From Metridium senile (Eukaryota; Cnidaria; Anthozoa; Actiniaria; Metridiidae): a stretch of DNA of 64,000 bases. Location of the stretch: positions 10,071,101 to 10,135,100 of the forward strand of contig OX459101.1 in NCBI GenBank assembly GCA_949775045.1, written 5' to 3'. A program made the translations under genes and the position numbers. Below, one piece after another: positions 1 through 64,000 of this stretch. Each line of letters begins with the position of its first letter. Position 1 is the stretch's first letter. Under the pieces are notes generated by a model. It had not been told where the DNA came from. It searched no databases and worked only from the letters and a program-made list of their open reading frames with translations.

Positions 1-580
1 ATCAATGGAAATTACTTTTCTGTAAGTAGAAAATTTTAATAAATGTAACTATGCTGTCATAGAGTTGTTGTAGTTTTAATTCTATGGCTTTTTCAGTCTT
101 TTTGACAAATTTTCACTTACAATCAAATCGGTAGTCTTTTCAACAAAAACGTGGCTGCTCAAAATTACATTTTGGATGAACAATACCATTCTTTCAGGAC
201 TGATTTGAAAAGCTTAGAATGTTATACAAAGGTTAGACATATCGAGTATTGTGTAATCTTCTATATGATCAGTTTTTATGCTTTTTTATGCAATTTGTTT
301 GAAAGGGTGAAACCTGAACCCAGCTAATCGGCCATGTTTGACGTTCTTGTACATGTTTAACTTCACTTAGCTCTCCAAAGACAAACAGTACACTATATTT
401 ATGTATGAAAATAGGCTTATTTCTTTTTTTCCGGCTGAAAAAAAGATCATTTTCGTAAATTGTGAGATTTTCCGTAGCTTCAAGAGAAACCATTGAGTTC
501 GATGCGTGACAAATTCGTCATTTTTCGGCCGTTAACTTACATTTTATTTTTTGTACATTTATTTTGGTTTGTGTTGTAAA
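1..580. other. No gene seen
   Basis: AT-rich sequence with only short chance open frames on both strands. No recognisable domain, RNA or repeat was identified. Confidence 0.5.
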
Positions 581-772
581 AAACAAATTGCACATGGATT
601 TTTCGTTGTCTGTCCTCTTATTGACACACTCTTAACGTCATAAAATGTTCAAAACTTTGCAGTGCAACCCCTCGCTACGCTCGTGGTTCCACTTGAGTTT
701 TGAACATTTTATGACGTCAAGAGTGTGTCAATAAGAGGACAGACAACTCAAAACCATGTGCAATTTGTTAAA
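580..772. mobile_element. Foldback hairpin element
   Basis: Arms of about 70-75 bp read ACAAATTGCACATGG, then TGTCTGTCCTCTTATTGACA and TTTTGAACATTTTATGAC, repeated in inverse, with a loop of about 45 bp. A MITE-like palindrome without coding capacity. Confidence 0.75.
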
Positions 773-786
773 GTTGGGCTGCCTAT

Positions 787-1415
787 GATGTTACACGGGA
801 CAACTCGCAACAACAACTTTCCGCGCAACATATGTTGCGCGGAAAGTTGTCTCGTGTAACATGGCGCGTGGTCACAACTGTTAGCGATTTTTTGTTGCTG
901 CAACATGTTGCGAGTTTTTGAACGACCATCAAAAACCTGCAACAAAATATGACGAATTTGTTGCAAGTTGATCCGTGTAGCACGCGCGCCGTCAATTTTC
1001 TGCGCAACATAAGCTTGTTAACAACGGTACGAGTTGGTGAAAAGCCCCTCTTTTCTCGCGCCTTTTAAGCCATTCCCTTGTCCACACAGCTCTGGATTTC
1101 TTCTTTGGTTGTTCTTCGTTGTCATCTACAAAACTATTGGCCAATAACAGCATCAAAACAAAGTTTGCATTACGACGAAGAGCTAGCCCACTGCTCGACC
1201 GCCATCTTTGTTTTCAAATGTGGCCGCGCGAAGACTAGTTACTAAACCGATGTTGCCATTACGACGTTGCGCTAAAAGTTGATCCGTGTAACACCCTGTT
1301 GTCAGCAAATGTTGCGTTAAAAGTTGTCTCGTTTGACATGCTTTACGCGAGAACAATTTTCCGCGCAACATTGTTGCGCGGAAAGTTGTTGTTGCGAGTT
1401 GTCCCGTGTAACATC
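787..1415. mobile_element. MITE with long compound terminal inverted repeats
   Basis: The left end GATGTTACACGGGACAACTC and a following TTTCCGCGCAACAT palindrome reappear inverted at 1345-1415. The interior (about 500 bp) holds further TTGTCTCGTGTAACA-like subrepeats but no transposase. A non-autonomous DNA element. Confidence 0.75.
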
Positions 1416-2490
1416 ACCTTACAACTATTCAAGATACACAATAATATTGGCTAGCCATCAGGTAGCCATTGCAAGCGTGCAGCACACGCTGATTTCTTGC
1501 TTGCGCTAGCCTTTTTCACGCACGCCATCTCGTAAAACCGACGGCGCGCGAGAAAACGCAAACTATTTGAACAAACGCCACAGGAAGCCCAAGCAATCCC
1601 ATTTTTTTTCATCGACAACGCGCGCGCGCAATCGAAGACTGTACAATAGAAGAAGTATAATTAATTTTTTTTTGCTGATTTTACAAGGAATTATTGATGG
1701 ATTAGGGGTCCCTGTGAAAATAATCACAACTTAGCCTAAAAACTGAATGAAAACGAAATTTTCCGCTTTGGAGTGTGGCCATGCACAGCCATATACTGAC
1801 GATACTGATGTCTGTAATGCGTTAATCTAAATTAAATCATACACCTGTTTAAGAACGGTTGTCCGAGTGAATAGCAAATAGCGGTTGCACGACCGAATTG
1901 ACTTGTGAGTCTTTGATTGATTATTCATGTCTCTGGTTTCGAAGGAAACGAATTTACTGCATGATGCATTCCAACACAAGTTATTGAATAAGAGCTTGAA
2001 TTAACTGTGCTTGGCAACCCAGAAAAAACACTCGCATAGGTTGTAAACACAATTCCTTTCGGTCGTGCAATGGAAATTCACAAAGACAACCTTTTTGAAA
2101 TAGGTGTATACTTTATACCGTTATCAAGGAGGGCTTTTTGAGGGTCTGCATGATTAACATATAAAGTTCAATAGGTGTTTGTCCCTCTGGAAATAAAGGT
2201 ATTATTATAAAGCCATGCTTGCGTAACCACAATTCCTTTCGGTCGTGCAATGGCAATTCGCTAAAAAAGAAAACCTTTCTGAAATAGGTTAATAGGTCAT
2301 GGGTTCGAATCTCGTTGCAAATGAAGACCTGAGATTTTTTTCAAGTTTCGCTGTCGCAATTTCGTAAATAAGAACGTGGATCATGCTAGTATTTTATCAT
2401 GTATCTTTATAAAGTATACACTTGTATATTCATTACTAAGAGCCGATCAACTCCAAACTAGATCAATATTTACTAAAGCTGACTCATTCC
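1416..2490. other. Gene-free spacer with a direct repeat and a tRNA-like B box
   Basis: No convincing gene. A block beginning AATTCCTTTCGGTCGTGCAA near 2050 is repeated near 2230 with small changes. The second copy is followed by TGGGTTCGAATCTC (2297-2312), a pol III B-box match suggesting a SINE fragment. Confidence 0.5.
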
Positions 2491-4770
2491 AAGATGTAAT
2501 GTCAATAATTATTTATTTTGGACATGTAAGTAATGTAACCTCTATTATATCTATTATTATATCTATAATTTTATTTTCCAGCAACACCAGAGAATAAACA
2601 AGTATTGGATGTCAATAATTAAGTAAAATTAAAATTAAGTAAGCTGTGTTACCTTTATTATATCTATAATTTTACTTTCATCCAGCAACACCAGATAATA
2701 AACAAGTATTGGATGTCAATAATTAAGTAAAATTAAAATTAAGTAAGCTGTGTTACCTCTATTCTATTCATGATTTTATTTTCCAGCAACACCAGATAAT
2801 AAACAAGTATTGGATGTCAATAATTAAGTAAAATTAAAATTAAGTAAGCTGTGTTACCTTAATTATATATATAATTTTACTTTCATCCAGCAACACCAGA
2901 TAATAAACAAGTATTGGATGTCAATAATTAAGTAAAATTAAAATTAAGTAAGCTGTGTTACCTCTATTCTATTCATGATTTTATTTTCCAGCAACACCAG
3001 ATAATAAACAAGTATTGGATGTCAATAATTAAGTAAAATTAAAATTAAGTAATCTGTGTTACCTCTATTACATCTATAATTATAATTTCATCCAGCAACA
3101 CCAGAGAATAAACAAGTATTTGATGTCAATAATTAAGTCAAATTAAGTAAGCTGTGTAACCTCTATTACATCTATAATTTTATTTTCCAGCAACACCAGA
3201 TAATAAACAAGTATTTGATGTCAATAATTAAGTAAAATTAAGTAAGCTGTGTAACCTCTATTCTATCTATAATTTTATTTTCAAGCAACACCAGATAATA
3301 AACAAGTATTTGATGTCAATAATTAAGTAAAATTAAGTAAGCTGTGTAACCTCTATTATATCTATAATTTTATTTTCCAGCAACACCAGATAATAAACAA
3401 GTATTGGATGTCAATAATTAAGTAAAATTAAGTAAGCTGTGTAACCTCTATTATATCTATAATTTTATTTTCCAGCAACACCAGATAATAAACAAGTATT
3501 GGATGTCAATAATTAAGTAAAATTAAAATTAAGTAAGCTGTGTTACCTTTATTATATCTATAATTTTACTTTCATCCAGCAACACCAGAGAATAAACAAG
3601 TATTGGATGTCAATAATTAAGTAAAATTAAGTAAGCTGTGTTACCTCTATTATATCTATAATTTTAATTTCATCCAGCAACACCAGAGAATAAACAAGTA
3701 TTTGATGTCAATAATTAAGTAAAATTAAGTAAGCTGTGTTACCTTAATTATATATATAATTTTACTTTCATCCAGCAACACCAGATAATAAACAAGTATT
3801 GGATGTCAATAATTAAGTAAAATTAAAATTAAGTAAGCTGTGTTACCTCTATTCTATTCATGATTTTATTTTCCAGCAACACCAGATAATAAACAAGTAT
3901 TGGATGTCAATAATTAAGTAAAATTAAAATTAAGTAATCTGTGTTACCTCTATTACATCTATAATTATAATTTCATCCAGCAACACCAGAGAATAAACAA
4001 GTATTTGATGTCAATAATTAAGTCAAATTAAGTAAGCTGTGTAACCTCTATTACATCTATAATTTTATTTTCCAGCAACACCAGATAATAAACAAGTATT
4101 TGATGTCAATAATTAAGTAAAATTAAGTAAGCTGTGTAACCTCTATTCTATCTATAATTTTATTTTCAAGCAACACCAGATAATAAACAAGTATTTGATG
4201 TCAATAATTAAGTAAAATTAAGTAAGCTGTGTAACCTCTATTATATCTATAATTTTATTTTCCAGCAACACCAGATAATAAACAAGTATTTGATGTCAAT
4301 AATTAAGTAAAATTAAGTAAGCTGTGTAACCTCTATTATATCTATAATTTTATTTTCCAGCAACACCAGATAATAAACAAGTATTGGATGTCAATAATTA
4401 AGTAAAATTAAAATTAAGTAAGCTGTGTTACCTTTATTATATCTATAATTTTACTTTCATCCAGCAACACCAGAGAATAAACAAGTATTGGATGTCAATA
4501 ATTAAGTAAAATTAAGTAAGCTGTGTTACCTCTATTATATCTATAATTTTAATTTCATCCAGCAACACCAGAGAATAAACAAGTATTTGATGTCAATAAT
4601 TAAGTAAAATTAAGTAAGCTGTGTTACCTCTATTCTATTCATGATTTTATTTTCCAGCAACACCAGATAATAAACAAGTATTGGATGTCAATAATTAAGT
4701 AAAATTAAAATTAAGTAAGCTGTGTTACCTCTATTCTATTCATGATTTTATTTTCCAGCAACACCAGAGA
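2490..4770. repeat. Minisatellite of about 95-105 bp units, about 23 copies
   Basis: Each unit carries CAGCAACACCAGATAATAAA, then GATGTCAATAATTAAGTAAA and GTAAGCTGTGT, then a pyrimidine-rich TTTTATTTTCCAG. Unit-length classes differ by presence of an extra AATTAAA. The variant TTACCTTAATTATATATATA recurs 885 bp apart (2856 and 3741), showing a higher-order block of about nine units that was itself duplicated. Confidence 0.92.
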
Positions 4771-5190
4771 GTATAAATATACATGATTATGATAAAAGCT
4801 AATGGGTTCTTTAAAAAATTTAAGAAATTTAAAAAATTTTAAAATTGTACAGGTAGGTACATGTACAATCTTTGCCAAGAGTAGTTGGCATGATGTTAGT
4901 ATTCAATTTATTTTTAGTGTCTACTCTATTCATTTTAAGTATAAAAACAATTTATCTTCCCCCCACATCAATGTTGGTGTGAAATGATAGCACGTTGATA
5001 GGTCAACCACATAAGCACCAAACAATGACTCCCTCCTCAACATTGTTAGGGGGTGGAGTAATAGAATTACAGCAGTGTTAAAAGTTTTATCACAGTCGTG
5101 CCAACACTTTTGTAATAGGTTGTGGTTAAAAATGGATGTGGTAGGTCACCACAAAATGGAAACACATTATACAGGTATCCACGCATTTTA
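4770..5190. other. No gene seen
   Basis: Spacer between the minisatellite and the GATGT tract; only one short chance open frame. It lies beyond the 3' end of gene A. Confidence 0.45.
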
Positions 5191-5191
5191 C

Positions 5192-5475
5192 ATTGATGTG
5201 ACGTGATGTGCTCTGTGACGTGATGTGTGTGTGTGTGACGTGATGTGATGTGCGTGGTGTGATGTGATGTGTTCAGTTATAATGTGATGTGATGTGGTGA
5301 TGTGATGCATGTGTAATGTGATGTGATGTGATGCATTGAGTGGTGGTGTGATGTGATGTCTAATGTGATGTGATGTGATGTGATGCATTGAGTGGTGGTG
5401 TGATGTGATGTGAAGTGATGAAATGTGTAATGTGATGTGATGTGATGTGATGCATTGAGTGGTGGTGTGATGTTG
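5192..5475. repeat. TGATG-type minisatellite next to the gene A stop
   Basis: Imperfect GATGTGATGT repeats with a larger unit containing GCATTGAGTGGTGGTG seen three times. The His/Thr-rich open frames on the minus strand are shadows of this tract. It lies about 100 bp past the gene A stop, so it may be in the 3' untranslated region. Confidence 0.85.
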
Positions 5476-5579
5476 ATTAATGTGTTGTTGTGTAATAGAG
5501 TGTGTTGTATTATATGTCTATCTTGTGAACTATCGCATCCTGGTTGCAATATTATCTAGATAACACAGCCATTTTCATC

Positions 5580-15342
<9,763 letters not shown>

Positions 15343-15359
15343 CTGCTGAAGGGTGCATA

Positions 15360-17250
15360 TACCCAAAATCATTGTTAGTGAGTGTGAGTGTGAAAATTAA
15401 ACATGAGCCACTAGCTATGGAGATTCGATAACGACTCCCTGTATTTCGACGTCAAACAATGACAAATAAACAATATCATTAAGGGGCAAATTTAAATACG
15501 ATTTAGTTTTAAATTCTTTAGAATTTCCATATATATCTATAGTCATTTTATTTTATTTCACTTTGTAAATGCATTGAGACTTCGTGTAATGTGTAGCTAA
15601 GAACATCATTATTATAATGTACTATTTAAAAAACGAGCAGCAGTGTTTTATATCCCGAGGGCAAAGCCCAATGATAAAACAAGTACTGCGAGTTTTTTGA
15701 ATGACTTAAAATACTCATTAGTAATTCATGACCATTTTGTCCAATATCGATGAAACAAAAGAAAACTGAAGGTTGTTTGCATTTGGGAATTGATCTACAG
15801 TAATAATAGAGGCTGAATGTTAACCAACTTTAATGCTAACAAACTTGATGACATTTCGTTGCAAACTTTTCATCGATTGATTGAGTAGTATAATGACTTA
15901 CAGCGCGGATACAACCAAGCAGAATATCTCGGTTCGAATCATGGCATTGGCACTAAAATACTTTTTTTCGCCAAAAATGTAAAATGAAATTATTTCTAAG
16001 TCTGATGTTTACTCGTCAGTAGATATGAGGGGAAAGATAATAACTGAATTATGAACATGAAGCATTATATAATGACACATGTGCCTTTTTAACTTCGTAA
16101 GCTTCCAATAAAGTAGTCAGAAATGATTTTATTTGCGCCTTATTGCTTATATTTTAGCTTTGTCAGAGGTTTGTGTCATTTTTAGAGCTCGAACAATAAA
16201 GTTGTTAGTAAACGATTTTATTTGCGTCTTAGCTATATAGCTATATTGTCGCAGCATATATGCGTTCTTGTGTCTTTTATCCTTTTTTAGATGAATTATG
16301 TAGAAAAATAAAATGTACATACAATGGCTTCATTTGCACCTTTTGTTTTAGTTTGCACCTGTAGTTTATGCCCGAGTGAATTCTTAGTTTGTTGATAACT
16401 TTAGACCCCGTCTACACGGATCCGAATACTTTTGAAACCGCATACTTTTTGATGCGAATCGGCCTATCGTCCACACGAATCCAGTGAGTCCGGGCACCGA
16501 AACCGCATACTTTTGAATAGGAAACGATCAACAGGATTCGTGTGGACGCAAATATTTCTATGCGGTTTCAGCCGGATCGGATTCGTATAGAAGAGGCCTG
16601 TCTATGCGGTTTCAGCCGGTTCGGATTCGTGTAGAAGAGGCCTGAGGCCTGAGGCCTCGTCTACACGAATCCGATCCGGCTGAAACCGCATAGAAATATT
16701 TGCGTCCACACGAATCCGCGTATCCGGAGGATTCAAGTAAAAGTATGCGGTTTCGGTGACCGATTCACTGGATTCGTGTGGACGATAGGCCGATTCGCAT
16801 CAAAAAGTATGCGGTTTCAAAAGTATCCGGATCCGTGTAGGATCAACAGGATTCGTGTGGACGCAAATATTTCTATGCGGTTTCAGCCGGATCGGATTCG
16901 TGTAGAAGAGGCCTGAATTATGGACATGAAGCATTATATAATACTTCATTCATTTGCATTCCATTGTTCTTCTACTCTACACCATCATGCCCTTGGGCCG
17001 CATTCAAACCTCTCCGCGTTTCAAACGTAGATTATGCGGTATACAATGCTTTCCTCGTGACCAGAGAGGAGCATCGGATTGGATAAAATGGTCGTGACTG
17101 AATTATTAGTGAGTTTTTTTAATATTATAAATAGCAAAGATTCAAATCATAAATTGATAACTAGAGAAAAATCATTAAATATATATAACACTGAATATTT
17201 TTAACATTTGTTAGGAAAGCTCGTTGGATGGCAAATGAGCTTTTCCGTAT
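15360..17250. repeat. Copy 1 of a duplicated flanking block 3' of gene D
   Basis: 15360-16400 matches 29264-30680, and 16915-17445 (including the last UPA exon) matches 32862-33420 next to gene B. A third partial copy lies at 33425-34020 inside gene B. The blocks include a tRNA-like stretch with CTCGGTTCGAATCA. They contain no gene, and record a duplication of the 3' end of the D/B lineage. Confidence 0.75.
16404..16913. mobile_element. Nested MITEs, GTCTACACGGATCC family
   Basis: Several copies of CGTCTACACGAATCCG, AAACCGCATACTTTT and TCCACACGAATCC occur in both orientations, with one copy apparently interrupting another. A single compact copy is at 29924-30123. Confidence 0.78.
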
Positions 17251-17268
17251 AACATCTTTATTTCTTAC

Positions 17269-19410
17269 CTTAGGTGGAATCCCAAGATGAATCGCATCGA
17301 CAGTGAGTTCGCCAATAACATTTTCAGCTTTTATCTTCGTGTCATAGTACAAAGCTATGGTGAGCTTGTCTTCATTACCACCATGACACTTTTTTTTCTT
17401 TATTAATTTTAACCATTTATAGCAAGGTCGATTTTCTTTAAGCCTTCAAAACAAACAAGGAAGGTAAAGAGGTCTATTGATATCTGGTTAGTGGTTGGAT
17501 TGGTGTGAGTTGCTTCGGTAAGTTTGTTAATAAGTTAGTCGGATTAATAGGGTGGTGAATGAGTAGATTGATTGCCGATTGTATGCATGATAGATTGCTT
17601 GTTAGATTCGCCTTTTTCATACTAGAAGACGACCAAATTGTCCGTGAATATGATCCAACAAAATCAGACAAGGTTTTCGTCTCAAATGGTGTTCGTCCCG
17701 TTTCCACATCAGAGAACTTGTCCGTCATAAGACATTTTTTCCCTCCAAACTATTTGTTCGTCTTCTAGTGTAAAAAGGCTACCAATTGTACATCGGTTCA
17801 CGAGTGTTCACGAGTATTAGCAAAACTTACGTAAGCTTTACGCTTTTTCCATCTATCTCGAAACCCCCTTGTACCATTGTCAAGACTGTAGCATTTGGAT
17901 ACATGTCGACATCTCCAGTGATTCGCGCTACTTCTTCGAAGGGTGATGCCTCTGACGGAAAAGTTTCTAAAGATAAGGAATTTAGAACAAAAATGTATAA
18001 GAACAAATTGAACTTACAGCAAGTCTAGATGTTAGCAATCTTAACATACAATTACCTAACACATGTCTCACATCGTTGGCCATACACAAGAGAATTTTGA
18101 AGCGATCTTTACGGGGAGTGAGGTCCTTGAATTTGAACGCTAAAAAAATAACTTGTTTGGGTCCAGCCTTTAACATATTGTAGATAGCAAATTGATATGG
18201 CATCAGCGGTGCTAATAGTTTTGCTCTGCCCCATCTTAAAAACACAAAATAATATCACTAATAAGTATTCTTTAATTTGAAAACAAGCGAGAAGAAATTT
18301 CAGAGCGGTTTCACCGTCCTGAAAAAATGCTTGAATAAACTAGACTGCCTGATTTACGAAATGTTATTAATTCGTAAATTTAAGACACGCTTGAATGTCC
18401 AGTCGGACTCAATTCAAGCGAAACTGTTTATTTAACTTATTGTATTATTATCCATTGTCCACCACTATACTGAAATATTTTTTCTATTTCCACCATCATT
18501 TACTTGAGAATGTTGTCGCGATGACAACGAAAGGTTGTAATTTCTTCTCGCTTGTTTTCATATTAAATTGTATAAGTAAAGTTCTCCTGATTAGAATAAG
18601 TATTGTGTCAAAAATAATGATTTCAATGTGAATAGTCAGCCAGCAAACATCACATATTAAACATCAACCAACCAACCAACCAACCAACCAGCTTGCCAAC
18701 CAACTCAAGTATGTTAAGGCCTGGTTCTAGCCAGTGTTTCACGAAAAAACGTTTTTATTTGTCATTGCCACAAAACTCATCTGATTTTTTTTTAAATTGG
18801 TCTATTGATAGATCTCGGGATGTTGCTGTTCCTAAAGTTTTAATTTTGACTAAGGGGCGGTCACGTGACCAGTTAAGATGGATAAGGGATTTCGTTTTTC
18901 ATTTGAAAATGCGGTCGCGAGTTTGAATAGGTAAAACAAACTTATACATTAAATGTACTTCTCACCAAAGTCTCCACCGAACTGTACTTGGAGAGTTTGG
19001 TTATCACTTACTGTTAGGGAGATATTTTGTAAAACAGGTCACGTGACCAATGTTTTTTGCATAAAATTCCCTTATATCTCCCTTCCAGTAAGTGAAAACG
19101 TTTTTTCGTGAAACACTGGCTAGAACCAGGCCTTAACATACTTGAGAATACAACAATTGATTGATGGATAAGAAAAACTGACTCAAAATAAAAATAAAAT
19201 TCACCATTTTGTGGTCGCGATGCACAGATTTCGGCTATAAAAGCCCTAGTTGAATTTTGTCAATCATGTCAGGTCAGTATGTAAGAACTATAGTTAGTTG
19301 ACCATATGAAAGCTAGCAAAACCACTTACTTGATTATTTCTTTACATGATTGTTCAATTGATTGTTCCACATGATATTCCAGAAGAACGTCTGTACATAT
19401 TAACCACAAC
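17269..19410 (-). CDS. Gene D UPA exons
   Basis: Exons 19410-19330 (LWLICTDVLLEYHVEQSI), 18234-18056 (MLKAGPKQVIFLAFKFKD, CMANDVRHVL), 17966-17831 (ITGDVDMYPNATVLTMVQGG) and 17443-17269 (EDKLTIALYYDTKIKAEN, AIHLGIPPK). Like gene B it has the extra first UPA exon. A 1-to-5 codon size change at the start of the third exon keeps the phase. The donor after AIHLGIPPK is intact, but what it would join to is not visible. Confidence 0.66.
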
Positions 19411-19446
19411 CTTAAAAACATAAAATAAAATATCACAACATGTATT

Positions 19447-19545
<99 letters not shown>

Positions 19546-22500
19546 TAGTTTGTGGTCTGGCAGTCTAGCGCTTAACCACTGACTAAGCCATTCAGTCGAC
19601 GGACAATCAGTGATAATATATAGCTAATTCATTTAACGCTATCAATAAAAACCCTTAAATGCTAATTTTGAGACCGAAAAGGATCTTGGGATATATCCCA
19701 TCAAAAATCATGGCAAGTGAAACATCCAACGTGTGTTTGCAAGTGTTGCTCAGGAAAACAGACATTAAACCTCTAGCTGAACGCAAAATACAGTTTAGGC
19801 AGCTTGAACACTCATGAAAGATTTAAAATCCAGTGACCTTTTTCGGTTAAGATTAGTTTTTTTGCAGTGATAGTTTTGATCGAATAAGCCATACATAACA
19901 ATGTAGAAGACAAAAATCTTGTGATATTGATATAGTAGGGTTGAGCAAACCCGTCATATAAGTTAAGGTTAACAAGTACCTGCAAATTTTTTTCTGGTTT
20001 TTGTAATTAGACATAGATTAAGTTGACTTTTTGCCATTTTTGCCATTTTCAAAGGGAACATTTGAGATATTGATTTTCAAACCTAGAAATATTACAGTAT
20101 ATTCAAAGTTGGCAATTTTTGCTCCGAAACATATTGTTACCATGGAAACGGCTTAAAAGAAAAATGTACCTCCTTGCTTGGTGTGACACGTACTGACAGC
20201 TGTACTTTATAGAGTAGCAAGTTTTACTTTTCTGTCATCAATAGTTAAGGTTTTCTGTTTCATTAAAAATTAGCTATATTTTTGATGATTTGTTAGGCAA
20301 CATGGGTATTTTAAAGTGACAGATACAACTGAGTTTCTGGGATAATAAATAACTCACTAGGTTTTACAACTGTACATACATACTTGAAAAAATGCCTCAC
20401 TCGAAGCTCTATCGTTGATGTGCCTTCAACGTATTCTACTGTTTCAGTAATGTCCTTCCACTCTAGTCCCTCTTGGCTTAGCACACGAACTTGTCCTGCA
20501 ACCCTTTCATGTCCCGCAGGAGAAATAGCAGGATTAGGTAAAGTTAATAAAACGTCTTCAGTGAAAGCTGTTTGTTCAAAGCCATCGACTACGACTATTG
20601 GAGAAAATTGTATGTCTGATCTGTCCATTTGCATTACATCAGACATTGGAAGAACCTAAAATTAAAAAAAAAAGTTATATATAATCAAATGTATGCTACA
20701 GAACAGCAATATATTAGTATGCATACCGTACAGGAAGTACGTAAGTGAGTAAGTAAGTACGCAAGTAAGTAAATATACAAGTAAGTAAGTAAGTAAGTAT
20801 ATGAAAATAATTTTGTTTTGTACGAACCCTCAACGATCCTTTTGTTGATTTGTCTACAGCTCCTGCTGGAAATCGGAGTGTGACGTCATGACACACCGAC
20901 GATGTGACTACACACCCGCTGACCGGGACCTCAAATGTATCCGTGGTAAGCCTGGTAACTACTGTTAAAGCAGTCAGCTTGGTCAGCTGCACTTGTATAA
21001 AACTTGATCTAGAGTTGGTTGAAGATTCTTTTATGTCTGGAATGAGATCAAACAAAAAAGATGACTGAAAATAGAATGGTTTATTGGTCAAATTTAACTT
21101 GAAAGAAGACGAAGAGTTTTATCTTGTGAATGAGATGTTATGAAAACCTAAAGCTTATTGTAGTTTTTAATTGTTACTTTCCTTGTCTTAAGCTCCTGTT
21201 TCTCTATTTTTCCTAGTTTTTTTTTTATTTCTCCCTTTCATTCTTTCATTTTTATACTCTGTTTTTATGTAATATATCAAACACGAGAAAGAGTGTTTCA
21301 TCAGGTTTTCAAACACCGAAAAATGTATTGAAAAAAATGTTTTTTGGGGCCCCTTTTTTCGGTGTTTGAGAACCTGATGAATCACAATTTCGAGTGTTGG
21401 ATATTACTAATCAAACTAGACCCTATTGGCAGGGTGGACTCGTGCCCTGAAGTGTTATGTGGCGTAGGTCTTAGACTGTTGACCTAGAGTGGCATGTTAA
21501 ACCTGGACTGGACTTTCGTTTGGACTTTGATTTCTAAAAACTGGTTCTTTATAGAACTGTCCTGTATAGAACTGTGTAAATTTCTTAGGTAATTGTTCTG
21601 AGATAGGGTGTACACCCTACCCACCCACCCATACTGATAGGCCAGTTTGGGATGGTAGTAACACCCCTTTTTCATGAAAGGCATACCGGTAGTATTCTTG
21701 TTGCTTTAAACAAGGAAGAATGTAAAGGAGAATGTGCTTGCAGGGTAACAAACATATATCATTTCACTTAGAAAATACAAGAAACAAAAACGGATGGATG
21801 TTGAAAGGAGTTGAAATTCGATTCGTCTTGTGGACGTTTGCATCGAGCAAAAGAGCCTTTGAAAGCGCTTATTTTTCGATAAACAATAATAAGAACTTTA
21901 AACGAAATTACCGTCAACTGTTGAAGGAATTAATCTATCTGTGTCGTACTTAATGAAGAAGATGAAAGCATGATGATCTTTTTCGCATGAGAAAAAGAAA
22001 GGCAAGAACACTTCCTGACTTCAAAAACGTTGTTAACTTTGTAAAAAAGACTTATCGTGAATTTTACAGCTTTTTAAAAGTAACTGAAAAGCAACGATAT
22101 CTCTCAGCAAAAGATTAGCTCAACTCACCGCCGTGTTGTTTACAAGGAAAGATAAAAACTAAAACTATTGTTTTCATCTATTATCGAGGTATGTGAACGA
22201 GCTGAGCTTTATATTCTTTAGAGAATTAAAATAAAACCCTTTTGTGTATTCTCTCTGAAGTTTTTGCAATTTGATTTGATTTTCTCAATTTTTGCTTATT
22301 AAAATGTATGCAAAAACAACCAATGCTCGCCAACTATTTGCAAATTTGCAAATTTTTGTGGGTTTTGGTCGACCTTTCTCTCAAGTTTTTCGCCTTTTTC
22401 CTCCACTGGCTCAATATTTTATATAGGTGGTAGCATGGTCGAGTGGGCAGAGCGTCGGTCTCGCAATCCGGTGGCGCTGGGTTCGAGTCCCCGCTCTGTC

Positions 22501-24437
22501 CACTAGCTGAGACTGTATTTGTCCCGATTTCGATTAGGTCAAATTCAGTCTTTCAACCATGCTTGTAAATAGCCAACTGGTTTGCCTCCTTGCCAGTTGG
22601 GATTCTTATCTGAGGGTCGGGTGGGATTCTTATCTGAGGGCCATTATGAAAACTACCGGGTAACCGGTAATAATGTTAAGCAGCGTTTACACGAGCAATT
22701 TTTCCTTGACAAGGGACTTGACAAGGGACTTGACAAGGGACAAATTAGATGTATCTTCCTGTGTGTAGTGTTTATCTTTGCATTTCTGTGAAGTTTGAGG
22801 ACATTTACTTCAATATTGAGCGATTTATGGCTTGTTTTGCGGTTAATCGACAACTTCGTAACATCTTCGGAGTTTCCGAAGTACAACTTCTGACATGGAC
22901 TATAAAAAATAAAAATAAAATAACGCGTTGCTTAAGACTCGTGCCGGCCATAGGCCTGGGCACGAGTAATTATTGGAGAAATTCAAAGCGAAGTTGGCTT
23001 AATTTTATTCAAGTGTTTCATCAGATTTCAAACTCCTTCATGCTAGTGATTTTTCTTTGTTTTCTCTTCATTAATTACTCATGAGTTTTAGAAGTAATGT
23101 TTAAAGTCCGACAATGAGGACTGGACGGGATTTCAAGTCCGCGCAATTAGTTCCAGTCCGAGGCGCAGCCGACTTCTCAAACTCAATAATTATTTGGGAG
23201 GAATCTTCGTCTATAGACTTTTAGCCATTTTATTATAAGCTCAATAAACTATTATCTGATAGTTATGCATGCATGGATAATTTCTATAACAGTTTAAAAC
23301 ATTCCGTTCTGTTCAACGAATTAGCTTGTGGATTAATGGTAAGCAATAGGAATTAGTAAGTTAGTGGTTAGAAGTTGGAGTCTCGGTACTGGTTACCATG
23401 CAAATATTTCAAGAGTCTTTTAATCCTTTAAAAAGTAAAGTTAAATAAGGAACTATGTTTTTCTGGTCTAATATTTCAAGTGTCACTATATAAAGCGTTA
23501 CCAAAGTATATTAAATCATTTCCAAGTACGGAGTACTTTGAAATGATTTCAAAGTACTTTGGAGCGGACTTTGAAATGATTTCAAAGTACTTTGGAGCGG
23601 ACTTTCCGGGGTTTCAAAGTTCATCATGTGATCTAATTCGGGACACCTGGTTGGCTGATTACCTCATGAATTATTAATAAGTTTGAGAAGAACTCGTAAA
23701 GTTCTCTAATTGATCAGGAGACCTTCCCAAAAACAATAAAGACATATAATTTAAAAAATCAAGTGAATAAAAAAACAAAACCAACAGAAAATGAAGAGAA
23801 AATAAATAAACATAAAAGTAAATAAATAATTAATCAAGCAAATAAATGAAAAGGAAAACAAATAAACACCTTCCACTTTTTCCCATGTGTTTGTACCATC
23901 GTTGAAAACCATAGCAACGGTTGCATAATGGGCTGTTCGTGTAGAACCATAATGCAACAGTGTGGCAACAACTGGCTTTTCAAAAACCAAATTAGCCGGC
24001 TCGAATTGAATTATAGAGCTAACAACACCATCCAGTTCCCTAGCAGGGGAGGGTAAGGTATCTTTGGACAACTGTTTAACTGTTAAGTTAGTTTTCTCGT
24101 TCACAGCATCAGGAGGAACTTGAAGGTGAAGACCAGCACTTGAGAAATCGTAGGATCCACCATTTTCATCTCTGCATGCGTTAGAAGGATAATTAATTCA
24201 TCAACTATACATTGTAAGAAACAAACAATACAAACAAACAAAAACATGCATGGCAAAAGGGATGTCATAGTTAGTTTCCTCGTTCACAGCATTAGGAGGA
24301 ATATGAAGGTGAAGACCAGCACGTGAGAAATCGTAGGATCCACCAATTTCATTTCTGCGTTACATTAGAAAAATAATACCGTTTTTCAACTATACATTTT
24401 CAGAAAAAAAACAACTTTTGGACAATCAAACAAACGT

Positions 24438-24468
<31 letters not shown>

Positions 24469-25936
24469 AAACAAAAACAAACAGAAACAAAAAAACATGG
24501 CAAAGGAGACGACATGTCACATAAAACAAATAAATGTACACATTATTGGCATTGGTGTATTTTTAGCAAAAAGGGTTATGTGTCCTAGCTAACATGCATC
24601 GTAATCGTATATTATCCATGCTCACTGAATTCAAAACCTTTGAATATGGACAACTACAATGGTGAGAGACTTATTTCTTTAAGTTAAAAATTTAAAAGTT
24701 TTGTTTCTGGTCTGCCAATTATCCACTTATATATAGGTTGATTTATACTGATTGATGGATCTGAAAAACTGACTCAAAGTCAAAATGAAATCACCATCTC
24801 TCATTCACCATGTTCTGGTTAGTTGAATTTTATCAATCATGTCATGCCAGTCAGTATGTAAGAACAATATATTGTGTGTTGACTATGAAAGCTATCAAAA
24901 ACTAAACCATGCACTTACAAGGGTAGTGTTTGCTCTTGTTGATGTTGTTTCTTCTGTGGTAATTGTTGTTCAAGAAACTGTTGTTCCTCGTCGTCATTCT
25001 TGTCGTCTTGTTCCTTCTGTTTTTGGAGTTGATGTTGCTCATGCAACTTTCGTTCTAGTTGCTGTCGATGGTGCCGTTGATATCTCTAAAGAAATAATAT
25101 ACATTATTATATTATTATCAATGAAATTTCTTTATTTCAAACATTTGAAATTTTCACATGGCAGGCAGGCGTTTTCGTAATATCTATCTTTCTTACCCGA
25201 GATGGAAGCCCAAGTTGCACAATTTCATTTCTGCGATAGAAAAAGAATACCATTTTTCAACTATACATTTTTAGGGAAAAAAAGCTGTTGGACAATCAAA
25301 CAAACTTGCAACAACAACAACAACAACAACAACAACAAACAGAAACAAAAAAAACATGGCAAAGGAGACGACATGTCACATAGCTGTACACATTATTGGC
25401 ATTGGTGTATTTTTAGCAAAAAGGGTTATGTGTCCTAGCTAACATGCATCGTAATCGTATATTATGCATGCTCACTGAATTCAAAACCTTTGAATATGGA
25501 CAACTACAATGGTGAGAGACTTATTTCTTTAAGTTAAAAATTTAAAAGTTTTGTTTCTGGTCTGCCAATTATCCACTTATATATAGGTTGATTTATACTG
25601 ATTGATGGATCTGAAAAACTGACTCAAAGTCAAAATGAAATTCACCATCTCTCATTCACCATGTTCTGGTTAGTTGAATTTTATCAATCATGTCATGCCA
25701 GTCAGTATGTAAGAACAATATATTGTGTGTTGACTATGAAAGCTATCAAAAACTAAACCATGCACTTACAAGGGTAGTGTTTGCTCTTGTTGATGTTGTT
25801 TCTTCTGTGGTAATTGTTGTTCAAGAAACTGTTGTTCCTCGTCGTCATTCTTGCCGTCATGTTCCTTCTGTTTTTGGAGTTGATGTTGCTCATGCAACTT
25901 TCGTTCTAGTTGCTGTCGATGGTGCCGTTGATATCT
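17269..25936 (-). CDS. Gene D: Q-rich/ZU5-ZU5-UPA remnant paralog (5' sensor half lost)
   Basis: Eight exons stay in phase: 25085-24919 (Q-rich, or its duplicate 25936-25770), 24171-23870, 21027-20828, 20655-20384, 19410-19330, 18234-18056, 17966-17831, 17443-17269, giving 504 codons. The frame is open throughout, yet there is no TPR exon, the NB-ARC start is dead (28112-28465) and no caspase exon lies downstream. The second ZU5 ends HFF instead of HFS. Either it is a decaying copy or a short regulator made from a new promoter; sequence alone cannot decide. Confidence 0.6.
18706..19144. mobile_element. MITE with about 50-bp near-perfect terminal inverted repeats
   Basis: Left terminus CTCAAGTATGTTAAGGCCTG through CAGTGTTTCACGAAAAAACG, repeated inverted at 19093-19144. 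The interior is about 330 bp without transposase. It lies in the long intron of gene D. Confidence 0.85.
19447..19545. repeat. (AGCC)n microsatellite in gene D intron
   Basis: About 24 perfect units, followed directly by a minus-strand tRNA-like A box (TGGCTTAGTCAGTGG, 19585-19600). This hints that the array arises from a SINE tail or edge. Confidence 0.9.
19546..19620 (-). repeat. tRNA-like SINE fragment abutting (AGCC)n
   Basis: The minus strand reads TGGCTTAGTCAGTGGTTAAG, a good A box, then GCGCTAGACTGCCAGACC. No matching B box or cloverleaf is clear. Confidence 0.4.
20384..24171 (-). CDS. Gene D ZU5 exons; autocleavage motif altered to HFF
   Basis: Exons 24171-23870, 21027-20828 and 20655-20384. 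ZU5-1 matches the other copies (ARELDGVVSSIIQFEPANLV). ZU5-2 has SGCVVTSSVCHDVTLRFPAG and VDGFEQTAFTEDVLLTLPNP, and ends ELRVRHFFK rather than HFSK. In PIDD-type ZU5 domains the Ser is the nucleophile, so this copy should not self-cleave. The frame is intact despite that change. The 2.8-kb intron between the first two exons holds a SINE and several foldback elements. Confidence 0.75.
21270..21410. mobile_element. Foldback element in gene D intron
   Basis: TATCAAACACGAGAAAGAGT and CATCAGGTTTTCAAACACCG are repeated inverted around a T-rich loop. MITE-like. Confidence 0.68.
22426..22560 (+). repeat. tRNA-derived SINE
   Basis: A box TGGTCGAGTGGG (22436) and B box GGTTCGAGTCC (22483) are at tRNA spacing, followed by a non-tRNA body (GCTGAGACTGTATTTGTCCC). 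The arm pairs are imperfect and no acceptor stem forms, so this is a SINE head rather than a tRNA gene. Confidence 0.6.
22678..22740. mobile_element. One-ended copy of the TTTTTCCTTGAC MITE
   Basis: Starts AAGCAGCGTTTACACGAGCA, matching the terminus of the element at 14349, then has three direct copies of GGGACTTGACAA. No opposite terminus is seen nearby, so it is truncated or rearranged. Confidence 0.55.
23539..23604. repeat. Two-copy 33-bp tandem repeat
   Basis: Two adjacent copies of a 33-bp unit containing ATTTCAAAGTACTTTGGAGC, itself with an AAAGTACTTT palindrome. It lies in the long ZU5 intron of gene D. Confidence 0.8.
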
Positions 25937-26015
25937 CTAAAGAAATAATATACATTATTATATTATTATCAATGAAATTTCTTTATTTCAAACATTTGAA
26001 ATTTTCACATGGCAT
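24270..26015. repeat. Tandem duplication of an 850-875 bp block in gene D
   Basis: The sequence from about 24350 to 25185 is repeated from about 25225 to 26012 with very few differences. Each unit carries a CAACAA tract, the stretch up to the D Q-rich exon, that exon, and the beginning of the upstream intron. A truncated copy of the 5' end of the ZU5-1 exon (about 24270-24358) lies at the left edge. High identity means a recent event. Confidence 0.85.
24919..25936 (-). CDS. Gene D duplicated Q/E/K-rich exon
   Basis: Two near-identical 167-bp exons (25936-25770 and 25085-24919) encode RYQRHHRQQLERKLHEQH, then KEQDDKNDDEEQQFLEQQL and QEQTLPL. Each has TTTAG before and GTAAGTGC after. They lie in tandem copies of an 850-875 bp block. 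Each starts in phase 0 and ends in phase 2, so including both would break the frame. They would be mutually exclusive alternatives. The sequence is more charged and less repetitive than in A, B and C. Confidence 0.6.
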
Positions 26016-26110
26016 ACAGGGATGGCTTTTGAGGGTTGAAATCAGCAATTTGCTACTGTTAAATTTAATGTTAAAACTAACCCTAAATATCTTGCTAAAG
26101 ACAAAGGTGG

Positions 26111-26815
26111 CAGTGAAACCCCTTTATACTGGACCCTCAATCAACCGGAATCCTCTCTAAACCGGACGTGTCTTTTGGTCGCAAGTTTTTCTACATATAT
26201 GCTTTGTAAAAAAAACTCCGAAAACCGGACAATAATTACAGTCCCAAACAAAAACAAACAAAAGAATTAACCTCTTTAAACCATTGTGTGAATGGAACAA
26301 AAGGTAGAACAATAGGCAAAACAAAGGTTATTATAATAAGCGGTAATTACTTATATGCGCATTCAACGAGTGAGTTAAAACAAAAGGCATTAATACCACT
26401 TAGAGGTGTAAGGTTAAATGCTTTTACTCCGACGAAGGGCTAAAGCTCGAAACGTCAGTAAAGTTAAGTCAACATTGTTTACGGTGTTACAAATTTCATT
26501 ATATTACTTAAAGTTAAATGAGTTTACCCTTTAATGACAAGTACCTATAAACAGCAATAGATGAAATTTAATGCTTAATAAAATGCAAACAAGCAAACAA
26601 TTATCTATTAACTATAACACGATTAGTCCACCTGTAAAACGTCGTCGATTAAACTGCTTATTGAGTGTTTATATTATGGTGTTGTTGTTAAGAAACATTT
26701 AATGAATTTTCTTATGAAAACTTAACATTTCAAAGAAAACGTCAGTAAACCGGAACCCCCGCTAAACCGGACATGCTTCCTGGTCCCAGAACTGTCCGGT
26801 ATTAAGAGGGTTTCA
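26111..26815. mobile_element. Non-autonomous DNA transposon with CAGTGAAACCC termini
   Basis: Left CAGTGAAACCCCTTTATACT and right inverse (AAGAGGGTTTCACTG) plus mirrored AACCGGAC blocks define a 0.7-kb element with pogo/Tigger-like ends. A TA follows the right end; the left flank is no longer TA. A hammerhead-like motif (26423-26462) lies inside, perhaps as a nested insertion. Confidence 0.68.
26423..26462 (+). ncRNA. Hammerhead-ribozyme-like motif
   Basis: TTTACT pairs with AGTAAA (stem I). Between them come CCGACGA (core CUGANGA with one U-to-C change), an extra A, stem II GGGC/GCTC with a TAAA loop, then GAAAC and GTC before the predicted cut. Stem III would be only the palindrome ACGU, as expected for motifs that act as dimers. 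Penelope-like elements and retrozymes carry such motifs. The core change suggests this copy is inactive. Confidence 0.45.
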
Positions 26816-26930
26816 CTGTACCATTAAGGTATCAGGCTACCCATAGCGACTGATGTGCATTCAATTCCGGCATATAGCGCAAAATCTAAACCCCATTAAG
26901 GCATACATTTCCGAAATCTGAATATATACA

Positions 26931-27955
26931 GTATGTGTGTGCAATTCCGGACGGTTTTTAAATAAATTGCCATATCATTCGTTAAATGCTTTGTTTAGGA
27001 AATATATTTTCCCTGGAGATGAGGTAACTTCTGATAAAGATTTATATAAAGTATTGGTCAATTTTAGTGATTTTTGACAATGTTATGGATATATTTGTAA
27101 AGTAGTTTGAGTGGTGCAATTCCGGACAGTTGTGTGCAAAGCCGGACACTATTAAAGTAGGTTCTGTTTAATCAATTCTTTGAAGTTATTTCCTAATTTT
27201 CGAATGCTTATGATAGATTTTCCATTTCCACAGTCAAATTTGAGATTAAAGCATAAATTTGTGTTAATTAAATCATGAATTACGTTGCTTAATTAATACG
27301 TTTGAGCACTAAAGTATTTCACACATGAGTAATTGCTTTCGTGCGCTGGATTCTGCAAATGAATATAAATGTCCTATAAATGAATAGTGCATGGTGATTA
27401 AACTATCCAAAAGATAACTTTTGTTTGCAAAATCAACCTGCAGTTGAATTGTATATTTTTAAGCGACATTTTAACCTACAATTCAAAGTTACGGGTGATT
27501 GCTAATCTTGTTTATTTTATCGTCCGGAATTGCACATACCTTAGTGGATTTTAGTAGTATTTCTAAAACCGTCTCCTACACTTATTTAAAAATATTAAAA
27601 GCTCTTCTTTTCACACAAGATAAAACATTGCAATTGAAAACGTACTAATTATTTTGGCGTTATCATTTGAATCTGCAGAAAAATCACCATTTTAAGTTTA
27701 ACATGTAATTCGGAGCGCGTTAAAAACGGACTTATTGCGAATTTGCATATTCATATGCGATGACAAATCGCTCTTTTTCCTAGCTGAAAATATCTCGATT
27801 GTCACAAAAACTTCTTATAAACAATAGAATACATACAAATGCTTAATTCTATAATGTTGTTTTCATTTTTAAACAAATTCGATCTCTTTTTTAACGCTTA
27901 AATGCCAAAGTGTCCGGATTTGCACACTGTCCGGATTTGTACACACATACTGTAG
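26931..27955. mobile_element. Mariner-like non-autonomous element, CAGTATGTGTG termini
   Basis: TA plus CAGTATGTGTGTGCAATTCC at the left and CACACATACTG plus TA at the right. Internal GGACAGTTGTGTGCAAAGCC-like subterminal repeats occur. About 1 kb, AT-rich, no transposase frame. TA flanks fit Tc1/mariner target choice. Confidence 0.72.
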
Positions 27956-28111
27956 TCTATTCCTTACTATTTCATTGTAAATAAACCCAAGTTTCAATGT
28001 TTCATATAGGTCTGTTCACAAAGTTCCATGTCAGTCGGAGATTACAAGATAGATGTTACTTGTAACCGATTTTTGATCAATTATCACGTTATTCTGTTAT
28101 ACGTTCCTTAA

Positions 28112-28465
28112 GTTAAAAGAGCTCTTGTTCTTCAGTACTGCGACCAACAAAAGCTTCATTCCTGGAAGGCTGTGAACGTTGGAAGTCATCGAGGAAAGAT
28201 ATTATTTTCTTTTGGTTTTGAGATTTCTCGGCCGTAATTTTAAGTAGCTAGACCGAGTTCATCTTCAATCAGTGATTTTGCCACTTCGGAACAGTTCTTA
28301 AAATGCCCCTAATAAATCAACCTTTTTGAGATAACCGGGATCGTGATGCCGTTCTTTTAATCAGCGAGAATTATTGCTGCTTCATCTTCGTTCAAGCTCT
28401 CAGTGAAATTCCTGAACTCCTTATCTAACGCAGGAGATATCTGCACAACTAGCTACTGGTGGCAT
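28112..28465 (-). pseudogene. Dead 5' fragment of a gene D NB-ARC exon
   Basis: The minus strand matches the first ~115 codons of exon 1 of genes B and C (MPP, VQISPALDKEF, NFTESLNEDEAAII, then the region before the P-loop). A 7-bp insertion separates the start from VQIS, a one-base deletion shifts frame at the ADLKERH position, and a CAA-to-TAA change gives a stop in the GTFQELF segment. Similarity ends before the P-loop. It sits upstream of gene D in the right orientation, so it is most simply the lost 5' end of gene D. Confidence 0.82.
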
Positions 28466-28843
28466 CGTAGACCAAAACGAAACTGCAGACTAAGCGTGAT
28501 AGAGACAATATTTTGTCTAAGTTATCTACAACAACGAGCTCGAGGCCATTCGTTGCTTCCGCTTTGGCACAAGCACAGGCAGCCCAAGGAATGCACTTTT
28601 ACAGTAGAGACATGTGAGGAAAAAAATCGATATTTTTTATTAAAATAAATGTGAACATATTTCAATCCTGTGTTCTTGTTAAACTTATTTGGTGTCATTC
28701 TGGGTGGTTTTTGAACGTTTTAGAGCATTTTTCCCTAATTTTTGCCCACCTGTACTTTTAAAAATATGGAAAGGCTGGTCACTCGTGATCGAGATCGCTT
28801 GTCTTCGATGGTCGAAAAAATCATTTTAATCCTTCCTTTGCCT

Positions 28844-29249
28844 TCAAAATCCCCTCAGCACCATAGATTAATGATCCTTCTGTCCAGAAACCAGCAAAAT
28901 GTTTATGGATCTCGGGTCAGACCTCACGAAATCATAGATATTGAGCGATTTTCAACGACAATTTTCCTTCAGATGATCTGTGAGCCGCGCTTAACGGACA
29001 CCGAGAACTTCGTAGCCGGGCCTTCTTTTGTAAAACTCATTCTGATTGGAGGACTGGTAACCATGGAATAGAGTCGTCCAATCAGATTGAGTTTTACAAA
29101 AGAAGGCCCGGCTAACAGATAATCTGAAGGAAAATTGTCGTTGAAAATCGCTCAATATCTATGATTTCGTGAGGTCTGACTCGAGATCCATGAACATTTT
29201 GCTGATTTCAGGACAGAAGGATCTTTAGTGCTGAGGGGATTTTACCCCT
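28844..29249. mobile_element. Large foldback hairpin, about 200-bp arms
   Basis: The left arm (28844-29048) is repeated inverted at 29068-29249 with few mismatches, around a loop of about 20 bp containing GGTAACCATGG. The open frame on the plus strand is inside the palindrome and not a gene. Confidence 0.88.
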
Positions 29250-29382
29250 AATCAGGGTTAGCCGTGAGTGTGACTGTGTCGAAAAAATAAACATTAGCCA
29301 CTGGCAGGGAGATTCGATAATGACTCCACGTATTTCGACGTCAAACAATGACAAATAAACAATACGATTACAGCGTGAGGCG

Positions 29383-29570
29383 CAAAAGTATGACCACTTT
29401 TAATATATTCGCATACTTCTATGCACAGACTTTATGCTGCGAAACAAGTTTTTACACGCCTTATTTGGTAGTATCAGACAACTTCACATCAAATGTGTCT
29501 GTTTAAAGTACAAACTCCTGTGCATAGAAGTATGCAAATACATTAAATGTGGTCATACTTTTGCGCCTTG
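29383..29570. mobile_element. Small MITE with empty site near gene D
   Basis: GAGGCGCAAAAGTATGACCA and its inverse form about 50-bp arms. The paralogous block at about 15475-15485 is uninterrupted, defining the insertion. Confidence 0.82.
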
Positions 29571-29923
29571 TGCTGTAAGGGGCAAATTTAGATACGATTT
29601 AGTTTTAATTTCTTTACAATTTCCATATATATCTATAGTCATTTTCTTATTTCAATTATTTTATTTCACTTTGCAAATGCATTGAGACTTCGGGTAATGT
29701 GTAGCTAAGAACATCATTATTATTATGTACTATTTTAAAAAACGAGCAGCAGTGTTTTATCAGGTATAAAATCCGATCCCGAGGGCGAAGCCCAATGAAA
29801 CACGTGCTGCGAGTTTTTTGAATGACTTAAAAAACTCATTAGTAATTCATGACCATTTTGTCCAATATCGATGAAACAAAAGAAAACGGAAGGTTGTTTG
29901 CATTTGGGAATTGATCTACAGTA

Positions 29924-30123
29924 AGACCCCGTCTACACGGATCCGGATACTTTTGAAACCGCATACTTTTTGATGCGAATCGGCCTATCGTCCACACGAA
30001 TCCAGTGAATCCGGTCACCGAAACCGCATACTTTTACTTGAATCCTCCGGATACGCGGATTCGTGTGGACGCAAATATTTATATGCGGTTTCAACCTGAT
30101 CGGATTCGTGTAGACGAGGCCTA
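29924..30123. mobile_element. MITE, GTCTACACGGATCC family (single copy)
   Basis: Clean version of the element at 16404-16913: CCCCGTCTACACGGATCC at the left, the inverse GGATTCGTGTAGACGAGG at the right. The flanking block is otherwise matched at 15780-15800, where it is absent. Confidence 0.8.
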
Positions 30124-30679
30124 ATAATAGAGGCGGAATGTTAACGAACTTGAATGCTAACGAACTTGATGACATTTCGTTGCAAACTTTTCATCGATTG
30201 ATTGAGTAGTATAATGACATAAAGCGCGGATACAACCAAGCAGAATATCTCGGCTTGAATCATGGCATTGGCACTCAAGTCTGATGTTTACTCGTCAGTA
30301 GATATGAGGGGAAAGATAATAACTGAATTATGGACATGAAGCATTATATAATGACACATGTGCCATTTTAACTTCGTAAGCTTCCAATAAAGTAGTCAGA
30401 AATGATTTTATTTGCGCCTTATTGCTTATATTTTAGCTTTGTCATTTTTAGAGCTCGAACAGTAAAGTTGTTAGAAAACGATTTTGTTTGCGTCTTGTGG
30501 CGATATATTAGCTTTATTTTCGCATCATAGATGAGTTCTTGTGTCTTTTTATCCTTTTTTAGATGATTTATGTAGAAACATTAAATGTACATACAATGGC
30601 TTCATTGCATGGCACCTTTTGTTTTAGTTTGCACCTTTAGTTTGGGCCCGAGTGAATTCTTAGTTTGTTGATAACTTTA

Positions 30680-31900
30680 TAGTTGATAACTAAATATTAT
30701 TATAATATAGCTTAGATAGTACGTAAGCTCTGATTGGTTTATTCACTCAAAACAGCTATGCTCTATTTCACCGGTAGAGACATGGTTTTTGATTGACAGC
30801 TCACAATTTTAATAAGACTATTTCTGTAAGCCACTACATTTACTAAAATCGGTTATTAAAATGTAAAAAGACTTCCCATCTTATGACCTTTCTATTAACC
30901 TATAAAACCCTAAAGCCTACGGTGCAATGACATTCAAACGCGACAAAAATCATAGACATGGTTTTGAAAATACGCCGCCTTTAGACAAACTGTAAAGTTG
31001 GAAGTCAAACGTTGAATTTGATCAAAGCAAACAAAAACAAAAGGAAAACAGCGTTTCAAAGTGGCAATACTTTTTACTTCAGTTTATCCTTGAAATATGA
31101 AGATAATTTTTAAGATAATTTCATAGTGAAGAAGTGAGATTTTTTTGCAATTGAACTTGATTAATCTTGAACAAATAAGTTACATGTTGAATTTATCGAC
31201 GGCAAAATATTATATTTTGTTTTAAAACAAACAAACACACAATCAAGTACAGAATTATATATGTGTTTTCTTGTTTTTTTTATTCTTATAAATAAACCAC
31301 GTTTGAAAACACGCAATGTGAACAAAGACAAAAAGGCAGATTTACAATTATCTTTCAATTGTCTCGTCAAAATAAAAACAGAAACTGATCAACTTTAAAC
31401 CTGCAAACGTTTGTAAATAAATAAATACATACTTTCAGCAGCCTAAGCAATCTTGTAGATGTGGTCTTTGTTCTTTTTAACTTGAAAACGTTGTACACAA
31501 CAAGCTTGTCTTGTTCAAACTGTTTTTTTTTCTCTCAGTGAATAAATTGCTGTCAGTCGGCTCGGCTTTCACCACTCAAATAAAGTTCAAATTCGCTTGA
31601 ATTGCTGTATATATGTCAGTCTCATGCAAGAGTTCAGCTAAAGGTTTTTGTTTTTAGGCACAGAAATCAGCCAAAGCTATATTTTAACGGTTTTTTAAGT
31701 AAAATTCCTTCTTTTTAGCTAGCAAAAATAACCCGGGAAGAAAGTGAACAGCAACATGGTCCCTTTTGGTCAAGATTGCTCAATAGTACACTGATTGTGA
31801 TTGGTTCATTGGGCACTGGTGTTAGTTTTGAGAATTACAATTTTAATCAGCAAATAAAACTACGTTTTTACGGGAAAACCTGCATTGCTATATTATAAAA
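30680..31900. other. No gene seen
   Basis: AT-rich stretch in the place where a caspase exon of gene B would be expected. No SHGE or QACR coding signature was found in any frame; only short chance open frames. Confidence 0.5.
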
Positions 31901-31903
31901 GCA

Positions 31904-32088
31904 ATAGAAGCCAGTTCCTATGACTCTACCAGTGAAATAGAGCACTTGGGATGTTGTTAGAAACACTCGAAAAAGTTATAAAATCACTCGCTTTCAGCTC
32001 GTGATTTTATAACTTTTCTCGTGTTTCTCCCAACATCCCGCGTGCTCTATTTCACCGGTAGAGTCATAGGAACTGGCTTCTATTGCTT
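31904..32088. mobile_element. Near-perfect foldback element
   Basis: AATAGAAGCCAGTTCCTATG, AGTGAAATAGAGCAC and GTTATAAAATCAC on the left are mirrored on the right, with about 85-bp arms and a loop of about 15 bp. Confidence 0.85.
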
Positions 32089-32089
32089 A

Positions 32090-32690
32090 ATTAGTATCCA
32101 ACAACTTATGGTCTATCACAAATCGCGCGCTCTCATTGGCTACTCAACCATGGGCTATTGGGTGATAGCCCATGGTTGGGGAAAGCGCCGGTTTTGTAAA
32201 CTATTGAAAAAGTTTCTTGATTCTTCTATTTCTTCAAAAACGGCTTAGTACTGAATATAATGCTTTTCTTTGAATCGTAAATTACAAATACGAGCAATAA
32301 AATGACAAAAAAGCACATATAATTTTGATGTTTTGTGAATGAATTTTGACATCACACGATTCTTCAGTTTGATCGATTGAGAACGCCAGATTTTTAAACT
32401 TTCAGCTTGGAACTTTTCTTAATTCCTCCGTCTTTCTAAAATGTTTAGTAGTTTTAACACTAAAAGCATGCTATTTTCAGCCGTTAAAATTAAAGTATAT
32501 AGGGAGAAAATCGGAAAAACTTCGATGTGTTTTGAATACATTTTCACTTGCCGTCACACGTCATTGAGCGCGCGCTCGGTATTTTCACTTTCGATTATCT
32601 GTCATTTTGTCAAAATAAAACGATTGAAATATTATTTTTCTTTCAAAATATGGCAAAGTTTGACCTATAAGTTGTTGGATACTAAAACAA
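32090..32690. mobile_element. Element with TTAGTATCCAACAACTTAT termini
   Basis: About 24-bp inverted termini at 32090-32117 and 32661-32687. CATGGGCTATTGG-type repeats occur inside and just outside its right end (32707-32780). No coding capacity. Confidence 0.62.
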
Positions 32691-33239
32691 TTAGACCTCT
32701 CGCCCTCATGGGCTACGGGTCGATAGCCCACTTGGCCTCGAAGACTCGGCCTCGTGGGCTATTGATCCGTAGCCCATTCAGGCTTCGGGTCTAATTGTTA
32801 ATTAGGCGCTAAATAGTAAGGAATTGTTTCACGCTTATTTAGCGTGCACTCTATCTGAATTATGGACATGAAGCATTATATAATGACACATGTGCCATTA
32901 TATAATGCTTCATGTTCATTTGCATTCCATTATTCTTCTATTCTACACCATCATTCCCTTGCAATTGGGCCGCATTTAAATCCCTCCGCGTTTCAAACGT
33001 AGATTATGCGGTATACAATGCTTTCCTCGTGACCAGAGAGAAGCATCGGATTGGACAAAATGGTCATGACTGAATTATTAGTGAGTTTTTTAATATTATA
33101 AATAGCAAAGATTCAAATCATAAATTGATAATTAGAGAAAAATCATTAAATATATATAACACTGAATATTTTTAACATTTGTTAGGAAAACTCGTTGGAT
33201 GGCAAATGAGCTTTTCCGTATAACATCTTTATTTCTTAC

Positions 33240-36200
33240 CTTAGGTGGAATCCCAAGATGAATCGCATCGACAGTGAGTTCGCCAATAACATTTTTAGTT
33301 TTTTCCTCCGTGTCATAGTAAAAAGCTATAATGAGCTTGTCTTCACTAGCACCCTGATATATCTTTTTCTTTTTGCATTTTAACTCTTCATAGCAAGGTT
33401 TATCTCCGTTAAGCCTTCAAAACAAGATTATGTACTATTTAAAAAACGAGCAGCAGTGTTTTATCAGGTATAAAATCCCGAGGGCGAAGCCCAATGATAA
33501 AACACGTGCTGCGAGTTTTTTGAATGACTTAAAAAACTCAGTAGTAATTCATGACCATTTTGTCCAATATCGATGAAACAAGGAAAAAGGAAGGTTGTTT
33601 GCATTTGGGAATTCATGTAAAGTAACAATAGAGGAATGCTAACCAATTTGAATGTTAACAAACTTGATGACATTTCGTTGCAAACTTTTCAACGATTGAT
33701 TGAGTAGTATAATGGCTTAAAGCGCGGATAAAACCAAGCAGAAGGTCTCGGTTCGAGTAAGTAAATTATTAAGTCTGATGTTTACTCGTCAGTAGAGATG
33801 GGGGATTGGAGGGGGGAGGGTACTATCTGAATTATGGACATGAAGCATTATATAATGACGCATGTGCCATTATATAATGCTTCATGTTCATTTGCATTCA
33901 TCTGTTCTTCTATTCTACACTATAATCCCTCCGCGTTTCAAACGTAGATTATGCGATATACAATGCTTTCCTTGTGACCAGAGAGGAGCATCGGATTGGA
34001 CAAAATGGTCATGAATTATTAATGATTTGTTTAGTTAAAGATATAGTATTCGTTTATTATATAATGAAACAATATATCGATACCATTTTGAATGACTGTT
34101 AAGCTGTTCTGAACTTTATTACTAGTCCCTCATACTTGTGATAACACAATTGTGTTTCAAGGTGAGATGGATAACTTGTGAATAGACCTCTTTACCTCCG
34201 TATGCAAATTGCCCTTTTCAGACCACGTGACATTCCCTTGAGAATTGTTCTTTTATGATGAACGATATGAACGTGTTATATCATTTACATCTAAAATACT
34301 ATGAAAATCACTAGTGATTAAATGTCAGTTGAAAATGTGGCCTTGGGGGGGTGTTTTGTTTTGTACCACATGACCAATTTTGAGCAAAATGATTGGCCAG
34401 AAGCGATCACATGCTACAAAAACGAGACAGAATTTTAAACAAGGATTTTACCACTCTAGTGATTTCGATAGTAATCAATTCCCAAGGGTAGCATCACGTG
34501 ATCTGAAATGGGACAACAAACAAGGAACTTAAAGAGGTTAATATCTGGTTAGTGGTTGGATTGTTGTGAGTTGTTTAGGTGAGTTTGTTAGTAAGTCAGT
34601 TGAATTGTAGGGTTGTGAATAAGTAGGTTGATTGCTTGTATGGATAGATTGCTTGTAAGATTGGCGTTTTTGAACAGAATGGACAAATTGTCCGTAAATT
34701 TGTTAATCTAATGTGAATTCAACAAATTCAGACAACGTTTTCGTCTCAAATGGTGTTCGTCCCGTTTCCACTTTTCGTTTGTTTATTGACTGATGGGATG
34801 TGTGGATGGTAGTATAGAGTGCTGGTCTGGCTTTGTTGATCGGATATTGGGTTGGTAGGGCTATTAGCTAGTAATGACAAGATTGTAGGCTGCTTGGCTG
34901 GTCATGTTGTTGTCGGTTGGATTGTGAATGAGTTGGTTGGTAGTTTTTTGATAGGTGGTTGTTAAGGTAGTTCGGGCGTAATGGATTCCTTCGTTAGATC
35001 TTTTTGAAACTTTTATGTAAAAAGAGCAAACTAAATAAAGTTCAAAACTAAAATTAAAATAATGGGTCACGGTACTGACTCGTTTCGGAGATAAGGGCGT
35101 TAGACTGGGCCCATTTTGGTCATTTTTTGTGACAAAAATTGTCGGGATTTGAAAAAAAAAACAACCCTATTTATTATATTTTCCCGATAAAAATCTTTTT
35201 AACAAGCATTTGCAAAAGGCACTTTCCTAACAAACATATTATTTGCCATGTTTTACTCAAGAAAATCCTTTTGGCAAAAAACTACTGCGAAAAGTAAGAG
35301 CATGTCGAGAACTTTAATGCAAAAAAACTTTAAAATAAAGGCTGGGTCCCGAACTACCTTAATGAGTTTATTTGTGGTGGAAGAGGGGAGAAAAGTGTTC
35401 ACAAGTAATCAGCAAAACTTACGTAAGCTTTACGCTTTTTCCATGTATCTCGAAACCACCTTGTACCATTGTCAAGACTGTAGCATTTGGATACATGTCG
35501 ACAGTGATTCGCGCTAATTCTTCGTAGTTTGTTGGCACTAAAGAACAAGTTGCTAAAAATAAACAAACTAGAACAAAAATGTATACAACAGACTGAACTT
35601 ACAGCCTCTACAGTCTCTATAATCTGTGTGTGTGTGGGGGGGGGGGGGGGGGGGGGGGGTATTGTTAGCAATCTTTGCATACTATTACCTAACACATGTC
35701 TCACATCGTTGGCCATAACCAAGAGAATTGTCGAGCAATCTTTACGGGGAGCGAGGCCCTTGAATATGTACGCTAAAACAATAACTTGTTTGGGTCCAGC
35801 TTTCAAGCGATTGTACATATCAGATGCATATAACATTAATGAAAATGATTCTGCTTTGTTCAACCTTAAAAACAAAAAAATAATATCACTAGTAAGTATT
35901 GTGTCAAAAATGATGATTTCAATGTGGATGGGGATGACAAGCTAGCAAACATCACACAACATCAACCAACCAACCAAGCAGCTTGCAAACCAATGCAACA
36001 ATGGATTGATTGATGGATAAAAAAAATGTCTCAAAATCAAAATGAAATGAACCATTTTTTGGTCGCGATGCAAAGATTTCGGCTATAAAAGTCTTAGTTG
36101 AATTTCATCAATCACGTCAGGTCAGTATGTAAGCACAATATTGAATTGACCATATGAAAGCTATCAAAAACAAAACCACCTACTTACTTGATTAGACTTT

Positions 36201-36286
36201 CAATTGCTGGTCCAATTGCTGGTTTGATAGATTGTTCTAAATGATGTCCCAGATGAACGTCTGTACCACTACATATTAACCACAAC
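33240..36286 (-). CDS. Gene B UPA exons, including an extra exon shared with gene D
   Basis: Exons 36286-36188 (LWLICSGTDVHLGHHLEQSI), 35864-35689 (RLKAGPKQVIVLAYIFKGLA, LLVMANDVRHVL), 35537-35423 (NATVLTMVQGGFEIDGKSVK-like) and 33414-33240 (EDKLIIAFYYDTEEKTKN, AIHLGIPPK). The first has no counterpart in genes A and C, where the HFS exon joins directly to the next one. Its phase (1 in, 2 out) allows insertion or skipping without a frame change, so alternative splicing is possible. The 2-kb intron before the last exon contains a copy of a flanking repeat block also seen near 15.5 and 29.7 kb. Confidence 0.7.
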
Positions 36287-39200
36287 CTTAAAAACACAAA
36301 ATGATATGACTAATAAGTTTGCCAGCCAGCCAGCCTGGCTTAAGACTAGTTTTTCTCAGCGATAGTTTTAATTGAATAAGCCATATGTAACCAAACAGAA
36401 GACAAAAACCTTTAACATATTAAATAGAGTTAACTCATTAAAATATACATACTTGGAAAAGTGCCTCACTCGAAGCTCTATCGTTGATTTTTTTTCAACG
36501 TATTCTACTGTTTCAGTAATTTCCTTCCACTCTATACCCTCGTGGCGCAGCACATGAACTTGTCCCGCAACCCTTTTATGTCCCGCGGGACAAATAGCAG
36601 GATTAGGTAAAGTTAATAAAACGTCTTCAGTGAAAGCTGTTTGTTCAAAGCCATCGACTACGACTATTGGAGAAACGTGTACGTTCGGTAAGTCCATTGG
36701 TATTACATCAGGTATTACATCAGGCATTGGAAGGACCTAAAAATTAAAAAAATGGAAAAGTTATATATAATCAATTGTTATATAGCTCATCATTTTGATT
36801 ATATAACGAGCATTCTCATTGGTTGATAGATGCTCACGTAATACTAGTTAAATCTAACTGTATCCCGACCGGGATACAAGTACCAAGCGCAATGAATAAA
36901 AATTCAAATTTTCTTAATAGACTTGTCTAAAATGATATAACAAAACGCTTAATGACTGATCCCTCGGGAAACCAGTTAGTTTTGTTTCCCTCGAATCTCA
37001 ATGTTTCCCTCGGCCGGAGCCTCGGGTCTCGGGAAACAACCAGTTAGTTTTGTTTCCCTCGAATCTCAATGTTTCCCTCGGCCGGAGCCTCGGGTCTCGG
37101 GAAACAAAACTAACTATTTCCCTCGGGACCAGTCATTAAGTGTATAATGTAGGCTACAGAACAGTAATATAATGGTATGCATACTGTGAAGTATAAGTAA
37201 AAAGTAAGTACGCAAGTAAGTAAATAAGCAAGTAAGTAAGTCTATTTATGAAAACAATTTTGTTTTGTACGAACCCTCAACGATCCTTTTGTCGATTTGT
37301 CAACAGTTCCTGCAGGAAATCGGAGTGTGACGTCATGACACACCGATGACCTTACTACACACCCGCTGACCGGGACCTCAAATGTATCCGTGATGAGCCT
37401 GGTAACTACTGTTAAAGCAGTCAGTTTGGTCATCTGCACTTGCATAAAACTTGATCTAGACTTGGTTGAAGCGGAAGATTCTTTTATGTCTGGAATGAAA
37501 TCAAGCAAAAAATATAACTGAAAATAGAATGGTTTATTGGTCAAATTTAACTTGAAAGAAGACGAAGAGTTTTTAGTTTTATCGTGTGAATGAAATAATA
37601 TGAAAACCTAAAGTTTATTGTAGTTTTTAAGTTTTACTTTCCTTTCCTTAATCTCCTATTTCTCTATTTTCCCTGGTTTCTATATTTCTCCTTTAATTTA
37701 TTTTTTGCTTTTTTATACTCTGTAGTTTCATGAACTCATAAAGTACTCTTATTGATCAGTAGTAGACTTTGCCGAAATTAATAAAGAAATATAATTTAAA
37801 AAAATAGTGAATAAAAAAAAAAAAAAATACTAACTAAACAAATGGAAATAATAATAAAAAGAAAAGTAAATAGAGAACTAATCAAGCAAATAAGTGAAAA
37901 GGAAAACAAATAAACACCTTCCACTTTTTCCCATGTGTTTGTACTCTCGTTGAAAACCATAGCAACGGTTTCATAGTGAGCTGTTCGTGTAGGGCCATAA
38001 TGCAGGAGTGTGGCAACAACTGGCTTTTTAAAAACCACATTAGCCGGCTCGAATTGAATTATAGAGCTAACAACACCATCCAGTTCCCTAGCAGGGGAGG
38101 GTAAGGTATCTTTGGACAACTGTTTAACTGTTAAGTTAGTTTTCTCGTTCACAGCATCAGGAGTAACTTGAAGGTGAAGACCAGCACTTGAGAAATCGTA
38201 GGATCCACCATTTTCATCTCTGCGTTAGAAGGATAATTAATTCATCAACTATACATTGTAAGAAACAAACAATACAAACAAACAAAAACATGCATCTTAT
38301 ATTACGCATGCTCGTTGGATTCAATACGGGAGCCACGACTCGAAACTTTATTAGTGGATTATAACGGGAGATTTTTCTCAAAAACGTTAATTGAATTTAA
38401 TCAATCACATGGCGCCAATATTTTGACGGAGTGATGTTGGGTTGAAAGCTGTTTTTAAAAAACTCCAGCCACATTATACTTACAAGGAAAATGTTTGTTC
38501 TTGTTGCTGCTGAGGCTGATAATGCTCCTCCTCCAGATCATCCTGCTGCGCCTGTTGTTGGTGTTGTTCCAGCAACTCTTGTTCTTGTTGTTCTTGTTCT
38601 TGTTGGTGCTCATCCTGCTGTTGAACATGTTGTTGTTCCTGTTGCAACAAGAAATTATGCAGGAACAAATCAATTGAAATGGTAAAAAATCCAAGTGATG
38701 CAAATATTATTGTAAAACCTATTAGTTTTAATTCATGAGCAAATTACAACACAAAATCATGTTCGTGAAAAGTAATATGTTGACACACTCATCTTGTGTA
38801 CAGTGGTGATATTGTGTCAATCATTTCTGAGGATCCCGAGGATGATTTTATACATTGTGTCATCTTTATAAATTCTCGAACAACATCCCCGCCCTTTTAA
38901 AAGTAAGAGTTCTCACGCAACACAACCCTTAGCTTGTTTTACAAATTCCATATTCCATTTCTCACCTTTAGTTGTTTTATTCTAGGTCTGTATTCTTGAA
39001 GTTTTTTGTTGTCATTGCACGTTTTGCACATATTTTCGAGTCGGTCACAAATACCCACTAACATAGCACTATGATTTCCTATTGGCAATAACTCTTCCAT
39101 CTTAAATGAAGCTTCGTAGCTCAGTAAAGCAGCAGGATAATATTTTCTGCATTCGTTTATGACTCCCATGAGATAAAGAATTCTTACAGTTTCAGGGTGA

Positions 39201-41924
39201 TCACCAAGTAGTTTATTTCTAAGCTCGTAACATTTTTCAGCACAAACCAATGCTTCGTCATACCTTTCAAGCACGATAAGACTATTTGACAAGTTTCTGT
39301 TAAAAGTTGAAGTGCTGAGTGTATCAACTAAACCGAGGTCTTCATTCAATCGTATGGCTTCCTTCAAACATAAAACTGCTTTTTCATAATGATAATAATA
39401 ATCGTTTTGTTTTCCTTTTTCCTTGTCCCCAAGTTTTTGATAAGCTTGAGAGAGTTGGTTATAACATGTAGGAAGTTCGATGTGTTTTTCAATCCCATAG
39501 TTCAATGTCAACTTCATTTGCAGTGCCTTGATATAATACCCTTTTGCTTTTTCAGAATGTCCAAGCTCCATGTAGCAATTACCAATGCCGTTTAGTGTCT
39601 TGGCAGTCATGATATGGTTCCCATAGTTATTCTGATGGATTTCCAATGCATCTTTGTAATTTTGGAGAGCCTTCTTCAGCAACTGAAAATTTACATCTTG
39701 ACCTCTATTTAAATAAACACTTTGCATGTAGTTTAGCTTCCCTTTACAGTAATGAAGTAAACCTTTGACAACAGCAAGCCGATAACACGGCCGTCCAATA
39801 TACACTACAGTTCTGTAATCCTGAAAGCATACTTCAGCACGATGTAGTATATCTGATGGTACTGTCCCTTCTATCTCGGCTACCTGAATATATTCCCAGC
39901 ATCTTATATAAGCACTAGTTCGTAGGTCTCCTTGAGAACAAATTAGAGTAACATCAAATTATGAAAAATATACATAAAAATAATCAAATACTGAAGATAA
40001 AAATGAAGATGATGCAGTGCATGATCATGATGATCATGATGATGACATGATGATGTATTTTACGATGATGATTTATGATGATGATGGTGACGATTATAGT
40101 GGTAAGGACACATGATTATGTAAATGATAGTGGTGATCAAGATGATGATTATTCATAATGATGATAATGATAATACATGCATATATGATGGTGGTGGTGA
40201 CGATGTACTTTAATATACACTGCAACACACTAGTACTACATTAAATATAAATGTAAATAAACATAATGATAGCTAGTGGTACCTTTTTGCTCAAGAGCAT
40301 CTGCCCAGGTCTTGAATAATGCCTTCCTTTCCTTGATGCTTTTTAAATATTCTAGTAGTATTGTAACACGTGGAATTCTTTCATGAGACTGAATGAGTCT
40401 TACCAAAAGCTCTTCTTTGCGTAAAGTTAATTGAAGTGCTACTTCAAAATTGAATTTCTCTTCCTGAATTTCTTGAGAAATGCCTGCAAAATCTTTGTCT
40501 AACTTATCAGCCAGTGAAAGCAGTTTTTCAACAAAATGGTGGCCAAACATCAATTCTGCTCTACTATACGCTTCCTGGTATTCTGTGAACTTCACTTTCA
40601 GGTAAGATGCTGCAAATTCTTTAAACAAACTGTGAACGTCGTATTCTGTTTTCCCCTCATCAGTCACAACTTTTGTAATCACCCGATGATTGGTTAGGTA
40701 CTCCAGATCTAACTCACCATCATAATCTGATTTCAACTCAGCAATTTTTTTTGTTTCCGATGCAGAAAAATACTTTGGGAAAACGCAAACTTTTACAGCA
40801 AGTTTCTTAAGGTTGTCTGTTGGAATTGACTGGAATATAGCTCCACTTATGAGATACTTATCCGGTACTCCCATCTCTATCTGTGTGTCAATCTGCTGTA
40901 AAAGTTGAACTGGAGTTAAAAAGCCATTTCTCAACATTTGCTCTGCACCCTCAAGAAAGAAGGGGATGTTCTGGCAGTATTCAGCAATTCTGGACAGTGC
41001 TGCGTCTTCATTAACCTCAGTGAAATCTTCACCATAAAAATCAGACTTTGACTTTCTACAAATGAACTCCTTAGAGGCTGGAATCGGTAGTGGTTTAACG
41101 CAATGATTTCTGATTGAGCTAACAGGAATTTCAGACAATGAAGTGAGGATAATTTTGAGCATTCCATTTTTGCACGCTTCTGATTTCGTAATATCATTAA
41201 GGAATCTATTAAATTCATCTTTGTGATCTTCAATGATCTCGGCCTCGACATTATCAAAGACTAAGAAGATTTTTGACTTCGTGCACCTTTTTCTTAAGCA
41301 ATCCAATATTTGATTTCTTTCCACTTTACGAAGGCAAGTCTCGTCTTCCATTTCATTAACCTCGTTTCTGTTGTTACCAGTCATGCCTAACTGATAAAGG
41401 ATATATAAATATGCAGTGTCAATATCTTTCACTTCTCTCAAGTCAAAAGTTAACTCTTCCCAGGAATTATTTGCAAACTCTTTCGCTATTTCCTTAGCAA
41501 TTGTGGTTTTTCCAACTCCTGAAATCCCGTGCAAATTTATTCCATGGATATTTTGGTCAGATAATAACTTGAGGAGCTCTTGTTTATCATTGCTGCGAGC
41601 AACTAAAGCATCATTCCTGGAAGGCAGTGAACGTTGAAAGTTATCGAGGGAAGATATTATTTTATTTTTGTTCTGAGATTTCTTTGCCGTAATTCTAAGT
41701 ATATCAAGATCATTTTCAGTGATTTTGCCACTTCGGAACAGTTCTTGAAATGTCCCCAATAAATCAACCTCTTTGAGAGAATTGGGATCGTGATGCCGTT
41801 CTTTTAAATCAGCGAGAATTATTGCTGCTTCATCTTTGTTCAAGCTCTCAGTGAAATTCCTAAACTCCTTATCTAACGCAGGAGATATCTGCACAACTGG
41901 TGGCATCGTGGACTCCGTGACCAA
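33240..41924 (-). CDS. Gene B: DED-like/NB-ARC/TPR/Q-rich/ZU5-ZU5-UPA paralog without a visible caspase exon
   Basis: Ten exons join in phase: 41924-40283, 39930-38966, 38638-38484, 38219-37918, 37480-37275, 36736-36453, 36286-36188, 35864-35689, 35537-35423, 33414-33240, for 1373 codons. The P-loop GISGVGKTT and the Walker B stretch IFLVFDNVE are intact. ZU5-2 ends ELRVRHFS. Relative to gene C it has an extra 99-bp exon (36286-36188) inside UPA and a 12-bp in-frame repeat giving PDVIPDVIPMD. The last exon ends in phase 0 at a good donor (AAG/GTAAGA), but no microexon or caspase exon could be found between it and the next gene remnant. Retaining that intron would add about 37 residues and stop. 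It may be a regulator lacking protease, or its terminal exon lies elsewhere. Confidence 0.78.
35636..35659. repeat. Poly-G run in gene B intron
   Basis: More than twenty consecutive G after GTGTGTGTG. The gene B UPA exon at 35689 starts just beyond, so exact length may be assembly-sensitive. Confidence 0.9.
36453..38219 (-). CDS. Gene B exons 4-6: tandem ZU5 domains ending in His-Phe-Ser
   Basis: Exons 38219-37918, 37480-37275 and 36736-36453. ZU5-1 contains GGSYDFSSAGLHL and ARELDGVVSSIIQFEPANVV. ZU5-2 contains SGCVVRSSVCHDVTLRFPAG, VDGFEQTAFTEDVLLTLPNP and ends ELRVRHFS (Ser about 1184). The exon 5 donor is again AGG/GTTCGT, followed 5 bases later by a second GT that would shift the frame into a stop. 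Confidence 0.8.
36948..37140. mobile_element. MITE with an internal 68-bp direct repeat
   Basis: CTTAATGACTGATCCCTCGG and its inverse bracket two tandem copies of a 68-bp unit (CCAGTTAGTTTTGTTTCCCT to CGGGTCTCGGGAAACAA). Intron of gene B. Confidence 0.8.
38484..38638 (-). CDS. Gene B exon 3: short Gln-rich linker
   Basis: 51 codons plus two bases (EQQHVQQQDEH, then QEQELLEQHQQQAQ and EEEHYQPQQQQEQTFSL), starting after TTGCAACAG and ending TT/GTAAGT. It is about half the length of the gene C exon and under a fifth of gene A's, showing repeat-number change in the linker. Phase 0 in and phase 2 out match C and A. Confidence 0.72.
38966..39930 (-). CDS. Gene B exon 2: TPR array
   Basis: 321 codons plus two bases. 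The open frame runs from CTCAAG/GAGACC at 39930 through LNGIGNCYMELGHSEKAKGY, CYNQLSQAYQKLGDKEKGKQ and HPETVRILYLMGVINECRKY to an AAG/GTGAGA donor. A reading that starts at an internal GTG near 39805 would miss the first 42 residues. A segment present in gene C (ERFSFKQLLFGLKSS) is absent, so the array is slightly shorter. Confidence 0.83.
40283..41924 (-). CDS. Gene B exon 1: DED-like domain plus NB-ARC and winged helix
   Basis: 547 codons plus one base, closely similar to gene C exon 1. It starts MVTEST before the MPPVVQISPALDKEF shared with C, so translation could begin at either Met. The P-loop is at about 133-141. The DVHSLFKEF MHD-like motif is kept. It lacks the short duplicated NNVLTSLFEIP stretch that gene C carries after its KIILTSL strand. 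The 5' flank (about 41925-42080) is recognisably similar to that of gene C (58679-58830) and likely holds the shared 5' untranslated region and promoter. Confidence 0.87.
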
Positions 41925-42080
41925 AACGAAACTAGAGAGTAAGCATGATAGCGACGATATTTTGTCCGAGGTCTTTACAACAACGAGGCCATTAGTTGCT
42001 TCCGCTTTGGTACAAGTAAACTTGATTCTTTCTGAGCAACAGATGTCTTATCAGCCGGCTTTGAGACATACATAACACCC
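41925..42080 (-). promoter_or_regulatory. Conserved 5' flank of gene B
   Basis: Counterpart of the gene C flank at 58679-58830. The similarity stops near 42080-42100, shortly before the hammerhead-bearing inverted-repeat element. Confidence 0.5.
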
Positions 42081-42418
42081 ATTGGAACTCTTGGTTCATG
42101 GATAACTCAGTTCAGAGTAGCTCAAGGCTTCTAAATAAAGCTAATGCGATGACACTTCGACTAGTTGTAGCTACTGCTTCAGAGCAATTTTGCTATGTGT
42201 ACGTAATATATATGTACGTAACAATAAGTAATCTTCCGAACCAATCAACACTCGGTAATATATCACGTGCAGTAATTCATGCTGATCAAGTTTCATTACA
42301 AGATAGACAGATAGCAGAGTGAGTCTTGCTTCACATGCTCGGTCGCATCCGACAAACATGTTTACGTTTGATTGTTGATCCATTGATTGGGCTTTCAGAC
42401 TCACTGTGTAATCTTTGT

Positions 42419-42460
42419 GTACTACGTTTCGACGCTATTCTGGTCGTCTTCTTCAGGTAC
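42419..42460 (-). ncRNA. Hammerhead-ribozyme-like motif, inverted copy
   Basis: Minus-strand copy of the motif at 42894 with one difference in the stem II loop region (GAATAG for GAATGG). Core CTGAAGA, GAAAC and the GTAC stem are all kept. Confidence 0.48.
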
Positions 42461-42893
42461 TGATCTCGTTTTTGGTCTTATTGTTATTAAAAGTGGTTTC
42501 CAATAATCAATGTCTGCATGAATATTCAATAGTTTTTTGTTGTTGTCTTGGAGCTCTCAAGGGACTCTAGGAATTTTCTTTTTTCGCTGTGTGTTTCTTG
42601 TGTTATCACTTTGCTTTTGTCCCATTGAATAGTATGTGGACATGTCTGGTTATGTCTTGCGAGTCCTCCGTCTCCAGTATTCATTCGTTTCTCAGCCGAT
42701 TCGGTTTTACAAAAGCAAAGTGATAACACAAGAAACACACAGCGAAAAAAGAAAATGTCTAGAGTCCCTTGAGAGCGTCAAGACACAGAACAACAACAAA
42801 AAACTATTGAATATTCATACAGACATTGATTATTGGAAACCACTTTTAATAACAATAAGACCAAAAACGAGATCAGTACCTGCAGTACCTGCA

Positions 42894-42935
42894 GTACCTG
42901 AAGAAGACGACCAGAATGGCGTCGAAACGTAGTAC
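42894..42935 (+). ncRNA. Hammerhead-ribozyme-like motif (intact core)
   Basis: GTAC/GTAC stem I, core CTGAAGA, one extra A, stem II GACG/CGTC with loop ACCAGAATGG, then GAAAC and the NUH site GTA. It fits the type I arrangement, with stem III reduced to the ACGU palindrome. The extra base between the core and stem II is non-canonical. It is the same extra base as in the motif at 26423. Confidence 0.5.
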
Positions 42936-42999
42936 ACAAACATTACACAGTGAGTCTGAAAGCCCAATCAATGGATCAACAATCAATAACCAACTCACA

Positions 43000-44700
43000 G
43001 AGAAAAGTTTCAGATCAACAATTAATGTTTACGTTTTACATGTTTATCGTCATTGTTTTGTTGCTTGGATAGCCGTAAATTAGCATTAGAAGCTAATTCA
43101 AATCTAAACAATAGATAGAGACTAAAGCTATCAATGAAGAAGTAAGGACTTTACACATGGAATTCGGCAATGGATCGACGTCAATGGATTCAGCTACAGA
43201 AAGCTGAACTGACCACCCACTTGATAACTTTTGGTAGGTTTTCTCAATATTTTCCGAGCATTACAAAGATAAATCGACCAAAGCAAGTAATTTTAACTTC
43301 AAAGAGTTTAAAAGCAAATGATTAATTTGCTAATACACGAGTTTTGCTTTACTGAAAAAAGAGCAATTTTTATCCTGAAACTCGGCGGGAAAAGCGATCA
43401 TTTTCTTTCGCTTCGATTCGCTTGCTTAGTTTTATTATAGTCGCTGTTTTCATGATCACGGCTTGAACGGCAATCAAAGATAACATTTTTAATAATCAAG
43501 TTACTGTTCTAGAGTTGTGGAACATAAACTTAACAGCCAGACAATTTCAAAATAGGTATTAATGAGCTATATTTTCAATTTCACGGGTAGTTTGCAAGCT
43601 TCAAACTAAACTCACTAAATTAAAATACAAACATAATAATAATAAGAAAAACTAATAGCTAATGGTTTGTGATTCATTGGAAAACTTGCAGCTTTGAACA
43701 TGTTCATTGCAGTACTAGTTTCAGTGTATTTCTTCTTCCTATAGAAAGTAGAAGTTAAAAGTTTGAAATTTTTACTCATCTTTGGCGTTTTTGATTGAAA
43801 TTATAAGCGAAAACTTGGCTAAAAAAAACAACTTTCGCTGGTGGAAATGAGAAATGTTATGCTCAATTTTTTTTGGTCCCCCTTTATAGAGAACTCCAAA
43901 TTTAGTGCCCCCCCCTCTCCCTAAGACTTCCAGAATAATAAATGCAGTAAAATGTTACATACTCTATCAAGTATTTATGAAAATTATGCAAAACAAATAT
44001 GGATTTATTTATTTTTTCACTTGAAAAATAGAGTGCAAACACATGTGTGCAATACGGATAGAAAAATGAAGTAAAAGGGTAAATGAAGAAATGAGGAATG
44101 AGTGGTGGATGATGGATGAATAAGGAATGATGGATGAAGGATGAAGAATGAATGATGAATAGTGAATAGAAAATGAGTGAGGAATGGATAAATGTAAGAG
44201 AGAGAATGAAATAGATAAATAAATAAATAAATAGATGGATGGATTGATTGATGGCTGAAAAATAAATAAATACTTAAATCAATGGATGGATGAATGAATA
44301 ACTAAAAAGATAGATGCAAAAATGGATGGAGAAAAAAATAAACAAGTAAATTGATAAATATAGAAATCGAAAATGAATAAATACATGAATGAATAAAGAA
44401 AAAAAGAAAGAAAGAAAGAAAGGAATAGTTGTATGGACAATTAAATGAATGGATAGATAGATGTGAAACTGATCAGAAAAAAAATCAATCAATGTATAAA
44501 TGAATAAATAAAAAGATAAATAAAAAACGGTAGTGGTGGTAATGATGGAAGTGATAAAAAACTGTGAGGGGAATGTAGAAGGCAGCTAGATTAGAAGATA
44601 GGTAGTAGTTTGTGCATGGTTGAGGATTAGGTCAATGTAAAAACACACGCCCAAAAGCAGGTATTCGTACCAACACATCAATAGGGGAGAGGATAGTTAA
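43000..44700. other. No gene seen; degenerate GAAT/GGAT tracts
   Basis: 43000-44050 holds nothing recognisable. 44080-44530 is rich in imperfect GAATGAAT, GGATGGAT and AAATAAAT tracts on the plus strand. The serine/phenylalanine-rich minus frame there is a shadow. Confidence 0.5.
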
Positions 44701-44749
44701 AACGGAGGAAATATTCCAAATGCAACTACACCTAGAGCTGTTTTTATGA

Positions 44750-45145
44750 ATGCTGTTTTACCACGTTATTATCAATCTATGTCCAAGTTCTGTTCTGCTA
44801 AACCCCAAAAATCCTGCTGCTGCAGGAAAATATCTTAATGATGACTATACTTTAGTCCCATCTGACAGGATTGTTATAAAGAATAACCTTCTTGAAATAG
44901 ACTGTCTTCAAAATGATGTTCAAAAGGCATTGGAAACCTTAATAGAAACCTTCAAGGAACACTTTTTAAAAGATGGGAAAAAGCTAATTGCTGGTCACCA
45001 ATGCTCAAAAGATTATGATGAAAAATCATTGGAAATCTTATCGAAATATAGGAAAAAGTGTCAGGGGCTGGCGAAAAGCTTAAGAACAAACTTTAGCTTT
45101 GCCATGATATGTTCAAAGGTATCAATATCAATAAGAACAAAATAA
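44750..45145 (+). CDS. Orphan 131-residue ORF, unrecognised
   Basis: A plus-strand frame with ordinary-looking, Lys-rich composition (PNPKNPAAAGKYLNDDYTLV-like start, then IDCLQNDVQKALETLIETFK, KLIAGHQCSKDYDEKSLEIL). I do not recognise the family. Further protein-like pieces follow in other frames (RLEKIRSAISNTTAPTVIDN near 45210, and an acidic SDSSECSEVEDENNDTE ending near 45558). This is probably a decayed retrocopy or mobile-element ORF. GGGCC(C)C-type sequence near 45296 and 45664 flanks part of it. Confidence 0.3.
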   Translation: MLFYHVIINLCPSSVLLNPKNPAAAGKYLNDDYTLVPSDRIVIKNNLLEIDCLQNDVQKALETLIETFKEHFLKDGKKLIAGHQCSKDYDEKSLEILSKYRKKCQGLAKSLRTNFSFAMICSKVSISIRTK

Positions 45146-45696
45146 GAGCCCAAAAAGAAAACACAACAAAAACCAACAGAACAAAGGAAAAAAAGAGCAT
45201 CCCAACGCCTTGAGAAAATCCGCAGTGCTATATCCAACACAACAGCCCCCACAGTGATTGATAACAATGATTTGAATTTGGAACAATTGTTTTTGGGCCT
45301 ACACAATTTGTTTTGCCCCACCCCCTCCCCCCTATTTGGTGGCAGTTTTATCAAGTAAACAAATGAAACATCTTCAATTATTGTTTCAAAAAGGCATGTT
45401 CACTGAAAAAGCAATCCATGTAATCTAAGATTATCATCCCAACTTTCCAGAGACTAGCCAAGTTTCAAATCCTGATGAATGCGTTGCTCAATGGAGTGAC
45501 AAGAGTGACAGTAGTGAATGCAGTGAAGTTGAAGATGAAAATAATGATACTGAATGACTGTGAAAAAAATGGAATATCTTGTTATTTTTTGTTATGATCT
45601 TGTTATAAGCTTTTTCATATCACTGTGATAAACACAGTGTTATTGCTATTATACAATTTTTTTGGGCCCCATTTTAGTGCACAAAAATGTTTGCCC

Positions 45697-45720
45697 ACCC
45701 CCCCCCCCCCCCCCCCCCCC
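45697..45720. repeat. Poly-C run
   Basis: About 24 consecutive C following TGCCCACC. Confidence 0.9.
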
Positions 45721-46160
45721 TGTAAATAATGACCGGTCCCTTAAGCCATACAAATTAAATTGGCGATATGATGTAATGTAATGCAAGTAAAGCAATTGTT
45801 ATAAATCTGCACACCTGTATATATACTTGTATTTGAGTAAATCTTGCATTTTGTGACCTCTCTTATCCAGGTCGCAATATTGTTCCTAGATGGCCGTAGT
45901 AATGTACAACATAATAAATAACATTGTCTTTACGTATGCACCTAATTGTACAAACGTTGTCCTAAAACTGAAATAAAAGTTTTCAACTTACCAAATAGGA
46001 ATAAATTATCTCTGACTCGTTTCAGCGAATCCGATACTACTAAAAATCACAAAGCTTTTTGAATCCGTATTTGTAATTCCATATTAACAAACACACTAGC
46101 ACAACGAAGACAAATTATTCATTGTGTTTTTCTTATTTTATTTCCACGTATTATAGAACA
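45720..46160. other. No gene seen
   Basis: Unremarkable AT-rich spacer between the orphan ORF and a foldback element. Confidence 0.45.
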
Positions 46161-46167
46161 TCATGTC

Positions 46168-46440
46168 TTATTGGCCAATACCAAAACGAGTAGATGACTT
46201 GGTACTAGTTTGCCTAATTAATGTAATTAAGAAATGAGCCTTCTGAAAAGAAAAGAAATTTGGTGCTTTTGGTTGGATATTAAGTGAGTAACAGCCATTC
46301 AAATTAGAAAGGAATGTATGGATTGGACGGAAAGACCATACATTTCCTTCTATTTTTAGGCCTTTTTATGAGGCTGTTTCTTATTTACATTAGGCAAACT
46401 AGTACCCAGTCTTTACTCGTTTTGGTATTGGCCAATTAAA
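46168..46440. mobile_element. Foldback element
   Basis: TTGGCCAATACCAAAACGAG and TACTAGTTTGCCTAAT on the left, inverted at 46390-46440. About 45-bp arms and a 180-bp centre with a smaller inner palindrome around GGAAATGTATGG. Confidence 0.75.
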
Positions 46441-46904
46441 GAAACCTTTGTTTCAAATGTGTCAATACCTCAATATTTTCCTTCATCTTGTCCACAAGCT
46501 ATTTAGCAACTGATTGCATTGCATCTGAATTTATATAATTAACAACGCTTTGTTTAAAAGTGAGAGTTTGCTAACTATCGTACAACATTCTTGAAAGTGT
46601 AAATATGATTCATGTGCATGCTTTAACTATAAAATATTATATTCAAGATATTGATGTCATATATGCCTTCGCTGCATCTTCGAGTGATGCCAAAAATAAA
46701 TGTTAAATCGATGTAACGAGAAAATTGTATTTAACGTACAGTCGCTCACTGTTACTGTACCTTGTATGGGTTTGAACAAATTACTGATAATAATTGAAAA
46801 CACCCCAAACAGTTATTGTGTCTATAATTAAATGTGTTGATTAGGGGTGCTTTCCGCAATTTGTTAAAAGAAAATGTTTATCAATAGTGGCTTACTATAT
46901 AAGT

Positions 46905-47480
46905 TGATAACGAAGTTGAGCGAGAAAAAAACTATTTTTTAAGAACATGTTTAATAAAGACGATGTTTCGACGTTAGCATAACGTCATTATCAAGCCTAA
47001 ATGAATGAATAAAATATTTTACAATATATATAATAATAATAATAAATTATATTTTATTGAGCGCTAATTCCCCATGGTTCAACTGGTTCAATATGCAAGT
47101 ATTGAAACAAAGACAGCTAATTACAAATATGTCAAGAACAATATAAACAAAGAAAAGTGACAAGAAATACAATACAAAAGCCAACAACATTACAATATGA
47201 AAAACGTATAAACAATAAAATGAAAATGAAAAAATTAAGTAAAACGTTTAGCGTTAAGAATGAACAATTTCGTGTCTTAAAGAAATGCAGTAACAAATTT
47301 AGTTGCCTGGTATACGAGATGCTCCTTATTAGGAAGCACAAACCTATACCTTAAATGTGCAAAGTGACTATATTAATGCTAAACTTTTTACTTAATTTTT
47401 AATGCTAACGTCGAAACGTCGTCTTCATTAAAAATGTTCTTAAAAAATAGTTTTTTATTGCTCAACTTCGTTATCAAAAC
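46905..47480. mobile_element. Inverted-repeat element, third hammerhead-like family
   Basis: AACGAAGTTGAGC, ACTATTTTTTAAGAACAT and GACGATGTTTCGACGTTAGC recur inverted at 47395-47475. The minus strand of the left arm reads GATAATGACG, then a stem and CGTCGAAACATCG. This is the layout of the other hammerhead-like motifs but with a degraded core. Centre without a recognised protein. Confidence 0.58.
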
Positions 47481-47945
47481 AAAATGTTCTGGTTGATTTT
47501 CCGGAAATTCCAACCGGAATAATAGGGCAATCTTTCTATGTTGTCTATGTTGTGTTATATACACATATCGTTTCAAAAAATGTTGTCGCAGCTTGTAAGC
47601 AACAAGCTTCAAGCCATTTAAGGTTTTGTGCTTGTTTAAATACATTGAACCAGACATGTTGAGAACTAATAGCAAAATTACTTTTATTGTATTAAAATAG
47701 ATTCTATTGATAACAGTTCTGATTTCAATACATCACCAGCACAAAACCAGCATTCATTTCAGTCTTGGCTTGATGCTTGTTGCTTCAAGGAGTGACAATG
47801 TTTTTAGGAATAGGTGTATGTTGGTAAAACATGCATCAAAGTAGAATATAATGACCTCCTCCACCTTTTTTAAACCAAAATACACCTCATCATAATAATA
47901 ATAATAATAGTTTTTATTTGTAAAATTATCGTGTATAAATAAAAG

Positions 47946-48100
<155 letters not shown>

Positions 48101-48580
48101 TCCTTTATTTCACAAACAATCATTTACAATAAATGTTGCTGGTAGCTTATTTCAGCCCAAGATCTAACCCGATCCTGAGAGCTGAAGCACTTTTCTTAAT
48201 ATGTGAGCTGTCCCTAGAAGTACAGATTTCTGAATGTCTATGATGCTGATCTTTTCTAAATCTAGCCTATTCAAGTGGTTTTTGAATTGCTTTGAAATGG
48301 CCCCTAACGAACCTATAACAATTGGTATTGTCATTGTTTTCTTTTTCCAAAGCCTTTCTAACTCTATTCTTAGATCTTGGTACTTGTCGATCTTCTCCTT
48401 TTCTTTCTCATTAACCCTGTGGTCCGCTGGTACAGCAATATCAATTAGTTGGACCTTCTTTTCTGTTTTGTTGATAACTATAATATCAGGTCTTCTTGCT
48501 GTTATTTTTCTATCCGTGTACACATTAAAGTCCCACAGTATTTTAACTTGGTCGTTTTCTGTTACTGGTTGTGGTGAATG
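48101..48580 (-). mobile_element. 3' fragment of an R2/R4-type non-LTR retrotransposon
   Basis: The minus strand encodes VKILWDFNVYTDRKI, then RRPDIIVINKTEKKVQLIDI (a PD-x14-D restriction-like endonuclease motif), then IDKYQDLRIELERLWKKKTM, PIVIGSLGAISK and LLGTAHILRKVLQLSG to a stop at 48164. This is the well-known C-terminal end of R2/R4/NeSL-like elements. About 140 codons of clean frame remain. The 5' part (reverse transcriptase) is gone, cut at the (ATT)n array at 48583. The 3' end is an AAT-repeat tail. Dead on arrival by truncation, yet recent enough to keep frame. Confidence 0.8.
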
Positions 48581-48690
<110 letters not shown>

Positions 48691-49093
48691 TTTTTTTTTT
48701 TTTTTTTTTATTGTTATTGTTATTATTATTATTATCATGTCAACCTTCCAAGGCACTAACAAGAGGTCTAATGGGTTCTAGCAATTCCTTTGCGCAGAAG
48801 AAACAAAAAAATGTGTCCATACGTCTCATTAAATTGTCGCATATTGAATTTTTCTAAATATCTGAATGTCACACATTTTTTCTTGTAAATGTATCACATG
48901 TCTTTAAGTTTAAATATTTTTTTCTCGCAAAAACAAACCAGATAAATAAATAATAATTGATGTAAACTTGAATACTCTAAAAGGGGAAGTTAATAGTCAC
49001 CCAAGTAACATCTCCCTCCCTTGTATCCGCGCCTGATCGAGCCCTAATCTACACGTTTGTAGAGCGGGTAGTTATCTATATACCACACCACTT

Positions 49094-50091
49094 TTATGTT
49101 TGCTTCTGCTGCTCCGGTGTAAAGTAAATTTCTTTTGTAAGAGATGATGTAGATACGCAAACCTGGATCTTTCTTTGAATTACAACTCTCTTGACCTTAG
49201 TTAACATGCTCACAATATCCATACTAGTGTAATTCTCTTGAAACACTTCGCACAAATGTTGGATAAAAATTGAGCCAGACATTTCATCTCTAAATGCTTC
49301 TTGTCCTTGCGAACATGGATAGGCTATTAGCATTTCAGAATCTCGCAGAATAGCATCCTCCGAAGAAATTCCTTTCCCATTGCCTGCATTTGAATCGATT
49401 GTTGATTTACTCCTGTTTTTTTCAGCTTCCTGTTTTGAAGGTTGATGAGGTCCTGGATCCTGTTTTGATGTCCTTTCATTTGACATACTAGCAGCACTTA
49501 CACCAATAGAAGTCCGTCTTTCTGAACATTCTGATTTGGCGAGTTGATCGTGTTCTGGAGTCGACTTTGATACAAATTCTTCTGACATGTTACCCGCACT
49601 TTCTTCATGTGAATGCTTTTTAAATGAAGCTTTCTGTTCCTTAATGCTCACCTCGATGCTTTCAGTTTCGTTTTTGGTATATATGCGACATGCTTGGAAA
49701 AATAGTAGCTTTGGTTTTCCAAGAAAGCTGTCTTTAATTATGTTTGTTATTTCACTTTCCTTGATTATCTCCCCATCAATGTCAAAAACACCGTCTGACT
49801 CTCCATGACTCATAACGCATACAGCACAACAGTCATATTTAGTTGCCTCTCCTACTTTTGTTTTCAGAGAGTCAAGTATATGACTTTTTGTCTTGTTCCG
49901 GATCAAATTCAATTTAAAATTCAATTTATGGAACGTGTTCATAAGTACTTGGACATCATTCGTAGATCCTTTTCGTTCAGGAAGCTCATTCACTTCTCTA
50001 TTATGATCTTTAGTCACAGAGTGGAATGTCTCGATTTCAATAACAATAAGCACTCCATTCTTTACGAAAAAAGCATCTTTGGTGTTTAGGT
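49094..50091 (-). CDS. Gene C exon 11: C-terminal caspase domain
   Basis: Encodes residues 1403-1734 and the stop. The p20-like part has PERKGSTNDVQVL (matching the Arg-x-Gly-x-x-x-Asp S1-pocket region), the catalytic His in VCVMSHGES (His1498) and the catalytic Cys in KPKLLFFQACR (Cys1537). The p10-like part has LRDSEMLIAYPC, AFRDEMSGSIFIQHLCEVF (Arg in the place of the SWR Arg) and MDIVSMLTKV. Both halves keep the key residues, so it should be catalytically competent. A Ser/Lys-rich linker of about 115 residues between the halves, with acidic sites such as TIDS, is far longer than in gene A. It may be where interdomain cleavage occurs. Confidence 0.9.
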
Positions 50092-52743
50092 CTAAAAAAC
50101 ACAAATTGAAATGTGAACCTCAGGCTACGCATCTTCACCAAAACATAAAGCTGCAGTGTTAATAGCCTGCGTAGCCTGGCTCTCTTGGGGAAAGGGGGAG
50201 AGGGGCGGGGAGTGGGTTTTGGGGGCGGGGGAGAAGGAAGGGAGAGCCTGCCCGCAAGGCTGTCTTATTTAGTTAACCGCCCACTACTTAAAATAGCGCA
50301 CCGGAAGTAAGGGCTTACAAGAACTTCTCAGCTTGATACTAACTGGCCTTGTTTGTACGTTGGTAGTTTAACTTTGAATACGCCATTTCTTGTGAAAACA
50401 ATTACCCTCATAGAAAATCTAACATTCAAAAAACGACATGGGATAATTGCTTTTAATTCAAGTAAAAATAAAGTCAGGTTTTACGAGCGACTTATAGAAC
50501 ACAGAGACGGTTGTAATTCGAACCTTGGCATAATCAACGGCTGCATGTGATACAACAATAAACCAGTTCGAATCATTCACCAAGAAAGCTGATAAGTCCG
50601 ATGTTTCATCTTCAAATGATAACTATATTATTCCACTCTAGCTTGGAACAAAGTGTGGAAATAAATGTAGCTTAGATTGAGGAACATTGAAAGAGTTTCA
50701 GCTCGTCGAGAAATCTCGCTGGACCTAATATCATAACAGCATACCGCTTCATCGGATAGTTCGGCTGTCGTCAGGCCAAAAGAATTTACGTTACTTAATT
50801 GAAAGTTGAGTAATACTCGACGTTCACTACCAAAACTATATATAAACATTTACCATGTTTACAAGCAAAGAAGCTGAATGAAAGTGTGTTCTGGTTTTCG
50901 TCATGACCTATCCCAATATATGTCAATCATTTGTCAAGAATGAGCCAATCAGCGTTTACGGTCGCCAGCGACCGTAAGCATGTAAAATACATGGCCTTGC
51001 GGGCAGGCCCTCCTTTCCTTCTCTTCCCCACCCCTCCCCTCCTCTCCCCAATCCCTCCGCCTCTCTCCCAAATCCCCCAGGGCCAGCTATGCAGGCTACA
51101 GTGTTAATAATAACTAAGAACAGAGTATCACCAGGTAATTATGTAAACCATATGGTAAATGGATTACCAGCTATGAAAAATTAATGGCAAAAGGTAACTT
51201 TTCCTTTTATACATTATCTTACCGACAGTTTCTCTTTCACTTTCCTCAGTCTGTGGGTAAAAATTGAAAATTCGGATTTTAATGGAAAACTGACATAATA
51301 TTTAACCCCCCAAAAAATAACTTTAACCCTTTGACTCCTACAGTTCCCGAAACCGCCCGTAAAATACGATCCTGCTTTTAATAAATTGCAAATTTCTTAA
51401 CTCAAGCAAATCAAATTTACCCCGCCGTTTGGTTGATAAAGCAAAAGTTCTTCAAATTTTCATAGCAAATCTTGCAGTCACAAGAACCAGCAATTGTAGC
51501 ACAAAAACTTTATTTAAAGTTCAGCAAAGTCAAAAATCACCAGCCAGCCGTTTATTTCTTACCTGAGGTGCACGTGGAAGCCCGAGTTGAATCGCATGGA
51601 CAGTGAGTTCGGCAATAAGATTGTTAGTTTGTTCCTTCGTGTCATAGTAAAACGCTATGATGAGCTTGTCTTCGCTACCACCATGACAAATTTTCTTTTT
51701 TAATATTAACTCTTTATAGCAAGGTTGATCTTCTTTAAGCCTTCAAAACAAGATTATGTTAATGATACAGTATTCGTTTAATATATAGTGACAAGAAATG
51801 TCACACTAGAGGACAGAAAAAATGTCCTTAAATTTGTTAATTTAATGTCAGACAACGTTTTCGTCTCAAATGGTGTTCTTCCCGTTTCCACACCAGAGAA
51901 CTTGTCCCGTAATAAGACAATTTTTGTCCATCCAGACGATTGGTCCGCCTTCTTGTGTATACAAAAAGCTATTAGTTGTACATTGCGAGTATTAGCAAAA
52001 CTTACCTAAGCTTTATGCTATTTCCATCTATCTCGAACCCCCCTCGTACGATTGTCAAGGCTGTAGCATTTGGATACATGTAGACATCTGCAGTGTTTCG
52101 CGATACTTCTTCATAGGCTGTTGGTACTAAAAAAAGTTGTTAAAAATAGAGATTTATCAAATAGTCTTAATAACCTGGGTGCGGGTGTGTCAGTTCTCGG
52201 TGGGTCAGTTGATAGCAATATTTACATACTATTACCTGCCACCTGTCTCACATCGTTGGCCATAACCAAGAGAATTTTCAAGAACTCTTTACAAGGAATG
52301 AAGTTCTTGAGTTTGTACGCCAAATAAATAACTTGCATTTGTCCATATTTCAACATTTCGTAAAGACAAAGGACTGCTGGCATTGTTGCTAAGCCTATTC
52401 CAGCACACAACCAAATCCTTGAAAACACAATATAGTCATTGTAAATCATCACAAATAAGTATTGGCCAAAATAATCAAAATCACATAATACTGTAATGAT
52501 GATATCAATGAGGATGGTAAATGATGACAACGAACCAAACAACCAACCGACTAGCCAAGCAACCACCTAGCCAAAAGCAACCTAACCAGCCAACACCAAC
52601 CTTCCAATACCACCAAAAAAGCAAGCAAGACCGCAGGCAATTATTCTGTCAACACCAGCCTGCCAACCAACCAACCATCCAACCACGCAAAGAACCAAAG
52701 AACCAGCCAACACCAACACCATCCAGCCATCCAGCACCGACCT

Positions 52744-52831
<88 letters not shown>

Positions 52832-55800
52832 CAATCAATCAATCAATCAATCAATCAGTCAACCAACCAACCAACCACTATCTTTCTCTAATCTGTAGGA
52901 ATACAATGATATAATAATCCACAGCAGGAGACAAATAGCTAATAGACCCCTTCACAGGTCCCTGCTCTATCTTAAATGCATGTTAGCCTTGCCTCGAAGC
53001 GAGCTTGAAATGATAGATACCTTTTAACACCTTGCTGGACAATTATTCACATCTCTCTATCATTGCAAGCTCAACGTTTGTCTTGTTTCAATGCAAAACC
53101 CGGCCGGCTACATCTCAAGATGGCGCAGGGAACTGTGAAGGGGAATATTGATTAATTTATCATCATCATCATCAACTTATAACAACAAACATACTTGGAA
53201 AAATGCTTGACTCGAAGCTCTATCGTTGATGTTTTTTCAACGTATTCTACTGTTTCAGTAATATCCTTCCACTCTATACCCTCGTGGCGCAGCACATGAA
53301 CTTGTCCCGCAACCCTTTCACGTCCCGTGGGACAAATAGCAGGATTAGGTAAAGTTAGTAAAACGTGTTCAACAATAGCTGTTTGTTCCAAGCCATCGAC
53401 TACGACTATTGGAGAAAATTGTACGTTCGGTATGTCCATTGGTATTACATCAGGCATTGGAAGAACCTTAAAATTGATTAAAAAAATCAGACCTTGTTAT
53501 ATAACATGTTATAGATACAGAACAAGAATATACAATACAGAACAAGAATACATATGATGCATCCCTTTAAGTAAGTAAGTACATGAGTACGTTTTACAAG
53601 CATGTAAGTAAGTCATACGTAAGTAGGTAAGTAAGTAAGTATTTAATAACAATAATAATAAATAACGATAAAATAATAATTTAGTAAGTAGGTAAGTAAT
53701 TAGGTAAGTAAGTAATTTAAATAACAATAATAAATCATGAAGAGATAATAAGTTAGTAAGAACGTAAGTATGTAAGTACGCAAGTACGTAAATAAGCAAG
53801 TAATTAAGTAAGTATATTTATGAAAACAATTTTGTTTTTTACGAACCCTCAACGATCCTTTTGTCGATTTGTCTACAGCTCCAGCAGGAAATCGGAGTGT
53901 GACGTCATGACACACCGACGATCTGACTTCACACCCACTGACCGGGACCTCAAATGTATCCGTGATGAGCCTAGTAACTACTGTTAAAGCAGTCAGTTTG
54001 GTAAGCTGCACTTGTATAGAACTTGATGTAGAATGTTTTGAAGAGGAAGATTCTTTTATGGAATGAAATCAAACAAAAAACATGACTGAAAATGGTTTAT
54101 TGGTCAAATTTAACGTGAAAGAAGACGAAGAGTTTTATCTTGTGAATGACATAAACTGTATTTGTTTCAAGCGGTAGGTTCTTATATTATACAAAAAAAA
54201 ATGTCTGAACAAATTTTTTGATTGCAGTCCAATTAGATTGTAAGGAGCCTTCAAATTGTTTCTAGGGTTTGATTGTAGTTATTTGTACATGTAGTGGTTA
54301 TGAAGCTCCCCAAAAATATTCTCAGTATAGATTCTACATGGTCTCAGCTGATGAAGGAACAAAACAAAACAAAACAATTTCAAGTGCTGCAGCTTATTTT
54401 ATAACTGATTTTACCTTTTGGCAAATTAGAAATTATCCTCATTTCTCTCGTTTACCTTGTATTCTTTCCCATGTGTTTGTACTCCCGTTGAAAGCCATAG
54501 CAACGTTTACATAGTGAGCTGTTCGTGTTGGACCATAATGCAGAAGTGTGGCAACAACTGGCTTTTCAAAAACCAAATTAGCCGGCTCGAATTGAATTAT
54601 AGAGCTAACAACACCATCCAGTTCCCTAGCAGGGGAGGGTAAGGTATCTTTGGACAACTGTTTAACTGTTAAGTTAGTTTTCTCGTCCACAGCATCAGGA
54701 GGAAATAGAAGGTGCAGACTAGCACTTGAGAAATCGTAGGACCCACCATTTTCATCTCTGCGTTAGAAGGGGAATTAATTCATCAACTGTACATTGTTAG
54801 AACAAAAACGTTTTGACACTCATCTATGAATGATGCATTCAAAAGCTTTACAATGTCTTTTTATTGGTATTGTATTTTCTTATCAAAAAGGGCTTTTTCA
54901 AGTTTGCACATAACTTACGTGCTTTTATAATATGCATCGTCATCTTATGTATAATATGCATCTTATGTAGTATGCATGCTCGTTCGATTCAATACGGGAG
55001 CCACGACTCAAAACTGGACTATAACGGGAGATTTTTCACATGGCCCCAATATTTTTAAGGAGTGATGTCGGGTTGGCCATATGAAAGCTGTTTAAAACAC
55101 CAGCCACATTATACTTACAATGAAAATGTTTGTTCTTGTTGCTGCTGAGGCTGATACTGCTCCTCCTCCAGATCATTCTGCTGCGTCTGTTGTTGGTGTT
55201 GTTCCAGCAACTCTTGTTGTTGTTGGTGCTCATCCTGCTGTTCAACATGTTGCTGCGCCTGTTGTTGTTGTTGTTGTTGCAGCTCCAGCAACTCTTGTTC
55301 TTGTTGGTGTTCATCCTGCTGTTCAACAAGTTGTTGTTCCTGTTGTTGTCGTTGTTGCTCGTGTTGTTCTAGCAACTCTTGTTGTTGTTGGTGCTCATCC
55401 TGCAAAAAATAATAAATGGCAAAAGTAATATGTTGACACACCCATCTTCTGTGCAGTGGTGATATTGTGTCAATCATTCCTGAGGATCCCGAGGATGATT
55501 TTATACATTGCGTCATGTTTATAAATTGTCGACCAACACCCCGCCCTATTAAAAGTGAGAGTTCTCACGCAACACAACCCTTAGCTTGTTTTACAAATTC
55601 CATATTCCATTTCTCACCTTCAGTTGTTTTATCCTAGTTCTGTATTCTTGAAGTTGTTTCTTGTTATACTTTTTGCACATTTTTTCCAGTTGGTCACAAA
55701 TATCCACTAATCTAACGCTATGGTTTTCTATTGGTAATAACTCTTCCATCTGGAATGCAGCTTCATAGTTCAGTAAAGCAGCAAGAGAGTCTTTTCTCCA

Positions 55801-58678
55801 TTCATTTATGACTCCCATGAGATAAAGAACTCTTACTGTTTCAGGGTGATTACCAAGAAGTTTATTTCTAAGCTCGTAAGCTCGTTCAGCACAGCCCAGT
55901 GCTTCGTTGTGTTTTTCAAGCGGGATGAGAATATTCGCCAAATTTCTGTTAAACGTTGCAGTGCTGAGTGTATCGTCTAAACCGAGGTCTTTATTCAATT
56001 CTATGGCTTTCTTCACATTTGAAACTGCTTCTGTGTAGTAATGTTTTGCTTGAGAACTTTTCAAACCAAAAAGCAACTGTTTAAATGAAAATCTTTCGTT
56101 CTCTTTGTCCCCAAGCTTTTGATAAACTTGAGAGAGCTGGTTATAAAATGTAGGAATTTCGCTGTGTTGTTCACTCTCATTGGTCAGTTTCAACTTCATT
56201 TGCAGAGCCTCCATATAATACCCTTTTGCTTTTTCAGGATGTTCAAGCTCCATGTAGCAATTGCCAATGCCGTTGAGTGTCCTGACTGTCATGATATGGT
56301 CCCCATAGATATTCTGATGGATTGCCAATGCACCTTCATAATATTGGTGAAGAGTCTTCTCCAGCAACTTCGACTTTGCAGCTTTATCTTTTTTTAAATA
56401 AACACTTTTCATGTAGTTAAGCTTCCCTTTACAGTAAAGAAGCAAACCTTTTACAGCAGTAAACTGTTCAGGATTGAGGGATGCCTTGGGATCATGCAAG
56501 CATAGTTCAGCATGATGTAATATTTCCTCTGATGGCGCCGTCCCTTCAATATCGGCTAGCTGAATGGATTCCCAGCACCTCATATGAGCACTGGTTAGTA
56601 GGTCTCCTTGAGAACGAAGTAGAGCAACATGCAAAACAATATATATAAATTATCAAACTGCAATAATTGTTATAGAATAAAGATGAAATGAAGGTGCCTT
56701 TATTTATCCACGGTGTGTCCATTCAGGTCTAAATTACAAAAAAAAACAATACATTATCACGGTGATCATGATAATGACGACAACTTTGATGATATGTATT
56801 TATGATATGATGATTCATGATGATGATGGTGACGATATTATAGTGATAAGGATACATCATGATGTAAAAGATAGTGGTGATCAATATGATGATGATTATA
56901 CATAACGATGATGATGATAATGATGTTAATACATGGTGGTGGTGACGATGTACTTTGATATACACTGCAACACACTACCACTACATTAAATATAAATGTA
57001 AATAAACATAATGATAGCTGCATGGGGTACCTTTTTGTTCTAGTGCATCTGCCCAGGTCTTGAATAATGCCTTCCTTTCCTTGATGTTCTTTAAAGATTC
57101 TAGTAGTATTGTAACATGGCAAATTCTTTCATGAGACTGAAGAAGTTTTCCCAAAACTTCTTCTCTGCGGAAGGTTAATTGGAGTGCAACTTCAAAATTA
57201 ACTTTCTCTTTCTGAATTTCTCGAAACATCCCTGCAAAATCATTGTCTAACTGTTCAGCAAGTACAAGCAGTTTATTAACAAAGTGTTCCCCAAACTTCA
57301 ATTCTGCTCTTCGGTACGCTTCCTGGTATACTGTGAACTTTACTTTCAGGTACGATGCAACAAATTCCTTAAACAAACTGTGAACGTCGTATTCTGTTTT
57401 CCCGTCATTAGTCACGACTTTTGTAATCACCCGATGAGTGGTAAGGTACTTCAGATCTAACTGACCATCATAATCTGATTTCAACTCAGCAATTTTTGTA
57501 GCCTCTAGTGCCGAAAAAGACTTTTGGAAGACGCAAAGTTTTACAGCAAGTTTCTTTAGGTTGTCTGTAGAAATGGACTGGAATAAAGCTCCACTTATGA
57601 GATAATTGTCCGGCACTTCCTTCTCTTTCTGTGTCTCAATCTTCTGTAAAAGTTGAACTGCAGTGATGAAACCATTTCTCAACATTTGCTCTGCACCCTC
57701 AAGAAAGTAGGGAATTGTCCGGCAGTATTCAGCAATTCTGGACAGTGCTATGTCTTCTTCGTCAATCACAGTGAAAGCTTCACCGTAAAAATCAAGCTTT
57801 GACCTTCTACAAATGAACTCCTTAGAAGTCGAAATCGGTAGTGGTTGAACGCAATGATTTCTGACCGAGCTAGCGGGAATTTCAAATAATGAAGTGAGGA
57901 CATTATTTAATGAAGTGAGGATAATTTTGAGCATTCCAGTTTTGCACGCCTCTGATTCAGTAAGGGCATTTAGGAATCTGTTAAATTCATCTTTGTGACC
58001 TTCAATGATCTCTGCCTCGACATTATCAAAGAGTAAGAACATTTTTGACTCCGTGCACTTTTTTCTCAAACATTCCAATATTTGATTCCTTTCTACTGCT
58101 CGAAGGTAACTCTCATCTTTCATTTCTTGAGCGTTCCTAGAAATAGAAGTCATGCCTAACTGATAGAGGATATACAAATATGCAGTGCCAATATCTTTTA
58201 CTTCTCTCAAGTCAAAAATAAACTCTCTACATGATTCCTTTGCAAACTCTTTCGCAATTTCCTTTGCAATTGTGGTTTTTCCAACTCCTGAAATCCCGTG
58301 CAGATTTATTCCATGGATATTTTGGTCAGATAATAACTTGAGGAGCTCTTGTTTATCATTGCTGCGACCAACTAAAGCTTCATTCCTGGAAGGCAGTGAA
58401 CGTTGGAAGTTATCGAGGGAAGATATTATTTTATTTTTGTTCTGAGATTTCTTGGCCGTAATTCTAAGTAGACCGAGATCATTTTCAGTGATTTTGCCAC
58501 TTCGGAACAGTTCTTGAAATGTCCCCAATAAATCAACCTTTTTGAGAGAATATGGATCGTGATACTGTTCTTTTAAATCATCCAGAATTATTGCTGCTTC
58601 GTCTTCGGTCAAACTCGCAGTGAAATTCCTAAACTCCTTATCTAACGCAGGAGATATCTGCACAACTGGTGGCATCAT
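49094..58678 (-). CDS. Gene C: DED-like/NB-ARC/TPR/Q-rich/ZU5-ZU5-UPA/caspase fusion (complete copy)
   Basis: Eleven exons on the minus strand join into one open frame of 1734 codons plus stop: 58678-57031, 56606-55618, 55399-55119, 54757-54456, 54052-53847, 53466-53195, 52417-52236, 52126-52006, 51740-51563, 51250-51223, 50091-49094. Lengths sum to 5205 bp, divisible by three, and the phase matches at every junction. The ATG at 58678 is chosen because an in-frame TGA lies just upstream. Domain order: DED-like (about 1-95), NB-ARC with winged helix (about 100-440), linker, TPR array (about 550-880), Gln-rich coiled coil (880-972), ZU5 (973-1073), ZU5 (1090-1232), UPA (1233-1393), caspase (1403-1734). 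By family knowledge, NB-ARC is an ATP/ADP oligomerising switch, ZU5-ZU5-UPA is the PIDD/ankyrin module and caspase is a Cys protease. Inferred role: an intracellular sensor-protease for cell death or immunity. The exon 5 donor is weak (GTTCGT). No transcript evidence is available here. Confidence 0.85.
50163..51104. mobile_element. Inverted-repeat (foldback) element inside the last intron of gene C
   Basis: Two arms of about 100 bp, G-rich on the left (50163-50265) and complementary C-rich on the right (50988-51095), enclose about 720 bp without a convincing gene. The outer ends read GCCTGCGTAGCC and its inverse. A 10-11 bp direct repeat CAGTGTTAAT flanks the element (about 50153-50163 and 51099-51110) and looks like a target-site duplication. 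Gene A has no equivalent insert in its much shorter intron, so this arrived after the A/C split. Confidence 0.65.
51223..51250 (-). CDS. Gene C exon 10: 28-bp microexon linking UPA to caspase
   Basis: CCCACAG precedes and GTAAGATA follows a 28-bp segment encoding TEESERETV plus the first base of an Asp codon. It is required to reconcile phase: exon 9 ends in phase 0 while the caspase exon opens with two bases of a split codon. Gene A has a 16-bp microexon at the homologous place with the same donor (GTAAGATAATGTA). Two independent copies keeping phase is strong evidence that it is real. Confidence 0.8.
51563..52417 (-). CDS. Gene C exons 7-9: UPA-like domain
   Basis: Exons 52417-52236, 52126-52006 and 51740-51563 encode residues 1233-1393. 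Recognisable stretches are MLKYGQMQVIYLAYKLKN, FLKILLVMANDVRQ, GGFEIDGNSIKLR and EDKLIIAFYYDT. The alternation of short amphipathic strands, a Gly-Gly turn and a final strand set fits the UPA domain of UNC5, PIDD and ankyrin, which in PIDD packs on the ZU5 pair. The assignment rests on position directly after two ZU5 domains plus pattern, not on a profile search. All junction phases agree, and each exon has a counterpart in genes A, B and D. Confidence 0.72.
52743..52860. repeat. (ATCA)n microsatellite in gene C intron
   Basis: About 28 units of AATC type with a few CAA interruptions. Expanded relative to the homologous gene A tract (9366-9400). Confidence 0.9.
52945..53148. mobile_element. 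Hairpin element in gene C intron, shared with gene A
   Basis: Homolog of the element at 9464-9665, with the same outer and inner inverted pairs. Shared position shows insertion before genes A and C separated. Confidence 0.7.
53195..54757 (-). CDS. Gene C exons 4-6: tandem ZU5 domains ending in His-Phe-Ser
   Basis: Exons 54757-54456, 54052-53847 and 53466-53195. Exon 4 holds the first ZU5 (GGSYDFSSAGLHLLFPPDAV, then KDTLPSPARELDGVVSSIIQF). Exons 5 and 6 hold the second ZU5 (SGCEVRSSVCHDVTLRFPAG, then VLLTLPNPAICPTG and IEWKDITETVEYVE). Both begin with the ZU5 pattern of a strand, a Gly turn, then hydrophobic-FPxxAV/GAV. The second ends ELRVKHFS at residue 1232. HF-S is the autoproteolysis tripeptide of PIDD1 and UNC5CL, and it sits in the same place, at the end of ZU5 before UPA. 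A phase-2 junction at AA/GTATGT follows. No His-Phe-Ser closes the first ZU5. Confidence 0.82.
53566..53817. repeat. (TAAG)n-type degenerate microsatellite in gene C intron
   Basis: Counterpart of the gene A tract at 11220-11440, at the identical intron position just downstream of the weak AGG/GTTCGT donor. Confidence 0.8.
55119..55399 (-). CDS. Gene C exon 3: Gln/Glu-rich coiled-coil linker
   Basis: About 93 residues of imperfect repeats of DEHQQQQELLEQH and HVEQQ type, ending EEEQYQPQQQQEQTFSL. It starts in phase 0 after TTTTGCAG and ends with two bases of a Leu codon completed by exon 4. Composition and the heptad-like Leu spacing suggest a coiled-coil or amyloid-prone linker between the sensor half and the ZU5 half. 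The DNA itself is a CAA/CAG-rich minisatellite, so length is likely to vary between alleles and paralogs. Confidence 0.75.
55618..56606 (-). CDS. Gene C exon 2: TPR array
   Basis: This exon encodes residues 550-879, a series of helical pairs with TPR signatures such as LNGIGNCYMELEHPEKAKGY, TFYNQLSQVYQKLGDKE and RNLANILIPLEKHNEALGCA, then HPETVRVLYLMGVINEWR. Several repeats follow a spacing near 42 residues, like the kinesin-light-chain type. In NB-ARC proteins such repeats take the ligand-sensing or autoinhibitory place of LRR or WD40. The acceptor is CTCAAG before GAGACC. The donor is AAG before GTGAGA, well short of the exon's apparent stop, so the product continues into the Q-rich exon. 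The intron downstream is well conserved with gene B, including about 150 bp just past the donor. Confidence 0.85.
57031..58678 (-). CDS. Gene C exon 1: DED-like domain plus NB-ARC and winged helix
   Basis: This exon encodes residues 1-549. Residues about 10-95 look like a death-effector-type helical fold (VDLLGTFQELF, then SGKITENDLGLLRITAKKS). The P-loop GISGVGKTT lies at 128-136 and a Walker B stretch MFLLFDNVE at 213-221. A degenerate GLPL-like motif (CRTIPYFLEGAE) is near 319-330. An MHD-like VHS (DVHSLFKEF) near 431-439 closes the winged-helix region. This is the APAF1/plant R-protein type of STAND ATPase rather than NACHT. The exon ends in AAAAAG before GTACCC and leaves one base of a split Gly codon completed by exon 2. 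The N-terminal fold call is by pattern only; CARD or another death fold remains possible. Confidence 0.88.
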
Positions 58679-58830
58679 GGATCATGGACTTAATTTGAGA
58701 GTTAGCGTGATAGCGACGATATTTTGTCTGAGTTCTTTACAACAACGAGGCCATTAGTTGCTTCCGCTTTGGCACAAGTAAACTTGATTATTTCTGAACA
58801 ACAGACGTCTTATCACTCGGCTTTAAGACA
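58679..58830 (-). promoter_or_regulatory. Conserved 5' flank of gene C
   Basis: About 150 bp upstream of the gene C start codon is similar to 41925-42080 upstream of gene B (shared GAGGCCATTAGTTGCTTCCG and CAAGTAAACTTGATT on the plus strand). A decayed match is at 28540-28590 upstream of the dead D exon. It most likely holds the 5' untranslated region and core promoter. No clear TATA box was placed. Confidence 0.5.
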
Positions 58831-58999
58831 TACATTTAAGTGATCCACCGACCCTTGGTTCTTGGATAATTAAGTTCAAGGTAGTGCATGGTTTCTAAAC
58901 CAAGCGAACATGATGAAACTTCGACTTGCTCCTTTTGAACGACGCTTTACACATGAACTGATCAATCTTGATTTGCATAACAATGGATTTGTTTCTGTA

Positions 59000-61260
59000 T
59001 GCCCTTAGAGGTCAGAACGTTACAATAATACACCAGTCAGTGGTACCGGTTTGTTATTTCTCGGTCTACAAACCTATGCAAAATTAACTTTGCCATTTGC
59101 AACATCTTGTTCTGCTTCCCTTAAGCAATGTTGATCTATTTGGGTCTTGAAATTTGCATGAAAAACGATAGATCGACGAATACACCTCTGATCAATATTC
59201 TTATGGGGGATGGGGTTGGGATGGGTCATTTATTATGCAAACGATTGAAGTTTCGATTGTAGCACAATCATCAACACAATAATTTGAACCTAAGCGATTT
59301 CCAACCATTTTCTGCTATAGATTTTGGCGGCCATTTTCAAACATGTTCTACCATAGAAATAAGAAGGAAGAGGAACCCACAGGGATGTGGGAGAAACACG
59401 CTTGAAGCGATTTCAAAATAGACTGGGTAATAGGGCAAATAATTGAAAATGCGCAGGAGATCGAGATAAAAGTCGAAAATAATTAGAAATGATTTAAGAA
59501 AACCGCTCTGAACAAATGGATATTTGATTGTGTATTCCTCTTTCCTTAAAAATGCAATAGGAATTTTTGAATCAATTAAATCAAAATAGAACGTGACAAC
59601 TATATTTATATTTACAGTTGAACAATTAACACATCGACTGTTTGCATGTCACGCTATAAATGGCAGGTTTTGGTTTTGCGCTTTTTACTTGTTTTCCTTT
59701 TAATAGAAGAAATAAAAAAACGTTTTGTTTGAATTGTATGTATTATTATTTAAATCTAAGAACTGCAATTATACGCTTTGGAGTTTGTTTAGTCCTCGAA
59801 ATAAGCCATACAACTTAGGATATAAATAAATAAATTGTGGTATTTTTTATAATTCCTTCGGTTTGGTGCACGTGGTTGTAATAAGCCAGGTTAACTAGGC
59901 TCAGCCGTGGTTTATACTCTGAAAACACGAGAAAATGATCAAGACACAGCGACAAGAGAAACAAAATAGCCATCGATCGATTAGACTGAAAAAAGGTCGA
60001 CAAATTTACCTTGGGAAAAAAACACAAAATGGAGCTAGAAAACAGGAAAACGAAGACAAACCCTCACAGTCAAGCTCAAGAACCTGCTTCTCTGCTAAGG
60101 AATAGCGAAACAGATGCTATTCTGTTTGGGTTTCATTATCGAAATGACATGAAATGAGGCAACCACGAGGCCGCTACTCAGGCTAGCGAAGATTCACGGT
60201 AGGATTAATATGAAGCTATTTTATGACAAAAAAAAAAAACAATTTAGCCACAAAAAGACATTTATCACAAATAATCAACTCGAAATTTATTCTTCTATGA
60301 GCTGTTTTTTGATTTGCCGTCCTTTCTTTGATAATAAAGTTGAAATATGGACTATTTTAATTTGCCAGTCATAACCTGAACATTTGAAAGCGAATCCAGA
60401 GAAAGTTAGATAGTTTTGTCTATTATTTGAAGTTCATGTGAGTTTTTAATGATCTAGAAATCATATTTACTTGACATTACATTGACATTTACTATTATTT
60501 GTGTAAGAATATAATAGCAAAGTGATGAATTAAAACGATGTTTTCGTTTCAAAAACGTCTCGTCTTTCTTTGCTTTCTTTCTCTCGAACTTCGGCAAGTT
60601 TTCTTTCAAAGTCACTGACTACAGAGAAGCGTGGTTTAAACTCTGATAAACCACTGTTTTTTAACCAATCATAGCGCGTGTTAGAATGTATCTATGTTAT
60701 AAACTATAATAAACTATTGAAACTATTAAAATTGTTGAGTAAATATTACGAAAAATAATTTCTAACATTCATGACATTATAGCTGTTTTATTTGGCAAGA
60801 TACTTTAATGAAAACCACTTAATACAAAAACAAACAGCCCGATAAATCTAGAGATATACGGACAGACAGAAAGATATACAGACGGACAGACAGACCGAAA
60901 TACAGAAATCAGTGCAGAGAGATCAATAGTAATAGATATTGATAGTTTGAATGTCATGTGCTTGTAAATATAGACTAATGTAGTAAGTGAGATAGACCGT
61001 CAGCTGTATATAAATATATAGACTGCTTTAACAAATAAAATATTTATTTTATGTTTTTTTTTTAGACAGGCATTTGGTCAGAATAAATTATTTTTTTGAT
61101 ATATATATATACAATAAGTTGCATGAACCTTTGTAATTTAATAGGGAATTAATTGCTTAACAAAAGAATTCGAAGATCACTCAAGCTGAACTCTTTCTTT
61201 TGTTATTCCTTTCTTACTAAATTACTAATGTATTTTTTCATTAGACAACATTCTAGCAAT
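59000..61260. other. No gene seen
   Basis: AT-rich intergenic DNA upstream of gene C and downstream of the GPCR gene. Only short chance frames. A GATAGA/GACAGACAGA-like purine tract lies near 60850-60900. Confidence 0.5.
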
Positions 61261-61261
61261 A

Positions 61262-61565
61262 AGGGTATTTGTATACAGTCAATTCAAAAACATTGTCTTC
61301 AATAGGCTTCAAGTCTACGTGACTAGACCGAAAGGTAGCATGGGTAAAAAATCACCGAAGCGGATAAATGCGCACAATATCTAATATGCAATACCACGCC
61401 CACTCAATCAACTAATTATTATATATATTATTATATATATTATATAATTATTATATGAATAATTCACCGCTTCGGTGATTTCTACCCATGCTACCTTTCG
61501 GTCTAGTCGCGTAGACTTGAAGCCTATTGACGACAATGTTTTTTGAATTGACTGTATACCCGCAT
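61262..61565. mobile_element. Foldback MITE with about 100-bp arms
   Basis: TATACAGTCAATTCAAAAAC, TAGGCTTCAAGTCTACG, CTAGACCGAAAGGTAGCATG and TCACCGAAGCGG on the left, inverted at 61460-61563, around an AT-rich centre with TATATATTA repeats. Confidence 0.87.
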
Positions 61566-61796
61566 TTCCAGGTATCAAAGATATACCTATTGTTCTGTTG
61601 CAATCTCAACCTGTTAAAAAAAAGAAAATAATCTCGCGCGCTAATCAAAGCCTTTTGTTACTTCTCACCTACAATACCATATATGGTAATGGCATTGTTT
61701 TCAAGATTGCATACGGTGTCTTTGATACGAACTAAATGACACAAAATTACTACTCAATTATATGATTTTGCTTTGTTTTAATTGCTAAATATTTTC

Positions 61797-62160
61797 AGTC
61801 CGTAGTCCATAGATCCAGGGTTTTCAAACGAATCAGTTTCGGTTTCTCAAATACACTTAACCATTTGTTTTAGCACGTTCTTAAAGTCCTTAGTCTTTTG
61901 TCCATAGATCCAGGGGTTTTCAAACGACTCAGTTTCGGTTCCTAAAAAGGTATTTAACTAATTATCAGCTAGCACGTTCTTAAAAACTGTAGTCCGTAGT
62001 CCATACATCCAGGGGTTTTCAAACGACTCAGTTTCGGTTCCTCAAATGCAATTAACCATCTGTTTTAGCACGTTCTTAAAGTCCTTAATCCGTAGTCCAT
62101 AGAACCAAGGGTTTTCAAATGACTCAGTTTCGGGTTCTCAAATGCACTTAACCATTTGTT
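61797..62160. repeat. Tandem decayed copies of the GPCR gene's 3' end
   Basis: Four to five units of about 95 bp (anchors at 61806, 61911, 61999, 62096, and the gene itself at 62192) repeat the segment coding TM7 to the stop of the adjacent receptor. On the minus strand each begins near the NPWIYG codons and runs through LRTKDFKNVLKQMVK. Between copies the TTTCAAACGACTCAGTTTCG linker is constant. Several have frame-breaking changes. Confidence 0.82.
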
Positions 62161-63085
62161 TTAGAACATTCTTAAAGTCCTTAGTCCGTAGTCCATAGAT
62201 CCATGGGTTCACGAAGGACCCACTGTACGCCACTAGGACCCCCCACAGCCACGGATGAAGTATGTTGATTTGGTCACATGACCCTTTGTCCGCCATGGCA
62301 TATAAAAAGGCGAAGATAAAATTTGGAGTAAAAAGTAATACAAACAATCCAACTATAATGGCCGTTGTAAAAGCTGCCTTCTGATGTCTTCTTGGATTAA
62401 TACGTCGAGTAGATTCGGAAATTTCACCGTTCATGCCATTTACTGACTGAGAGGTCATTGCAGCTTCGTGAGTATGTACGTTACTGGATTGTTGTCGAAC
62501 AGCTTTAAATATATAGAAGTAACAGAAACTTATGACTGCAAATGGGAAAATCACTGCGATGACTCCACCAACTGCCCATATTATCGCCACTCCTGATTCA
62601 TTCAAAAAGGGAGCTGGAAAGCCAAACACTATTGACAGAATCCATACTAAGATTATACTACGGAAGCAACGTTCCTCTGTCACCATCGTATAGTATTTTA
62701 ACGGGTAGAGGACAGCTACGTAACGGTCTATACTCACTAACGCTAGGCTGAACGTCGAGGCCACGAGCGTCTGAATCCATACAAACTTTTCAACTTTTGA
62801 CAGCCATAGTCCACTTGGAGATACTCCAAGAAGAACGATGCATGTGTAAAGGGGAAAGACAAACAAACCAGCTGAAAGATCGGCTAGTGAAAGCGAACAA
62901 AGGAAGAAGTTGGACACTGTTTGTAAATTCGGCGACTTAGCTACTGCTAGAAGAAACATACAATTACTAACAATAGTGAAACAAGAGAATACGATGCTAA
63001 ATGCTATGTAAATAATCTTTTCCTCTTGTATGGGTAGCCATGAGCAATCAGTTACATTGACCACTGTTGTAGTTCCGTTAACCAT
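62138..63085 (-). CDS. Class A (rhodopsin-type) GPCR, intronless
   Basis: A 315-residue seven-helix receptor in a single exon. Visible landmarks: N-glycosylation sites near residues 3 and 10; SLADL (Asp69) in TM2; SIDRY (120-122) at the end of TM3; LVWIL in TM4; FTPN in TM6 in place of CWxP; NPWIYGLR (293-300) in TM7; a short basic tail. The Cys at the top of TM3 that normally bonds to loop 2 is missing. That trait, with NPWIY and a short second loop, recalls the melanocortin/cannabinoid/S1P/adenosine group, which also has many intronless cnidarian relatives. The ligand is unknown. It would sit in the plasma membrane and couple to G proteins. Confidence 0.9.
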   Translation of the reverse strand: MVNGTTTVVNVTDCSWLPIQEEKIIYIAFSIVFSCFTIVSNCMFLLAVAKSPNLQTVSNFFLCSLSLADLSAGLFVFPLYTCIVLLGVSPSGLWLSKVEKFVWIQTLVASTFSLALVSIDRYVAVLYPLKYYTMVTEERCFRSIILVWILSIVFGFPAPFLNESGVAIIWAVGGVIAVIFPFAVISFCYFYIFKAVRQQSSNVHTHEAAMTSQSVNGMNGEISESTRRINPRRHQKAAFTTAIIVGLFVLLFTPNFIFAFLYAMADKGSCDQINILHPWLWGVLVAYSGSFVNPWIYGLRTKDFKNVLKQMVKCI

Positions 63086-64000
63086 TTTCTAGCGTCTTGT
63101 CAGCTGTCGAGCAATTTGAAGATCTCGCTGACACTAATTTCCAAATCGCTTATGATATTCCAGGAAATGTTTTGTTGGTATGGCAACTACATGCCAAGCG
63201 AGAAAAGAAGAAAATAATAATGGTTATTTTATACTTATTCTCTTCACGTATGTAGATTAAAATTGTCACTATATAAAAGTTGCTAAATTATGTACGTTTA
63301 CCAAATACCAATTCCAAATTGCTAAATTATTTCTGGAATTATCAAGTCCCATAAAGCTCAGAAAGTTGTGTTGCTTTAAGTAAATAAGAGTGTGATTCGG
63401 AAGCTGGTATTATTTACCTTTAGGAATTGTCCAATTACCAACTGAAGTCTTCAAAAACAGCCGTCGATTTAAGACATTTCAGTTCCACTGTGCTGTTTTT
63501 AGATTAAATAAAACACCAATTCAAATCTCCAATTCTTTTTGCAACCATTTAACTATAACTTAAAAGTTATTTCTGGAATTAGGCCCAGGCAAATAACACT
63601 GTACTGTTAGTAGATTTTATCAAAATAATTAAAATAGGCTTTCAGAGTGTGGTCCACTTTGCGCCGCTTTCTATAATAACAACTCAAATTAAAAATTATT
63701 TTGTGAACAGTACAGTGTACACCAAGCAAAAGAGCAGCAAACTGCTGATTCAATACAACTTTCCCTTTGACAAGCAACTCTTGAAAAAGTTTTGACCCAT
63801 CAGGTTTTCATCTCTAAACCAATGACAACTACTGACTTATGTTTGTTAAATATCGTCCAATAAAGATATTTTAACACCTCCTTGGAAAGGGTTATAAAAA
63901 CCAGTAATATATTCCAATTTGTCAATGTACACAGATTACTGAAGATTACTGAAGAAATCCAACCAACAGGTTCACGTGAAAATCAGTACAAATTGTCTTC
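63086..64000. other. 5' flank of the GPCR gene; no further gene seen
   Basis: No open frame of note. Near the right edge a plus-strand GGGTTATAAAAACC (63888-63901) resembles a TATA box and could serve a gene starting beyond the window. This is weak. Confidence 0.35.

Follow-up and report, generated by a model that had tools for sequence, protein, structure and literature searches.

Can one polypeptide sense a trigger, process itself and then act as the protease? Better-known animals divide sensor, release module and protease among several proteins that assemble, and the question is raised by a locus of the cnidarian Metridium senile at which a single gene, labelled c1, joins all three.

Gene model and tandem copies

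The window is the whole stretch of DNA that was analysed, 64,000 nucleotides long (C7:10071101-10135100 of the species' own assembly), and c1 occupies positions 58678-49094 of its minus strand. The first-pass annotation had read eleven exons here, joined with consistent phase into 1734 codons; when the model was rebuilt independently, the coordinates, length and phase were all reproduced. The single frame comes from eleven GT-AG exons (GT-AG at 10/10 introns) with the following features:

57031..58678, minus strand: exon 1, predicted DED-like N-terminal helical domain (residues 1 to about 100) and NB-ARC NTPase (profile, predicted fold, paralogues)
55618..56606, minus strand: exon 2, TPR repeats (Pfam TPR_12, E 4.2e-20; splice sites conserved)
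55119..55399, minus strand: exon 3, Gln/Glu-rich linker of 81-84-bp minisatellite origin (gene model, tandem repeat)
54456..54757, minus strand: exon 4, ZU5-1 (Pfam ZU5, E 6.4e-12; ankyrin profile alignment)
53847..54052, minus strand: exon 5, end of ZU5-1 (KLT, by eye) and start of ZU5-2 (gene model; donor GTTCGT)
53195..53466, minus strand: exon 6, ZU5-2 with HFS at its end (gene model, ankyrin profile alignment)
53197..53205, minus strand: HFS, predicted self-cleavage motif of PIDD type, residues 1230-1232, cut between F1231 and S1232
52236..52417, minus strand: exon 7, UPA part 1 (gene model, ankyrin alignment)
52006..52126, minus strand: exon 8, UPA part 2 (the ankyrin alignment stops inside this exon)
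51563..51740, minus strand: exon 9, UPA end (by position; beyond the ankyrin alignment)
51223..51250, minus strand: exon 10, 28-nt microexon between UPA and caspase (gene model)
49094..50091, minus strand: exon 11, caspase p20-linker-p10 and stop codon (Peptidase_C14 profile, catalytic residues)

A tblastn search of the window with these exons found three further partial copies on the same strand as c1:

33240..41906, minus strand: c2, with exons 1 and 2, exons 4-9 and, by eye, a short exon 3; retains HFS
17269..28468, minus strand: c3, decayed; exons 4-9 and a fragment of exon 1 whose frame is broken; HFF for HFS
5580..13576, minus strand: c4, exons 3-11; HFS kept

Neither an exon 10 (searched down to 28.6 kb) nor a caspase exon was found downstream of c2, and no caspase exon was found for c3, so that only c1 and c4 have caspase exons in the window. 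The c4 caspase has an intact frame and is 56.5% identical to that of c1, and exons 1-2 of c4's own were not found in the window. The c4 microexon measures 16 nt vs 28 nt in c1, a difference of 12 nt that preserves the frame, with conserved splice sites. It was also observed that c2 (sensor, caspase not found) and c4 (caspase, sensor not found) lie on the same strand across window positions 41906-5580 with compatible exon phases, which makes one long transcript possible.

A simple matrix built from consensus values was used to score the donors against a background of the 518 GT in the region, and on this scale the ten c1 donors fall between the 84th and the 99.8th percentile. The weakest, that of exon 5 (AGG/GTTCGT), is kept as GTTCGT in c2, c3, c4 and c5, the last being a second complete gene just outside the window. 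Almost every splice site is conserved both in the window paralogues and in this second gene. The exceptions are the c4 donor of exon 7, found a few bases later and still in frame, and the starts of exon 7 in c2 and c3, which were placed by eye; this conservation argues that the joined model is not a product of chance. An alternative pairing of exons 5 and 6 (1744 aa) is disfavoured: ZU5-2 has a weak Pfam match at E 0.093 in the 1734 model and none in the 1744 model, and the longer version is impossible in c2, where an in-frame TAG directly precedes the equivalent exon-6 acceptor.

Elsewhere the window holds a 95-bp tandem repeat of 22.4 units (2555-4768), a 316-aa minus-strand open frame that looks by eye like a seven-helix receptor (62138-63088), and a minus-strand open frame beside an (ATT)n run that resembles, by eye, a retroelement-linked gene remnant (48164-48739). 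A scan of the window against Rfam found nothing that reached gathering scores.

The sensor half

The P-loop, earlier described as intact, is present as GISGVGKTT (residues 128-136, 58297-58271), and NB-ARC is recognised by Pfam at E 1.8e-5, with 24.6 bits against a cut-off of 23.5; the relatives c6, c7 and c9 (see below) reach 29.1, 24.3 and 33.4 bits. Exon 1 of c2 is 80% identical to that of c1, and exon 1 of c5 is 79% identical. Among the best 25 matches listed for residues 1-879 (E to 0.22) there is neither LRR nor WD40; NB-ARC and TPR are found instead, with TPR in the place of WD40.

The DED-like start proposed for the protein fared less evenly. Pfam gave no match to the N-terminal domain, DED included, at E up to 10 (a search in which weak matches can be filtered out), and Foldseek alone, run with the model of the domain, gave no E below 0.001, but the predicted fold lends moderate support to a possible DED-like domain. 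Nor did sequence comparison identify a DED: it yielded no convincing relative in the PDB, and the weak rows (E 0.24 or worse), which include bacterial toxin chains, are attributed to chance.

The Gln/Glu-rich stretch that links TPR to ZU5 is encoded by the 81-84-bp minisatellite (window 55188-55403 and 12804-13540), of which c1 has 2.6 units and c4 has 8.7, so that the length of the linker may vary.

The ZU5-ZU5-UPA module

The ZU5-ZU5-UPA module that had been claimed downstream of the sensor was borne out by the profile searches, which did not reject ZU5: in addition to the Pfam match of exon 4, a profile built from four copies aligns co-linearly with the ZU5-ZU5-UPA of ankyrins (E 3.7e-8, profile positions 3-334 of 417). 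ZU5-2 and UPA are recognised by this profile against ankyrin structures, Pfam not rising above its cut-off for them, and by sequence the module has no PDB relatives other than ankyrins. The tandem ZU5 followed by UPA is present as in PIDD1, as judged by co-linearity with ankyrins, PIDD1 itself not being part of the alignment. A single-sequence PDB search for the UPA returned nothing above chance where the four-copy profile succeeded. There is no FIIND Pfam match in c1, though the F/S motif and the ZU5-UPA module are there.

The excerpted text of PMC3210808 places the PIDD cuts at HF/S behind each ZU5 and those of CARD8 and NLRP1 at SF/S, the serine of the site being essential in the latter two. 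In c1 the motif HFS closes ZU5-2 immediately before the UPA, and it is kept in c1, c2, c4, c5 and a copy on contig C11, while the decayed c3 has HFF. The equivalent place in ZU5-1 reads KLT, by eye, in the four window copies and c5; the likeness to the PIDD tandem module therefore stands for the motif of ZU5-2 but not for that of ZU5-1, and only a cut of the PIDD1-CC type is predicted. A histidine upstream of HFS (RHEG) could, by its spacing, match the histidine that is important in CARD8, and it is replaced by Q in the C11 copy and in c3. When the four copies are aligned, it is the UPA stretch right behind the predicted cut that looks most variable.

The caspase

The last exon was expected to encode a caspase with its His/Cys pair, and the profile search agrees, with a Peptidase_C14 match at Pfam E 1e-36 (127.2 bits against a cut-off of 21.4) and the catalytic His (SHGE, 49807-49805) and Cys (QACR, 49690-49688) aligned with those of caspase-3/-6. 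Arginines of the c1 caspase also align with those of caspase-3 and -6, and we take these to form the S1 pocket. The caspase is the sole match of the last exon, in which a C-terminal death domain was looked for; no C-terminal CARD was found either: at E up to 1, query proteins 2 and 3 matched nothing but ZU5 and Peptidase_C14.

c1 and c4 share an Asp immediately ahead of p10 (ILRD/S) that c5 lacks, and it may be a processing site. The residue that follows QACR is G in the eight other caspases aligned and I, T and V in c1, c4 and c5, respectively. The Gln of QAC is Glu in c5 (EACR) and in the C11:4.13 Mb and C3:1.75 Mb copies (EACR/ETCR), a change that may alter the choice of substrate in these three copies.

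A second complete gene and a dispersed family

The gene is not unique: c1 is one member of a tandem and dispersed family. When the genome was queried with exon 1, 10 matches came back, every one of them on contig C7. Among them is the second complete gene (c5, C7:10064175-10049516), in which ten exons form an open frame of 1548 codons with the same domain order and HFS kept. Aligned with c1, it is identical at 1074 of 1536 residues (70%). Exon 9 and the microexon are merged in c5, as they are in the C11 copy, and are followed by one phase-1 intron before the caspase.

The c1 caspase exon has at least 31 matches in the genome, and eight loci besides c1 show 48-60% caspase identity: c4 and c5 (C7), C11:4.13 Mb, and C3:1.75, 16.00, 16.10, 21.81 and 22.36 Mb. 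At 7 of the 9 family loci, on three contigs, the caspase exon is immediately preceded by UPA exons, and no UPA exon was found in the 1.5-kb flanks of the C3:16.00 and C3:16.10 Mb loci. Microexon-like sequence is present at eight of the nine, partly by eye, and is unmatched at C3:21.81. The C11 copy has ZU5-ZU5 with HFSK as well; a search of the 8 kb upstream of the C3:1.75 Mb copy turned up no further exon of the gene. The C3 copies at 21.8 and 22.4 Mb contain stops and were left out of the caspase tree and alignment, in which the seven remaining family caspases form one clade (support 1.00) against eight other caspases of the same genome, with His and Cys kept in all seven.

The same order in c5, the frame-preserving microexon in further copies and the adjacency of UPA and caspase at 7/9 loci strongly support, at the level of sequence, the original claim that sensor, ZU5-ZU5-UPA and caspase belong to one polypeptide.

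Three observations lie beside this family. Upstream of the C11 ZU5-ZU5-UPA-caspase there is a 344-aa open frame (L052:546-1577), COR-like by eye and without a Pfam match at E 0.01, and the C11 module may sit behind a different sensor. At C1:3.98-4.71 Mb, 20 Peptidase_C14 matches, all on the minus strand, with open frames of 333-1081 aa and three with stops, constitute another expanded caspase-containing family. A pattern search of viral contigs picked out 62 stretches, none of which codes for a relative.

Sister genes without a caspase

Three distant relatives, c6 (C7:14.64 Mb), c7 and c8 (C7:8.73-8.76 Mb), have exons 1, 2, 4 and 5 in common with c1, and no caspase match was found near them; a further one, c9 (C7:11.24 Mb), shows 28% identity in exon 1. 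Downstream of c6-c8 and in the same orientation there are candidate exons: ZU5-2-like ones that end in RFCG or QFCG, not HFS, and further on UPA-like pieces (by eye), an exon without a Pfam or PDB profile match and a Death-domain-like exon. The Death matches (Pfam E 2.8e-4, 5e-4 and 1.1e-3) each stand just under the Pfam cut-off, and the PDB profile search of these exons is weak, its best death-domain row being Fas at E 0.27. Genes of this kind, with a Death-like exon and no nearby caspase match, suggest a possible exchange in which the enzyme took the place of an adaptor. On the simplest reading, the branch with the caspase would descend from a PIDD-like gene that carried an adaptor, a direction that we infer.

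Divergence and selection

The dN/dS ratios for sensor exons, ZU5 and UPA are 0.44, 0.66 and 0.96 between c1 and c2; for ZU5, UPA and caspase they are 0.48, 0.68 and 0.75 between c1 and c4; for ZU5 and UPA they are 0.78 and 0.99 between c2 and c4; and for sensor, ZU5, UPA and caspase they are 0.49, 0.50, 1.00 and 0.59 between c1 and c5. The UPA is thus near 1 in three of four comparisons, and the caspase gives 0.57-0.75 in pairs with c1 (n=5) and 0.96-1.10 in pairs without it (n=4), so that relaxed constraint is possible. Together with the variable UPA stretch, these ratios would fit either relaxed constraint or conflict acting on a family of immune type. Synonymous distance between c1 and c2, c4 or c5 is uneven along the gene (ZU5 0.10-0.16, sensor 0.28-0.29, UPA 0.25-0.45, caspase 0.41-0.55), a pattern suggestive of gene conversion or of an exchange of exons.

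A proposed mechanism and its alternatives

The reading that we favour, and hold to be slightly on the probable side, is that c1 is a self-cleaving sensor-protease that works by cutting, holding, releasing, clustering and cleaving. The DED-like/NB-ARC/TPR half would sense a trigger; ZU5-2 would cut itself at HF/S (1231/1232), in the fashion of PIDD, with the halves remaining bound; the opening of the sensor half by NB-ARC switching, or its removal, would free a C-terminal UPA-caspase piece of 503 residues; and the freed UPA domains would cluster, bringing the attached caspases into dimers that would process their linker and cleave targets in the cell. Neither an adaptor of the RAIDD/ASC type nor a separate procaspase would be needed, and c1 may be a self-contained death or immune effector, as the first reading had proposed. 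We infer the individual steps (self-cleavage, retention, release, UPA clustering and the activity of the protease) as well as the outcome, be it death or immunity. The sequence of steps is drawn by analogy with two findings: PIDD1-CC (UPA-DD), and not PIDD1-C, kills cells (excerpted in PMC11637483), and the UPA oligomerises the C-terminal pieces of CARD8/NLRP1 (excerpted in PMC7794386).

The release model is supported by the domain order and frame, c5, the co-linearity with ankyrins, the retention of HFS, the caspase residues, the seven UPA-caspase loci and the sister genes. Counted against it are the lack of HFS in ZU5-1, the replacement of G after QACR, the Gln to Glu change in three copies, the near-1 dN/dS, the loss of the RHEG His in C11 and c3, and the fact that no caspase exon was found for two of the four window copies. 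A broader proposal, for which we see the case as evenly balanced, is that a PIDD/NLRP1 release switch was turned into an autonomous weapon in an animal lineage, one that senses, self-cleaves and frees a self-clustering UPA-caspase without an adaptor; the family would have come from the exchange of a Death adaptor for a caspase in a PIDD-like NB-ARC protein, with tandem duplication and a fast-changing UPA after the cut.

The main alternative is an apoptosome in one chain, in which the triggered NB-ARC half oligomerises and gathers its own caspases, the ZU5-ZU5-UPA serving as a rigid spacer and self-cleavage not being needed. An NB-ARC with an intact P-loop, a module whose only PDB relatives by sequence are scaffold proteins and a ZU5-1 without HFS would all suit it; however, the ZU5-2 HFS is kept in the four caspase-bearing copies that were read (c1, c4, c5, C11) and lost in the decayed c3, and we regard this alternative as unlikely. 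Rather less credible is a decaying or relaxed multigene family in which the caspase is no longer used: the broken c3, the two C3 copies with stops and the near-1 caspase and UPA ratios of several pairs point that way, but the frames of c1 and c5 run uninterrupted for 1734 and 1548 codons, sensor dN/dS is 0.44 and 0.49, the caspase stays at 0.57-0.75 in 5/5 comparisons with c1, and His/Cys are kept in the 7/7 members aligned (the two copies with stops not among them). That sensor-ZU5-UPA and caspase are normally separate products, of two genes or of alternative transcripts, with a joined frame that is merely possible, would accommodate c2 and c4, each with one half of the gene found, but is highly improbable in view of the open joined frame of c5, the 28 vs 16 nt microexon that preserves the frame between conserved splice sites, and the UPA exons that adjoin the caspase exon on three contigs.

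Comparison with known systems

The self-cleaving sensor-protease reading can be set beside several known systems. APAF1/CED-4 likewise place an NB-ARC switch upstream of caspase activation; there, however, the caspase is a separate protein, and APAF1 has CARD and WD40 where c1 has a DED-like domain and TPR. Ankyrins (ZU5N-ZU5C-UPA-DD) are the best solved relatives of the c1 module by sequence, but they are scaffold proteins without HFS and with a death domain at the position of the caspase. To our knowledge, the well-known ZU5-UPA proteins (PIDD1, UNC5, ankyrins, NLRP1, CARD8) carry a death-fold adaptor after the UPA. Part of this set is treated in the excerpted text of PMC3210808.

PIDD1 resembles c1 in the ZU5-ZU5-UPA order, in the HFS after ZU5-2 and in the C-terminal UPA piece that would be freed next to caspase signalling in both. 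It differs in having LRRs before the module and a death domain after it (excerpted in PMC11637483), where c1 has NB-ARC-TPR and a caspase; PIDD1 works through RAIDD/caspase-2, whereas c1 carries the caspase itself and lacks the cut motif of ZU5-1. NLRP1/CARD8 (FIIND) offer an NTPase sensor (NLRP1), an F/S-type ZU5-UPA module, for which self-cleavage is predicted in c1, and a C-terminal effector piece; that piece is a CARD that recruits ASC or caspase-1 (accessible part of PMC7794386), in contrast with the two ZU5 and the covalent caspase of c1.

Cnidarian and sponge NACHT-ZU5 and TRADD-N-ZU5/UPA proteins join an NTPase or adaptor to ZU5, and no caspase is named after the UPA in the accessible parts of the sources (PMC8260672, PMC12909245, PMC8195603); the legend of a sponge NLR figure lists a caspase domain (CASc) at a place that the accessible part does not show (PMC12909245). 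A caspase after UPA was not found in the accessible parts of the open-licence literature on these domains in cnidarians and invertebrates (PMC8195603, PMC3482391, PMC11508797, PMC4083563, PMC6321704, PMC8260672, PMC12909245, PMC12314368, PMC2246300, PMC7586219, PMC11251625, PMC10192318), in keeping with the early remark, made without a search, that no described protein with exactly this domain order was known to its author.

Read from its sequence, c1 is a variation on the logic of PIDD, NLRP1 and CARD8, and what sets it apart is the protease itself after the UPA. If this is true, a release module can drive an enzyme directly, and the gene would provide a simple natural system for testing whether clustering of the UPA is enough to activate a caspase. 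The presence of related genes with and without a caspase in one genome makes effector exchange testable, and the answer would bear on how the logic of the apoptosome, the PIDDosome and the inflammasome relate to one another.
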